Part shown: positions 1-52,147 of the stretch, in pieces
How positions within the stretch are numbered: the first letter of the stretch is position 1
Layout: every line of letters begins with the position of its first letter
NCBI GenBank assembly: GCA_009903855.1
Contig: WYEK01000145.1
Span: 1-52,147, forward strand
Source of the DNA: Thermocrinis sp.
Lineage (GTDB): Bacteria; Aquificota; Aquificia; Aquificales; Aquificaceae
Length of the DNA stretch: 52,147 bases
Direction: 5' to 3'
Position numbers and translations under genes: made by a program
Notes under the pieces: model-generated
What the model saw: only the letters and a program-made list of their open reading frames with translations
What the model was told of the DNA's origin: nothing
The model's database searches: none

Positions 1-165
1 CTTTACAGAGGGATAAGGGAGGCTAAGGAGTTAGAAAGGGAGGTAAGAGGTCCTTTGAAGAGGGTTTATGTGAAGTGGATAAGGGAAAGCTTTGAGTTTT
101 TAAGGGACAGGGACATTGAGTGGAGCTTCGGCTCCTCTTTTACAAGGGGATTTAAAGTCCCCTGA
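1..165 (+). CDS. C-terminal fragment of an unknown protein (truncated at window start)
   Basis: Frame 1 is open from base 1 to TGA at 163-165 (LYRGIREAKELEREVRGPLKRVYVKWIRESFEFLRDRDIEWSFGSSFTRGFKVP*). Hairpins GGAGC-TTCG-GCTCC (122-135) and AGGGGA/TCCCCT (145-163) lie inside it. Confidence 0.5.
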   Translation, partial: LYRGIREAKELEREVRGPLKRVYVKWIRESFEFLRDRDIEWSFGSSFTRGFKVP

Positions 166-170
166 GTTAG

Positions 171-197
171 GGCGGGCGTCCTGCCCGCATTTTTTTA
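171..197 (+). terminator. Rho-independent terminator
   Basis: GCGGGC-GTCCT-GCCCGC stem followed by ATTTTTTT. Confidence 0.75.
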
Positions 198-220
198 GTT
201 TTATGTGATTTTCATGTGTA

Positions 221-570
221 AATTGGTCAACCCCGCCCGCAATGGGCGGGGACCGAGGGGGTGGTAAAAAAGGGAGGGAAAGGGGGAGAAAAGGGAGTTA
301 AAAAACCACCCCCGCCCCAGTCTGGTCTCCTCCGGGGGACCAGGCTGGGGAGTTCAAAAAACTCCCCAGGGGAGGAGTGAGAGCATTCTCCTCCTTCCCT
401 GTGCCTGGGCGGCCAGACTCGTTCTGGCCGCAACCCCCACTGGGTCCACAGGGACAGGTTTGTCCCTACTCTGGGCCCAGTTTGCGACTGCCCTCTTTAT
501 GGGGGCAGTATTTACTGTCCAGCCAAGCTGGACAGTTGCGGGAGGCGGACGCCTTGCCTCCCGCTATGTA
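221..570 (+). other. Non-coding structured leader region of the hairpin-rich unit
   Basis: No convincing CDS. Consecutive stems: CCCCGCCC/GGGCGGGG (231-251), CTGGTC/GACCAG inside CCCCAG/CTGGGG (315-350), GGGGAGTT/AACTCCCC (347-367), GCGGCCAGA/TCTGGCCGC (409-431), CTGGGTCC/GGGCCCAG enclosing GGGACA/TGTCCC (440-480), ACTGTCCAGC/GCTGGACAGT (514-536), GCGGGAGGC/GCCTCCCGC (538-564). Confidence 0.65.
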
Positions 571-620
571 GGGGGTGAGAAAGACCCCCATAGCTAGTTC
601 ACCAATCCGTGATTTGTCAA

Positions 621-698
621 GCTTGCCTTGTCCTGTGGGTCATCCAAGGTAAGTGTGCCCATAGGGCACCGCCCACAGGGAAATCCCACAAGGCAAGC
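621..698 (+). ncRNA. Conserved leader RNA motif, copy 1 (upstream of gene at 712)
   Basis: P1 GCTTGCCTTGT/ACAAGGCAAGC, P2 CCTGTGGG/CCCACAGG, core TCATCCAAGGTAAG, P3 GTGCCC-ATA-GGGCAC, CG, immediately upstream of GGAGGT RBS. Confidence 0.75.
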
Positions 699-711
699 GA
701 GGAGGTAGGAA

Positions 712-1797
712 ATGCTAAAAACCCAACGCATCCACATTCCCACCCTCCCCTCCCCTCTCTGGGATGGGGATAGGGTGTTTGAGGCTCCGATGGAGCCTAT
801 GGTCTACCCTGTGAAGGGTAAGGACATTGCCCTGCCCAATCTCTTTGGCGGGACAGTTCTCGCCCGCAGGGTAGAGTATGTGGAGGTGAAGGCCTCAAAA
901 AGGCTTTCATCCTCCATCACTGTAGAAGTCTCCGACAGGGGGCTTCTTGACTGCATAGGACTTGTCTCAAGCGGGCAAGTCCTTGCAGTCATTGGCAGAG
1001 GGTCTAATCCCAAAAGGACCCTCGTGCTCTTGGAACCTCAGGCACTGAAAGACCCTGAGGTGTTTGAAGTCCTTTCAGACCTTCTGGAAAAGGAGGGTTT
1101 TGAGAGGGTAGCGGTGGCTGGCCACCTCAGACTGGGCGGAGAGCCCGAGTTTGAGGTGGTGGTCAGGGGCAGGGTAGTCCCTGCAGAAGACCTTTTCCCT
1201 CATGAGGAGGGCTTTGAGCCTCCCGTGAGGGCAGAGGGTTCTATCCTAAAGGTAGAACCCGATATGGCAGATACTCCTGAGGAGTATCTGGAGAACTTCT
1301 ATGCCCTCATCAAGGGCATAGACTTTGCCTTGTCCACAAAGGGCAAGGTGTATCCCATCTTGGGAACCATGTGCTTTGGTTCCCGAGATAGAGGAACCCG
1401 CAATGTCCTGAGGATTTTTGCCCAGGACATTGTTAGGGTTTTGGATGATTTTGTGGGCAGGGTGCTTCTGCCCACGTATGGAAGGGCCTGCTGGGAAGAA
1501 AAACTGGCAGGTCTTGGAAGCTATAGGCTGGCTTCCTATGGGCTGGCCTATAGAGTTCCCGCCAGCATCTATGCGGAGAGGGAAGTCCTCCGCATAGTTT
1601 ATAAGCTGGCGAAAAACCTGTTGGAGACCCTTCTCAAAGAGGGAGAGGTCTCCTACAGGTTAGCGGGAGGTCTTCCTCTAAGGGAGGAGTATATGCGGTT
1701 CCTCTCCGAGGAGGAGGTAGACTTTCTGCTTTCCTTCCCTGAAAGATACAGGGGAGGAGAAAAGCTTGTGCCTGTGGAGGAGGTCAGCCATGTTTGA
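712..1797 (+). CDS. Amidoligase-like protein (COOH-NH2 ligase / phiEco32 type), probably catalytically degenerate
   Basis: Aligns by eye with the proteins at 4027 and 5337 (GGxPEFEV, TPEEYLENF, ASIYAEREVLRIVYKLAKNLLETLLKEGEVSY), but the conserved GTDG and LGGHIHVG motifs are replaced by RAEG and LGTMCFGS. Confidence 0.65.
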   Translation: MLKTQRIHIPTLPSPLWDGDRVFEAPMEPMVYPVKGKDIALPNLFGGTVLARRVEYVEVKASKRLSSSITVEVSDRGLLDCIGLVSSGQVLAVIGRGSNPKRTLVLLEPQALKDPEVFEVLSDLLEKEGFERVAVAGHLRLGGEPEFEVVVRGRVVPAEDLFPHEEGFEPPVRAEGSILKVEPDMADTPEEYLENFYALIKGIDFALSTKGKVYPILGTMCFGSRDRGTRNVLRIFAQDIVRVLDDFVGRVLLPTYGRACWEEKLAGLGSYRLASYGLAYRVPASIYAEREVLRIVYKLAKNLLETLLKEGEVSYRLAGGLPLREEYMRFLSEEEVDFLLSFPERYRGGEKLVPVEEVSHV

Positions 1798-1868
1798 CCA
1801 ATTCCACAGAGTGCACAAGCCTTGGGGCTGTTTTACCAGCCCCTGAGTTGCCCCGCTTCTGGGGCGCT

Positions 1869-2432
1869 TTATATTCCAAGTTCTTTTTTAAGCCACTCAC
1901 TCTCTGGAAGGAGGTGTAAGGTGGTGTGGTAATATGCCATAAGCTTGGAGGTCAGGTCATCAGGAGGGAGGACAAATCTTGTAGAGTGGAGAAGTTTGAA
2001 CATATAAACCGTGTGGACTGTAGCACCAGTGAGGAGGTGTCTCTCAAGAGACTGAAAGTTTGCAGGGTATCTCTCCTTCATTATCACTCCCATCAAAAAC
2101 ATCTCAGACAGATATATGGGTTCCTCCTCTTTGGCATTGCTTAGGATTTCTCTCAGATAGCTTGCGGAAGTGTATCGCTTACCCTCTTGGTAGGCAAGTC
2201 TTCTCCAGCGAAGATACAAAAACTTAGCAAAAACGCCCCAATAACCCTTGTAGGGACCTTCCACCTTCTCCCTCCCTGTTATCTCCGCAAGCGCCATAAC
2301 AATTGCTGTGTAGTGAGGGAGTGGATTGTTTCTCCACTTCTCATGAAAAATCTCGTATGCCTTAGAAAAACCCACCTGCTTTATGAGGCTGATAGCGTAG
2401 TTGTCAATGTCCGCAAAACTTAAAACCCTCAT
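1869..2432 (-). CDS. Hypothetical protein
   Basis: 187 aa ORF. Upstream on the minus strand is GCTAAAATAACCTTATG (TAAAAT -10 close to the start). Lacks the dense hairpins of its neighbours. Confidence 0.6.
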   Translation of the reverse strand: MRVLSFADIDNYAISLIKQVGFSKAYEIFHEKWRNNPLPHYTAIVMALAEITGREKVEGPYKGYWGVFAKFLYLRWRRLAYQEGKRYTSASYLREILSNAKEEEPIYLSEMFLMGVIMKERYPANFQSLERHLLTGATVHTVYMFKLLHSTRFVLPPDDLTSKLMAYYHTTLHLLPESEWLKKELGI

Positions 2433-2463
2433 AAGGTTATTTTAGCTGGAAGAAATTCGTCAC

Positions 2464-2546
2464 GCCCGCGGGAAGGTGGTCATCCAAGGTAAGAGTGGGC
2501 AGAGCCCACCGCCACCTTCCTCCTGCCAAAGGGCAGGTTTGCGGGC
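2464..2546 (+). ncRNA. Conserved leader RNA motif, copy 2 (upstream of gene at 2559)
   Basis: P1 GCCCGC/GCGGGC, P2 GGAAGGTGG/CCACCTTCC, core TCATCCAAGGTAAG, P3 GTGGGC-AGA-GCCCAC, CG, extra hairpin CCTGCC-AAAG-GGCAGG. Confidence 0.75.
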
Positions 2547-2558
2547 AAGGAGGTAGTC

Positions 2559-3896
2559 ATGCCAGTAGGCATGTCTCTTTCACTCAAGCCTTTAAAAGTC
2601 TCCCCCTCCGTGGGGGAGGTCAGGTTGGCCCCTTACAGGGCCAACATCGGGCTGGCCTTTACAGGGCCAGACGGGGAGGATATCAGGCTCCTCCCTCAAC
2701 TCTACGGGCGGTTCCTTGCCCTGGGGGTCAATCAAGAACTCAGCCCCCAAGTTGCAAGGGCCGTCCTTGATTATCTGAGGGCGGATATGCCCCGGTTCTA
2801 CAGACTGAGGGCATTCCTCCTCAGGGAAGTCCCGGCTGGCAGTTCTGAAAAGACTGTCAGCATAGGGATAGTGAAGTTCAGCCCGGACAGGGTTGAACTT
2901 AGAAGTGGAGATAGCGGACTGATTTACACAGTCCGCATCCACGACGGCGGGCACGCCGAATGCACCTGTCCCGATTTCTTCTACAGAAGAAGAGGGACAG
3001 GAACATGGTGCAAGCACATAAAGTGCTTGCACCAGATGTTAAGGGAAGAATACTCTCCCAAGGAGAACTTCCCTTATTACTTGCCTCTGTGGGAGATGAA
3101 AGAGGTCTCTCCAGAGGCAAAGTTCATAGAGGCACTTGGTGGCCTCTATGAAGTTATGTCTCACCCTGTGGCGGAGAAGGAAAGCTATACCCGCCGCAGG
3201 GATGGGTATGAGGTCCCCGTTCTGGGAGTGGAGTTTGAAATCCCAGAGGGGACAGGGCCTGGGGCAACTCTTCTTACGAAGGTTGTCTCAGCCTTGAAAA
3301 ACCGCGGGCTGGTCCTCTCCTTTGAGAGGGACTCGTCCGTGGATGGCGGGGAAATAAAGCTAACCCCCTTCCCCGCTACCCTTGAGGAGTGCCTTGAAAA
3401 AGGGCAACTCCTCAAGGATTTGAGAGGCCTCGTAAGAGGTCTCTTTGAGAGTTCTAAACACTCAGGGCTACATGTTCATATAAACATGTGGCCCTTTAGA
3501 GAACGGTGGGAGGATGTCCCCGAACTCATCCTACCGTTTGCCCTCCTTCTGCAAAGGAGGTTTAATCTCGCCTCTATTTTTGGGCGGGGGATGAACCCTT
3601 ACGCCACAAAGATAGGGGCGACAGTCCCTCCACGGTATTGGTGGGTGAACTTTATGAGTTTGCCCTATACCGTGGAGGTTAGGCTGGGTTGCTCCAAGCA
3701 CGGCGACCCAGTCAAGATATTGCTCATGGGCCTGTTCTTCCAGAGGGCCTTTTGGGCAATAATGGAGGGAAGGTTTAAAGTGCCTTCCTTTGATGCAAGC
3801 GGAGAGGAGTTGATCTCCGCTTTCTCAAGTCTCCTCTCTGAGGAAGAGAGGAGATACATAGTGCCTCTCCTAAAGGAGGCACTGCTTAGTCCCTAA
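2559..3896 (+). CDS. SWIM zinc-finger / amidoligase fusion protein
   Basis: SWIM-type CxC...CxH (AECTCPDFFYRRRGTGTWCKHIKC), then amidoligase_2-like motifs (VLGVEFEIPEG, SSVDGGEIKLTPFP, SGLHVHINM). Confidence 0.7.
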   Translation: MPVGMSLSLKPLKVSPSVGEVRLAPYRANIGLAFTGPDGEDIRLLPQLYGRFLALGVNQELSPQVARAVLDYLRADMPRFYRLRAFLLREVPAGSSEKTVSIGIVKFSPDRVELRSGDSGLIYTVRIHDGGHAECTCPDFFYRRRGTGTWCKHIKCLHQMLREEYSPKENFPYYLPLWEMKEVSPEAKFIEALGGLYEVMSHPVAEKESYTRRRDGYEVPVLGVEFEIPEGTGPGATLLTKVVSALKNRGLVLSFERDSSVDGGEIKLTPFPATLEECLEKGQLLKDLRGLVRGLFESSKHSGLHVHINMWPFRERWEDVPELILPFALLLQRRFNLASIFGRGMNPYATKIGATVPPRYWWVNFMSLPYTVEVRLGCSKHGDPVKILLMGLFFQRAFWAIMEGRFKVPSFDASGEELISAFSSLLSEEERRYIVPLLKEALLSP

Positions 3897-4026
3897 TTAG
3901 GGACTGAGTGGAGGGGGCACTTTGCCCCCGCCTTTTGTTAGCCCCTGCGTGGATGGGCCTTACTCGGGGGATTACCCCCAGCCCATCCATCCCTGAAGAG
4001 GGGACAGCAGGGGAAGGAGGTAAGCC

Positions 4027-5196
4027 GTGAGGAAAACCCTAAAGCTGCATCACTCTCACATGAGGGTGGAGGGCCTCTACTGTTTAGAGGCCTCCATTTC
4101 AGGAAAGTCCCTCGGAATGAGGGACTTTCAGTGTTTTGGGGACCGCCACATTGTGGAGGTCCTCAGTGATGAGGTCTTTATAAAGGACCTCTCGGGATAC
4201 CTGCCCTTGGAGGAGTATGGGCAGGAGGGTGATTGGGTAAGGTTCAGTGCCTATGAGGGCCCTGAAAACCCTCTGGAACTGGACCTGCCCTTTGTGGCGG
4301 ACGTCCCCATGAGGGGCGTCGTGCTTTTGGAGGGATGCGATACAGGACGTCGCATCCTTGTAGTCCTTGAAGAGGTCTGGGAAGACCCAGACCAATTCAA
4401 GGAAGGTTCTCCCTTTAGGGAGCTTCTTCTGAGGGAGGGTTTCGCCTTCTTAGAACCTCCCTCTTTGAAGGATGCCACCATCTTGCTTGGGGGAGACCCC
4501 GAGTTTGAGGTGGTGGACATCCTCAGCGGGGAGATAATCCCCGCAAGGGATGTAGACCTCTTTGAGGAAGGAGGAGAAAGTCCTTCCTCTGTGGTAGGCA
4601 CCGATGGGTGCTCCGATATAGCGGAGATACGCCCACGGGCCTGCGAAACTCCCGAAGAATATGTTCGGGAGGTTAAATCTATCCTTGAGTTCATCAAGAA
4701 AAAGAACTCTTGGATAGACCTGTCCGTAGAGGGGAATACCTATCCCCTCGGCGGGCACATTCACGTGGGCGCCAAAGACGCCTACGTGAGGGAGACCCTC
4801 CAAGCTAATGTGAGGGTCTTCATTGAGGCTCTTGACGATTTCATTGGGAAGCTGTTGCTTCCCACGTCAGGGTCCGCAAGGGGCAGGTATGCGGTTTTAT
4901 CCGCATACGAAGAGAAGCCCCACGGCTGGGAATACAGAACACCCCCAGCCAGCATCTACGGAGACCTTGAGGTTCTCCGTATAACCTACAAGCTTGTAAA
5001 AGGGCTTGTAGAGAAGCTTCTTAGGGAGGGGGAACTCTCCTACTATGTGGGGAAAGACGGCATCCCTCCCTTTGAAGAATACCTTGCTTTCCTCACAGAA
5101 GAGGAGGCAAGGTATTTTCTGGAATTTCCCAGAAGATGGGAAGAAGGGGATGTCTGCCCCCTTCTTCTGGGCACCAGTGGGCAGTTTGCCCACTGA
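4027..5196 (+). CDS. Amidoligase (COOH-NH2 ligase-type, phiEco32-like)
   Basis: GTG start after AGGAGG; GGDPEFEVVD, GTDGCSDIAEIRP, LGGHIHVGAKD, PTSGSARGRYAVL, GWEYRTPPASIYGDLEVLRITYKL. Confidence 0.7.
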   Translation: MRKTLKLHHSHMRVEGLYCLEASISGKSLGMRDFQCFGDRHIVEVLSDEVFIKDLSGYLPLEEYGQEGDWVRFSAYEGPENPLELDLPFVADVPMRGVVLLEGCDTGRRILVVLEEVWEDPDQFKEGSPFRELLLREGFAFLEPPSLKDATILLGGDPEFEVVDILSGEIIPARDVDLFEEGGESPSSVVGTDGCSDIAEIRPRACETPEEYVREVKSILEFIKKKNSWIDLSVEGNTYPLGGHIHVGAKDAYVRETLQANVRVFIEALDDFIGKLLLPTSGSARGRYAVLSAYEEKPHGWEYRTPPASIYGDLEVLRITYKLVKGLVEKLLREGELSYYVGKDGIPPFEEYLAFLTEEEARYFLEFPRRWEEGDVCPLLLGTSGQFAH

Positions 5197-5232
5197 GTAA
5201 GGGCCCTTGTGGCCCTTTTACTTGTAAGCCCT

Positions 5233-5320
5233 GGTCAAGTCAAGGGAGGGGATGGTCATCCACGGTAAGACCGTCCAAAGGACGGCGCCATCCCTCTCCC
5301 GCTCTCAATAGGGCTTGACC
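5233..5320 (+). ncRNA. Conserved leader RNA motif, copy 3 (upstream of gene at 5337)
   Basis: P1 GGTCAAG/CTTGACC, P2 GGGAGGGGATGG/CCATCCCTCTCCC (one bulge), core TCATCCACGGTAAG, P3 CCGTCC-AAA-GGACGG, CG. Confidence 0.75.
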
Positions 5321-5336
5321 TTAGGGTGGAGGCAAC

Positions 5337-6809
5337 ATGAAGCGGGTGATAGTTAGGGCTTTGAGAATCCCTTCAGGAGTCCCTTATAAGGGACTCCTTT
5401 TTGAGGCCCTCTACCTTGTGGAGGGCGAAGTGGACCTTCTTGGCTACGACTGTCCCCACGGGACAGTCTTCGTGGCCAAGGAGGGCACACGCTTCCTCAA
5501 CGTGGGAGGCGTGGAAGGAGAGCTTGACCTTGGATGGGTCAAGCTCAAAGGGACTGAGATCCCAAACTGGGAGGAGTATCCCCTCCCAGTCTATGAGGGC
5601 GATCTTGAGGACATCAAGATCGTCCTGATGAGGACACGGACCACCCTAAACAGGGTGTGTATCGTGTCCGCAAGGGCGCTGGAGGAGAATGACGAGGTAA
5701 GAAATTACCTCGTCTGGGAGAGGTGGGCCAAGTTTTTGATAACTTGGCCTGCCCCAGGGGAAGAATTCCTCACACTCGGGGGAGATCCCGAGTTTGAGGT
5801 AATTTACGATGGGGAGGTCGTCCCAGCAAGGGACCTCTCCATTTTCAGGGATGGGGACCTTGATTACCCCATCGGAACGGACGGAGCATCTCACACCGCA
5901 GAGCTCCGTCCAGATCCCGCATACTCCCCAGAGGAGTATGTGGAGAATTTCCTTGCCCTTGTAGAGAGGGTCAAGGAAGAAGGTGTCCTCCTTTCTGTGC
6001 AGGGGGACACATATGCCTTGGGAGGCCACATTCACGTAGGGTCTTCCAATGACCTTGTCGTCCAAGTCCTTAAGGACGAAGTGAAAAGCTTCGTTGAGGT
6101 CTTGGACGATTTCGTGGGGAGGGTCTTACTCCCCACGTCGGGAAGGGCACGGGGCGGTTATGCACGCCTCGGAGCCTACGAATTAAAAAGCTACGGGTGG
6201 GAGTATAGAACCCCACCCGCAAGTTTTTATGCGGACCTTGAGATGGTCCGCATTACCTACAAGTTAGTCAAGGGTCTCGTGGAGACCCTCCTCAGAGAGG
6301 GGGAACTCTCCTACGAGACCCTTGAGGACGGGCGGGCAAAGCCCGAGGAGTATCTCCGTTTCCTCACAAAAGAGGAAGCGGAATATTTCCTCGGGTTCCC
6401 TGAGAGATGGGCACGGGGGGAAATCATCCCCTTTGTGCTTGTAAAGGGTGTCCCACAAGTCATCTTCACTTTCAGAGACGAGTGGGACAGCGACAAAAAG
6501 AGGGTGTTCAAAAACGCCCTCAAGAACTTGCCCGTAGCCAAGCCTATAAGGCTTGTTCTCTACGGACTGGCTGAGCGTAGGGGGGGCTACTTTGCCCTTC
6601 CTACTGCACCAGAAGATTGGGTTCTGAAGGAGGAATTTCCCAAAGAACCCTTCGTAGATGGGGCCCTTCCAGAAATCTGGGTGGGTATCCCATACAGGTT
6701 CAGGAGGTTGGAGGTAATACCTCCAGACCTTCTGAAGGAGTTCGTCAGCTGGGTAGAGGAATATCTCGCCCAGCTGGGACTTGTTGCGGCCGCAGCGGCC
6801 GCTGAGTAA
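5337..6809 (+). CDS. Amidoligase (COOH-NH2 ligase-type) with C-terminal extension
   Basis: LGGDPEFEVIYDGEVVPARD, GTDGASHTAELRPDP, LGGHIHVGSS, GWEYRTPPASFYADLEMVRITYKL; extra ~110 aa C-terminal region ending AAAAAAE. Confidence 0.7.
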   Translation: MKRVIVRALRIPSGVPYKGLLFEALYLVEGEVDLLGYDCPHGTVFVAKEGTRFLNVGGVEGELDLGWVKLKGTEIPNWEEYPLPVYEGDLEDIKIVLMRTRTTLNRVCIVSARALEENDEVRNYLVWERWAKFLITWPAPGEEFLTLGGDPEFEVIYDGEVVPARDLSIFRDGDLDYPIGTDGASHTAELRPDPAYSPEEYVENFLALVERVKEEGVLLSVQGDTYALGGHIHVGSSNDLVVQVLKDEVKSFVEVLDDFVGRVLLPTSGRARGGYARLGAYELKSYGWEYRTPPASFYADLEMVRITYKLVKGLVETLLREGELSYETLEDGRAKPEEYLRFLTKEEAEYFLGFPERWARGEIIPFVLVKGVPQVIFTFRDEWDSDKKRVFKNALKNLPVAKPIRLVLYGLAERRGGYFALPTAPEDWVLKEEFPKEPFVDGALPEIWVGIPYRFRRLEVIPPDLLKEFVSWVEEYLAQLGLVAAAAAAE

Positions 6810-6830
6810 GGGGCTCCGCCCCGCTTTTGT

Positions 6831-6911
6831 CAGTCCCGCAGGGAGAAGGTCATCCACGGTAAGTGCGGCCAAAGGCCGACGCCTTCTCCATCCTGTCAAA
6901 GGGCAGGACTG
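6831..6911 (+). ncRNA. Conserved leader RNA motif, copy 4 (upstream of gene at 6930)
   Basis: P1 CAGTCC/GGACTG, P2 GGAGAAGG/CCTTCTCC, core TCATCCACGGTAAG, P3 CGGCC-AAA-GGCCG, CG; downstream CCTGTC/GGCAGG hairpin. Confidence 0.75.
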
Positions 6912-6929
6912 CGGAGACAGGAGGTGCCT

Positions 6930-7964
6930 ATGTGCGTCATCGCAGTCAAACCATCTAACGCCGTCCTCACTAAAGAGGACGCCATGCTCATGTGGGAGGC
7001 TAACTCCCACGGGGCAGGTTTTTGCGTGTGGGATGAAAAGTCCCGCACGTGGCAAGCACAAAAGGGCTTCATGTCCTTTGAGGAGCTTTGGAGGGCTATG
7101 GAGCCCTTCACACGGAAGGGTGTCATTTTAGTGGCACACTTCCGTATTGTCTCAAGGGGCAGGGTCTGTCCAGAGCAGACCCATCCCTTTGAGATTGAGG
7201 TGGAAGAGGGAACTGCATACCTCTTCCACAACGGGACCCTTGACATCAGAATAACTCAAGGGTCCTCGGACACTTATGAGTTGGCTTACCAATTGAGCCA
7301 GCTCAGACTCAAAAAGAGGCAGCTTAAGCTGCTTCTAAAGGAGGGTGGCCTCCTTGAAGGGGTCAGGGCACACTCTCGGTTTGCGGTGTGCCTTCCTGAC
7401 GAGGAGGAGCCCTTCCTCGTGGGCCAGTGGGAGGAGGTGAGAGGCCTAAAGGTCTCCAACTCCTACTGGAACTTTGGAAGGACCTACACGGGTCTTTCCA
7501 TAGGTAGGAGGTCTTCCTACTCCTACTATCCTTCCCTCTACTGGGAGGACGAGTGGGAGGAAAGGGAAGCCTCCTTCTGCGGATGCGGTCTTCAAGACCG
7601 CATCATCGTAGAGGTAGGCAAACTCCGCTTTAAGGTAGAGGACGGAGTGGCCTACCCATACTTTGGGAATGAGTCTCCCATGACGGAGGGAGAAATCATT
7701 CCCAGAGAGGACAGCCTGTTCCTTTTGCTGGAGGACGAGCTGTCCTTTGAAATCAGGCCCAGCTACAAATACATGCCAAGCTGGGCTGTAGACCCAGACG
7801 GAGTTGTCTACCGTCTGGACAATGACAGGCTGGTTGCCTACCCTGTGGGCGGAAAACGCCCCAAGTATGTGGCAATCGGCCTGAGGGACAAGGACGTGCT
7901 ATACGTCCTTGATAACACCGCCCTTGCGGTTCCCTACGAAGTTAGGGAGGAAGAGAGATGGTGA
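6930..7964 (+). CDS. Class II glutamine amidotransferase-like (Ntn hydrolase) protein
   Basis: ATG at 6930 gives MCVIAVKPS with Cys2 as nucleophile; NSHGAGFCVWDE, VILVAHFRIVSRGRVCPEQTHPFEI, YLFHNGTL. The track start at 6924 is GTG and would bury the Cys. Confidence 0.75.
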   Translation: MCVIAVKPSNAVLTKEDAMLMWEANSHGAGFCVWDEKSRTWQAQKGFMSFEELWRAMEPFTRKGVILVAHFRIVSRGRVCPEQTHPFEIEVEEGTAYLFHNGTLDIRITQGSSDTYELAYQLSQLRLKKRQLKLLLKEGGLLEGVRAHSRFAVCLPDEEEPFLVGQWEEVRGLKVSNSYWNFGRTYTGLSIGRRSSYSYYPSLYWEDEWEEREASFCGCGLQDRIIVEVGKLRFKVEDGVAYPYFGNESPMTEGEIIPREDSLFLLLEDELSFEIRPSYKYMPSWAVDPDGVVYRLDNDRLVAYPVGGKRPKYVAIGLRDKDVLYVLDNTALAVPYEVREEERW

Positions 7965-8359
7965 GGACCGCAGGGTGGGAAGAAGTAAGGGGGCTTGTTT
8001 ACGCCTCCTTTGAAGAGCAGGGGGTAGGTGGAAGACCTTCCCCTGCTGATGGCTACCTCGTCTACGAGGAAGATGGCGAGGTAGTAGCATGCATAGGGTG
8101 GCGAAGGCTTGGCTGGCTTTATACCGAGATTTGCCACCTGTATGTGATGCCCTCCTATCGTGGAAGAGGCATCGCAAAAATCCTTGTGCGGGAGGCTGTA
8201 AAAGAGCTTCCCGCTAAGGTCTTCTTGGCAACCGTTGTGGAGTGGAACACTCCCTCCCAACGGGTGCTAAGCCACTGCGGCTTTCAGGCCGTGGGAAAGT
8301 GTCCTTCCCCCAGAACGGGAAGGACGCTGGTAGTCTTCACGTATGTGAAGACTGAGTAG
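7958..8359 (+). CDS. GNAT family N-acetyltransferase
   Basis: VVACIGWRRLGWLYTEICHLYVMPSYRGRGIAKILVREAVKE (RGxGI acetyl-CoA motif), overlapping the preceding gene. Confidence 0.8.
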   Translation: MVRTAGWEEVRGLVYASFEEQGVGGRPSPADGYLVYEEDGEVVACIGWRRLGWLYTEICHLYVMPSYRGRGIAKILVREAVKELPAKVFLATVVEWNTPSQRVLSHCGFQAVGKCPSPRTGRTLVVFTYVKTE

Positions 8360-8380
8360 CGGGCTCTTCGCCCGCATTTT
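8359..8380 (+). terminator. Rho-independent terminator closing the amidoligase unit
   Basis: GCGGGC-TCTTC-GCCCGC followed by ATTTTCTTT; near copy of the terminator at 171-197. Confidence 0.7.
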
Positions 8381-8403
8381 CTTTAATTAGTTAACTGAGA
8401 AAA

Positions 8404-8445
8404 GGTTAACTAAGTTTTGGACTTGTAATGGATACTTAGTTAACC
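8404..8445. promoter_or_regulatory. 42-bp bipartite operator GGTTAACTAAGT-N18-ACTTAGTTAACC
   Basis: Perfect 12-bp arms with 18-nt spacer; TAAAAT -10-like box at 8456 follows. Confidence 0.8.
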
Positions 8446-8486
8446 AATGGTATTTTGCTAAAATAGAGATTTGAGGAGGTGAAGGA

Positions 8487-9257
8487 ATGAAGAAGAGTTT
8501 GGCGGTGTTTTTGGTTTTGGGTGCTGTTGCCCAAGCGGGTGATACCAAGACGGAGGAGAGGCAGATACCAGTGGTGAAGTGTTCTGAGCCTGTGTATTCG
8601 GTGATGGTAATGGAGTTTGATTGCAAGGCATCTGCTTGCCAACAGCCAAATAATCCCAAACTCCTTCCCATATTTGAGGTTCTTACCACAGTAAACGGAG
8701 TGCAAGGGCTGGGCAAGGGAGTATCTACCATGCTAACGAATGCCCTGAAGGCCACCAATTGCTTTAGGATAGTGGATTTGGAGCAATACGAGAAGATGAA
8801 AAAACTGCTTTCCGCAACAGGGCAACAGGTTCAACCTCCCAAAGTGGATTACATGATCAGCGGTTCTATAACTGCTTTGGAGCTTGAACGGAGTGGCGGA
8901 CCTCTCGGTGGTGGAGTTTTCCCACTTTTGGGTGCCATAAGCATCAAAAAGGACAAGGCGGAGCTGGCGGTGGATGTGAATGTGATAAAGCCTGAGACGT
9001 TAGAGGTAGCCTATTCTAAGTCTTTTTCTGCAAACTCAGAGAAGACCTCTTGGAGCCTATTTGGTGCGGGTGCTGGTGGCGGAGGCTTTGGCGGAGCTGG
9101 TTGGAGTATAAGCAAAAACCTTTCCCTTGATATGGTAGCAAGGGATGTGGTGGTTCAGGTGGCGAATGCTTTAGCGGAGACCCTCGCCAAAGACAAAATA
9201 GTAGAAAGACCGAAGCCGCCCAAGGAGGAGGAGAAAGAAGAAAAGGAAAATGAATGA
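8487..9257 (+). CDS. CsgG-like secreted protein
   Basis: Signal peptide MKKSLAVFLVLGAVAQAG; VNGVQGLGKGVSTMLTNALKATNCFRIVDLEQYEKMKK and VDYMISGSITALE resemble the CsgG family. Confidence 0.55.
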   Translation: MKKSLAVFLVLGAVAQAGDTKTEERQIPVVKCSEPVYSVMVMEFDCKASACQQPNNPKLLPIFEVLTTVNGVQGLGKGVSTMLTNALKATNCFRIVDLEQYEKMKKLLSATGQQVQPPKVDYMISGSITALELERSGGPLGGGVFPLLGAISIKKDKAELAVDVNVIKPETLEVAYSKSFSANSEKTSWSLFGAGAGGGGFGGAGWSISKNLSLDMVARDVVVQVANALAETLAKDKIVERPKPPKEEEKEEKENE

Positions 9258-10843
9258 AAGTAAAGGAAGCTATCTTTGTCCCTACCAATCTGTATGGCAA
9301 AGAAATAAACCCTCTTCCGTGGCAGATAGAGGCAGGGCAACATGACAACCTCATCATCGTCGCCCCCACAGGTGCGGGCAAAAGCGTAGCAAGTTATATC
9401 TGGGCTGGGCAAAAACCTGCTAAGAGAATAATCTTCACTGCACCCACAAAGTCCCTTTCAAACGAAAGGTGGCTGGAACTCAAAAGGGCTGGGCTTGATG
9501 TGGGGCTTTTAACGGGAGATGTGAGACTAAACGAAAAGGCAAAGGTTCTTTGTATGACGCAGGAGATATACACCTCGGAGTTTGCAAAGCTTCCCGACCA
9601 GAGGGTAATCATAGATGAGGTCCATTACATGTTTCAAGACCCAGACAGATCCCGAGCATACGCTTTAGGCATCAAAAGAACCCATCCCAGTTCTTACCTT
9701 TTACTTCTTTCTGCCACCATCACCGACAAGGGCATAGAGATTTTGAAACTGCTAAGTGGAAGAGAGATGCATGTTATCAAGGTCAAGAGCCGTCCTGTGA
9801 AGATAGAGTTTGTGCATACTCCTTTGCAACTTGGGAAATCGCTTTTGGACTATCTCCCAGCCATATTCTTTGTCTTTAGCAGGTCTTTGGCGGTAGAGAT
9901 TGTGCAGAGGTTGAAAAAACTGTTTAGGTCTTTAAAGGCGGTGCCCACAAAGGAGGAGTGGGAGAGGGCAAAGGAGATTGCCAAAAGGCTGAACATAACA
10001 AACACATTCCTTTTATCCGCAGCAAAGCATGGAGTTGGGCTTTACTTTGGAGACATGAGATACAAGGAGAGGGTCTTTGTGGAGATGCTTTTCAGAAGCC
10101 AGCTTATAAAGGCGGTGGTGTCTTCAGATGCGTTGGCGGTGGGAGTGAATTTCCCAGCCAAAAGCGTTGTGTTTTGTCAGCTAACAAAGGCAGGAAGACC
10201 TCTTACCAAGCGGGAGTTTTTGCAGATGGCGGGAAGGGCAGGGCGTCCTGGGCTATGGGACATAGGCTATGTGGGATATCTGGCGGGAAAAGGAATGAAG
10301 GATGCGTTCAATAGACTAATTGCCAGCCCACTGGAGGAGGAGGTTCTCTACATCCAGCCAAACCTAAAGGGAGTGCTAAGGGAGTTGGAGTATGAGGAAC
10401 TCTGGGACGACAGTGCGGTGGAGGCAGTCTGTGAAGAGGAGGCGGAGCTGGTAGAAGAGCTGTCGCTTAAAACCCTCAAAAAGGGAGTAGTGAAAGAAAA
10501 GCTTATGGACGATGTGCGGATGCTTAGGTATTTTCTTATCCGCACAAAAGATAGCCAGAAGGTTTATGAGGTTTTGCGGGACATCTACTTTGAGGAGTTT
10601 TCCATGCCAGTAAATTTTGCCCTTGCCCAAAAGCTTGCAAAAAGAAATCAGATAGATGCCTTGCAGGCCTTTGGAGAACTCAAGGAGAAGGGAACTCAAA
10701 GGGAGAAGCTTCAGTTTTTGAAGTTCTTCATGCTTATTCGTGAGAAGTATGAGGTTGTAAACCTTGTGGAGTTTATAGACAGAATACGCAAAGAGGATGA
10801 GTTTGTGCTAAATCCAGAACTGCTTTTGTCTGTTGAAAACTAA
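9254..10843 (+). CDS. SF2 DEAD/DEAH-box (Ski2/Hel308-like) helicase
   Basis: Walker A IIVAPTGAGKS, VIIDEVHYMF, LLLLSATI, SSDALAVGVNFPAKSVV, QMAGRAGRPG. Confidence 0.85.
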   Translation: MKVKEAIFVPTNLYGKEINPLPWQIEAGQHDNLIIVAPTGAGKSVASYIWAGQKPAKRIIFTAPTKSLSNERWLELKRAGLDVGLLTGDVRLNEKAKVLCMTQEIYTSEFAKLPDQRVIIDEVHYMFQDPDRSRAYALGIKRTHPSSYLLLLSATITDKGIEILKLLSGREMHVIKVKSRPVKIEFVHTPLQLGKSLLDYLPAIFFVFSRSLAVEIVQRLKKLFRSLKAVPTKEEWERAKEIAKRLNITNTFLLSAAKHGVGLYFGDMRYKERVFVEMLFRSQLIKAVVSSDALAVGVNFPAKSVVFCQLTKAGRPLTKREFLQMAGRAGRPGLWDIGYVGYLAGKGMKDAFNRLIASPLEEEVLYIQPNLKGVLRELEYEELWDDSAVEAVCEEEAELVEELSLKTLKKGVVKEKLMDDVRMLRYFLIRTKDSQKVYEVLRDIYFEEFSMPVNFALAQKLAKRNQIDALQAFGELKEKGTQREKLQFLKFFMLIREKYEVVNLVEFIDRIRKEDEFVLNPELLLSVEN

Positions 10844-10853
10844 AATAAACTCT

Positions 10854-11843
10854 ATGCTTGCGGAGGAGATTGAAAAACTTTTAAAGTTTTTGCGGGAAAA
10901 CCCAAGAGAATACATGAAAAAGATTGCCAAAGAGAAAAATCCGCCATTCAATCCAAAGTATGAAAAGTATTTCGCAAAAAAGGAGGAGATAGACCCTACA
11001 AAGATTGAGTTTGAACTTGAAACGGTTAGCGACAAAGTCTCTTCTGAAATATTCAGAAGCGGGTTGAGTTTTTGGAGTGTTCCCATTTCTTCAGGTTATG
11101 GGAGGCGTATGAGATTTATTGTGTGGGACAAAACCCATGGCAAGGTTTTTGGCATCTTTGGGCTTTGCGACCCACTCATTGGGCTGAAGGTAAGGGATGA
11201 CTACATTGGCTGGAGTAAAAAGCAGAGGGAGGAGAGGCTTTATAACATGATGAGTGCCTATGTGCTTGGTGCAGTCCCTCCCTACAACGAACTCTTTGGT
11301 GCCAAGCTGGTGGCGTTGGCGGTGGGCTGCAAGGAGGTATGTCAGGCTTTTGAGGAAAAATACAAGGGCAAGAAAACCATAATAAGAGGTAGGACACCAC
11401 TTGCCAAGCTTGTGGCGGTGGATACGATGGCCTTTTTTGGCAAAAGTCTAATTTACGAGGGGCTTCCTGAGTGGCAATTTTTGGGCTATACAAAAGGACT
11501 GACGCATATACACCTAAACGGGCTTTGGGAGAGATGTTTGGAGTTGGCAAAGGAGATGAACGCAAGGAGTTTAGAGAGAAACAAGTTTGGGCATGGGCCT
11601 AACTGGAAGTTTAGGGTTTTAAACGAAGTTTTCTCTCGTCTTGGGATATCGGAGGAGTATTATGACACGGGGATAAAAAAAGGCTATTACTTTAGACCGC
11701 TAACGCTGGAGTGGAGGGAGTTTTTGAAGGGAGAGACAGACCAGCTTACCTATGTGAATAAGTCCTTTGAGGAGTATGTGGAATTTTGGAAAAATAAATA
11801 TTTGAGAAGGGGGTTAAAAAAATGGAATGGGAAGGCTTTTTAG
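10854..11843 (+). CDS. DUF4338 / DruA-like protein
   Basis: VFGIFGLCDPLIGLKVRDDYIGWSKKQREERLYNMMSAYVLGAVPPYNELFGAKLVALAV resembles the DUF4338 signature. ACTAAAATAAACTCTATG supports a start at 10854 rather than 10833. Confidence 0.65.
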   Translation: MLAEEIEKLLKFLRENPREYMKKIAKEKNPPFNPKYEKYFAKKEEIDPTKIEFELETVSDKVSSEIFRSGLSFWSVPISSGYGRRMRFIVWDKTHGKVFGIFGLCDPLIGLKVRDDYIGWSKKQREERLYNMMSAYVLGAVPPYNELFGAKLVALAVGCKEVCQAFEEKYKGKKTIIRGRTPLAKLVAVDTMAFFGKSLIYEGLPEWQFLGYTKGLTHIHLNGLWERCLELAKEMNARSLERNKFGHGPNWKFRVLNEVFSRLGISEEYYDTGIKKGYYFRPLTLEWREFLKGETDQLTYVNKSFEEYVEFWKNKYLRRGLKKWNGKAF

Positions 11844-12805
11844 AGGGCTATAAGAGGGTGGAGGACTTTAACATTCAAAGGGAGAAGCTTTTGGAGGAAC
11901 TTAGAAGAAGGAAAAAGGAGTTGAGGGAGGAGGTCCAGAGGATAACTCCCATAAGGAAGGCAAAGGAGGGAAGTTATCTTTCCATAGCGGCTGTGGATTC
12001 GGCTTTTGATGAGTTGTTTGGAGATGATTGGGGGAGGAGACTGTATGCGGTTTGTGTGGCGGGTGCGGCCTTTGTGCCCAGAGAAAACTCTCTTGAAAAG
12101 AGGGAAAAGGAACCTGAGCTTACTTTTGATGAGTGTGTTTTGAATTACGATGAGGAGGATGATTATTCAAGAGTTTTGAAGGGGCTTGCTATTGCAAAGG
12201 AGATAGAGAGGGCAAGGGAGTGGTTTTCTGAAATGGATTTAGTGGTATTAGACGGGTCGGCTAAAAGCGTGGTGATATCTATCAATCAAGGGATGACTGT
12301 AAAGGACCTTGAAAGGAGCAAGATGGGAAGGGAACTCAAGGCTATGTATAAAGATACTCTGCGGTCTTTGTATAACCTTCTTAACTGGGGCAAGCTTCTT
12401 TTTATTCCCAAGCGGTCTGGAGAGATGTTATTGGCGGACAAGATTACCTCTTCACCGCTTAACAACGACTTTGCTTTGCTTTCTGTGATTTTAGAAGAAG
12501 GGGAGTATGTAGCTTTAAGGGTTCCAATTTGGCAATACAATCTTCCGAAGGAGGGAGTTGAAGAACTTCTGCCAAAGCTTTTTGACCTTTTGAACCATTT
12601 GAGGGTGATATATTTCAAGGCTCCATCTGGGAGGATTATAAAAGTGGAAACCCGTCAGCCCTCACCTGTATCAGCTATTGAAGACTTTTTCGTTTTGGAG
12701 GGGGAAAATATGCTTACCTACTATGCGGACAGGTCTGCAAAGTTTCATTTAACAAACTTAAAAGATTATGCAAAGAAAGTCAACCCTTGGAGGTATAGAC
12801 TATGA
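11822..12805 (+). CDS. nurA: NurA-domain nuclease
   Basis: YLSIAAVDSAFDE ... LVVLDGSAKS acidic motifs, C-terminal SAKFHLTNLKDYAKKVNPWRY; adjacent to a HerA-type ATPase. Confidence 0.6.
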   Translation: MEWEGFLEGYKRVEDFNIQREKLLEELRRRKKELREEVQRITPIRKAKEGSYLSIAAVDSAFDELFGDDWGRRLYAVCVAGAAFVPRENSLEKREKEPELTFDECVLNYDEEDDYSRVLKGLAIAKEIERAREWFSEMDLVVLDGSAKSVVISINQGMTVKDLERSKMGRELKAMYKDTLRSLYNLLNWGKLLFIPKRSGEMLLADKITSSPLNNDFALLSVILEEGEYVALRVPIWQYNLPKEGVEELLPKLFDLLNHLRVIYFKAPSGRIIKVETRQPSPVSAIEDFFVLEGENMLTYYADRSAKFHLTNLKDYAKKVNPWRYRL

Positions 12806-14508
12806 AGGGAATAGTTTTTGGAGAAATCCGTCCTTTTCGTGTCCAAGCACTTTTAAAGGAGTATCAGGAAGGAGAGGCAGTTTTAGGCAGGCTTGTGCAA
12901 ATCAAAAACGGAGACAAGCTAATTATTGGCAGGGTTGTGGATTTTCACAGACTTTCTGACCTTCTCAAGGATTACGACCAAGCCAAACTCTTTGACAAGA
13001 GAAAAGAGTCTGCAGTAGCAAGAGAACTTCTAAGCTTCCGTGAGGGAATTGTGTTGGAAATAGACCTGATTACTGCCTTAAGTGGAAATACAAGGGTGCC
13101 CTTGAACTTCCCTGTGAAGCTACTTTCTGAAGTGGAATTTCTTGAAGAATTTCCCTTTGAACGCAATGCCCACACGGGCTATTTAGGACACTTCTGGGGC
13201 ACCAACATAAAGGCACCTCTTATCTTGCAGGACTTTCAAACGCTAAAAGAGGCCTATCACTTTTTTGTGGCTGGGCAAACGGGCTCTGGAAAATCTACCC
13301 TTGTTCAAATGCTTTTAGCTCTTTACAACAAGCTAAACCCGAGAATGAACTTTTTGATTTTAGACACCGTTGGGGAATTTACCGCCAGCTTTAAGGGAGA
13401 GAGGGAACTGTTTTTGCATCTAAAGGATGTGTGGTGGCGTGAAGGGTGGGAGGTATACACACCCCCTGAAAATCTGGCTTTGGAGGGATGGGAACTTTTC
13501 AAAGAACTCTGTTTGGATTATGAGATTATGAAGCACTTAGACGTTCCAGTCAAAAGCGTGGATAATGCAAAAGGCGGTGTAGATTATCTTGTGATAAAAC
13601 TCATTGAGGAAGCAAGAAAACAGGAGGAGGGAACGCTGGCTAACCTCTTTCAGCCTAAGCGCAAAGAGCAAATTACAACAGGAAACCTAACCGACGAAAT
13701 AGTTAAGAAAGTGGTTTCTAACTTGGAAAACGATGATGAATTTGTGAAAAGCATATACAAAAGGGATGACAAGGCCAGAGAGAGGGTAAAAGCTGCCCTT
13801 AAAACTCCAGACAAAATTAGCAAATTCCTAAAAGCCCTGCAAGAAATCGTAAAGCTTTTCACTGTGGCAGGCACGAACAAAAAGACAATCAGAGAAGTTG
13901 TTGGTGGCTTTTTAGAGTCTGCTTTGGAAGGGTCTTTAGGCAAGTGTGTAGTTTTGGACTTTACCCTCTACAAAGCGGGCGGGAACCTCCTGGGCTTGCG
14001 GTCTAAGTATGTAAGGGAAACCTTGAGATGGCTTTACAATGCAGGGATAGACCTCTATCGCAAAAGCGGAAATCTAAACCTCAACACCCTTGTGGTTTTA
14101 GAAGAAGCCCACAACTATGTTCCAAAGAGGATTGAGGAAAAGGAAACCAGCACCCTTTCCGATGAGATAGTCAAATACTTTATTGAAACCAGAAAGTTCG
14201 GCATTGGCTGGATGTGTATCACCACCCGCCCATCAAACGTAAGGAGAGAAGTCTTTGACCACTCAAGGGTCAAGTTCATTGGCATGGGTCTCACAAGCGG
14301 ACCTGATGCAGAACTGCTAAAGGAAGCCTTCGGTCCAGAGTTTCTAAACACCTACAGACTGTTCCCAGACCCTTCAGACCCACTATCTCCCAAAAAGGAA
14401 GTCTGCTTTGCCATCTCAGGCCCCATTACCATCCTCTCCAGACAAAGCCCAGAGTTTATAACCGTCTTTAACAGCAAGGAGGACTTCCTAAAAGCAAACT
14501 GGGAATGA
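12802..14508 (+). CDS. herA: HerA/DUF87-type ATPase
   Basis: Walker A FFVAGQTGSGKSTL, NFLILDTVGEF, TLVVLEEAHNYVP, WMCITTRPSNVRREVFDHSRVKFIG; N-terminal HAS-barrel-like region. Confidence 0.8.
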   Translation: MKGIVFGEIRPFRVQALLKEYQEGEAVLGRLVQIKNGDKLIIGRVVDFHRLSDLLKDYDQAKLFDKRKESAVARELLSFREGIVLEIDLITALSGNTRVPLNFPVKLLSEVEFLEEFPFERNAHTGYLGHFWGTNIKAPLILQDFQTLKEAYHFFVAGQTGSGKSTLVQMLLALYNKLNPRMNFLILDTVGEFTASFKGERELFLHLKDVWWREGWEVYTPPENLALEGWELFKELCLDYEIMKHLDVPVKSVDNAKGGVDYLVIKLIEEARKQEEGTLANLFQPKRKEQITTGNLTDEIVKKVVSNLENDDEFVKSIYKRDDKARERVKAALKTPDKISKFLKALQEIVKLFTVAGTNKKTIREVVGGFLESALEGSLGKCVVLDFTLYKAGGNLLGLRSKYVRETLRWLYNAGIDLYRKSGNLNLNTLVVLEEAHNYVPKRIEEKETSTLSDEIVKYFIETRKFGIGWMCITTRPSNVRREVFDHSRVKFIGMGLTSGPDAELLKEAFGPEFLNTYRLFPDPSDPLSPKKEVCFAISGPITILSRQSPEFITVFNSKEDFLKANWE

Positions 14509-15296
14509 TAAAAAGCATCCTCCGATACCCGGGCGGAAAGTCAAAGGTAGCCCAAAAGCTTATCTCCCTCATCCCTCCCAACATCAAAGAATTCAGAGAA
14601 CCCATGGTGGGAGGAGGGTCCGTGGCTTTAGCAGTCAAGCAGACCCTTCCACATGTGCGTGTGTGGATAAACGATTTAAGCTACGACCTTGTATGCTTTT
14701 GGAAAACCTTGCGGGACAATCCAGAGGAACTAATCAGGGAACTCAAACGGATAAAATCTGTGTATAAAGATGGGAAGAAACTTTTTGAGGACTTCTCTTC
14801 CCAAGAGGGAGGAGATGAGTTTGAAAGGGCAGTAAGGTTCTTTGTGTTAAACAGGATTAGCTTTTCTGGAACTACCTACTCGGGAGGCTTCTCCCAGCAG
14901 GCTTTTGAGAGAACGTTTACAGAAAGCAGTATTGAACGGCTAAGGAAGGCATCAGAAATAATCAAGGACTTCAAAATAACGCATGGAGATTATGAAAGTC
15001 TTTTGTTTGAAAAGGGAGAGGGCGTATTTATCTTTTTAGACCCGCCCTACTACAGCACCGCCAACTCAAGGCTTTATGGAAAAAGAGGAGACCTCCACAC
15101 CAGCTTTGACCATCAAAGGTTTGCAAAGAATATGCAAAAATGCCCACATCTTTGGCTTATAACCTACGACGACTGCAAAGAAGTGAGAAGGCTTTTTAGC
15201 TTTGCAAACATCTACAGCTGGGAACTTCAATACGGAATGACCGCAAAGAAGGGTAAGGAAATCTTGATTTCCAACTTCCCACTCAAAGGCGGTTAA
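14505..15296 (+). CDS. dam: DNA adenine methyltransferase (D12 class, Dam-like)
   Basis: ILRYPGGKSKVAQKL, EFREPMVGGGSVAL, IFLDPPYYS. Confidence 0.85.
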   Translation: MIKSILRYPGGKSKVAQKLISLIPPNIKEFREPMVGGGSVALAVKQTLPHVRVWINDLSYDLVCFWKTLRDNPEELIRELKRIKSVYKDGKKLFEDFSSQEGGDEFERAVRFFVLNRISFSGTTYSGGFSQQAFERTFTESSIERLRKASEIIKDFKITHGDYESLLFEKGEGVFIFLDPPYYSTANSRLYGKRGDLHTSFDHQRFAKNMQKCPHLWLITYDDCKEVRRLFSFANIYSWELQYGMTAKKGKEILISNFPLKGG

Positions 15297-15332
15297 CTAA
15301 CTCTCAAAGAAAAAGAGTGGACTTAGTTAACC
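15291..15332. promoter_or_regulatory. 42-bp bipartite operator
   Basis: GGTTAACTAACT-N18-ACTTAGTTAACC; overlaps the dam stop codon. Confidence 0.75.
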
Positions 15333-15360
15333 CTGTAGAGGAAGTTAACCACGTATAGAG

Positions 15361-15402
15361 GGTTAACTAACTTCTTTGCTTTTACCTAACACTTAGTTAA
15401 CC
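15361..15402. promoter_or_regulatory. 42-bp bipartite operator
   Basis: GGTTAACTAACT-N18-ACTTAGTTAACC, upstream of TAAAAT and the gene at 15462; extra half-site GTTAACC at 15344-15350. Confidence 0.75.
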
Positions 15403-15461
15403 CTATAGAGGATTGTGCCCTAAAGTATACATAACTTTTACTAAAATAGATACTGTGCGAG

Positions 15462-15878
15462 GTGATAGCCATGGACGACAGGGAACTGATAAAGAGGATT
15501 ATGGAGGAGGTCAAAGATGAGAAGTTGAGGGAGGAACTGCTTGCTTTAGTGGTGGAGAAGAATAAAAAGAAAGAGGACACAAAGCAGGAGGAAAAGCCTA
15601 TAGACTATGTGGCAAGGCAGGAAATACTTTTTGGAGCCACTGAAGGAGTGGCTAAGGTATACTGGTGGATTTCGTATATAATTTCTATAGTTTTAACATT
15701 CGTAGGTTTTTCAGCGGGCCTTCTCGCCCTTCTTGCTTTGCTCGCAGGAGAACTCAACACCTTCATCAACTCTTTGTTTGTGTCCATTTTTACGCTTCCA
15801 ATAGGGCTTGGAGGGGTTTTTTCCCTTCGTAGTGGTAAAAAGGAGTATGAAAAACTTAAACGCAAAAGTGCGAATTAG
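15462..15878 (+). CDS. Small predicted membrane protein
   Basis: 138 aa with two hydrophobic segments; preceded by TAAAAT and GAGGTGATAGCC. Confidence 0.55.
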   Translation: MIAMDDRELIKRIMEEVKDEKLREELLALVVEKNKKKEDTKQEEKPIDYVARQEILFGATEGVAKVYWWISYIISIVLTFVGFSAGLLALLALLAGELNTFINSLFVSIFTLPIGLGGVFSLRSGKKEYEKLKRKSAN

Positions 15879-18800
15879 GGTTTATATCTTATGTTTCCAT
15901 ACTTAGAATCTATTTCATTTGCAGCCTTTTCTACAGTTTCAATAGTGTTGAAGACCTTCCTACCAAGATCTATAACAAACCCTCCAACCTTCTTGGCAAC
16001 TTCTGGAGCCCGAGCCGCAGTATCCAAAGCATCTTCCAAAGCCCTTTTTACAGGACTTGGCCGATTAATAAACCATCTCCGGGCATATTCTTCATAGAGT
16101 TTAAACTTTGGATCATTAGGGTTAAAGCTTAAATCAATTTTTGGCGCCTGCAAATTGAAAAGCTTTGCTTTCGGAGGGCTATAGTTTTTTAACGCATTCC
16201 GTCTCTGTTCTATTTGCTTTTGTGTATCGTCTATCTTCTTTTCAACGTCCTTCTCCAATTCTTGTCCTTTTTTCTTGATGTCTTCTGGGTTAGGAACTTC
16301 CCTGGGAACTCCTTCCAACTTTTTCTCATCTACATCTGGGCTTTTTATACCCTGTCCCTTTGCAAACTCATTCAACCATTTCTCCAAAGCCTCTGGATTG
16401 CTTCTTAGTTTAGCAACCTCCTCAATAGCATATCTCACCGCCTCTCCCTCTGATTTGCCCGCTGCTAAAGCCTCTTTGTATTTCTGCTGGACATAATAGT
16501 TTAGTGGATCTTGCTTCAAACTTGCTTGCAATCTGTCTGCATAAGTAAGCATCTCTTCATACTTTTCCTCAAAAGATTCAGCCACCTCATAAACTTTGCT
16601 CTTGCTTGCCTCTTCTGAAACATCTTTCCCTTGTGTATACGACTGTTCCACCCTTTTGGCTTGGCTATCGCTACTCTTCTGCCCGCTTTTATTCTGCAAA
16701 GACTCTATAAACTTATCCACCAAAGCGTTTTTCTGGTCTCTTGATAGCTGAGCGGACATAGCCCTTACCTGCTGGTCTGTGTAAATCCATTCAAATCCTA
16801 CTGAACCACCTCCACCAATCCGAAAAGGCCAGAACGAACCACCTTCATTTTTCCCACCACCAGTCCCTACACCAACACCCCCTGATGCACCAACTGTAAA
16901 CTGGGTTCCATCTAACGTCCTGTATTCACTATTAAGTTTCTGCCCTAAAATCTTAGCAATCTCCTTGATTATATCCTTATCCACACCCCACGCTTTCGCA
17001 GCTTCCAAAAATGAGGCAAAATTTGACTCCACAATCTTAGCCAGATTATCTCTAAGGGATTTAAGATCCACAGCCCTTATACCCTTAGAGGCAATAGTTT
17101 TAAACGCCTCTCCTACCTGCCTGTAAGCTTGTGCAATCTCACTAATTTCTTTTGCCTTAGTCCTCACATAATCTAAACTCAACCCACCAATCTGAACGCT
17201 TGACTCAAACCCTTTTATTCTTCCACTGTTATCCAATTCCACACTACCATGCTTCACCCCACCTTTCTCTATCATAAGCTTCCCACTCCCATCATACTCA
17301 ACCGCAAACCCGCCATCACCTCCTCTGATAGAAAGACTTTGTAATTGCCCAGTCTCTTCATTGTAGACCATGCTTACAATACCATTTCCACCTGCTATCG
17401 CAATGGCATTAGACAGTGTTCTCCGTGAAGGCTCATCTAATTTATGCATCACCCCCATCGCCTGCCCAACGCTCCCCTTATTTAGCGTGACAACATTTCC
17501 CTGCCTTGTAATATTCCCCACATTCTCCTGAAGCCCAGAGGTTGTAAAGAAACTCGTCGTTCCCCAACTAAAATTCCCAAGGCTTGTAGTTCCCGCCGAC
17601 ACATTTCTGTAATTCACCTGACCTGCATTAAAGCTTCCTCTTGCCACATCACCCGCCGATGCATGTGCTGTGCCCTGAACAATGCCCCCAAGCCCTGTGG
17701 CAAAACTGTGAAAGGCATACCCTCCCAAACTCGCTATCATAAAACTCACCGTAGGCACAAGCCAATACAGAGAACCTCCAAGGGATATATGGTCTACAAG
17801 CAATGAAGATATCACAGGTGCATAAAGCACATTGAAATCCCATCCCTGCTGTTGGGCAAAGTTGTAAAAGTTCCCCACAAGCTTAGAGTAGAAAAAGCCA
17901 TTTACCACCGCCTCCGCAAACTTCCACACTATCATCCACAACCCAAAAGTAAAAGCAAGCATTATCGCACCACGCATCAAAGGTGTAAGCATGAAAATAA
18001 CAAGCACAGGAACAAGAGATGCAAACAAAACATGCAATATCCCGTTTATCAAAGGCAAATACCTGTTTGCAGTAGCCTTCTCAATCTGCCCTTTTGTGAA
18101 TAGTCCCTGTTCCGTTAGCCCCATACCCTGAGAGGCCGCCCAAGAACCATAAGTCTCCTTAAACTGGTTTATAAGAACCGCCTGCATTAAAAACCCGGTT
18201 CCCGTCTGGCTTACCATCATAATACTGGAAGGAACCGTCCCTAAAAGGTCCGCTAAAACCGTTTGCCCTACCGCCGCAGAAAGGGCATTGAGACCTTGAG
18301 TGTTTACCCACTGGGAAAGGGCACTCCTTAAATAAGCCCCCGCATCCACACAACTCATGGAACATCCACCACCACAAGGCGCACTGCAAGGATCAGTGCA
18401 TTGCCCCTGCCCGTAAAGAACGGTAAACCTCGCTGGATGCAAATTGCTAAAAATCAAGTCATACAAATTGTTTGAAGTCTCAAGTTGATGTGCGTCCAAA
18501 CTTCCATCCAAAATGTTCGTAAACACACAGTCCTGAAAGAAATTGGTAAGATTGAGATAAAGATACGGGTCTACTACCCTCATGTCCGTCGCCTGCGCCA
18601 TAATCTGGCTACAGGCAAATATGCCCATATTCTGAGACCCACAACGCTGCACTCCTACCCCAAAGGCACTGTCTACCTGCCTCGCTATAGCATCCTCCAC
18701 CTGCGTCATAAAAGAAAGCACATAAGCCACAGGATACGGAACACGCTGAACTACATAAGTCTGATTTAGTGCCTTGTCTTGAACCTGCACAGTGGTAGTT

Positions 18801-19042
18801 ATGCCAAAAAATATTGAGACCACTCCAATAAATACCACATAAAACTTTACAATCCTCAACGGGTCCGCCATACCACGGGCGGAAAAATAACCAAGAAGAA
18901 CCGCTATAAATCCAAACAACGCCGCTACCTTGGCAACACCATAAAAAGTCCCATCATGCCCAAACAACATGGCAACACCCTGCAGGGCATTTGCCATGCT
19001 GTCTCCATAACCCCACGCATAAACAGTAAAGTCCGCCATCAC
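15875..19042 (-). CDS. traG: F-type conjugation protein TraG (N-terminal-like, mating pair stabilisation)
   Basis: Multi-TM N-terminus (DFTVYAWGYGDSMANALQGVAML...), Gly-rich middle, hydrophilic C-terminus; next to traH. Confidence 0.75.
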   Translation of the reverse strand: MMADFTVYAWGYGDSMANALQGVAMLFGHDGTFYGVAKVAALFGFIAVLLGYFSARGMADPLRIVKFYVVFIGVVSIFFGITTTVQVQDKALNQTYVVQRVPYPVAYVLSFMTQVEDAIARQVDSAFGVGVQRCGSQNMGIFACSQIMAQATDMRVVDPYLYLNLTNFFQDCVFTNILDGSLDAHQLETSNNLYDLIFSNLHPARFTVLYGQGQCTDPCSAPCGGGCSMSCVDAGAYLRSALSQWVNTQGLNALSAAVGQTVLADLLGTVPSSIMMVSQTGTGFLMQAVLINQFKETYGSWAASQGMGLTEQGLFTKGQIEKATANRYLPLINGILHVLFASLVPVLVIFMLTPLMRGAIMLAFTFGLWMIVWKFAEAVVNGFFYSKLVGNFYNFAQQQGWDFNVLYAPVISSLLVDHISLGGSLYWLVPTVSFMIASLGGYAFHSFATGLGGIVQGTAHASAGDVARGSFNAGQVNYRNVSAGTTSLGNFSWGTTSFFTTSGLQENVGNITRQGNVVTLNKGSVGQAMGVMHKLDEPSRRTLSNAIAIAGGNGIVSMVYNEETGQLQSLSIRGGDGGFAVEYDGSGKLMIEKGGVKHGSVELDNSGRIKGFESSVQIGGLSLDYVRTKAKEISEIAQAYRQVGEAFKTIASKGIRAVDLKSLRDNLAKIVESNFASFLEAAKAWGVDKDIIKEIAKILGQKLNSEYRTLDGTQFTVGASGGVGVGTGGGKNEGGSFWPFRIGGGGSVGFEWIYTDQQVRAMSAQLSRDQKNALVDKFIESLQNKSGQKSSDSQAKRVEQSYTQGKDVSEEASKSKVYEVAESFEEKYEEMLTYADRLQASLKQDPLNYYVQQKYKEALAAGKSEGEAVRYAIEEVAKLRSNPEALEKWLNEFAKGQGIKSPDVDEKKLEGVPREVPNPEDIKKKGQELEKDVEKKIDDTQKQIEQRRNALKNYSPPKAKLFNLQAPKIDLSFNPNDPKFKLYEEYARRWFINRPSPVKRALEDALDTAARAPEVAKKVGGFVIDLGRKVFNTIETVEKAANEIDSKYGNIRYKP

Positions 19043-20613
19043 CTATTCCCCAAAGGACCCAAACCTATAAGCCTTGAAAAGACCATGTTCCCATATATGG
19101 GAGACTTGGCCATCTGTGCCAACATGTCATTGTATATCTGATTGGCTACCTGATAGCTTTGTATCTTCCGCCTCAACTGCTCCATCGTATACCTACGATA
19201 CTTCGCTAACTCCTTCTGGGCTTCTCCTATGTTCTTCAAAAGCATTTGGGCAGCTTCCAATGCAGGCGTGGACTGGCTGTTGTCATTCTGGGTCATGCCC
19301 GTTTGATAGGCAACCGCCCACTCTGCCACCTTCTGATTGAGTTTCTGAAGTAGCCCAATAGCAGCCTCCTCCGCTACATAATAAGCAAGGTCATCCTTTA
19401 TGCCAGCCAAAAATCCACTATACACAGAACCATAGTTGATTAGCTTGAAAACACCCACTGGCATGGCAGAAAGTAAAGCCTTGTCTTCCGCACTCAAAGG
19501 TTGCCTACCCTCAACAGCGTTAAAAATCCTATCCACCAATTGCTTAGCCGCCTGACAAATGGTAGTGTTTATCCTAACAGGATAGTCTTGAAAGCTTATT
19601 TTTCCACTGTTATCTACATTGAGAAAGGGAAAATTCTCAGGAGTAGAAGAACTACCTACACAACTAAGCCCAGTAATATTCCCACCATCCTCAGAAGCAT
19701 TTATCCCCGCAATCCACGTGATAAACGCTTGCGGGTCTCCTCCCCATTTGGCTACATAAGGCACAGGCTCCTGCGGCACACCAGAAAACATATCCGATAG
19801 GTCTTTCTTCCCAGAGAAGCACACATCCCCCAAATACCCACGCATTACAGCAGCTAAAGACCGACTGTCCAAACCCAAAAAGTTCGCTACCGTAGTTTCT
19901 TTGACCGCCTCCTCCACTATACAGCTTCCCTTCAACATAAGCGCCAATCCACATTTACCATTTGGACAATACTTGGAGACCTGTCTATTAAGGACTTCAA
20001 GTTGTTTAGCCCAAGACTCTACCGCTTTGTCAAAGGACTTCACCCAAGCATCTGTTTGACCGCCGAGTATTTCGTCATGAACCCACTTACCCACAACATT
20101 TCCCAACGCACCAGCCATCTGAACCGCACCACACTTGCTTATCTGCATCTGGTTTAATTGATTAGCCAAGTTCATAAGCTGCTGGAGAGTCTGTGCACAC
20201 TGAGGACATAAGGCACTCAAAGCCAACTGCGCCGCAAACATCACCCCAGCAGGACCCATCAATGCCTCAAAAAGCTTTCCAAACTGGTCAAAATTCAAAA
20301 GACCCAAAGACCCAAGATTAATATCAATCCCACCACAACCCATCTTCAAAGACGGCGGAACCGCATTAACCAACGCATAAGTCTGATCCTCCCACCTTAT
20401 CCTTATCCCCCCTCCACCCAAAGTGGTCATCTCCTTACCCTTTACACTCACAGGCTTGTCATACTCTATTACCGCACCATCCAAAAAATTAAGACCAAAA
20501 CTCTGCTCCACAATCAAACACACCAACGCAAAAACAGATAGAAATAAACCCACCACCCTCATTCCATTAGTTCCTTCACCCAATACTCGGGTAAAAGTCC
20601 CTTCTTGCCCCAC
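19039..20613 (-). CDS. traH: F-type conjugation protein TraH
   Basis: GGGGIRIRWEDQTYALVNAVPPSLKMGCGGIDINLGSLGLLNFDQFGKLFEAL; NLANQLNQMQISKCGAVQMAG. Confidence 0.85.
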   Translation of the reverse strand: MGQEGTFTRVLGEGTNGMRVVGLFLSVFALVCLIVEQSFGLNFLDGAVIEYDKPVSVKGKEMTTLGGGGIRIRWEDQTYALVNAVPPSLKMGCGGIDINLGSLGLLNFDQFGKLFEALMGPAGVMFAAQLALSALCPQCAQTLQQLMNLANQLNQMQISKCGAVQMAGALGNVVGKWVHDEILGGQTDAWVKSFDKAVESWAKQLEVLNRQVSKYCPNGKCGLALMLKGSCIVEEAVKETTVANFLGLDSRSLAAVMRGYLGDVCFSGKKDLSDMFSGVPQEPVPYVAKWGGDPQAFITWIAGINASEDGGNITGLSCVGSSSTPENFPFLNVDNSGKISFQDYPVRINTTICQAAKQLVDRIFNAVEGRQPLSAEDKALLSAMPVGVFKLINYGSVYSGFLAGIKDDLAYYVAEEAAIGLLQKLNQKVAEWAVAYQTGMTQNDNSQSTPALEAAQMLLKNIGEAQKELAKYRRYTMEQLRRKIQSYQVANQIYNDMLAQMAKSPIYGNMVFSRLIGLGPLGNR

Positions 20614-20837
20614 AGCCCTTTAGAGTAAAGCCACGCAAATAAAAACCCGGGCTGTTTGTTATACTTCAGCTTCATGTATTGTCTGGATAAAACCACTCCC
20701 ACCAAAGCACCCAAAAAAGCATGATTAGTCCATATGCCCACTATCACTGCACCCAAAAAGATTAAAAACTCGTCAAGCTCCCACCACAATATCTGAGGTA
20801 GGGCATTTACATACTTGGGAACATAATACCTCTGCAT
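20559..20837 (-). CDS. traL: Conjugation pilus assembly protein TraL
   Basis: YYVPKYVNALPQILWWELDEFLIFLGAVIVG...LKYNKQPGFLFAWLYSKGLW. Confidence 0.8.
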   Translation of the reverse strand: MQRYYVPKYVNALPQILWWELDEFLIFLGAVIVGIWTNHAFLGALVGVVLSRQYMKLKYNKQPGFLFAWLYSKGLWGKKGLLPEYWVKELME

Positions 20838-20882
20838 GGCTTTACTCTAAAGGAGGGAGGGCAAACCCTCCCCTTGCTACGC

Positions 20883-21227
20883 TTAGAAAGTAAGCGTAAA
20901 CCTTGCGTCCACTATGTCGGGAATTATTCCCACACCAAGCCCAACAAATATCAGAAAAATGGCGGGGATAATTGCTCCCTCCTTAAAGGCCACAAGGCTA
21001 AAACCTATAAAAGCCATCGCAATCAACTTGCCCCAAATACCCTTTAGGGCGTTGGAAATGTCAGCATACCAGCCCGCTACCTCCGAACCGCCCGTTCCAG
21101 CAAAGGCCAAATCAGGGCTTAGGGCAAGTAGCCCAGTCAAAATCACCGCCAAAGCAAAGGCAAAAGCTGCGGCAGAAGATTGGGACCTCGTCTGGCTTAT
21201 AAGCCAGTAGTAAAGTGCTTTTAGCAT
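20883..21227 (-). CDS. Conjugative pilin precursor (VirB2/TraA-like)
   Basis: Small protein with signal and two TM segments (FAFALAVILTGLLALSPDLAFAG...GKLIAMAFIGFSLVAF...). ATG 21227 follows AGGAGGTGAATCC on the minus strand. Confidence 0.65.
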   Translation of the reverse strand: MLKALYYWLISQTRSQSSAAAFAFALAVILTGLLALSPDLAFAGTGGSEVAGWYADISNALKGIWGKLIAMAFIGFSLVAFKEGAIIPAIFLIFVGLGVGIIPDIVDARFTLTF

Positions 21228-21323
21228 GGATTCACCTCCTAAAAGTTTTGGGTCTATTTTATTCAGGCGGCTTTTTTGTGTCAAGAGGGTGTTAGTTAAC
21301 CCTTCTTAGCTAAAATAATCCCT

Positions 21324-22055
21324 ATGAAGAGGCTAAGCTTGGCACTTTTATCTGCGTCGGTAGTTTTTGCATCGGAGGTTCCTCCAAAGGGAGTGCAGGT
21401 GGTGGAGTTTTCGCATGGGTGGAATGTGGTTTACGTTTCTATGGGAGATGTGAACCGCATAGTTTGTGAGAAGGGAGATGTATCCACTGTGGTGTATTCT
21501 CAGGAGAAGGAGATGCAGGTAAAGACAGAGGGTCGGAATGTTTTCGTCAAGCTTGTTCCGAAGGAGGAGGGTGATGGCAAAAAGGTAATATCAGACTATC
21601 CGAGGGAGCTTTATGTGGAGTGTGCGGGAGAGGTTTTCCAACTTCTTCTTTATCCCAAAAGCATACCAGCGGCCACGATTTATCTGAAGCTTCCCTACAA
21701 AAAGGACACCACCAAAGCAAAGGCTTTTGAGAAGGCTTCTTCCTTTGAGGAAATCATAGGGAAGCTTATCAGGTCCATATACTTGGAGGAAATCCCAGAT
21801 GGGTATGAGGTGGAGTTGGTCAATAAACCTGTGGGAAACTTTAAGGAACTGGATTTGGTTCTCTACAAGAGATACACGGGAGACAGGTTTGTAGTAGAGG
21901 AATACCTGATTACCGCAAAGTTAGACCTTGAACTCTCAGAGGCGTCCTTTTTGCCCTACCTCAAAAACCCAGCCGCCATAAGCATCGTAAAACCAATTCT
22001 CAAAGAGGGAGAGACCACGAGGATGTTTGTGGTATCAATCAGCCCAAGAGACTGA
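21324..22055 (+). CDS. traK: Conjugation secretin-like protein TraK
   Basis: Signal peptide; VVEFSHGWNVVYVSMGDVNRIVCEKGDVSTVVYSQEKEMQVKTEGRNVFVKLVP typical of TraK; GCTAAAATAATCCCTATG promoter. Confidence 0.75.
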   Translation: MKRLSLALLSASVVFASEVPPKGVQVVEFSHGWNVVYVSMGDVNRIVCEKGDVSTVVYSQEKEMQVKTEGRNVFVKLVPKEEGDGKKVISDYPRELYVECAGEVFQLLLYPKSIPAATIYLKLPYKKDTTKAKAFEKASSFEEIIGKLIRSIYLEEIPDGYEVELVNKPVGNFKELDLVLYKRYTGDRFVVEEYLITAKLDLELSEASFLPYLKNPAAISIVKPILKEGETTRMFVVSISPRD

Positions 22056-22353
22056 GAAACCTCTGGTCATCAACCATATCCGCAAAAACAGAAAGCCTCT
22101 TGAGGCTTTCCTCAGTAAGCTTGTAGACCTTTATCCTCTTGCCATCCACCGACAGCACCAACTCATCACCCACCAACTCTCCAAAAAGTTCCCGCCCCTT
22201 GAACTCACCCTCTTGGACTGTCCCCAACGAAACACGAACTCCAAGCTTGACCAGAGGAATAACAACATAGAGAGGAATGACCAAAACCCCCTCCCTGTCC
22301 AACAGCCCAAGCCCTGTAAAGTCCTCAGTTTGCAAAAATATCACCCTCTGCAT
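22039..22353 (-). CDS. Hypothetical protein
   Basis: 104 aa, first residues MQRVIFLQTEDFTGLGLLDREGVLVIPLYVVIPLVKLGV; in the minus-strand transfer operon. Confidence 0.5.
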   Translation of the reverse strand: MQRVIFLQTEDFTGLGLLDREGVLVIPLYVVIPLVKLGVRVSLGTVQEGEFKGRELFGELVGDELVLSVDGKRIKVYKLTEESLKRLSVFADMVDDQRFLSLLG

Positions 22354-22440
22354 CTACCTACTCCATATCCAAAAAATCAGCGTGATTATCCAAGCAAGTA
22401 AAAAGACGACCATAATTAGATATATCATGTAGCCCGCCAT
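22354..22440 (-). CDS. Small single-pass membrane peptide (28 aa)
   Basis: Minus strand ATGGCGGGCTACATG... = MAGYMIYLIMVVFLLAWIITLIFWIWSR*, tightly packed between neighbours; not in the supplied ORF list. Confidence 0.45.
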   Translation of the reverse strand: MAGYMIYLIMVVFLLAWIITLIFWIWSR

Positions 22441-22443
22441 ATC

Positions 22444-23277
22444 TTACCTCAAAAAGAGATACAGGTCTGCCACATCCTGATGGGAAAGCACTATGGGAGG
22501 CCTCATAAGCGGTATTATCAAAAACTTGTCCGTCTCTTGGTCCACCTTAAACAAAATCCTCTCATGCATGGAAAAGGGCTTTATATCCGTCCTACCCTGC
22601 AAGTAGCTTGACAACATCTCAAGTAGCCTCTCCCTCGCCTGCACAGTTATCACCCCCATCACCGTCTCCACATCATACACCATGTGGTCCTCAGTCCACC
22701 TGAAAAACCTCGCCACCTTGCCCTCCGACACAAAACGCACCTCCATCTGCGAATACGCCCTTATATACCTCAAAAACGAATACAGCTCCTGCATGTTAAA
22801 GCCTATCCGACCACGCTTTATCTCCTTACTTCTGGTTTTCCCTTCCGCCACCAGATAAAGAAGTGCCTTGTCTTGAGTTTCAGGAACCCTCCAGAAAAAC
22901 TTTGGCTCCTTACTCCCATCATCATACCACACAAGGAAAAACTCGTTTATCTCCCCATCCACAAGCAAAGACAAATACCTGTAAAGCTCCCACATGACCG
23001 CTGGATGTATCCAAAGCCCACCAGTATAGGGAAGAACCTTGACCTTTGGCTTTGCCTTCTGTCCATCCTCAGAAGGTTCCATATCCTCTGGTAGATAAAA
23101 GGGCGTTGTGGTAGCAACAGTTAGCCTCTGCCTCCAATACCTCGGGGCAGACACAGGAAGCAGATAAAACTGCTGCTCCTCCTGTGGATAGAGTTCAAAC
23201 TCTAAGGCAATCTTGCCATGCCTTAGGGCTAAAGGTTTGGCTGAAAACCTCTCTGGCATAACCGCTGTCTTCTGCAT
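22444..23277 (-). CDS. Hypothetical protein
   Basis: 277 aa ORF contiguous with operon. Confidence 0.6.
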   Translation of the reverse strand: MQKTAVMPERFSAKPLALRHGKIALEFELYPQEEQQFYLLPVSAPRYWRQRLTVATTTPFYLPEDMEPSEDGQKAKPKVKVLPYTGGLWIHPAVMWELYRYLSLLVDGEINEFFLVWYDDGSKEPKFFWRVPETQDKALLYLVAEGKTRSKEIKRGRIGFNMQELYSFLRYIRAYSQMEVRFVSEGKVARFFRWTEDHMVYDVETVMGVITVQARERLLEMLSSYLQGRTDIKPFSMHERILFKVDQETDKFLIIPLMRPPIVLSHQDVADLYLFLR

Positions 23278-23278
23278 G

Positions 23279-23596
23279 TTAACCTCCTTCTAAGTAGTAT
23301 TTGATTTCCAAAATATCTTGACGAGAGAGATATACCGCCTCCCTCCTTTTCCCGTCAGAAAGCCTAAGCCCCCAACGGTCTTTACCCTTGAAAAACACCA
23401 AATACCCACCATTTTCTCCCTGCACGCTAACATTGTGCTTGAGGGTTCCATAAAACTGCATGTCAAGCGCCGCCTTCACCTTGAAAAGATTTTCCGACCT
23501 CACCAACACCTTCATCCGATGAGGAAGCAGTTGAAACTCCACTCCCTTGGGCGTCTTCTGAATTAGCAGCTTCTTCTCCTTCAGGTTGATCTCCAC
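23279..23596 (-). CDS. Hypothetical protein
   Basis: 105 aa ORF; overlaps the 3' end of the upstream HD-domain gene in another frame. Confidence 0.5.
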   Translation of the reverse strand: MEINLKEKKLLIQKTPKGVEFQLLPHRMKVLVRSENLFKVKAALDMQFYGTLKHNVSVQGENGGYLVFFKGKDRWGLRLSDGKRREAVYLSRQDILEIKYYLEGG

Positions 23597-24890
23597 GCTC
23601 TATCACCTCCAACTCTTCCTCCTTAATCATCTGAGGGATATCAAGATTTATTTTAGTTAAGTCAAAACAGTAAACCGCCTTAAAAAGTGTTTCCCTCACC
23701 TTCACATCAAACAGCCCAAGCCCATCTGCCTTCTTCCCCTCATACTCCCAAACCAAAGGAACAGTCTTGTCCGCAACCAAACTATACGCAACCACATGCA
23801 CTCCAACCACCGTCGGCTCTGGATCCAAAGGTAAACTCGGATCATCCCTAAGAAGTTTCAAAGTCAACTTCCTGTTAAAAGCATGGGCTAAAACAAACAC
23901 ATAATCTCCTACCCTCCAACCATCCTTTTTGGGTTTGATATACTCAAGCTCTCCCAACACATCCTTTATATACTTACCCACATTGTAAAGTCCCTGCTTT
24001 AGTTCCTCCTTAGTTGCCTTCCTGTCTGCCTCCGCAATGACAGGCCAAACCTCCTGAGGAAGATTAATCCCAAACCGCTTGCTAACCTCCCGTATGGTCA
24101 CCATGTTCACTACCCTTTGATTTACCTCCAAAGATATCCACCTCTCTACGGGCTTTTTCTTCTCGGGCTTCACTACAATAGGAGAAGGCGCCGACACCCT
24201 CTGAACCTTCTCCTTCCTATACAGCCTTATCTTCCCTATATCATGCAAAAGCGCCGCCAAAACCAAAGCCTTCTTGTCCAAAGGAGAACCAAGCTCAAGG
24301 GCAATTCTGGCCACCCTCAAGGAGTGGTCTAAAAGCCCTCCCTCTCTGGGATTGTGGTGCGTTATGGACGCTGGAACAGGATTGGCAAGGTGCAAAAGAA
24401 TTAACCTTATCACCTGTAAGTCCTTTATCGGTGCAAGCCAATAAGCCTTCACCCACATAAGATAGGGTAAAAACCTTGAAGAGTTCTTAACAATAAATAG
24501 CCCTCCCAAAATCAACGGCACCAAAGTCCAGAAAAATCCCACCTTGTAGAGAAACCCATAAACCGCACCAAAGGTGAGAACATACTTGCTTGCCCACGAC
24601 AAAACCAATATCTTCCAATCTCCTCCCTTCACAACAAAAGCCAACGGGTCTTTTACTCCCAAAGCTTGGGCAGTGCTTATGGCATTCTCAAGATACTTCA
24701 TCGCCAAAACGTAATACCTCTGCCCCTCTGGTAGAAAGGCATTCAAAGTCTTAATAACCGCAATATACTGACTTAGCTTGTTCACACTGGGAATGGCAGA
24801 CATGTAAAAATCCAAAAACACAAAGAAGAAAAGCAAAGCAAAGAAGGCAACTACTGGATGGTCCTTAGAATACCTCGTCTGCTTGGCCAT
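23463..24890 (-). CDS. HD-domain protein, candidate MOBH-type (TraI_2-like) relaxase with N-terminal membrane segments
   Basis: ASITHHNPREGGLLDHSLRVARIALELGSPLDKKALVLAALLHDIGKIRLYRKE (HH...GGLLDHSL...HDxGK); N-terminal hydrophobic helices. Confidence 0.6.
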   Translation of the reverse strand: MAKQTRYSKDHPVVAFFALLFFFVFLDFYMSAIPSVNKLSQYIAVIKTLNAFLPEGQRYYVLAMKYLENAISTAQALGVKDPLAFVVKGGDWKILVLSWASKYVLTFGAVYGFLYKVGFFWTLVPLILGGLFIVKNSSRFLPYLMWVKAYWLAPIKDLQVIRLILLHLANPVPASITHHNPREGGLLDHSLRVARIALELGSPLDKKALVLAALLHDIGKIRLYRKEKVQRVSAPSPIVVKPEKKKPVERWISLEVNQRVVNMVTIREVSKRFGINLPQEVWPVIAEADRKATKEELKQGLYNVGKYIKDVLGELEYIKPKKDGWRVGDYVFVLAHAFNRKLTLKLLRDDPSLPLDPEPTVVGVHVVAYSLVADKTVPLVWEYEGKKADGLGLFDVKVRETLFKAVYCFDLTKINLDIPQMIKEEELEVIERGDQPEGEEAANSEDAQGSGVSTASSSDEGVGEVGKSFQGEGGA

Positions 24891-24894
24891 AAGG

Positions 24895-25173
24895 TTATTT
24901 TAGCTTTCCACAATAGGACTTTATGTCCCTCTCAATCAAAGACCTCTGCCAGCCAAAGTAAGTCCTCTTTATTTGCCCATCCACAAGCAGCCACAAAGTG
25001 GGCGTTCCAAAGGCAAAACGCCTTTTTGCAGTCTCCTCAGAAACGCTTCTTACCTCCACTCCCATAGAAGAAAGCTCACTCAACGCCCTCTGACACTCTC
25101 CACAGTGAGAAGAAGAGTAAATCTCTATCACACACAAACTCAATAGGGCGAATACTTTCTCGCTAAGGCGCAT
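24895..25173 (-). CDS. Thioredoxin-fold protein
   Basis: IEIYSSSHCGECQRALSEL ... FGTPTLWLLVDGQIKRTYFGW (CxxC). Confidence 0.65.
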   Translation of the reverse strand: MRLSEKVFALLSLCVIEIYSSSHCGECQRALSELSSMGVEVRSVSEETAKRRFAFGTPTLWLLVDGQIKRTYFGWQRSLIERDIKSYCGKLK

Positions 25174-25853
25174 ACATCCTCCTCCTTACTCTTCTCACAA
25201 AGCACCTTAAAATGCCAGCCCAAAGACCAATCTCCACAGGATATCCACTCCTTGCCTCGGACCTTCAAATTGTCCAAACGCCCAGGAGAAAGCTCCACAT
25301 CCACCAGCTGGTCCCCCTTCACCATCACCAAACAGGGCACCTCCTTCACCCCAAACCGCCTAAAAATAAACGGATCTATCCACAAGCCTATGTTCCTTTC
25401 CCTGTCCCCGTCCTTCAAAATATCCTGCAAAAACTCCAAAGTGGGCCTAATGTATGTGCACCCTCCCACACACCCACGCAAAACAAAAACCACCCTGTTC
25501 TCAAGCTTTGCCCTCTCCACAAAGTCTGCATAACCCTTCCAAATACTCTTTGGCACAGACGAAGACATCAACAAATAAAAGGCTGCTTTACTGCTAAGCC
25601 CTGCACTGGTTCCCTCTACACCACCTCCCTTAAACTTTATCTGCCCTCCCTGAACCTCAAACATGCCCTTAGACTTCTGGGCATTCTCCTGAAGCTTCTT
25701 TACATCCTCCTCAAGCTTTTTCTTCCTATCCTCAGATAGACCTGGAGGCTTATAATTTCTGAACTTCTCAAGAAACTCCTCATACTTTTTCTGCACGTCC
25801 TCCCAAGACACCGCCCACGATAAAGACACCACCAGCAATATCACTGCCCACAT
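25140..25853 (-). CDS. trbC: F-type pilus assembly protein TrbC
   Basis: LLMSSSVPKSIWKGYADFVERAKLENRVVFVLRGCVGG ... NIGLWIDPFIFRRFGVKEVPCLVMV. Confidence 0.75.
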   Translation of the reverse strand: MWAVILLVVSLSWAVSWEDVQKKYEEFLEKFRNYKPPGLSEDRKKKLEEDVKKLQENAQKSKGMFEVQGGQIKFKGGGVEGTSAGLSSKAAFYLLMSSSVPKSIWKGYADFVERAKLENRVVFVLRGCVGGCTYIRPTLEFLQDILKDGDRERNIGLWIDPFIFRRFGVKEVPCLVMVKGDQLVDVELSPGRLDNLKVRGKEWISCGDWSLGWHFKVLCEKSKEEDVCALARKYSPY

Positions 25854-26146
25854 CCCAAAAACCTTCTCAAATCCCTACCTAAAAGCACTCCCTCCACCCT
25901 GCTATACCTCCCACCCTCCACCAAAAACATCGTAGGCACAAAGCTCACACCCCACTTCACCGCCATAGCCCTGTCCCTGTTTATCTCAAAAAGATAAACC
26001 CTATGCCTTGAAACACAATCCTTATTCTTTACAAGCTCCTCCGCCTGAAGCTTGCAATAGGGACAACCTTCATCGTAAAAAAACAGCAAATCTCCCGCAA
26101 AGCTAAACACCACACTAAGCAAAAACCCTATCAATCCTTTTTCCAT
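25841..26146 (-). CDS. Periplasmic thioredoxin-fold protein
   Basis: LLFFYDEGCPYCKLQAEEL ... WGVSFVPTMFLVEGG (CPYC). Confidence 0.7.
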   Translation of the reverse strand: MEKGLIGFLLSVVFSFAGDLLFFYDEGCPYCKLQAEELVKNKDCVSRHRVYLFEINRDRAMAVKWGVSFVPTMFLVEGGRYSRVEGVLLGRDLRRFLGCGQ

Positions 26147-26649
26147 ATCTCCACCTTTCTACAGGGCTCCAACGCCTCTATCAACGCCCTGCTTACCCTA
26201 CGACCCTTATACAAATTGCATTCCGCCTCTCCCTTCCAAGACAACTCCACCTTCTCTATTCCCAAAGACCTCAAATACCTCCCAACCTCCTCTGCCCTCC
26301 TGCGTGATAAATTAAGGTTATACCGCTTGGACCCTATCCAATCCGCATAACCAACAACCAAATACCAACCCGCCTTGCTAAGAGTTCCCTCCGCCAAAGC
26401 CCTCTCAATCTTCTTCTTTTGGTCCAGCCTAAGCTTATACCTGTCAAAGTCAAAATACACATAAAGCGGTGCAGACTTTTTCTTCTCCTCCTTTACCTCC
26501 TCTACCTCCCTCTTTTCTACTACCACCTCCTCCTCAGGCGTAAGAGAAATTAGCCTCCCCTCCCCTATCACATGCTTTACATTCTCATAAACATACACTA
26601 CCGCAGGCTGTCTTTCCTGTTCCACAAGCACATACCAGTAGTCTATCAC
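26131..26649 (-). CDS. OmpA C-terminal-like (peptidoglycan-binding) protein
   Basis: YVYFDFDRYKLRLDQKKKIERAL ... VVGYADWIGSKRYNLNLSRRRAEEVGRYLRSLGI. Confidence 0.75.
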   Translation of the reverse strand: MIDYWYVLVEQERQPAVVYVYENVKHVIGEGRLISLTPEEEVVVEKREVEEVKEEKKKSAPLYVYFDFDRYKLRLDQKKKIERALAEGTLSKAGWYLVVGYADWIGSKRYNLNLSRRRAEEVGRYLRSLGIEKVELSWKGEAECNLYKGRRVSRALIEALEPCRKVEIWKKD

Positions 26650-27335
26650 CTCATCTCCTCCTCCAACAGCTTAGGGTTCCCACCTACCACAATCCTGCCA
26701 TCGGAGAAAATAAAAGTAGGCGTAGCATTCACCAAACCATTCAAAACCTCTAAAGCCTTCTCAACCTTAGCGGTCCCCTCAGAACAAACACCCTTTCCAT
26801 ACGCATCAGCCAGATAATCCTCATAAGTCCTCTTCTCACAAACAAAGCTTATGGCCTTTTCCTTTGCCTTGGGATGTATAGGAAGAGGGAACCACAGCAG
26901 ATAAACCTTGTAGCCATTCTTATCCGCAAGCTCCTTTACCTTCCTCTTTATCCCATTGCAATAGGGACAATCTGGGTCAGACACAAAAAACACCTCCTTC
27001 TGCCCACTGCCATACACCGTAGCCGCCAAAGCCCGAAGGTCTGACAGCTTCTCCTTTACCACCTTAGACTGAACCGCCTGCACACTCTCATTGGATACAC
27101 TCCTACCCTCTGAAATCATGTTCCCAACTATCACATAATCCTTCGTGCCATAAATGGTAAAAAACCCTTCTCTGTCTCTTAACACCATCTCACACAAAGA
27201 ATACACCTCACGCTTCTCCACCACCTTCACACTATCTGGCAAGAAGGGAAGATGCCTCCGCAAATCCACCTCATCACACACCCCAGCAAAGGCAAAACTC
27301 ACCGCTAAACTCCCAATAAATGCCCACTTCCTCAT
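26646..27335 (-). CDS. DsbC-like thiol:disulfide isomerase
   Basis: Signal peptide; VFFVSDPDCPYCNGIKRKVKEL; LVNATPTFIFSDGRIVVGG. Minus-strand TTGCTATAATTAATCCCATG promoter. Confidence 0.75.
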   Translation of the reverse strand: MRKWAFIGSLAVSFAFAGVCDEVDLRRHLPFLPDSVKVVEKREVYSLCEMVLRDREGFFTIYGTKDYVIVGNMISEGRSVSNESVQAVQSKVVKEKLSDLRALAATVYGSGQKEVFFVSDPDCPYCNGIKRKVKELADKNGYKVYLLWFPLPIHPKAKEKAISFVCEKRTYEDYLADAYGKGVCSEGTAKVEKALEVLNGLVNATPTFIFSDGRIVVGGNPKLLEEEMR

Positions 27336-27360
27336 GGGATTAATTATAGCAAGAGAAAAG

Positions 27361-27402
27361 GGTTAACTATGTTTTAGACTTTTAGTAATGACTTAGTTAA
27401 CC
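27361..27402. promoter_or_regulatory. 42-bp bipartite operator
   Basis: GGTTAACTATGT-N18-ACTTAGTTAACC between the dsbC-like operon and dnaB. Confidence 0.75.
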
Positions 27403-27467
27403 CTCTGGCTAAATGAGAATTATTCTCATTACCCATTTTTGAACTCAGTTCAACACTTTTCGCTAAA
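27401..27467. repeat. 67-bp direct repeat, copy 1 (second copy 29858-29924)
   Basis: CCCTCTGGCTAAATGAGAATTATTCTCATTACCCATTTTTGAACTCAGTTCAACACTTTTCGCTAAA, identical in both copies. Confidence 0.9.
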
Positions 27468-27479
27468 AAAAGGTTAAAA

Positions 27480-27521
27480 GGTTAACTAAGTTTACAGTTT
27501 TTGTTTAATAGTTAGTTAACC
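27480..27521. promoter_or_regulatory. 42-bp bipartite operator upstream of dnaB
   Basis: GGTTAACTAAGT-N18-AGTTAGTTAACC then CTGAAAACTAAAATAAACGGCATG. Confidence 0.8.
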
Positions 27522-27542
27522 CTGAAAACTAAAATAAACGGC

Positions 27543-28943
27543 ATGGTGGAGTTTGAGTATCCAGCGGATGAGTTGGCGGAGAGGGCGGTGTTGGGTGCTA
27601 TGATTAAAGACCCTGAAAGCATACCTACTGTGCTTGAGTATCTGCGAGAGGAGGATTTTTACTTTGAAACCCACAGGCTACTGTTTTTTGTGCTTTACAA
27701 GGTGTGGGAGGACAAGGGCAAGGATTGGGATGATATTGTCCTTAGGATTTATCTGGAGAGGATGGGGCTTCAAGACAAGATAAGCATGAATTTGGTGTAT
27801 GCTTTAGCCCAAGAGGCGGCGGAGGGACAGTTGCTTTATGAGGCGATAAGGTCGGTGCAGGAGAAAGCTGGGATAAGGAAGTTGATGGATATGTCCATTG
27901 AGTTGCTAAAGAGTGCGAAGGAGAACCCAGACATTAACTTGTTGGTAGAGAAGGCTTCACAGAAGCTTTATGAAATATCCCTAAAGCATCAACCCAGTGG
28001 GTATTCTCATGTAAAGGAAGTGTCCAGCAGTGTTTTGGAATTTCTGGACAAAAGAAGGAATGAAGAGAGACTGATTACTGGCGTGCCTTCTGGGTTTTTA
28101 GACCTTGATAGGCTAACTACAGGGTTTCAGCCTTCAGACCTGTGCGTAATTGCCGCAAGACCTGGGATGGGTAAAAGCAGTTTTATGCTTTCTATGGTTC
28201 TCAACATTGCCTTTGAGGAAAAGCTCCCTCTGGCGATATTTTCGTTGGAGATGAGTGAGGAGCAGCTTGTTCTGAGAATGCTTTCTATGATTTCTGGCGT
28301 TCCTCTTCAGAACATGAGGCATGGGTTTTTGCCCGATGAGGATTGGGACAAAGTTCTAAGGGCAGCCTTAGACCTTTCCTCAAGGGACATCTACATAAAC
28401 GACAGCCCTGTTCTCACTACCACGGAACTGAGGATAAAAAGCAGAAAGCTTAAGAAGGAAAAGGGCGTGGGAATAATCTTCGTGGATTATCTCCAACTTC
28501 TCAAAACTCCCTACAGGTTTGCCACCCGTCAAGAGGAGGTGGCGGAGATTTCAAGGAGTTTAAAAGCCCTTGCTAAAGAACTTGAGGTTCCTGTGGTAGC
28601 CCTTGCACAGCTTTCTCGTCAGGTAGAACAAAGAAGCGATAAACGCCCACAGCTGGCGGATTTGCGGGAAAGCGGGCAGATTGAACAGGACGCAGACCTT
28701 ATACTCTTCATCCACAGACCTGAGGTCTATAAGAAAAACCCACCTCCAGAGGAGGAAGGACTGGCAGAAATTATCGTAGCAAAGCAGCGTCAAGGTCCCA
28801 CTGGGCTAATAAAACTTGCCTTTGATAAAGACACGACCGCCTTTAAGCCTCTTCCTTCCTCTGGTTCCAGAGTGGCAGAGGAGTATAAACCTGAGATAGA
28901 TTTCCCTGAGGATTGGGATACGGATTTGGATGTGGATTTTTGA
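27543..28943 (+). CDS. dnaB: Replicative DNA helicase DnaB
   Basis: ERAVLGAMIKDPE, CVIAARPGMGKSSFMLSM, FSLEMSEEQLVLRML, IIFVDYLQLL, LAQLSRQVEQRSDKRPQLADLRESGQIEQDADLILFIHR. Confidence 0.95.
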   Translation: MVEFEYPADELAERAVLGAMIKDPESIPTVLEYLREEDFYFETHRLLFFVLYKVWEDKGKDWDDIVLRIYLERMGLQDKISMNLVYALAQEAAEGQLLYEAIRSVQEKAGIRKLMDMSIELLKSAKENPDINLLVEKASQKLYEISLKHQPSGYSHVKEVSSSVLEFLDKRRNEERLITGVPSGFLDLDRLTTGFQPSDLCVIAARPGMGKSSFMLSMVLNIAFEEKLPLAIFSLEMSEEQLVLRMLSMISGVPLQNMRHGFLPDEDWDKVLRAALDLSSRDIYINDSPVLTTTELRIKSRKLKKEKGVGIIFVDYLQLLKTPYRFATRQEEVAEISRSLKALAKELEVPVVALAQLSRQVEQRSDKRPQLADLRESGQIEQDADLILFIHRPEVYKKNPPPEEEGLAEIIVAKQRQGPTGLIKLAFDKDTTAFKPLPSSGSRVAEEYKPEIDFPEDWDTDLDVDF

Positions 28944-28955
28944 TATACTACTGGA

Positions 28956-29798
28956 ATGCGTGGAAAGTTTGACGAAAAGTATGCTGTAGAACTACCTGCG
29001 GATGTTTTAAGGTTCCCTCCTGTGTCTTTGCACGAGAAAGAGATTTTGATAACCACAGAGTATGCCCAAGTCAAGATTGAAAACCCTCTGACTATCACTG
29101 CATGGAGGGTTTTGCTTGGGCTTTTGAGGTATGGGAAGGCGGAAAAGATGGACCCTACTCTGGGGTTGAGGGTATCCATTGAAACTTACAGATTGCTTGG
29201 GCTTATGAAAAACACCAACTGGAAAGAACTTACCCAAACTCTCAAAACGCTTACCGAGTGTAGATACGACATATACTACTACCCTCAAAGAAAAAGGGCG
29301 GTCTTTGTGATTTCTGGTGGGTTTGAGATAGAAAAGGATGGGAGGACTTCCATAGTTCTGACTGCGGAGTTCATGAAGTTCCTTGAAGACTATGCATCTT
29401 TGTGGTATTACTACGTCTTTGCCTTTTTCCTCAGAAGACCCAGTGCCATTAACCTGCATGCCTTTTTGACTGCCAACTCCACCATTAGCAGGGTCAAGAT
29501 TGAGACAGCCATTCAAAGGGCAAGGATTACCACAGATCAACCAAACAAAGCCAGAAATTATCTTCGTATGGCATTGAATGAACTCGTAGAGGTAGGCTTC
29601 CTCAAGGGCTACAGATTTGAGGAAGATGTGGTCGTCTTTGAACGCTACCCAATGGAAGTCCTGAGAATTAGGGCTATAGAACTTCAGAGGCAATTAGATA
29701 AAGAAGTCCAAGAATTCATTGAACGGTTCAAAAAGGCAGTCAGAGAAAGTAAGAGGAAAAGAAAGAGAAAAGATAAAGGAGAAGACCAAAACCAATAA
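28956..29798 (+). CDS. Plasmid replication initiator-like protein (winged-helix Rep type)
   Basis: 280 aa directly downstream of dnaB and upstream of iterons; AWRVLLGLLRYG, basic C-terminal tail KRKRKRKDKGEDQ. Confidence 0.5.
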   Translation: MRGKFDEKYAVELPADVLRFPPVSLHEKEILITTEYAQVKIENPLTITAWRVLLGLLRYGKAEKMDPTLGLRVSIETYRLLGLMKNTNWKELTQTLKTLTECRYDIYYYPQRKRAVFVISGGFEIEKDGRTSIVLTAEFMKFLEDYASLWYYYVFAFFLRRPSAINLHAFLTANSTISRVKIETAIQRARITTDQPNKARNYLRMALNELVEVGFLKGYRFEEDVVVFERYPMEVLRIRAIELQRQLDKEVQEFIERFKKAVRESKRKRKRKDKGEDQNQ

Positions 29799-29857
29799 GC
29801 TTCCACAAGCCTTTTCCCCCTTCCCTAAACTACCTCCTAAATGAGAATAAGCAGTTT

Positions 29858-29924
29858 CCCTCTGGCTAAATGAGAATTATTCTCATTACCCATTTTTGAA
29901 CTCAGTTCAACACTTTTCGCTAAA
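29858..29924. repeat. 67-bp direct repeat, copy 2
   Basis: Identical to 27401-27467. Confidence 0.9.
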
Positions 29925-29982
29925 GGAAATTTCACTTTTCACTATCACTTTTCGCTAAAAGAAAGCCCCACTTTTCGCTAAA
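29911..29982. repeat. CACTTTTCGCTAAA repeats
   Basis: Exact copies at 29911, 29946 and 29969 (also 27454), with one degenerate copy near 29933. Confidence 0.8.
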
Positions 29983-30049
29983 GGAAAATGGGAAAATGCC
30001 CTCCTGAAATCCTTGTCTTTCAAGCACTTGAGAGGGGTAGGGTGGCGGT

Positions 30050-30112
30050 GGTTTAATGGTTTTTGTCCGGGGTTTAATGGTTTTTGTCCGCTGGTTTAAT
30101 GGTTTTTGTCCG
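30050..30112. repeat. Three tandem iterons GGTTTAATGGTTTTTGTCCG
   Basis: Perfect 20-bp copies at 30050, 30071 and 30093 (21-22 bp period). Confidence 0.85.
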
Positions 30113-30347
30113 ACCCCCCGACCCACTGGAACGCCATCAAACCCTTGCGGGTCAAGGCTTTGACGCAGTTGGCACGATTTTTGCTTAATTTTTTAGAGTA
30201 TATATTCTTTTAGAGATAGTGAATTTACTTCGTAAATTCACGCAATTTTTTCTTACGAAAAAATTGCCGGTAATAGAAAGAGATTTTTTCTTTTTCGTTC
30301 TCCTCTAAAAGAAAAGAGAAAAAGAAAACAAAAATCTCCTGCGGGCG

Positions 30348-30543
30348 GGTTAACTATGCCTGCGGGCTGGGATGGAAACTTAGTTAACCACATGGCGGGT
30401 TAACCAACTGCTATGCAAAAGGAAGGGACTTAGTTAACCATCTAAAGCGGGTTAACTAACATTGGCTAAAATCATAGGCACTTAGTTAACTGACTAAAGA
30501 GGGTTAACTAAGTCTTTTTCATTTTTGGTGGAGTTAGTTAACC
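30348..30543. promoter_or_regulatory. Cluster of four 42-bp bipartite operators
   Basis: Copies at 30348-30389, 30398-30439, 30450-30491 and 30502-30543, each with an 18-nt spacer and period ~50 bp. Confidence 0.8.
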
Positions 30544-30544
30544 C

Positions 30545-31171
30545 TTACTGTCCTTTTATGAAAAGCGTTCCGAGGTAGAAGCCTGCGAAGAAGAGGATGG
30601 CCAACATTACCCACATGACCTGTTGCTGGGTGTTGGTATCACCTCTTAGAAATGCAAGCCTCCACTTGAGGTTGAACTGTTCAAGGGCTTTTTCTATGTT
30701 GGCGGATTTTCTAAGGGCATAAAGGTCTGCCCTTGCCTCCATATGCCAATATATCCACACAAACAAAAGCATGTAAGCAAGAAGCACAATTTTTGCCTTG
30801 CTATAGGTGGCTATCACGGAATAGACAAAAACAAGCAAAAACGCTGTGGTGAAATCTCTGAACTTAATATGCCCGAGTTCGTGATAGATTATTGCCCTGA
30901 GGACATCCTCATCCACTTCCTCCACCAATCTTTTGCTTAACACCACTGCATTTCCAATGGCAAAGGCGGACTTAAAGGGCATGGGAACCACATACACATA
31001 GGGATACTCCTCAAAGCTATACCTTTCAAATCCCAGCAGAGAGAAAAACTTGTGGGCATAAAGCCCAGAGAGAAAGGTGAGAAAGGTAAAAAGCATCAGC
31101 GAAAAATCTCCAGAATACCAAATCAAAAGAACAAAGGCCGCAAAGTATATGGCTAAGGGATACTCGTGCAT
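30545..31171 (-). CDS. M48-family (HtpX-like) membrane metalloprotease
   Basis: RAIIYHELGHIKFRDFTTAF (HExxH) with flanking hydrophobic segments. Confidence 0.75.
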   Translation of the reverse strand: MHEYPLAIYFAAFVLLIWYSGDFSLMLFTFLTFLSGLYAHKFFSLLGFERYSFEEYPYVYVVPMPFKSAFAIGNAVVLSKRLVEEVDEDVLRAIIYHELGHIKFRDFTTAFLLVFVYSVIATYSKAKIVLLAYMLLFVWIYWHMEARADLYALRKSANIEKALEQFNLKWRLAFLRGDTNTQQQVMWVMLAILFFAGFYLGTLFIKGQ

Positions 31172-31194
31172 GAAAACATTATAAAATTTCCTTT

Positions 31195-32010
31195 ATGTGG
31201 GTTTTGTCCCTTCTCTTGCTAATTGGCGTGGCTTTTTCTGGGCAGGTGTGCAGACCGTATAAGAATTTCTATGAGGACAGGCAAAGAGGCTGGTTTTGGA
31301 AAGAAGTGTGCGTAGAGGAGAAAAAGGAGGAGAAAAAGGAGGAAAAGCCAAAGGAAACCGCAAAGCAAGAGGAAAAGCCCAAATACAAGTTTTTACCCAC
31401 CCGTGTTCAGATACCTTGGGACATCTTAGACAGGATTTCTCCTGAGGACATTCAGAAGATAGAACAGACCGCAAGATACATAGCCCTCATGTATCCCACA
31501 AGGGAGAACATCTTAGAACACATGCGTCTTATTCGCTGGATTAGGGAGAAATCCGTCAAATACGCCAAGCTCAGTGAGTATTACATGCGTCAGGACCCAA
31601 TACTCTCCTACGACAAGCCTACCGCCGTGCCTATGAAGGATACGTTGCTGGTCTATAGGGAGAGGGAAAGAAAGAAAGTCTTGGACAGGTTTGCGGACAA
31701 GATGGGGCTTGTGGTGGTTATGAGGCAGGACTGTTTTGAGTGCCCTGGTATGCAGCAGGTGTTGGAGCTTGCAAAGAAGGAGTGGAATTGGGACTACAGG
31801 ATTGTGTATGCGGAGAACCATCCCAATCTGGTTCAGCGTCTTGGCACACAGAACTATCCTGATATATTCTTGGTGGTTAATGAGAAGGGCTATCCACGGT
31901 TTATCCGTATTGGCAGTGGCTACATGACCCTGAACCAGCTTGAGGACAGCCTCTTTATGACCCTTTACATGGAGGGCTATATAAACGATGAGAAACTTGT
32001 TGTTTATTAG
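31195..32010 (+). CDS. traF: F-type conjugation protein TraF (thioredoxin-fold)
   Basis: MVVVMRQDCFECPGMQQVLELAKKEW-like segment ... LGTQNYPDIFLVV...GSGYMTLNQLEDSL; precedes traW/traU. Confidence 0.75.
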   Translation: MWVLSLLLLIGVAFSGQVCRPYKNFYEDRQRGWFWKEVCVEEKKEEKKEEKPKETAKQEEKPKYKFLPTRVQIPWDILDRISPEDIQKIEQTARYIALMYPTRENILEHMRLIRWIREKSVKYAKLSEYYMRQDPILSYDKPTAVPMKDTLLVYRERERKKVLDRFADKMGLVVVMRQDCFECPGMQQVLELAKKEWNWDYRIVYAENHPNLVQRLGTQNYPDIFLVVNEKGYPRFIRIGSGYMTLNQLEDSLFMTLYMEGYINDEKLVVY

Positions 32011-32617
32011 TCTTTTGTGTGCGGTTGCCTTTGCACAGGGAGGAAGGACTTATCCCATAGCGGAGCCTGATGTGTGGGAGGAGATATTGGCACGGCAGGA
32101 AAGGGCTGTGCAAAAGTTCAAAGAACTTTCCAAAAAATACGATGAGAACTACATCCAGAACAATATCATGAAGGACTGGAGGGTGCGTCTTCCTTTGGCG
32201 GAAAAATCAAAAACTGAGAGGATAGACTGGGTCTATACTTTGGAGTTTGATATACCGAGGGTGGATGACAAGGGGAATGTGGTGGGAGTGCTTTATCCAA
32301 AAGGGTATCGTTTCCGTCCCATTCAGTATTGGCCTACCACACCTCCTCCGTTGATAGTGTTTGATGGAAAGGACAAAAGGCAAATCCAGATAGTCAAAAA
32401 GCTTCTTACCAAGTATCCAAACAGCATGCTAATTGCCTCCGATGGTGCGGTGTTTGATTTGATGAAGGGCTTCAATGCAAGGGTCTATCTTTTGCATCCC
32501 AAACTCCGTGAGGTTGCCCGTATAACTGAGGGTGTGTCTGTGATTAAATTTGACCTCCGCACAGGGCATATAATCAAGGAGGTCTATGGCAGGGATGCGT
32601 TGGAGAAAACTCGTTAG
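31988..32617 (+). CDS. traW: F-type conjugation protein TraW
   Basis: TYPIAEPDVWEEILARQ, PKGYRFRPIQYWPTTPPPLIVFDGKDKRQI. Confidence 0.85.
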   Translation: MRNLLFISLLCAVAFAQGGRTYPIAEPDVWEEILARQERAVQKFKELSKKYDENYIQNNIMKDWRVRLPLAEKSKTERIDWVYTLEFDIPRVDDKGNVVGVLYPKGYRFRPIQYWPTTPPPLIVFDGKDKRQIQIVKKLLTKYPNSMLIASDGAVFDLMKGFNARVYLLHPKLREVARITEGVSVIKFDLRTGHIIKEVYGRDALEKTR

Positions 32618-33626
32618 TGTCCTTTTGGCTTTTTTGATTTTGGTTCAGAGCGTGCCCGCAAATGCAGCCAAATTGGTCTGCAGGGCAGGACCTGACACAT
32701 CCCTGACCATCATCGTCACCATCATCGGCACAGCCTATAATGCCTTTCCCATAACCATAGGAGGTGTAAAGTTTAACTTCTGGTTCAGTCTTGAGGATGT
32801 AAATTCCCTCGGGGGCGGTATTCCCCTCTGTGTGTGCTACACTCCCTTCCCGAGAGTTGGCATAAAGTTTGGCATATGGGAGGGCATAGCGGTTATGGAA
32901 CCTGTGAGAATTCCCTGGTGCACGCCCACCCTTCCCATACCCGGAGGTTTGGTTGGGAAAATTCCCTTTAACGCCCAAGCTATAGGAGGTGCCAACAGCG
33001 ACGACCAGAAGGATGGAGAGCTGAGAAGCTTTCAGGTGCATTACTATAAAGCCCTGCCTTGGGCACTCATAGGTCTTTTCTTAGACTTTGCCTGTCTTGA
33101 GACCAACAATCCCTTGGATTTGGCATACATGACAGAACTTGACCCTCTTTGGCAAAGTGATATGCTGGCAAGCATTCTCGGACCTGAGGCTATTTTGTTT
33201 GCAAATCCTGTGGCCCAAGGGGCGTGTGCCATAGATGCCTTGGCTTCCACGGCGGGCTTTCCTTTAGACCCACTCTTTTGGTGCATGGGTGCGTGGGGCT
33301 CTATGTATCCCATGAGTGAAAGCATCCCTCTGGACAATGTGCAAGCAAATGCGGGCGTGGTGGCAAGGATGCTTTTTAAACTTCACAGGGAACTTGTTCT
33401 TTGGGGCTCCTTTGGAAAGGCAGGACTTTGCGGAAGATACCCCATGCCCATCATGTTCAAAAGTCAATACAGCATCTATCCCATATGGCCTATCCTCTAT
33501 CCAAAGCGTTTCCCTATAGGCAGGCATGCCTTTGTGTTATGGGGCTGGGGCAAAAATGTGCCCGTTCTCAATCAACTGAATGATGTTTGGATGGTCTATC
33601 GTAAGCGTGATTGCTGTGCCTTTTAG
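32586..33626 (+). CDS. traU: F-type conjugation protein TraU
   Basis: Cys/Trp-rich protein; LVCRAGPDTSLTIIV... LVWGWGKN-like C-terminus VLWGWGKNVPVLNQLNDVWMVYRKRDCCAF; follows traW. Confidence 0.85.
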   Translation: MAGMRWRKLVSVLLAFLILVQSVPANAAKLVCRAGPDTSLTIIVTIIGTAYNAFPITIGGVKFNFWFSLEDVNSLGGGIPLCVCYTPFPRVGIKFGIWEGIAVMEPVRIPWCTPTLPIPGGLVGKIPFNAQAIGGANSDDQKDGELRSFQVHYYKALPWALIGLFLDFACLETNNPLDLAYMTELDPLWQSDMLASILGPEAILFANPVAQGACAIDALASTAGFPLDPLFWCMGAWGSMYPMSESIPLDNVQANAGVVARMLFKLHRELVLWGSFGKAGLCGRYPMPIMFKSQYSIYPIWPILYPKRFPIGRHAFVLWGWGKNVPVLNQLNDVWMVYRKRDCCAF

Positions 33627-33635
33627 GAGGGTGCC

Positions 33636-33878
33636 ATGGGTGTGATAGACTTTCAGGACCCTGCGATTGTGATGTCTCCACCCTATGCCAAGGTGGAGGT
33701 GCCCTACTGCTACAGCGTGAAGGTCTCTGGAGAGACTGTCCAGCTTCACAGAAATCCGTTCTTTTCCAATTGCGATGAGAGTAAAGGGAGGTATGTTTTG
33801 ATAAGATGTAAGGGTGCGGTAAAGGTTTATAAGGATGGGAGGTTGATAAAAGAGGTGCCATGCGTAGGGTCCTTTTAG
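33636..33878 (+). CDS. Hypothetical protein
   Basis: 80 aa ORF between traU and traN-like genes. Confidence 0.5.
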   Translation: MGVIDFQDPAIVMSPPYAKVEVPYCYSVKVSGETVQLHRNPFFSNCDESKGRYVLIRCKGAVKVYKDGRLIKEVPCVGSF

Positions 33879-36800
33879 CTTTGGTTTTGGTAGGTTTGGT
33901 CTTTGGTTTAGACCTTCGTTATCCCGAGAATAACCCGGGCGGAGGAAAGGGTAGGGAGTATGGAGAAAGGGCAAGGCGGGAGTATGAGGGGCCCAAAGGA
34001 GAAAGCAACCCTACAAGGACAAAGCTTATGCAACCTCTTACTGCACCCAATCAGAAGGTTATTGGACCTGGTGGCTATCAGTTTGATGTTCCTGCGGTGA
34101 TGTGTGGGCAGGGAAGTGTAAAAGATGAAAAAGTGTTTGCAAGGGTGGTGGTTTCAGATAGCACCTTTACCTTCAGTTATGCCAGCGACCCTTACAGCGG
34201 CATCTTGGACAAGACCTTTAGCACAAACTATACCTACCTGTGTGCGGGCGGTATGTGTCAGAATTGGGATGATGCAAATAAAAGGTTTACCTCGTGCACA
34301 AGGTTTCGTGTAATCAACGGGCAAGTAATCACTCAATCGGTGGACACCTTAGATGGATGCGTCAATCCCAGAAATCAAGGACAGCTTCCCTCCTACTTTG
34401 CAGGACCTCTCATCTCTGAACTTTTGGAATACTACAAATCCCTCGGCAAACCCATTACCACTTCAAAGATAAACCAAGATACCAATGGCGTTGCGGAGTA
34501 TTTGGGAGGCAAGGTAGAGAACTGTCAGGGACAGCCAAAAGTCCCTCCACAAACCAAGTATCTTAACAACCCCTACACCATGAACGACGCCGCACTTTAC
34601 TACTACTTCACCTGCGACCCAGCAACAGACCCAACATGCAGGGCAGCTAAAAAGGTTATGGAACAGGAGAGGTCTTCAGACATAAAAACCTGTGTGATAG
34701 AGAGGACTGTTGGACAAAATGTTCTCAGAAGCGACCAGAGAGTATGCACCCCTGGGCAAAAGCTTTTCCCTGATGGATACAACTCCACGTATTCTGTTTG
34801 CTACTCTGGAGATAAGTTTTTTGACTTTTCCTCTTCTTTTTGGCTTGAGTGCAATCCCGATGGGAGGGGTTATACCCTCAAGGGCTGGGGCTATTGGGAA
34901 GGTGCCCCCTGCGGTTCAACGGACATCTACCCTCCAATGCCTCAGGTAAGCCTTACCTTCCCTCAAACTCAAATTCCCAACTGGGTGGAAATAGGCAGGC
35001 TCTCTGTCAACAAAAGAACTTCTGACGATCTGTCCTCGGGAACCTGCGTATCAGATGTTGCACCCATGAAGGTGTGGATGAGGAATGTAAACGGCGTGTT
35101 AGAGGTAAAGGTGGACAATGCACCTGCGTGTAATTATTTCAAGTGGTCAAGTATAGGCGGGCTTGTGGGAGAATACGTGGGAGACTGTAGCCAGTATGAA
35201 AAGGATAACTGCAAACTTGTTAACGAGTGGTGGGAGGATGCCAACGGAAAAAGAATTCAGGTGATTAAAGATGGGCATCCTGTTCAGCAACTCACTGGCT
35301 GTGTGGAAATTTTGAGGGATGAGAATGTTAAAGTCTGGACATCTGAGTGGCAAACCGCCCAAGCACCCGCCCAAAACTGCAACTGGCCTCCCAAAACCTG
35401 CAAAACCGTAGGTGGAAGGACCGAGTGCAGGCAATGGTGGAAGAAGATAAGGGAGTATAAGTGCAGCCAAACCTCAACCAGCAACTACAAGTTTGACGCT
35501 TTAAACCAAAAAACCCTTGGCATTTTAAACACCCTTGAGTGGGACTACAGAGGAACGGGCAAGATGAGGTATACGGTTATAGACACCTTCTCTCAGGGCT
35601 TTTCCTGTGTGGGCGGAAGTGGAGAGTGCTACAGCATCACAAAAACCCAGCCCATGTTTGTCTGCCCCTTAAACGGCAAACAGGACCCATCTCAGTCTTC
35701 ATGCGACGAAAACTGCTACCAACAGCACCAATGCGACCCTTCCATTGCGAGCTATGAGTGTCCAGTCACGAAAGCCCGCTATCAAGACCAAGCAACCTGC
35801 ACCTCCTCATGCAAAAGCCCAGCACCCTGCAATCCTGTCTACACCTGTCCTTTGAACGGCAGTGCCTTCCCAGACTATCAATCATGCAAAGCAGGATGTA
35901 ACAACTGTTTGGAACAAGGCTGGTGCACTGATAGACGTGTCTGTCCTTCAGGTTATACCTTCAATCCCTCCACAGGAAGGTGTGAAACCACTCCCATTTG
36001 CCCTTCAGGAGGCTACTGGAACCCAAGCATAAGACAATGCGTGGCTTATCCCACTGGCTGGCAGTGTGTGATAAGGTGGGCAAGTTGTGAGGTTTGGCAC
36101 TACTGGGAGGATATGCTGTGGTGCGACCCTCTGCAGGGTTCCTGCCCTATTTACTCGGAGCATTTTACTGTTCCCATGACATGTTATTCTAACTTTTGTA
36201 GTGGAACAAGGAGGGTAGATTATTGGTTTCCGGGATTGTATGTCCAGTGTTATGTTGATACTTCTTCTTCTTATAGGGCTTACTTTAAGTATAATGATTT
36301 TGTATATTCCGAAGATTCCCTTTCCCTTCCCCCATGCACTGGAGGAGAACAGTGGCTTAGTTTATGGTCATGGCCTGACTGGTTTGATGTATACATCACC
36401 GTCTACATGGAGTGGGAACCCACCTGTTCCTCTGGCTATTATCGCAGCGGTTCTATGTGTTATAGCAGTTTCTTTAGCTGTCCTGCTGGGAGTTGGTATG
36501 ATGGGGTTGTGGGGAAATGTGTGCGGAACCCTGATGTTTACTGGGATTGTTCTTTTGGTGGGACTTATGGAGATCAGGGAACCTGTATAGCAAACTGTGT
36601 GAGGGCAATTCCAAACTGCTGCGTAATGCAAGGTCAGTGCACGACAGATGGCAGGATTTATCCAGCAGAGACCTGTGCAAGCCAGTGTTATAAGAATGAG
36701 CCGTGTAATGCTGTTTACAATTACGTGTGTTCTCTGGATGGAAGGGCATACTCGTCCACTTCGGCGTGTCTTTCTGCCTGTAGGACACCAGTCCAGTGCA

Positions 36801-37213
36801 TACTTCAGAATACCAATGTTGAAAAGTATGTGTGCAACCTGAACCTTTTAGAGTATGGAGACTACAATACATGCCAGCAAAACTGCATTTCCCAAAACTG
36901 TGCCTCCTACCAACAGGGAAGTTCTCAGGGAGGAATATCTCAGAAAGAGATGTTTATTGGCACCGCTGGATATGACCCCGAGTGTGCTACTGGAGAAAAG
37001 TATTGCATAATAAAGAAAAGGGTAGATGGCAAAGTCCACTTTGATACCGTTCAGTGCACTATGTCTGGGTCTTTTTGGGTATGTCCTGCGGATGGTGGAC
37101 AGGTGGTAGAGGAATGCAAATGCGGAAAGGACTTGAAGATAGGCTTTGGCTACACTGCGGGAATGCTTGAAATAATATACTCTGCTTTGAAGGATAGGAC
37201 ATGCGGGCCATGA
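33860..37213 (+). CDS. Very Cys-rich TraN-like / adhesin-like protein (1117 aa)
   Basis: Signal peptide; repeated modules such as YVCPLNGKQDPSQSSCDENCYQQHQC, YECPVTKARYQDQATCTSSCKSPAPC, YTCPLNGSAFPDYQSCKAGCNNC. Confidence 0.65.
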   Translation: MRRVLLALVLVGLVFGLDLRYPENNPGGGKGREYGERARREYEGPKGESNPTRTKLMQPLTAPNQKVIGPGGYQFDVPAVMCGQGSVKDEKVFARVVVSDSTFTFSYASDPYSGILDKTFSTNYTYLCAGGMCQNWDDANKRFTSCTRFRVINGQVITQSVDTLDGCVNPRNQGQLPSYFAGPLISELLEYYKSLGKPITTSKINQDTNGVAEYLGGKVENCQGQPKVPPQTKYLNNPYTMNDAALYYYFTCDPATDPTCRAAKKVMEQERSSDIKTCVIERTVGQNVLRSDQRVCTPGQKLFPDGYNSTYSVCYSGDKFFDFSSSFWLECNPDGRGYTLKGWGYWEGAPCGSTDIYPPMPQVSLTFPQTQIPNWVEIGRLSVNKRTSDDLSSGTCVSDVAPMKVWMRNVNGVLEVKVDNAPACNYFKWSSIGGLVGEYVGDCSQYEKDNCKLVNEWWEDANGKRIQVIKDGHPVQQLTGCVEILRDENVKVWTSEWQTAQAPAQNCNWPPKTCKTVGGRTECRQWWKKIREYKCSQTSTSNYKFDALNQKTLGILNTLEWDYRGTGKMRYTVIDTFSQGFSCVGGSGECYSITKTQPMFVCPLNGKQDPSQSSCDENCYQQHQCDPSIASYECPVTKARYQDQATCTSSCKSPAPCNPVYTCPLNGSAFPDYQSCKAGCNNCLEQGWCTDRRVCPSGYTFNPSTGRCETTPICPSGGYWNPSIRQCVAYPTGWQCVIRWASCEVWHYWEDMLWCDPLQGSCPIYSEHFTVPMTCYSNFCSGTRRVDYWFPGLYVQCYVDTSSSYRAYFKYNDFVYSEDSLSLPPCTGGEQWLSLWSWPDWFDVYITVYMEWEPTCSSGYYRSGSMCYSSFFSCPAGSWYDGVVGKCVRNPDVYWDCSFGGTYGDQGTCIANCVRAIPNCCVMQGQCTTDGRIYPAETCASQCYKNEPCNAVYNYVCSLDGRAYSSTSACLSACRTPVQCILQNTNVEKYVCNLNLLEYGDYNTCQQNCISQNCASYQQGSSQGGISQKEMFIGTAGYDPECATGEKYCIIKKRVDGKVHFDTVQCTMSGSFWVCPADGGQVVEECKCGKDLKIGFGYTAGMLEIIYSALKDRTCGP

Positions 37214-38907
37214 GGTGGTTGTGGGCTGTTTTATTGGTTTTGGGGGTTGTCTTTGCAGCCTTTGCTGACTGCTCTATATGTGATAATACCTGTGGGGACT
37301 GGTCTTGCATTACCAACTGTTCCTCAAATGCCACAGATTTTACCTTTGATACTTACAGGTGTAGTGTGGACGGCAATGGCAATGGGCAAGTAGACAGCTG
37401 TTCTGAACTGCCCGCCTGCCAACAGGTAAGCGGAAGGTATGTGTGTCCTGCGGACTTGGGAGACAGCCTTTGCACCTCTGCGGATTGGAGGGGTCCCACT
37501 TTGTATGATACAGACCCTAACAACTTTGAGGCACCTGTATGGGCTGTATACCAGGGCAACTCTTCTATAGACTTTGCCCAGTATCAAAGCCTTCTTTCTC
37601 AGTATGCCCTTGACTGCTTTCCCGTGCCCCAGTCTACCCAAGACAGGCTTTATGAGTTTGCAAGTAAAAACTTTACCTTTCCCACTTGGGTGTGCGGTGG
37701 CGTTCTCTATCAGGATGGCTGGTTCTCCTACAGTGATTGTTCTTACATATCTTACGATGGCTCACGATGGAAGGTTAAGAATAATGCCTGTTCTGACCCA
37801 AACAAGGTGTGGCAAAAGCTGGGAACTAAGTGTTATGCCACTTCATGGAAGCATACCATTCGTTTTCAGGATGGTTCTGTTGTAGAACTTACTTGGAATA
37901 TTCACTTACCTCAGGATAACTTTGACCAAACCCAGCAACTTAGCGTGGGAGGGGCAACCTACAAATTTAACCTAAAGTGTGCCAATAACATCACAGTAGT
38001 GGATGAAGTAAGCGGTGCACAGCTGGTTTTATGCACCTCTTTTTCAGAAAGCGTATATGATTCTCAAAACTCTTTGCTTTACCAACTAAGCTGGGATATA
38101 GATAGCAATTGGTCTTGCCCTGTTTCTACCCTTACCCAGTCAAGTTCTCAGACCTCTGAAACCCTAACACCAATTTCTACCTCTCAGTTTCAGGGAGTGG
38201 TTCTTGAACGGCCTAACAACATAAGCACGGTAGGAATGGGAGTGGACAAAACGGGCAAAAGGTGTAAGCTGTGTGCAAACAGCACGCAGGGTCTTAGCGG
38301 AGGGATTGCAAAAATCCAAGAGGAACAAGAACCCTCTCCACAACCTCAACCACCACCCGGTCCAGAAAATCCCACCTGTGCAAACCCAAGATTTTTCAGT
38401 GGCGAGGCAAGGTTCTGTAGGTCTGGCGGCCTTACCATCTTAGGTGCCTCATGCTGTGGTATATCTGGAATGTTTAAGAGTGTGTGTAATAACAAAGAGA
38501 AGGAACTCAAGAAGAAGAGACAGGCGGAGCTATGCACCTATGTGGGAGAGTTCTGTTCAAAGAGGTGGAAGATAGGGTTTATAAAAATATGCGTTGAAAA
38601 ATCCCGTTCTTTCTGCTGCTTTAACTCCAGATTGGCGAGGATACTTCAAGAGTGTGGAAGACCTCAGATAGGAAAGGGTTGGGGTGCACCCAAAAATCCC
38701 GACTGTTCTGGGTATACCATTGATGAGTTTGCAAGGGTTGACTTTACCAGTGAAAGCTGTGTGCAGGCTATAGAGATGTGGGCAAATCAGATGGCACAAA
38801 GTGTGGGAGAAAGCGTTGTTCAGAATATAGCAAGCCAAGTCAATGACCGTGTTCAGTGGTGGATTAACAGCGTAAAGAACACCAAAGATTACGGCGGGGA
38901 GAAATAA
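37201..38907 (+). CDS. traN: TraN-like mating-pair stabilisation protein
   Basis: C-terminal Cys-rich TraN-like region: ASCCGISGMFKSVCNNKEKELKKKRQAELCTYVGEFCSKRWKIGFIKICVEKSRSFCCFNSRLARILQECGRPQIGKGWG. Confidence 0.8.
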   Translation: MRAMRWLWAVLLVLGVVFAAFADCSICDNTCGDWSCITNCSSNATDFTFDTYRCSVDGNGNGQVDSCSELPACQQVSGRYVCPADLGDSLCTSADWRGPTLYDTDPNNFEAPVWAVYQGNSSIDFAQYQSLLSQYALDCFPVPQSTQDRLYEFASKNFTFPTWVCGGVLYQDGWFSYSDCSYISYDGSRWKVKNNACSDPNKVWQKLGTKCYATSWKHTIRFQDGSVVELTWNIHLPQDNFDQTQQLSVGGATYKFNLKCANNITVVDEVSGAQLVLCTSFSESVYDSQNSLLYQLSWDIDSNWSCPVSTLTQSSSQTSETLTPISTSQFQGVVLERPNNISTVGMGVDKTGKRCKLCANSTQGLSGGIAKIQEEQEPSPQPQPPPGPENPTCANPRFFSGEARFCRSGGLTILGASCCGISGMFKSVCNNKEKELKKKRQAELCTYVGEFCSKRWKIGFIKICVEKSRSFCCFNSRLARILQECGRPQIGKGWGAPKNPDCSGYTIDEFARVDFTSESCVQAIEMWANQMAQSVGESVVQNIASQVNDRVQWWINSVKNTKDYGGEK

Positions 38908-38922
38908 CTATAATAAATACCG

Positions 38923-39480
38923 ATGAGGAACTTCAAATACTTCTCTGACTTTGAGAGGCTTGTAAAGGAAGTGCGTTTTCAGGCAATCATCATCTATGCC
39001 CTGCTTTTTATAGTCCTGCTGGAAGGGATAATGCTTTACAGGGCGGCCACCAACAAGGTGGTGGTTGTAATCCCTCCTAAGGTGGACAAGGAGTTTTGGA
39101 TATCTGGAGAGAACCTGTCTTACGCATACATTGAGCAGGTAGCGGTGTATCTTGCGGACAGTTTGCTTTCTGTGTCTCCTGCCAATGTAGACAAATCCCT
39201 CTCAAGGGTTATGCCCTTCTTAACCACGGACCCAGCACAGGTGAAGGAGATAAGGGACAGCTTTGCAGCTTACGCAAAGGCGGTGAAGGAGAATGACTGG
39301 TGGCAGTCGTTCTATCCTATGAAGGTTGTGGTGGATGAAAAACAGAAGAGAATAGATGTTTATGGAGTTTTGAGGAAGATGACTGGAAATGTTTATGTGG
39401 GGCAGGAAAACAACAAGGTAATCTCTTTCAACTATGAGGTTAGGGGTGGGAGACTACTCATTACGGGGGTGAAGTTCTGA
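38923..39480 (+). CDS. traE: Conjugation protein TraE
   Basis: VVVIPPKVDKEFWISGENLSYAYIEQVAVYLADSLLSVSPANVDKSL. Confidence 0.85.
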   Translation: MRNFKYFSDFERLVKEVRFQAIIIYALLFIVLLEGIMLYRAATNKVVVVIPPKVDKEFWISGENLSYAYIEQVAVYLADSLLSVSPANVDKSLSRVMPFLTTDPAQVKEIRDSFAAYAKAVKENDWWQSFYPMKVVVDEKQKRIDVYGVLRKMTGNVYVGQENNKVISFNYEVRGGRLLITGVKF

Positions 39481-40730
39481 TGCTTAAGAAGTTTGAAGGA
39501 GAGAGGAGAAAACAACTTCTCTTTTTGGGCGCTGCTGCGGTGCTTTTGGGTGGTGGTGTTTTGCTTATTAGTGAAATGCTTTCTTCGGGTAAGAACAAGC
39601 AAGAACAAAAGCCTCCACCTCCCAAAATAGAGACGCCACCTCCACAAAAAATTGAAGAGGAAAGCTTTAAAAAGGAATACGGAGAGAGGCTTGCGGTTTT
39701 GGAAAAGCAGTTGGAGGAGATGAAAAAGCAGCAGGAACAGCAGCAGATAGCGGGATTAGGTCTTCCAAAAGGACAGACACAAGCTGTTCCTTCACCGCCG
39801 CCTCCTTCACAGCCTCCGCCGCCCCCACCACCTCCTCCTCCACCACCGCCTCCTCCTCAACAGCAGTATCCACCTGTGCCTCCAGAGGGAGGTTCAAAGC
39901 AGTCAGCGGTTTCTCGTCCTGTGGATTTGATAGCCATAGAGAAGAGGGAAGTTAAGAAGGAGGAGGAGAAAAAGGAGGAGAAGCCAGTAGAAGTGAAGGA
40001 AGAAGTAAAGACAGAGAAGAAAAAATCAAAGGCTTTAATTCCAGCGGGGGCTTTTGTTAAGGGTGTTTTACTTTCTGGACTTGATGCACCCACAGGAGGG
40101 AAAGCCCAGACTTCTCCACATCCAGTGCTTATAAGACTTGTGGACAAGGCCATTTTGCCAAATCTTTACAAGTCTGATATTAGGGATTGCTTTGTGATAG
40201 GGAGTGGGTATGGAGATTTGGCGGCAGAGAGGGCTTACATACGGCTTGAGGCTATATCTTGCGTAAAGGAGGGAGGAGAGATTGTGGAGAAGAGGGTCTC
40301 TGGCTATGTGGCTGGAGAGGATGGCAAGGTTGGGCTTTTGGGTAGGGTAGTCACCAAGCAGGGCGCCATTTTAGCCCGTATGCTTGTGGCAGGGTTCATT
40401 GAGGGTATAAGCAGGATATTCCAGCAAAGTAGCACCACGGTAGTTGTATCTCCCACTGGGTCGCTATCTACCATAGACCCTAATCGGGCATTCCGAGCGG
40501 GTATAGCTGGAGGATTTTCTGAGGCGGCAAGGACTTTGGTGGAGCAGTATAAGAAGCTTGCGGACGAGACCTATCCTGTGGTGGAGATAAACGCAGGGAG
40601 ACGGGTTGATGTGGTGTTTTTACAGAGCTTTTCTTTGGATGATGTGGAGGGAGACAAGGTGATAAAACCAGAAACTGGGCTTAACAAGCCGCCTCCTGAC
40701 TTAAACGCACCTATACCACCCGGAGGATAA
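39480..40730 (+). CDS. traB: Conjugation protein TraB (VirB10-like)
   Basis: N-terminal TM, Pro-rich linker, IPAGAFVKGVLLSGLDAPTGG, C-terminal VVEINAGRRVDVVFLQ. Confidence 0.9.
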   Translation: MLKKFEGERRKQLLFLGAAAVLLGGGVLLISEMLSSGKNKQEQKPPPPKIETPPPQKIEEESFKKEYGERLAVLEKQLEEMKKQQEQQQIAGLGLPKGQTQAVPSPPPPSQPPPPPPPPPPPPPPPQQQYPPVPPEGGSKQSAVSRPVDLIAIEKREVKKEEEKKEEKPVEVKEEVKTEKKKSKALIPAGAFVKGVLLSGLDAPTGGKAQTSPHPVLIRLVDKAILPNLYKSDIRDCFVIGSGYGDLAAERAYIRLEAISCVKEGGEIVEKRVSGYVAGEDGKVGLLGRVVTKQGAILARMLVAGFIEGISRIFQQSSTTVVVSPTGSLSTIDPNRAFRAGIAGGFSEAARTLVEQYKKLADETYPVVEINAGRRVDVVFLQSFSLDDVEGDKVIKPETGLNKPPPDLNAPIPPGG

Positions 40731-40732
40731 AG

Positions 40733-40924
40733 ATGAGGTGGGTTTTACTGCTTTTGTTTGCCCTGTTTATGAGTGGATGCAGTTCTAAGATACTTCTTCC
40801 TTATGAGGAGGAGAAGCTTTGCAACAAGGGCTCTGGCTATGGTGTGTGCGGTTCTCTGTCGGATGTTTACAGGGACACCCTTGAGAACCCAGAGTTTTAT
40901 GGAATTGAGAAGAGGAGGAGGTAA
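40733..40924 (+). CDS. TraV-like lipoprotein, N-terminal part
   Basis: Lipobox LFMSGCSS; CNKGSGYGVCGSLSDVYRDT. Confidence 0.6.
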   Translation: MRWVLLLLFALFMSGCSSKILLPYEEEKLCNKGSGYGVCGSLSDVYRDTLENPEFYGIEKRRR

Positions 40925-40925
40925 G

Positions 40926-41315
40926 ATGAAAAAGGGTGCGTTGGTTTTGAGTTTTTTGCTTGTGGGATGTGCTACGAAGACGCAGGAGGTAAGCCTCAGG
41001 CATATAGAGCCTAAAGTGGAGACAAAGGAGGTAAAGCAGGAGAAGGAGGAGGAAAGCCTCTATCGGCGTGAGGTGATGGAAAAGATTATGAAAATGGTAA
41101 GGGAAGAACCCACACCTTTGGCACTACCTCCCACTGTTTTGAGGGTCTTTGTTCTTCCCTATGTGGATGACCAGGGCAGGCTAATAACCCAGCATTATAT
41201 GTATCTCAAGGTGGACGAGGGCAAGTGGATACTGGGAGACTATCTTCTGAAGAAGGGTCAGCGGACAAAGGAATTCACTCCTCTCAAGACGGAGGGGCAG
41301 AATGAAAGTAAGTGA
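40926..41315 (+). CDS. TraV-like lipoprotein, C-terminal-type domain
   Basis: ATG 40926 after AGGAGGTAAG; lipobox FLLVGCATK; TVLRVFVLPYVDDQGRLITQHYMYLKVDEGKWILGD. Confidence 0.6.
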   Translation: MKKGALVLSFLLVGCATKTQEVSLRHIEPKVETKEVKQEKEEESLYRREVMEKIMKMVREEPTPLALPPTVLRVFVLPYVDDQGRLITQHYMYLKVDEGKWILGDYLLKKGQRTKEFTPLKTEGQNESK

Positions 41316-43809
41316 TTTTTATGACCTTTTAGAGCGCAAGGGTCTTTCTGAGTATTTGATGCCCGAGTGGGAGGAGAACGAGGTATTCTTTTTGAGGGAT
41401 GGTGGAGTGGGCATAGCCTTTGAGTGTGTGCCTCTTTGGTATGTAAATCAGAATGTGGAGAATGCTTTGAAGCTTTTCCTTGAGGACTTGCCTCCCTCTG
41501 TCTCAGCCCAGTTTATCCTCACCTCCACTCCAGATTATCTGCATCTGGTTGATTACTATCTTGCCAACAAGAGGGCAGGCCTTGTGAACCTACGGGGAGT
41601 GCATGCAGATTTGCTTTGGGAGGCGGTGCAAAGCTATGCACAGTTTTTGGAAAGGAAAGGTCATGAACCCATAACCAGAAGTTTTAACGCTTACCTCAAT
41701 CGCAAGCGCCTTGTTATCACAGTAAAGTATGGAGGGAAGGAACAGGAAAAGCAGCTGTTTTCTACTCTTCTGTCTGTCTTCAGAAAGGACAAGGAACCTG
41801 AGGAAAAGACCTTGGAATACAAGTTGACGCTTATTACTCAGCTTAAGTCCAAGCTTGCGGGGCACTTGGCGGGGGTGGGCTTTCAGCCTCGTCCCATGAA
41901 GGCACAGGACCTGTATGAGTATATGTATAAGCTGATAAACTTCAATGCGGATTGGCGGGGTGCGGGGGAGTATGATGGGACGATACCGCTCAGGAGGGCG
42001 GTGGTAAGGAATGACAATGTTTTGAGGGTGCACGATGACTGCATAGAACTTGGTGGGATGTTTATTAGAAGCTTTTCGGTGAGGAATTATCCGAAGGAGT
42101 GGGGGCTTTTTGATGCGGTGGGGTATGTGGGTTCTGAGATAACTGGCTCTTCTTTGGACTTTCCCTACATGATATGTTTGAATGTGGTGAGGTTTTCAGA
42201 CAAGGTGTTAGGAAAGATAAAGTCCTCAGCGTTAATGGTGTTATCTCAGAGGGTTCCATACAATCTTGTTCCACGGCTTAAGTTCAAGCATGAAGACCTT
42301 TCTGTGGCTATGGAGAGGATAGAGCGTGGAGAGGGAGTGTATGGAGTGGATTTGCTGATTTTCATCTGGGCAAAGACGAAGGAGGAGTTGGAACTGAAAT
42401 CTTCAAAGATAGTGTCTCACTTTAAAAATCTTGGGTTTGATATAGAGAGGAACGCTTATGTGGTTTTGGCGGACTTTATGAGTGCTATGCCCTTTGGATT
42501 TGACCAGAAGATGGCGGACTTTCTCTCAAAGCAAAGAATAAGAGGGATGTTTGCCAACAATGTGGCCACCTTTGTGCCCTTTTATGGAGGATGGCGTGGG
42601 ACAAGGCCAGAGGTGTTTTTTGTAAGCAGTCTGGGAGAACTTGTGGGTTTTGACTACTTTTCCAATCCAGCGGGTGGATACAACAGCTTTGTGGTGGGAA
42701 TGACGGGCAGTGGCAAGTCGGTAGCCTTGCAGTATATAGCTTTTAACTACTTGGCAAGTGGCAACAGGGTGTGGATAATAGACATAGGACGGTCCTATCA
42801 GGCTTTTGCGGAAGTTCTGGGGGGAGACTTTATAGAGTTTAGCTTTGACAGTCCTAAGTGTGTAAATCCCTTCTCTATCATTCAAAACACGCAGGAGTTG
42901 GAAGATTACTTGGAGTTTTTGATAAACCTCTACTATATGATGGGTGCAAACAAGGAAATCAGGAAGTCGGAGGAGAATGAAAAGCTTATAAGGGCTTTTC
43001 TTGAGGAGGCAATCAAGGAAAGCTATCTCCGTTATGGTCCTGAAAGCTGTGTGGATACGCTTATTGAGTATTTGAAAAAGTATTCCACTGACAACAGGGT
43101 GAATGACTTTCTCATCCAGCTTACTCCCTATTCAAGCAGGGGACAATACGGAGTGTTTTTCAACGGATGGTCTCACTTTGAGTTTAACAACTCACTCACG
43201 GTCTTTGAAAACGACACCCTTGAGAACATTCCAGACCTGAGAGACCCTCTCCTCATGCTTTTGACCTTCTTCATTTCCAAAGACATCTACAACCAGCACA
43301 CCTCCACCTACAAGCATTTAGTTATCATAGACGAAGCCCACAAGTTCTTGGGCAATCCCAAGATAGACCTCTTCATTGAACAGGCATACAGAAGGTTTAG
43401 AAAGCACGGTGCAAGCATCATCTTGGGAACTCAAGGGTTTGAAGACTTTATGGCAGGTTCAGGAGAGGTTTCCCGTGCAGGTCGTGTTATCATAGAGAAC
43501 TCCTATTGGAAGCTGTTTGGTATGATTTCCTCCACATCAAGGAATGCTATTCGGAACTCCAAGAGACTATCTCTGACGGAATACGAGTGGAACTTGCTTG
43601 AAAGCGTGCACCCTCTTGCGGGCGAGTATGGAGAGATGCTTTTGGTGTCTGAGGCGGGTGCGGTGAAGGTGCGGATAGTCCTTGACGATTTTATGAAGGC
43701 GCTGTTCTTCACAGACCCTGAGACAAGGAGGAGACGCTATGAACTTGTAAAGCAAGGCTACAGCTGGAAGTCCGCCATAGAAATCCTCAGGAAGGAGAAG
43801 TCGCAATGA
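41302..43809 (+). CDS. traC: Conjugation ATPase TraC (VirB4-like)
   Basis: NSFVVGMTGSGKSVALQYIAFNYL, VWIIDIGRSYQ, HLVIIDEAHKFLGNPKIDLFIEQAYRRFRKHGASIILGTQ. Confidence 0.95.
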   Translation: MKVSDFYDLLERKGLSEYLMPEWEENEVFFLRDGGVGIAFECVPLWYVNQNVENALKLFLEDLPPSVSAQFILTSTPDYLHLVDYYLANKRAGLVNLRGVHADLLWEAVQSYAQFLERKGHEPITRSFNAYLNRKRLVITVKYGGKEQEKQLFSTLLSVFRKDKEPEEKTLEYKLTLITQLKSKLAGHLAGVGFQPRPMKAQDLYEYMYKLINFNADWRGAGEYDGTIPLRRAVVRNDNVLRVHDDCIELGGMFIRSFSVRNYPKEWGLFDAVGYVGSEITGSSLDFPYMICLNVVRFSDKVLGKIKSSALMVLSQRVPYNLVPRLKFKHEDLSVAMERIERGEGVYGVDLLIFIWAKTKEELELKSSKIVSHFKNLGFDIERNAYVVLADFMSAMPFGFDQKMADFLSKQRIRGMFANNVATFVPFYGGWRGTRPEVFFVSSLGELVGFDYFSNPAGGYNSFVVGMTGSGKSVALQYIAFNYLASGNRVWIIDIGRSYQAFAEVLGGDFIEFSFDSPKCVNPFSIIQNTQELEDYLEFLINLYYMMGANKEIRKSEENEKLIRAFLEEAIKESYLRYGPESCVDTLIEYLKKYSTDNRVNDFLIQLTPYSSRGQYGVFFNGWSHFEFNNSLTVFENDTLENIPDLRDPLLMLLTFFISKDIYNQHTSTYKHLVIIDEAHKFLGNPKIDLFIEQAYRRFRKHGASIILGTQGFEDFMAGSGEVSRAGRVIIENSYWKLFGMISSTSRNAIRNSKRLSLTEYEWNLLESVHPLAGEYGEMLLVSEAGAVKVRIVLDDFMKALFFTDPETRRRRYELVKQGYSWKSAIEILRKEKSQ

Positions 43810-44108
43810 AATGGTATCACTGGGTTTTCATCGTTGCCCTTCAATTGTTTATCAATGCCCTGATTTTGGTTTTCATAGCCCAAAACATCAAAGTGGTGAG
43901 TTTTATGGAGATAACCACCATAGGAGTGGATGAGCTGGCAAAGGCTATTCAGGCGGGAGAGGACCCTCAGAAACTCCAGCAGATGCAGATGGAAAAGCTA
44001 AAACAAATTCAGGAAAAACTTAGTAAGCAAGGCGGAATAGTGCTTCTTAAGGAGTGTGTAGTTAAAGGACCCTTTAAGGACATTACCCATGAGGTTCTGG
44101 GAAAGTAA
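43806..44108 (+). CDS. TrbI-like F-type transfer protein
   Basis: 100 aa, N-terminal TM plus coiled region, between traC and a signal peptidase gene. Confidence 0.4.
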   Translation: MKWYHWVFIVALQLFINALILVFIAQNIKVVSFMEITTIGVDELAKAIQAGEDPQKLQQMQMEKLKQIQEKLSKQGGIVLLKECVVKGPFKDITHEVLGK

Positions 44109-44607
44109 ATACAAGTGGGTTTTTGCGTCGGTAATTTTTGGGCTACTTTTCTTTTGGCTTTCTCCTGTGAAGGTGGTTTATACGATGGATTATTCCCTGC
44201 CTTACAAGTGGTGGCTGTGGAGTGAGATTTTTTTCAAAATTCAAAAGGGAGACTATGTGGAGTTTGCGCCTCCTGTGGAGAATGAATACACTAAGGGTAA
44301 AATCCTTGTAAAGCGTGTGGTGTGCATGCCAAAGGAAACCCTGAAGACTGTCGGGCTTAACTATTACTGCAACGGTGTATACCTTGGCAGGGCAAGAACT
44401 CAAGATTCAAAGGGAAGACCTGTGTCTCTATTTAAGTATGAGGGAGAAATTCCCAATGGGTGCTATTTTGTAATGGGTGAGGCGGAGAAGTCTTACGACA
44501 GCAGGTATTTTGGGTTTGTATGCAACAAGCACATTAGGGCTAAACTTTTCCCTCTGGCAGAAGGTCCAAACTTGGACAAATTTTTCCTTGTGGGAGGAGA
44601 GAGATGA
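44089..44607 (+). CDS. S26 signal peptidase-like conjugation protein
   Basis: DYSLPYKWWLWSEIFFKIQKGDYVEF...GKILVKRVVCMPKETL...YFVMGEAEKSYDSRYFGFV. Confidence 0.75.
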   Translation: MRFWESKYKWVFASVIFGLLFFWLSPVKVVYTMDYSLPYKWWLWSEIFFKIQKGDYVEFAPPVENEYTKGKILVKRVVCMPKETLKTVGLNYYCNGVYLGRARTQDSKGRPVSLFKYEGEIPNGCYFVMGEAEKSYDSRYFGFVCNKHIRAKLFPLAEGPNLDKFFLVGGER

Positions 44608-46547
44608 TTTACATAGGGCTTATTTTTGCGGGCATATCGGTGTTTTATGTCTTTTATCTCCTTTATGAGTATGTGAAGAAGAAGGCCCAAAAGTCTCCCA
44701 ATCCTCAGGTTTACATGAGGACTTTCTGGTTTGTTTTGCCCGTGCTGTTTGTGTTTTTCCTCCTTTTCTTTTCCTATGCCTTTCTCTATTCGCCTCTTTT
44801 TATAACAGGGCTTTTTCTTTCGTTTCTTGGGTTTAGCACCTTTATGCTTAGCAAGGATTTGTTTTCGTGGGTCTTGAAATGGCTACCTTCTGTTAAAAGC
44901 CCCTATGAGATGGAACCTATAGATGCAAGCTTTAAGATTTTCTACGACCCTCCAGTGAAGGTTTCCATGTCTGCCATAAACAGGCATGTGCACGTGATAG
45001 CACCGACGGGTGCGGGTAAAACCAAAAGCGTGTTCTCTCCTCTGGTAGCCCAAGCTTTGGAAAAGGGTATGGGAGTAATGTGTATAGACCCAAAGGGAGA
45101 CAATGAGGTTATCAGTGCCCTCATAAACCAACTGAAGGCACAGGGCAGGTTCCCAGAGGACTTTTATTACTTTGACGTGGCAAAGCCGAAGATAAGCAGG
45201 TCATACAATCCCTTTTACGGCGCCATCAGAACCAGAAACTACCATCAAATAGCGGCTACCATTGTGGCCACCATGCCAAAGGTAGGTGGAACCGCCACAT
45301 TCTATGAAAAAATCCAAGCGGAAGTCACCAGGGCACTCTCAAGGCTACTCTCCATCATCCCTCAGACGGGTAAGATGATAAACTTTATAGACCTTTACGC
45401 ATTGCTGGCCTATTTGCCAAGGTCTGTGGAGTATCTTTTGGACCTGATAAAGGACAGCAAGGACAAGGACGAGTTGGCAGAACTTTGGCTAAAGACCATA
45501 TCCCAAGAGGCAAAGACAAACAGGGACTTTAGGAGTTATCTGAGAGGTCTTCAGCAGCATCTGGCCCTGTATGCCTTTACCTTTGACCCAAGACTTTTGA
45601 ACTCGTATTATCCTGAGATAAGGCTGGCGGAGATATTCAAGGAGAGCAAGCTTGCCTACTTCGCCCTCAGGGCTTTGGACTTTCCAAGCGGAGAGAGTTT
45701 GGATATAGGAAAGATGGTTTTAATGGACTTGCAGTCTTATGCGGCGTGGAAATACAGGGCGGGAGTGCGTTGGAATGTGCCAGACCTTGTGTTTGTGGAT
45801 GAGGCACCTCAGGTTTTACCTCCAGAATTCCAGCAGGTCTTTGAAATGGCCAGAGGTGCTGGCATAGGCGTTGTGGTAATCCACCAGTCAATCCATCAGT
45901 TTGAAAGAATTCAAAGGGGCATGTTCCAAAACATCTTCGCCAACTGTGCGGTAAAGCTTGTACTGGGTGCGGGTGATCCAGAGACCGCCAAGTTTTTGTC
46001 TGAGTATCTTGGTCAAGAGGTAAAGTATTTCAAGGCATACACAAAGGCGGGTGCAAACATCTGGAAGGACCCTATAGATGCCATGCTTCCCACTTGGTCT
46101 GATATAGCCCAGGAGAGGTATGACTACAGGGTTCGCCCTGAGGAACTGCTTACTATGAGCCCAGGGAGTGCATACCTTGTGGTTTCTGGAGACAAGGACA
46201 AGTTCGGAGTTTTCGGCAAACTCTACTACATGGCGGATGAAAAGCCCTCAAAGGTAGAACACGAACTCCTTGCCTGTATATCTTCTGATTGTAAAGATGA
46301 GTGGAAGGACAGGGACCTTGGGCTTTGTCTTTTGCAAACCTTCAGAGAAACCCTCGGAGAAGAGGCATTCCTTGAGGAAACCGTAAAATACGTGGCGGAG
46401 AAGAAAGAACAGGCAAAGGAAATGCTAAGTCAGTTGGTAGAGGGAGACGAAGGAGGACAGATCCTCGCACCAGAAGTAAGCGATGACCTCTCTCCACTTC
46501 TCTTCAGCTTAGAAGACCAACAAACCCACCACGAACACCACCACTAA
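44604..46547 (+). CDS. traD: Type IV coupling protein TraD (VirD4-like)
   Basis: VHVIAPTGAGKTKSVFSPLVAQALEKGMGVMCIDPKGD; LVFVDEAPQVLPPEFQQVFEMARGAGIGVVVIHQS. Confidence 0.9.
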   Translation: MIYIGLIFAGISVFYVFYLLYEYVKKKAQKSPNPQVYMRTFWFVLPVLFVFFLLFFSYAFLYSPLFITGLFLSFLGFSTFMLSKDLFSWVLKWLPSVKSPYEMEPIDASFKIFYDPPVKVSMSAINRHVHVIAPTGAGKTKSVFSPLVAQALEKGMGVMCIDPKGDNEVISALINQLKAQGRFPEDFYYFDVAKPKISRSYNPFYGAIRTRNYHQIAATIVATMPKVGGTATFYEKIQAEVTRALSRLLSIIPQTGKMINFIDLYALLAYLPRSVEYLLDLIKDSKDKDELAELWLKTISQEAKTNRDFRSYLRGLQQHLALYAFTFDPRLLNSYYPEIRLAEIFKESKLAYFALRALDFPSGESLDIGKMVLMDLQSYAAWKYRAGVRWNVPDLVFVDEAPQVLPPEFQQVFEMARGAGIGVVVIHQSIHQFERIQRGMFQNIFANCAVKLVLGAGDPETAKFLSEYLGQEVKYFKAYTKAGANIWKDPIDAMLPTWSDIAQERYDYRVRPEELLTMSPGSAYLVVSGDKDKFGVFGKLYYMADEKPSKVEHELLACISSDCKDEWKDRDLGLCLLQTFRETLGEEAFLEETVKYVAEKKEQAKEMLSQLVEGDEGGQILAPEVSDDLSPLLFSLEDQQTHHEHHH

Positions 46548-46556
46548 AATAATCCC

Positions 46557-46838
46557 ATGAGAAGGAACAAAAAAATCAACATCTCCATAAGCCAGCCCCT
46601 CTTGGATGTCCTCTCAGAGTCCGCCAAACAAAAAGGCCTCCCTCTCTCCTCATACATCCGCAGTCTAATACTTGAAAGCATCAAAACCAACACATTTTGC
46701 AAAAAAGACCCAAAAAGAAGAATAAGCATCGCCCTTTCACAGGAAGAATACCAACAGCTAACTAAACTCAAGGACATTGACTGGGAGAAAAGCTTAAGGA
46801 GAGTTCTACCAAACAAAGACGAAATACAAAGGAATTAG
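46557..46838 (+). CDS. Ribbon-helix-helix-like small DNA-binding protein
   Basis: KINISISQPLLDVLSESAKQKGLPLSSYIRSLILE; preceded by CACTAAAATAATCCCATG. Confidence 0.55.
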   Translation: MRRNKKINISISQPLLDVLSESAKQKGLPLSSYIRSLILESIKTNTFCKKDPKRRISIALSQEEYQQLTKLKDIDWEKSLRRVLPNKDEIQRN

Positions 46839-46919
46839 CAAGCACTCCACCACACACTCCACCTTAGAACTTGGATAACAGCTACTTCCCTCCCCCTCCC
46901 ACCCTTTCCACCCATCCGA

Positions 46920-47156
46920 TCAGCCTAAGCCCACCAGCTCCACCTTTCCACCTCTTTTTCTACCCATCAAGGCCTCTATGTCTCCATGAAAGCGTTCTAT
47001 ATACTCTATTAGCAACTGGACAGTTTCCCTTTTATTCCTTTCAAGTGCCAGCTCAAGCAACCTGAAGATTTCCGCCACCTTCCCAATGTTTCCATCGTAA
47101 ATAACCTTTACCAACTCCTTCGCAAAGTCCCTTACCACATAAAGCTTTTCACTCAT
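46920..47156 (-). CDS. Hypothetical protein
   Basis: 78 aa ORF overlapping the next ORF by ATGA. Confidence 0.5.
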   Translation of the reverse strand: MSEKLYVVRDFAKELVKVIYDGNIGKVAEIFRLLELALERNKRETVQLLIEYIERFHGDIEALMGRKRGGKVELVGLG

Positions 47157-47380
47157 AACCCTTCCTCCTTCAACAGCCTCTTTATCAAACTGCTTACAGT
47201 GTAGATGTAGCCAAGAGTAATGTCTTTCTCCGTCAAAAACTCCTCACTCTTTGGGGCACTCTCCCTAAAGGTGGGACTGTGAGGCTGTTCTAAAAATCCC
47301 TCATCGGGACGCCCCCCAGCGGATAAGGGAACTAACCCTTTAGAATACCTCACCCTATCCCACACCCCTTCCACCAACAA
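47153..47380 (-). CDS. Hypothetical protein, 5' end possibly altered by a small insertion
   Basis: 75 aa ORF whose 5' part lies inside the 274-bp inverted-repeat element. Confidence 0.35.
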   Translation of the reverse strand: MLVEGVWDRVRYSKGLVPLSAGGRPDEGFLEQPHSPTFRESAPKSEEFLTEKDITLGYIYTVSSLIKRLLKEEGL

Positions 47381-47554
47381 TGGCTTCAGAGGATGCTTTA
47401 GAGGGAGGACTTAGCAAGAAAAGCATCTTTTGCTTGTGCTATTCTTTGGAACTTCTGGGTGCTTGCAACTTATTTATTTATTTTTGTTATTTTTGTTTGG
47501 TATCCTGCACTATAGCTACGCTTAAGGGCTATGGTAGATTTTTAGAACAGCCTC
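47281..47554. mobile_element. Candidate MITE / IS remnant with 18-bp terminal inverted repeats
   Basis: GAGGCTGTTCTAAAAATC (47281-47298) and GATTTTTAGAACAGCCTC (47537-47554) are perfect inverted repeats. Confidence 0.55.
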
Positions 47555-47587
47555 AGCCAGCCATTGACACCTCAACCCCATTTTAAC

Positions 47588-47632
47588 CCTCCTTTCAGGA
47601 AATTATTTTAGTCAAAATTTCCAGAATTGCAA
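47588..47632 (-). promoter_or_regulatory. Sigma70-type promoter with inverted repeat across -10
   Basis: Minus strand TTGCAA-N16-TAAAATAATTTCCTGAAAGGAGG. Confidence 0.65.
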
Positions 47633-47644
47633 GGGGGACGGGAG

Positions 47645-47686
47645 GGTTAACTAAGTGGAAAGGAAAAAGTAAAGAGTTAGTTAACC
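47645..47686. promoter_or_regulatory. 42-bp bipartite operator
   Basis: GGTTAACTAAGT-N18-AGTTAGTTAACC. Confidence 0.8.
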
Positions 47687-47723
47687 CTGTTAAGGAGTTT
47701 TTATTTATGCGGGCATCGGTGGA

Positions 47724-47840
47724 ATGAGGGATTTTCTATCCGAGTTCATGGTCTTGAACAAGGTGGCTTGGAACATTGCATCCAGCCCCGCCGCCAAAGG
47801 GCTGGGGACTGAAAGTTTGCTTTATGTCTTGCTCAGATAG
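47724..47840 (+). CDS. Possible small ORF (38 aa)
   Basis: ATGAGGGATTTTCTATCC... = MRDFLSEFMVLNKVAWNIASSPAAKGLGTESLLYVLLR*, just downstream of an operator; no homology assessed. Confidence 0.25.
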   Translation: MRDFLSEFMVLNKVAWNIASSPAAKGLGTESLLYVLLR

Positions 47841-48606
47841 GTATTAGCTTGTATTCTCCATCTACATAAGCTTTCAACACAATGTCAAACTCTCCTTTCG
47901 GAACCCTATAGATAGAAACATCCTTGCTTGGGTTATACCTTATCTCCGCTTTGTAAAATCCCGTTTGTCCGTCTATAGGATAAACAACCATTGGTTTTTT
48001 GCTTTTGATTATGATAGTGTTCAAGGTTTTACAAGGTCTTAGCAAATACACCTTTTCATCTTCATCTATTTCGTCTATCAGTGCATTTTCAAACACATAA
48101 ACATACACATCTTCATTCTCAACAACTCTCTTCCTCTCAAGCAATTCTGGTTCATAGAGGAATTCTACTTCACCCACTCTAAACTCTGGCAACCCTATTA
48201 ATGCTTTACCTTCCTCAGTTATACCTACTATTTTGTAAATTCCGTTCTTGTATTCCCGCACCTTGTCTTTCACTTTCTCCCAAGTTAGCGTGCCTTTCAT
48301 TGAGGTTCCCTTTTCCATTTTCACATAACGCCATTCCTTTTGTCCATCCTCTGTATAAACATAAAAGTAGAAGTAGTATTTCTCTTCTGGGTCTGGTGTT
48401 CTGAGATAGTTTCTATCAACCACTACAAACGCTTGCTCCTCAGAACCGAAGTCGTATACTTTTAACTCATTCCAACGATCCCAATCCTCTTTTCTTATTA
48501 TGTGTAAAACCAGCCTCATTTCTTTAGCTCCCTCGGGCAACTCACTCTTTCGTTCTACAGCCCAGCCTTGCTCTCCTCTTTTTACAACCTTTTTAAGTTC
48601 TACCAT
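47833..48606 (-). CDS. Hypothetical protein
   Basis: 257 aa ORF with canonical promoter and RBS upstream. Confidence 0.65.
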   Translation of the reverse strand: MVELKKVVKRGEQGWAVERKSELPEGAKEMRLVLHIIRKEDWDRWNELKVYDFGSEEQAFVVVDRNYLRTPDPEEKYYFYFYVYTEDGQKEWRYVKMEKGTSMKGTLTWEKVKDKVREYKNGIYKIVGITEEGKALIGLPEFRVGEVEFLYEPELLERKRVVENEDVYVYVFENALIDEIDEDEKVYLLRPCKTLNTIIIKSKKPMVVYPIDGQTGFYKAEIRYNPSKDVSIYRVPKGEFDIVLKAYVDGEYKLIPI

Positions 48607-48614
48607 CCCTACAC

Positions 48615-48663
48615 ACCTCCTTTCAGGTAATTATTTTAGTCATTTTTACCCAAATTGTCAAGA
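48615..48663 (-). promoter_or_regulatory. Sigma70-type promoter TTGACA-N17-TAAAAT
   Basis: Minus strand TTGACAATTTGGGTAAAAATGACTAAAATAATTACCTGAAAGGAGG. Confidence 0.75.
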
Positions 48664-48668
48664 GGGAT

Positions 48669-48710
48669 GGTTAACTAAGTAGAAAGGTTCAAGTAGAGAC
48701 TTAGTTAACC
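48669..48710. promoter_or_regulatory. 42-bp bipartite operator
   Basis: GGTTAACTAAGT-N18-ACTTAGTTAACC. Confidence 0.8.
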
Positions 48711-48752
48711 CAGTTTAGGAGTTAAGCGTGCTATTCAAAGCCCCGCACGGGC

Positions 48753-48962
48753 TTATTTGTTGTCGTGCGGGCAGTTCTTTTGAATGAAGAGGAGGAGGGC
48801 TTGCAACTGATTGTATGAAACAAGTTGAATAAAATTGCCCTCTCCGTTTATTACCTTTACAGGACCTTTCCCTTCCCTCTCTACACGGAGAGGATGAGGG
48901 AGGGACGAGAGGGCTTTTTCTATCTCTATGCACTCACGAAGGGACAAACGCTTTTTCTTCAT
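48753..48962 (-). CDS. Hypothetical protein
   Basis: 69 aa ORF; start overlaps the upstream gene's stop (ATGA). Confidence 0.45.
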   Translation of the reverse strand: MKKKRLSLRECIEIEKALSSLPHPLRVEREGKGPVKVINGEGNFIQLVSYNQLQALLLFIQKNCPHDNK

Positions 48963-49357
48963 GGCTTAGCCTCCTTTACCCTAAAACTCTCAAGGAACTC
49001 CTTATCATACTTAAGCGTGCCTGTCCAATCGCCCCAGGCCCGGTCTATCCACTCAAAGTAAGCTTCCTTAATCAGTTTGGACAGGAATTCCTTGTCTCCT
49101 TTTATATACCCTCTGTCTGGACCAGAACCTCTAAACTCGTTTCCTACCCAGTATTGGATATAGACCTCTTTTATCAGTCTTAGAAGGTCCGGGTTCACAC
49201 TTTCTATTTCGTCCATTAACTTCTCTATTCTGTGGGAAGGTGCATACACCACAGTTATCTCTCCGCTAAAGTCCTCATTCACCCAGTGCTTATAGTTCGT
49301 GCTTAACCTCTTCCAACTCCACTCACACGCGACAAGCTTAAACTTCTCTCTCCACAT
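48959..49357 (-). CDS. Hypothetical protein
   Basis: 132 aa ORF with GGAGGTGAAGAACC upstream. Confidence 0.55.
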   Translation of the reverse strand: MWREKFKLVACEWSWKRLSTNYKHWVNEDFSGEITVVYAPSHRIEKLMDEIESVNPDLLRLIKEVYIQYWVGNEFRGSGPDRGYIKGDKEFLSKLIKEAYFEWIDRAWGDWTGTLKYDKEFLESFRVKEAKP

Positions 49358-49375
49358 GGTTCTTCACCTCCTTTG

Positions 49376-49978
49376 TTATACTCTCACAACCTCCTTGCCC
49401 TCAAGTTCTCTTTGAACCTCTGGGTCTATATACACAAGCTTGGGATAGATTGCCCTCAAATACTCTAAATCCCCCTCACCGTTTAGAATTCTTTCCAACT
49501 TTTTGCTTTGTCCAAGCTTGTGTTTAAGCCAATGGCTAGCATACTCATAACTGATGCTTAAGAGTTTCGGCTTCGGTATAGAAACCTTGCACCCATTGAT
49601 TAACAGCAAGTAATCATTTTCTAAACGCTTCCTCACAGGATAAGACATCACCACAAACACATCATTAACCCTGTAGTATTCCTCCCGCCTCTCTATTGTT
49701 ATCCCATACTTGCCTTGCTGTTCTACTACCTTGTCCAAAAGATACACATCAAATGGGCTCGCCCCTCTCCTATCTACCACCACCACATCAAAAACGGCTA
49801 CGGGCTTTAAGTCAGGTAAGCTTTGAAACCTCCTCATCCTTGCAGTCCTCTTCCGTCTTACCAAAGCAAAATCCACAGTGAAACTCTTCTCTGGATTGTC
49901 TGGATAAAACCTCACTTGGTAGGACAGTATGCCATACTTGTTGTCAAACCTTCCGTTAAAAGCTTCAATGTATCTCAT
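49376..49978 (-). CDS. Hypothetical protein
   Basis: 200 aa ORF with GGAGGTGGT RBS and upstream TTGACA ... TATAAT-like sequence. Confidence 0.6.
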   Translation of the reverse strand: MRYIEAFNGRFDNKYGILSYQVRFYPDNPEKSFTVDFALVRRKRTARMRRFQSLPDLKPVAVFDVVVVDRRGASPFDVYLLDKVVEQQGKYGITIERREEYYRVNDVFVVMSYPVRKRLENDYLLLINGCKVSIPKPKLLSISYEYASHWLKHKLGQSKKLERILNGEGDLEYLRAIYPKLVYIDPEVQRELEGKEVVRV

Positions 49979-50065
49979 ACCACCACCTCCTTCAGTTTTT
50001 AATTATAGACCAAGTCTTAGACTTTGTCAAGGACTTTTTTATAGAAAGTGGAAGGCTTAGTTCTC

Positions 50066-50830
50066 TCATCCTTCTAACTCCTTCAAGGCTTTCAAAAACT
50101 CAAAGTGTTCTTCACTTGCATACTCTTTAGCAATCTCCATCAACAGGGCTTTGACCTCTTCAGGGTTTGTGGTGTAATACCCACTTGGTGCTTTTATGCC
50201 ACGCACGGAGGGATGTAAAAAGCTTTCCATAGGTCTGATTTTGGGATTTTTGTAATAACGGAAAAGGTGCTTAATTCTTTCCCACACCTCATAAGGCACT
50301 CTCTCGGAGAGGGTGTAGTATATAACGCCTCTTCCTCCTTCTCCATACCCTTCTCCCGCTACTCTTACAATCTCTCCCATCAGTGCGGAAAGAACCCAAC
50401 CATTAAGCTTCTCTTTCCATTCCCTTAGCTTCCTTATCTTCTTTTTCCTCTCTGCCATCTGCGACAACCTTTCCGCCCACTCCCTCATATCCTCATCCTC
50501 AAACCAAGCATGAGGAACTCCCGCAACAAACTTCCCTCCTTTAAATAAAGCGTACTTGTAGCCTTCCCAGTCCTCCCTCAACTCCACACTCTTTAGCATA
50601 ACATTCTCTTCAAACTCCTTTGCCTGCCGCACCATTTGATAGAGTTCCAAAAGCCTATCCTTTGATATTACCTCCTCCACTTGAAAAATATGAGTTTCTA
50701 AGAACGGTGTAGAATAACCATTCACCCAACCAAATATCACAGTCCCGTCTTTCCAAAATACTGGCTCCAATTCTCCCTTCTTCACAAGTTCCACCGCCTT
50801 TATTAGCTTTTCTTTTTCCATCGCCACCAC
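50066..50830 (-). CDS. Hypothetical protein
   Basis: 254 aa ORF with canonical promoter and RBS. Confidence 0.6.
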   Translation of the reverse strand: MVAMEKEKLIKAVELVKKGELEPVFWKDGTVIFGWVNGYSTPFLETHIFQVEEVISKDRLLELYQMVRQAKEFEENVMLKSVELREDWEGYKYALFKGGKFVAGVPHAWFEDEDMREWAERLSQMAERKKKIRKLREWKEKLNGWVLSALMGEIVRVAGEGYGEGGRGVIYYTLSERVPYEVWERIKHLFRYYKNPKIRPMESFLHPSVRGIKAPSGYYTTNPEEVKALLMEIAKEYASEEHFEFLKALKELEG

Positions 50831-50873
50831 CTCCTTCAGGATATTATTTTAGTTAAAATTTCCTGAATTGTCA
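50831..50873 (-). promoter_or_regulatory. Sigma70-type promoter TTGACA-N17-TAAAAT with inverted repeat
   Basis: Minus strand TTGACAATTCAGGAAATTTTAACTAAAATAATATCCTGAAGGAGG; arms TTCAGGA/TCCTGAA. Confidence 0.8.
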
Positions 50874-50877
50874 AGAG

Positions 50878-50918
50878 GGTTAACTAAGTCTGTGTGTTTT
50901 TTGGAAAGTTAGTTAACC
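50878..50918. promoter_or_regulatory. Bipartite operator (41-bp variant)
   Basis: GGTTAACTAAGT-N17-AGTTAGTTAACC, 4 bp upstream of a TTGACA -35. Confidence 0.8.
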
Positions 50919-51048
50919 AAGAATAATGCTATGGCTGAAGGCTGGGTGAAGTCCTCGGATGTAGTGGAAAAACTCTCAAGCCATGTGAGTTCAAGCAGCC
51001 TTAGTTTTTTTTGCATTTTAGAAGGACAAGAGGGCGGGGAGGAGGGCT

Positions 51049-51318
51049 TCAAACCTTCCTCGCAAGTTCTCGTATGGTTTCCCTTACTTCTTGCATAAGC
51101 TTGCTTTTTTCTTCGTACGCTTTCTCTATTTCTACAGCCCTTTTGATATGGGCTATAAGATATTCCGTAAGCTTTTCACCTAATCCAAGTTCTTCAAAAA
51201 CTTCTCTAAGTTCTTCTTCAGCTTTTCTTCTTTTCTCAATATCGCCTTCCGCCACCGCCTGCTTGAAATTAATGATTTTCTTTATTACGCCTATATCTTC
51301 TTTTTTCATGGCCACCAT
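51049..51318 (-). CDS. Hypothetical coiled-coil protein
   Basis: 89 aa charged ORF; TTGACT-N17-TAAAAT promoter on minus strand. Confidence 0.55.
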   Translation of the reverse strand: MVAMKKEDIGVIKKIINFKQAVAEGDIEKRRKAEEELREVFEELGLGEKLTEYLIAHIKRAVEIEKAYEEKSKLMQEVRETIRELARKV

Positions 51319-51390
51319 CTCCTTTCAGGAAATTATTTTATCCAAAATTTCCCGAAAAGTCAAGGGGCAAAGAAAGCTAAAATAATGTCT

Positions 51391-52147
51391 ATGCAGAACG
51401 TAGAGAAGGGGAGACTTTTAGAAGTAGCCACAAAGCTATATCTTGAGAAGCAAGGCTTTAGGGCGTATTTGTGGCAAGAGTGGGCATCTCAAAAGGGGCT
51501 TTCTCTACAGGACACGGGCATAGACCTTGTGGCGGAGAAGGATGGCGAACTTTTTGCAGTTCAGTGTAAGAATTGGGATAGGGCAGTCTCTTGGAAAGAT
51601 GTAGGAACTTTTGTGGGTTCTCTCTTGCGAAAAGACATTAACTTCAAAGGCGGCTATCTGGTGGCTAAGTCTGTAAGCAAAGAAGTAGAGAGGGAAATAG
51701 AAAGGCTTGGCAAGACAATTATTACAGTTTCTGCGGATGAACTCAGTGAGTATTTAGACCAAGCTAAAGCCCTTTTAGAAGGAAAGCCCCTAATAAAGGA
51801 GAAAAAGCAGCTGAGACCCTATCAGCAGCAAGCTATCCAAAGCGTCCTTGAGGGCTTTCAGTCCCACGATAGAGGAAAACTCATAATGCCGCCCGGAACA
51901 GGGAAAACCTTGGTAGCCCTGAGGATAGCGGAAAGCTTTGGAGAGGGAAAGCTTATTCTTTTCCTTTGTCCATCTATAGCACTTTTAGACCAAAGCATAA
52001 AGGCTTGGTTTAGAGACAGTGAACTCCCCATACACGCCTATGCGGTGGTTTCCGATAAGGGCGTGGGAAGGGATGATGAACTGAATAGCAGAAGTCTTCT
52101 TTCTTTCCCTGCCACCACTTCAGCAGAGGAACTTCTCAGGGCTTTTA
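51391..52147 (+). CDS. Mrr-like nuclease domain + SF2 helicase restriction-type protein (truncated at window end)
   Basis: Open to end: LEVATKLYLEKQGF...DTGIDLVAEKDGELFAVQCKNW (Mrr-type D-x-QxK), then LRPYQQQAIQSVLEGF...GKLIMPPGTGKTLVALRIAE. In-frame ATG also at 51385. Confidence 0.7.
   Translation, partial: MQNVEKGRLLEVATKLYLEKQGFRAYLWQEWASQKGLSLQDTGIDLVAEKDGELFAVQCKNWDRAVSWKDVGTFVGSLLRKDINFKGGYLVAKSVSKEVEREIERLGKTIITVSADELSEYLDQAKALLEGKPLIKEKKQLRPYQQQAIQSVLEGFQSHDRGKLIMPPGTGKTLVALRIAESFGEGKLILFLCPSIALLDQSIKAWFRDSELPIHAYAVVSDKGVGRDDELNSRSLLSFPATTSAEELLRAF

Follow-up and report, generated by a model that had tools for sequence, protein, structure and literature searches.

Pervasive structure in the coding RNA of RNA viruses has been described as genome-scale ordered RNA structure (GORS) (PMC7642675, PMC3950689, PMC3695492). 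It is sequence-diverse, synonymously encoded and local, it extends over kilobases, and relatives mostly form different stems. Engineered "superfolder" mRNAs are also strongly folded, their synonymous codons having been chosen for that property (PMC7457604). Pervasive structure is by now being designed into therapeutic mRNAs as well. At the level of single elements, RNAs of the RF02953 family (DUF1874 leader RNAs) precede a gene and run into its Shine-Dalgarno sequence; the description of the family covers the leader alone. The put RNAs of phage HK022 are antiterminators, that is, structured RNAs lying ahead of genes and terminators, in a system that does not include coding regions dense in hairpins.

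The stretch of DNA analysed here (the window) is a complete contig of 52,147 bp from the 1.1-Mb draft genome of a hot-spring Thermocrinis. Profile searches place an amidoligase operon at 122-8376, with genes for two ligases of the phiEco32-type COOH-NH2 ligase family (PF14395), a degenerate paralogue of these, a 445-aa protein, an amidotransferase-like protein and a GNAT acetyltransferase. As in GORS, its predicted structure is pervasive, local, encoded by synonymous codons and different in sequence from stem to stem over kilobases, and the one known relative mostly has other stems. Unlike GORS, which belongs to an RNA genome with a replicase, it lies on DNA and has no replicase. The operon may be read as a natural counterpart of superfolder mRNAs, although it is a natural sequence with local hairpins, in which the average unpaired probability drops only modestly. 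Its leaders share with the RF02953 family their place ahead of a gene and their run into the Shine-Dalgarno sequence, but they front amidoligases and partner genes instead of DUF1874 genes, and the operon adds structured genes and a gene-end element. The leader family and the enzyme family were already known. To our knowledge, within the open-access literature searched, transcript-wide, sense-only, codon-encoded structure this strong is described for no other DNA-borne operon of bacteria, and we know of no link between PF14395 enzymes and mRNA structure.

Cassettes follow one another along the operon, each made up of an RF02953 leader, an ORF and a recurring gene-end element. The features are as follows (z, sense-strand folding energy relative to codon-preserving shuffles; G006, the related genome discussed below):

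122-193, + strand: gene-end element of a truncated upstream ORF (ORF stop at 163), with hairpins 122-135 and 145-163, TGAGT, a GC hairpin at 170-188 and T7
230-615, + strand: non-coding structured leader of the first transcript, with hairpins 231-251, 315-350, 367-401, 409-431, 487-509, 514-536 and 538-564
616-706, + strand: DUF1874 leader RNA (RF02953), copy 1, 70.7 bits
712-1797, + strand: degenerate amidoligase paralogue, hairpin-dense; PF14395 at 20.6 bits, below the gathering score of 25; z -14.6
1789-1846, + strand: ORF remnant, 18 codons here and 136 aa in G006 (644-1054 of its contig)
1824-1872, + strand: gene-end element
1869-2432, - strand: antisense 187-aa gene, no structure on either strand; 76% identity with the G006 copy
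2459-2554, + strand: DUF1874 leader RNA, copy 2, 80.6 bits
2559-3896, + strand: 445-aa protein with a possible SWIM zinc finger (weak match), hairpin-dense; z -15.8
3887-3936, + strand: gene-end element
3937-4021, + strand: divergent DUF1874-like leader RNA, 41.8 bits (gathering score 42)
4027-5196, + strand: putative COOH-NH2 ligase type 2 (amidoligase), hairpin-dense; PF14395 E=1.4e-11, 44.5 bits; z -11.6
5174-5224, + strand: gene-end element
5225-5333, + strand: DUF1874 leader RNA, copy 4, 60.5 bits
5337-6809, + strand: putative COOH-NH2 ligase type 2, hairpin-dense; PF14395 E=4e-10, 39.8 bits; z -18.9
6786-6828, + strand: gene-end element
6829-6925, + strand: DUF1874 leader RNA, copy 5, 73.1 bits
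6924-7964, + strand: class-II glutamine amidotransferase-like protein (weak PF13230 match), hairpin-dense; z -11.2
7958-8359, + strand: GNAT acetyltransferase, overlapping the preceding ORF; z -6.0
8333-8382, + strand: final gene-end element and terminator, where the structured region stops

Membership of RF02953 was taken from the covariance-model gathering score of 42 bits, which four copies in the window exceed (60.5-80.6 bits) and a fifth, at 41.8, slightly misses. A leader precedes each + strand gene but the GNAT gene, whose ORF overlaps the one before it. The four strong copies share a conserved core, TCATCCAMGGTAAG, within a branched structure that ends at the Shine-Dalgarno sequence; the base of the outer stem adjoins that sequence, and in most copies the end is a GGAGG-like motif lying a few nucleotides 5′ of the start codon. 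The leader structure covaries, with pair-keeping two-sided changes in 16 of the 24 predicted pairs. The gene-end element consists of a hairpin of at least 7 bp, TGAGT, a GC hairpin and a T tract. It occurs in the window at gene ends 163, 1844, 3905, 5194, 6803 and 8353 and in G006 at 1052 and 3245, and a scan of 734 kb on both strands returned one extra match (14816) that looks like chance. TGAGT holds a fixed position with respect to the hairpins although the stop codon in use changes frame, so conservation is at the level of RNA or DNA and not of protein.

Leaders start right behind the T tract that closes the cassette before them (3936/3937, 5222/5225, 6828/6829), and no promoter is evident in the sequence between the two. 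The initial annotation had described a single mRNA, structured from position 122 on. The array itself is real, but 122-163 is the 3′ end of the truncated ORF, which is unstructured before 122 (a search of 60 other genomes returned no relative of this ORF, 1-163). Given the terminator-like ends after almost every gene and the interruption of the array by the unstructured antisense gene, the operon is probably transcribed as several mRNAs and not as one. A link to AcrIII-1/DUF1874 genes was dropped, since none of the 19 PF08960 (DUF1874) loci in Aquificota has an RF02953 leader. Searching IMG/VR with patterns of the leader core turned up no convincing structural context among the matches listed and scored, and among open-access papers none describing the DUF1874 motif was found.

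The structure is strong and sharply bounded. Counting hairpins with loops of 3-14 nt and at least 6, 7 or 8 Watson-Crick pairs, 121-8380 has 19.1, 14.9 and 10.7 per kb, respectively, and the corresponding figures for the remaining window are 6.3, 2.6 and 0.96; perfect stems of at least 8 bp are about 11-fold denser in the operon, and well over 100 short hairpins are predicted in its RNA. Coding regions were compared with shuffles that preserve protein, codon usage and dinucleotides exactly. Against these the six operon genes lie far below expectation (values listed above), while the antisense gene has a z of +0.9 and the tra and other window genes tested range from -2.0 to +2.3. Sixty genes from other contigs of the host genome and from G006 gave a mean z of -0.26 (sd 1.09, minimum -2.69), and the five long operon genes -8.8 to -15.0 in the same run; all control genes together, those of the window and the 60 sampled, fall between -2.7 and +2.5. 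A scan of 100-nt windows against dinucleotide shuffles shows the array beginning in the first 250 bases (the non-coding leader at 230-615 has a z of about -4 to -5 across most of 251-600), collapsing at about 1900-2400, returning at about 2450 and stopping at about 8380; the sole scanned window outside the operon beyond a z of -4 is at 30201. Across 517 kb of the host genome's other contigs there was no region comparable to the operon: perfect stems of at least 7 bp cover at most 7.4% of any 1-kb window there, and 13-24% of most operon kilobases.

These results bear out much of the initial annotation, which had claimed a dense hairpin array that loses density after the terminator at 8376 and inside the antisense gene 1869-2432, and had staked the claim on folding energies relative to synonymous shuffles and to the tra genes, a test that the operon passes (z -6 to -19). 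The antisense gene is unstructured on both strands. Of the hairpins it named, 2600-2618, 2624-2645, 2652-2670, 2874-2900 and 4103-4129 were found by the hairpin search, 3007-3033 was recovered as 3006-3034, and the remaining ones can be read in the sequence. The array is sense-stranded and transcript-wide as well as dense, and goes beyond what bacterial mRNAs are known to do, but it is not evenly spaced, and a description as cassettes, each having an RF02953 leader and a gene end, suits it better.

The excess over synonymous shuffles lies in hairpins of a particular kind. Perfect stems are 9.1 times more frequent than in shuffles when the loop is 3-4 nt, 6.4 times at 5-6 nt, 4.5 times at 7-9 nt and 2-3 times at 10-20 nt, and the ratio is about 1 once loops exceed about 45 nt. 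Folding is local, like that which takes place during RNA synthesis. Mean hairpin length is 24 nt and the median gap 15 nt, and neither periodicity nor regular spacing was found in the operon (p 0.95). The predicted ensemble energy of the five long operon genes (-48.6 to -49.8 kcal/100 nt) nearly equals that of the non-coding leader (-52.2), and control genes lie at -23 to -29; the near-equality of genes and leader indicates that the target of selection is the transcript and not translation alone. At a calculated 80 °C, the fraction of bases paired with a probability above 0.9 is 0.26-0.32 in the operon, while synonymous shuffles reach 0.07-0.08 and control genes 0.01-0.02, so that codon choice yields about four times as many stably paired bases (the figures extrapolate nearest-neighbour energies, with a growth temperature assumed on the basis of the genus). 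These calculations show that it is mainly synonymous codon choice that shapes the operon transcripts into many short, local hairpins predicted to be thermostable; the structure throughout is a computational prediction.

Local pairing, as expected from co-transcriptional folding, is also what would be seen if the structure acted on transcription. The leader could act on RNA polymerase in the manner of a put RNA and allow read-through of the gene ends, with nascent hairpins blocking backtracking, R-loops and Rho loading. There is one leader per cassette, directly behind a T tract without an evident promoter, a position that suggests read-through, and the non-coding leader is structured like the ORFs. 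Yet the antiterminator RNAs known to date need no gene-long hairpins, and recurring internal hairpins with T-rich stretches would by themselves raise pausing; we regard this explanation, one of the two main rivals to transcript persistence, as unlikely. An effect on translation, in which the hairpins slow ribosomes or gate them by temperature as a gene-long RNA thermometer, would fit hairpins that hold firmly at 37 °C and have melted in part at 75-85 °C. This is quite improbable: the 5′ non-coding leader, the intergenic regions and the gene ends are as structured as the genes, start regions are predicted to be more open than gene bodies, and there is no 5′ gradient.

The unpaired fraction at 80 °C drops only modestly, from 0.53-0.56 in shuffles to about 0.42-0.47 in the operon, and unpaired runs of at least 10 nt are not reduced (2.78 per kb, and 2.29 in shuffles). 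Because long unpaired runs are undiminished, selection is read as favouring strong, discrete hairpins and not the concealment of every base. This bears on the earlier suggestion of escape from RNA-targeting immunity, by which target sites of a type III CRISPR system would be buried in stems. Type III-type RAMP genes are present in the host genome and in four of the six other genomes of the genus that were examined. However, none of 41 recovered spacers (from sampled contigs and incomplete arrays) matches the window, accessible runs are no rarer than in shuffles, the plasmid's tra genes lack such structure, and the DUF1874 (PF08960) genes found in Aquificota have no RF02953 leader, which together make escape very unlikely.

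The selected molecule can be read from the imperfect pairs. In DNA cruciform stems, G.T and A.C mismatches are equally likely. Stem wobbles in the remaining window are close to that (139 G.U and 152 A.C), while the operon has 78 G.U and 11 A.C. The sense strand of the operon folds to a lower energy than its complement, and its z is the more extreme in five of the six genes. The G.U excess, the sense-strand bias and the spared antisense gene together point to the sense RNA, and selection on the sense RNA of the operon is, in our judgement, very likely. An origin at the DNA level, either by selection for cruciforms or single-stranded DNA in conjugation or by template switching that perfects quasi-palindromes, might have been expected of a conjugative-plasmid-like contig with short-looped and often perfect stems. 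It is largely refuted by the strand asymmetry, which is missing elsewhere in the window; cruciforms and template switching were rejected on that asymmetry and on the antisense gene, spared within the array, the tra genes are unstructured, and amino-acid identity to G006 is no lower in stems than outside (it is equal or slightly higher). We consider a DNA-level origin extremely improbable.

Phage MS2 provides a reference for an RNA genome. Folding energy below that of codon-preserving shuffles across kilobases of coding RNA, the criterion for viral GORS, is found in the operon too, where the gain over shuffles is 29-37%; MS2 genes in the same test gain 19-27% (sense strand 21-27%). In contrast to MS2, which has similar z on both strands, the operon is optimised on the sense strand only, more strongly, and within one operon. 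Wobbles in MS2 are nearly symmetric (G.U to A.C 28:24), as suits an RNA both of whose strands function, and those of the operon from 2440 on are 51:6; this asymmetry argues against an RNA replicon. The constraint on both strands expected of a replicating RNA genome is thus absent here, and a remnant of an RNA replicon or RNA phage was rejected on the asymmetric wobbles together with the absence of a replicase.

The one relative comes from G006, another Thermocrinis genome, which carries related cassettes on a 4.2-kb contig. In 136 Aquificota genomes, a profile search found amidoligases in the host genome and G006 only, and G006 is the sole other genome with the leader core. Its contig has, in order, the orthologue of the 712 gene, the 136-aa ORF, the antisense gene and the orthologues of the 5337 and 2559 genes; the order of these last two differs from that in the window, while leaders and gene ends are kept. 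Two RF02953 leaders score 75.1 and 66.8 bits. All four + strand genes fold below expectation (z -6.8, -4.0, -3.7 and -2.8 against codon-preserving shuffles; -4.9, -4.0, -3.3 and -3.0 in a second run, in which 20 other G006 genes reached -2.7 at the most extreme), and two orthologues are only weakly structured (-3.7 and -2.8). The comparison covers two loci, the G006 one a fragment. Within it, two-sided pair changes in the 2559 and 5337 genes restore pairing in G006 no more often, overall, than in slid controls, and conservation of individual stems as a general rule was rejected on this ground. The orthologue of the 712 gene is better conserved, and some of its stems are kept by compensatory changes (1453-1475 and 1569-1597 against the G006 contig; in the latter, CTATGCGGAG/CTCCGCATAG in the window corresponds to CTACACGGAG/CTTCGTGTAG in G006), yet its overall counts of compensated pairs are unremarkable. 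The related locus therefore keeps hairpin density at a lower strength, and individual stems mostly not. Given that structure is retained with mostly different stems, selection seems to maintain hairpin density and not particular hairpins.

Density of this kind would also be predicted for an RNA that is packaged, bound by protein or moved with the plasmid, with hairpins as units of non-specific binding or compaction: they differ in sequence and turn over, and the gain in structure exceeds that of MS2. The operon, however, has no capsid, replicase or recognisable RNA-binding partner, hairpin spacing is irregular, and no other plasmid genes are structured. The ORFs, moreover, encode conserved proteins and have leaders, Shine-Dalgarno sequences and relatively open starts, which speaks against the initial annotation's proposal of a packaged RNA or of an RNA that is itself the product; packaging or protein binding, the other main rival, is distinctly unlikely, though it keeps some weight.

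Among the roles that annotation listed, nuclease resistance appears the most plausible. That the structure serves transcript persistence in the hot cell is a tentative reading, to which we give slightly less than even weight and which fits the structured leader, the thermostable body hairpins and the structured gene ends. Each cassette mRNA would have a folded 5′ end (the leader), a hairpin-filled body and, at the 3′ end, two hairpins in tandem. Body hairpins would fold as soon as the RNA emerges and would slow single-strand-specific endonucleases, exonucleases and thermal hydrolysis near the presumed 80 °C, so that the message would persist longer, with its start regions accessible enough to be translated. 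The structuring of both transcript ends, by leaders and gene-end elements, supports this, as does the retention of structure in a second genome at lower strength. Since the unpaired fraction falls only modestly and open runs are not rarer, protection from hydrolysis and from endonucleases with short sites would be limited, and we know of no reason why only this operon should need hardening. The chances seem evenly balanced that the locus represents an undescribed class of DNA-borne cassettes, whose mRNAs are hardened by codon-encoded thermostable hairpins and framed by an RF02953 leader and a TGAGT double-hairpin gene end, with hairpin density and not any one hairpin maintained. The operon offers a natural experiment in which to ask how heavily an mRNA can be structured and still be translated near 80 °C, and whether structure buys mRNA lifetime. 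Recoding would give a direct test of whether selection acts on the structure of whole mRNAs in bacteria, and the orphan DUF1874 RNA family gains its first strong context.

The proteins of the operon have few relatives. By the Pfam gathering score for PF14395 (25 bits), the products of 4027-5196 and 5337-6809 belong to the family and are putative amide ligases, while that of 712-1797 falls below the threshold. The amidoligase and 445-aa proteins have no relatives in IMG/VR, INPHARED or PLSDB, nor does PF14395 hold a close relative of the operon proteins in IMG/VR, phage or plasmid collections; phage matches to the amidotransferase-like protein are distant and partial only. Weak PDB matches of the A1 profile to proteasome subunits were not believed. 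A profile search gave no family match for the antisense 187-aa protein, whose predicted structure is of low confidence (pLDDT 51). The window's TraU has no match in G006.

Most of the window is filled by F-type conjugation genes (TraG, H, K, C, E, F, N, U, V, TrbC, TrbI and TraD), and it also codes for a DnaB helicase, DruA and a Dam-type methylase; by this gene content the contig appears conjugative-plasmid-like. Its G+C content per kilobase is 52-56% over 1-8000 and 41-49% from 9001 on.

The operon's cassettes share a recurring gene-end element, in which a hairpin is followed by TGAGT, a GC hairpin and a T tract. The frame of the stop codon varies relative to this element, and a scan of 734 kb returned a single match besides the copies listed here, probably a chance occurrence.

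Features in the window and in other loci (L147, 4.2-kb contig of the second Thermocrinis genome, G006; L146, locus on contig C137 of G000, the genome holding the window)
Window 163, 1844, 3905, 5194, 6803, 8353; L147 1052, 3245: gene-end element
Window 1869-2432 (-); L147 1076-1639 (-): antisense gene, 187-aa protein, conserved across both
Window 9254-15296: helicase, DruA (PF14236), HerA-like ATPase, Dam-type methylase; consecutive, adjoining the operon
L146 11688-11790: DUF1874-like RNA, 37.1 bits

Of the 136-aa operon ORF of G006 (L147 644-1054), only an 18-codon remnant is left in the window (1789-1846), where its end hairpins are retained. The antisense gene sits between two cassettes; its RNA is without structure, and its protein is predicted to be all-helical and had no family match.

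The genes at 9254-15296 form a possible defence cluster. Iteron-like repeats CACTTTTCGCTAAA and GGTTTAATGGTTTTTGTCCG occur at 29900-30560 with inverted repeats GGTTAACTAAGT, which reappear at 8388-8445, in the interval that separates the operon's terminator from the CsgG-like gene; together these suggest an origin region of the plasmid and a common regulator.

Many Aquificota DUF1874 protein (PF08960) matches lie within long open frames, each about 560-610 codons, that may be ring-nuclease fusions, and the RNA leader is absent from all these long-frame loci (L251-L263, L268). The DUF1874-like RNA of L146 is closed by a long GC stem followed by T8, and could be a free-standing small RNA; its contig also carries DnaN, topoisomerase, sigma-70-like and HTH-bearing genes.
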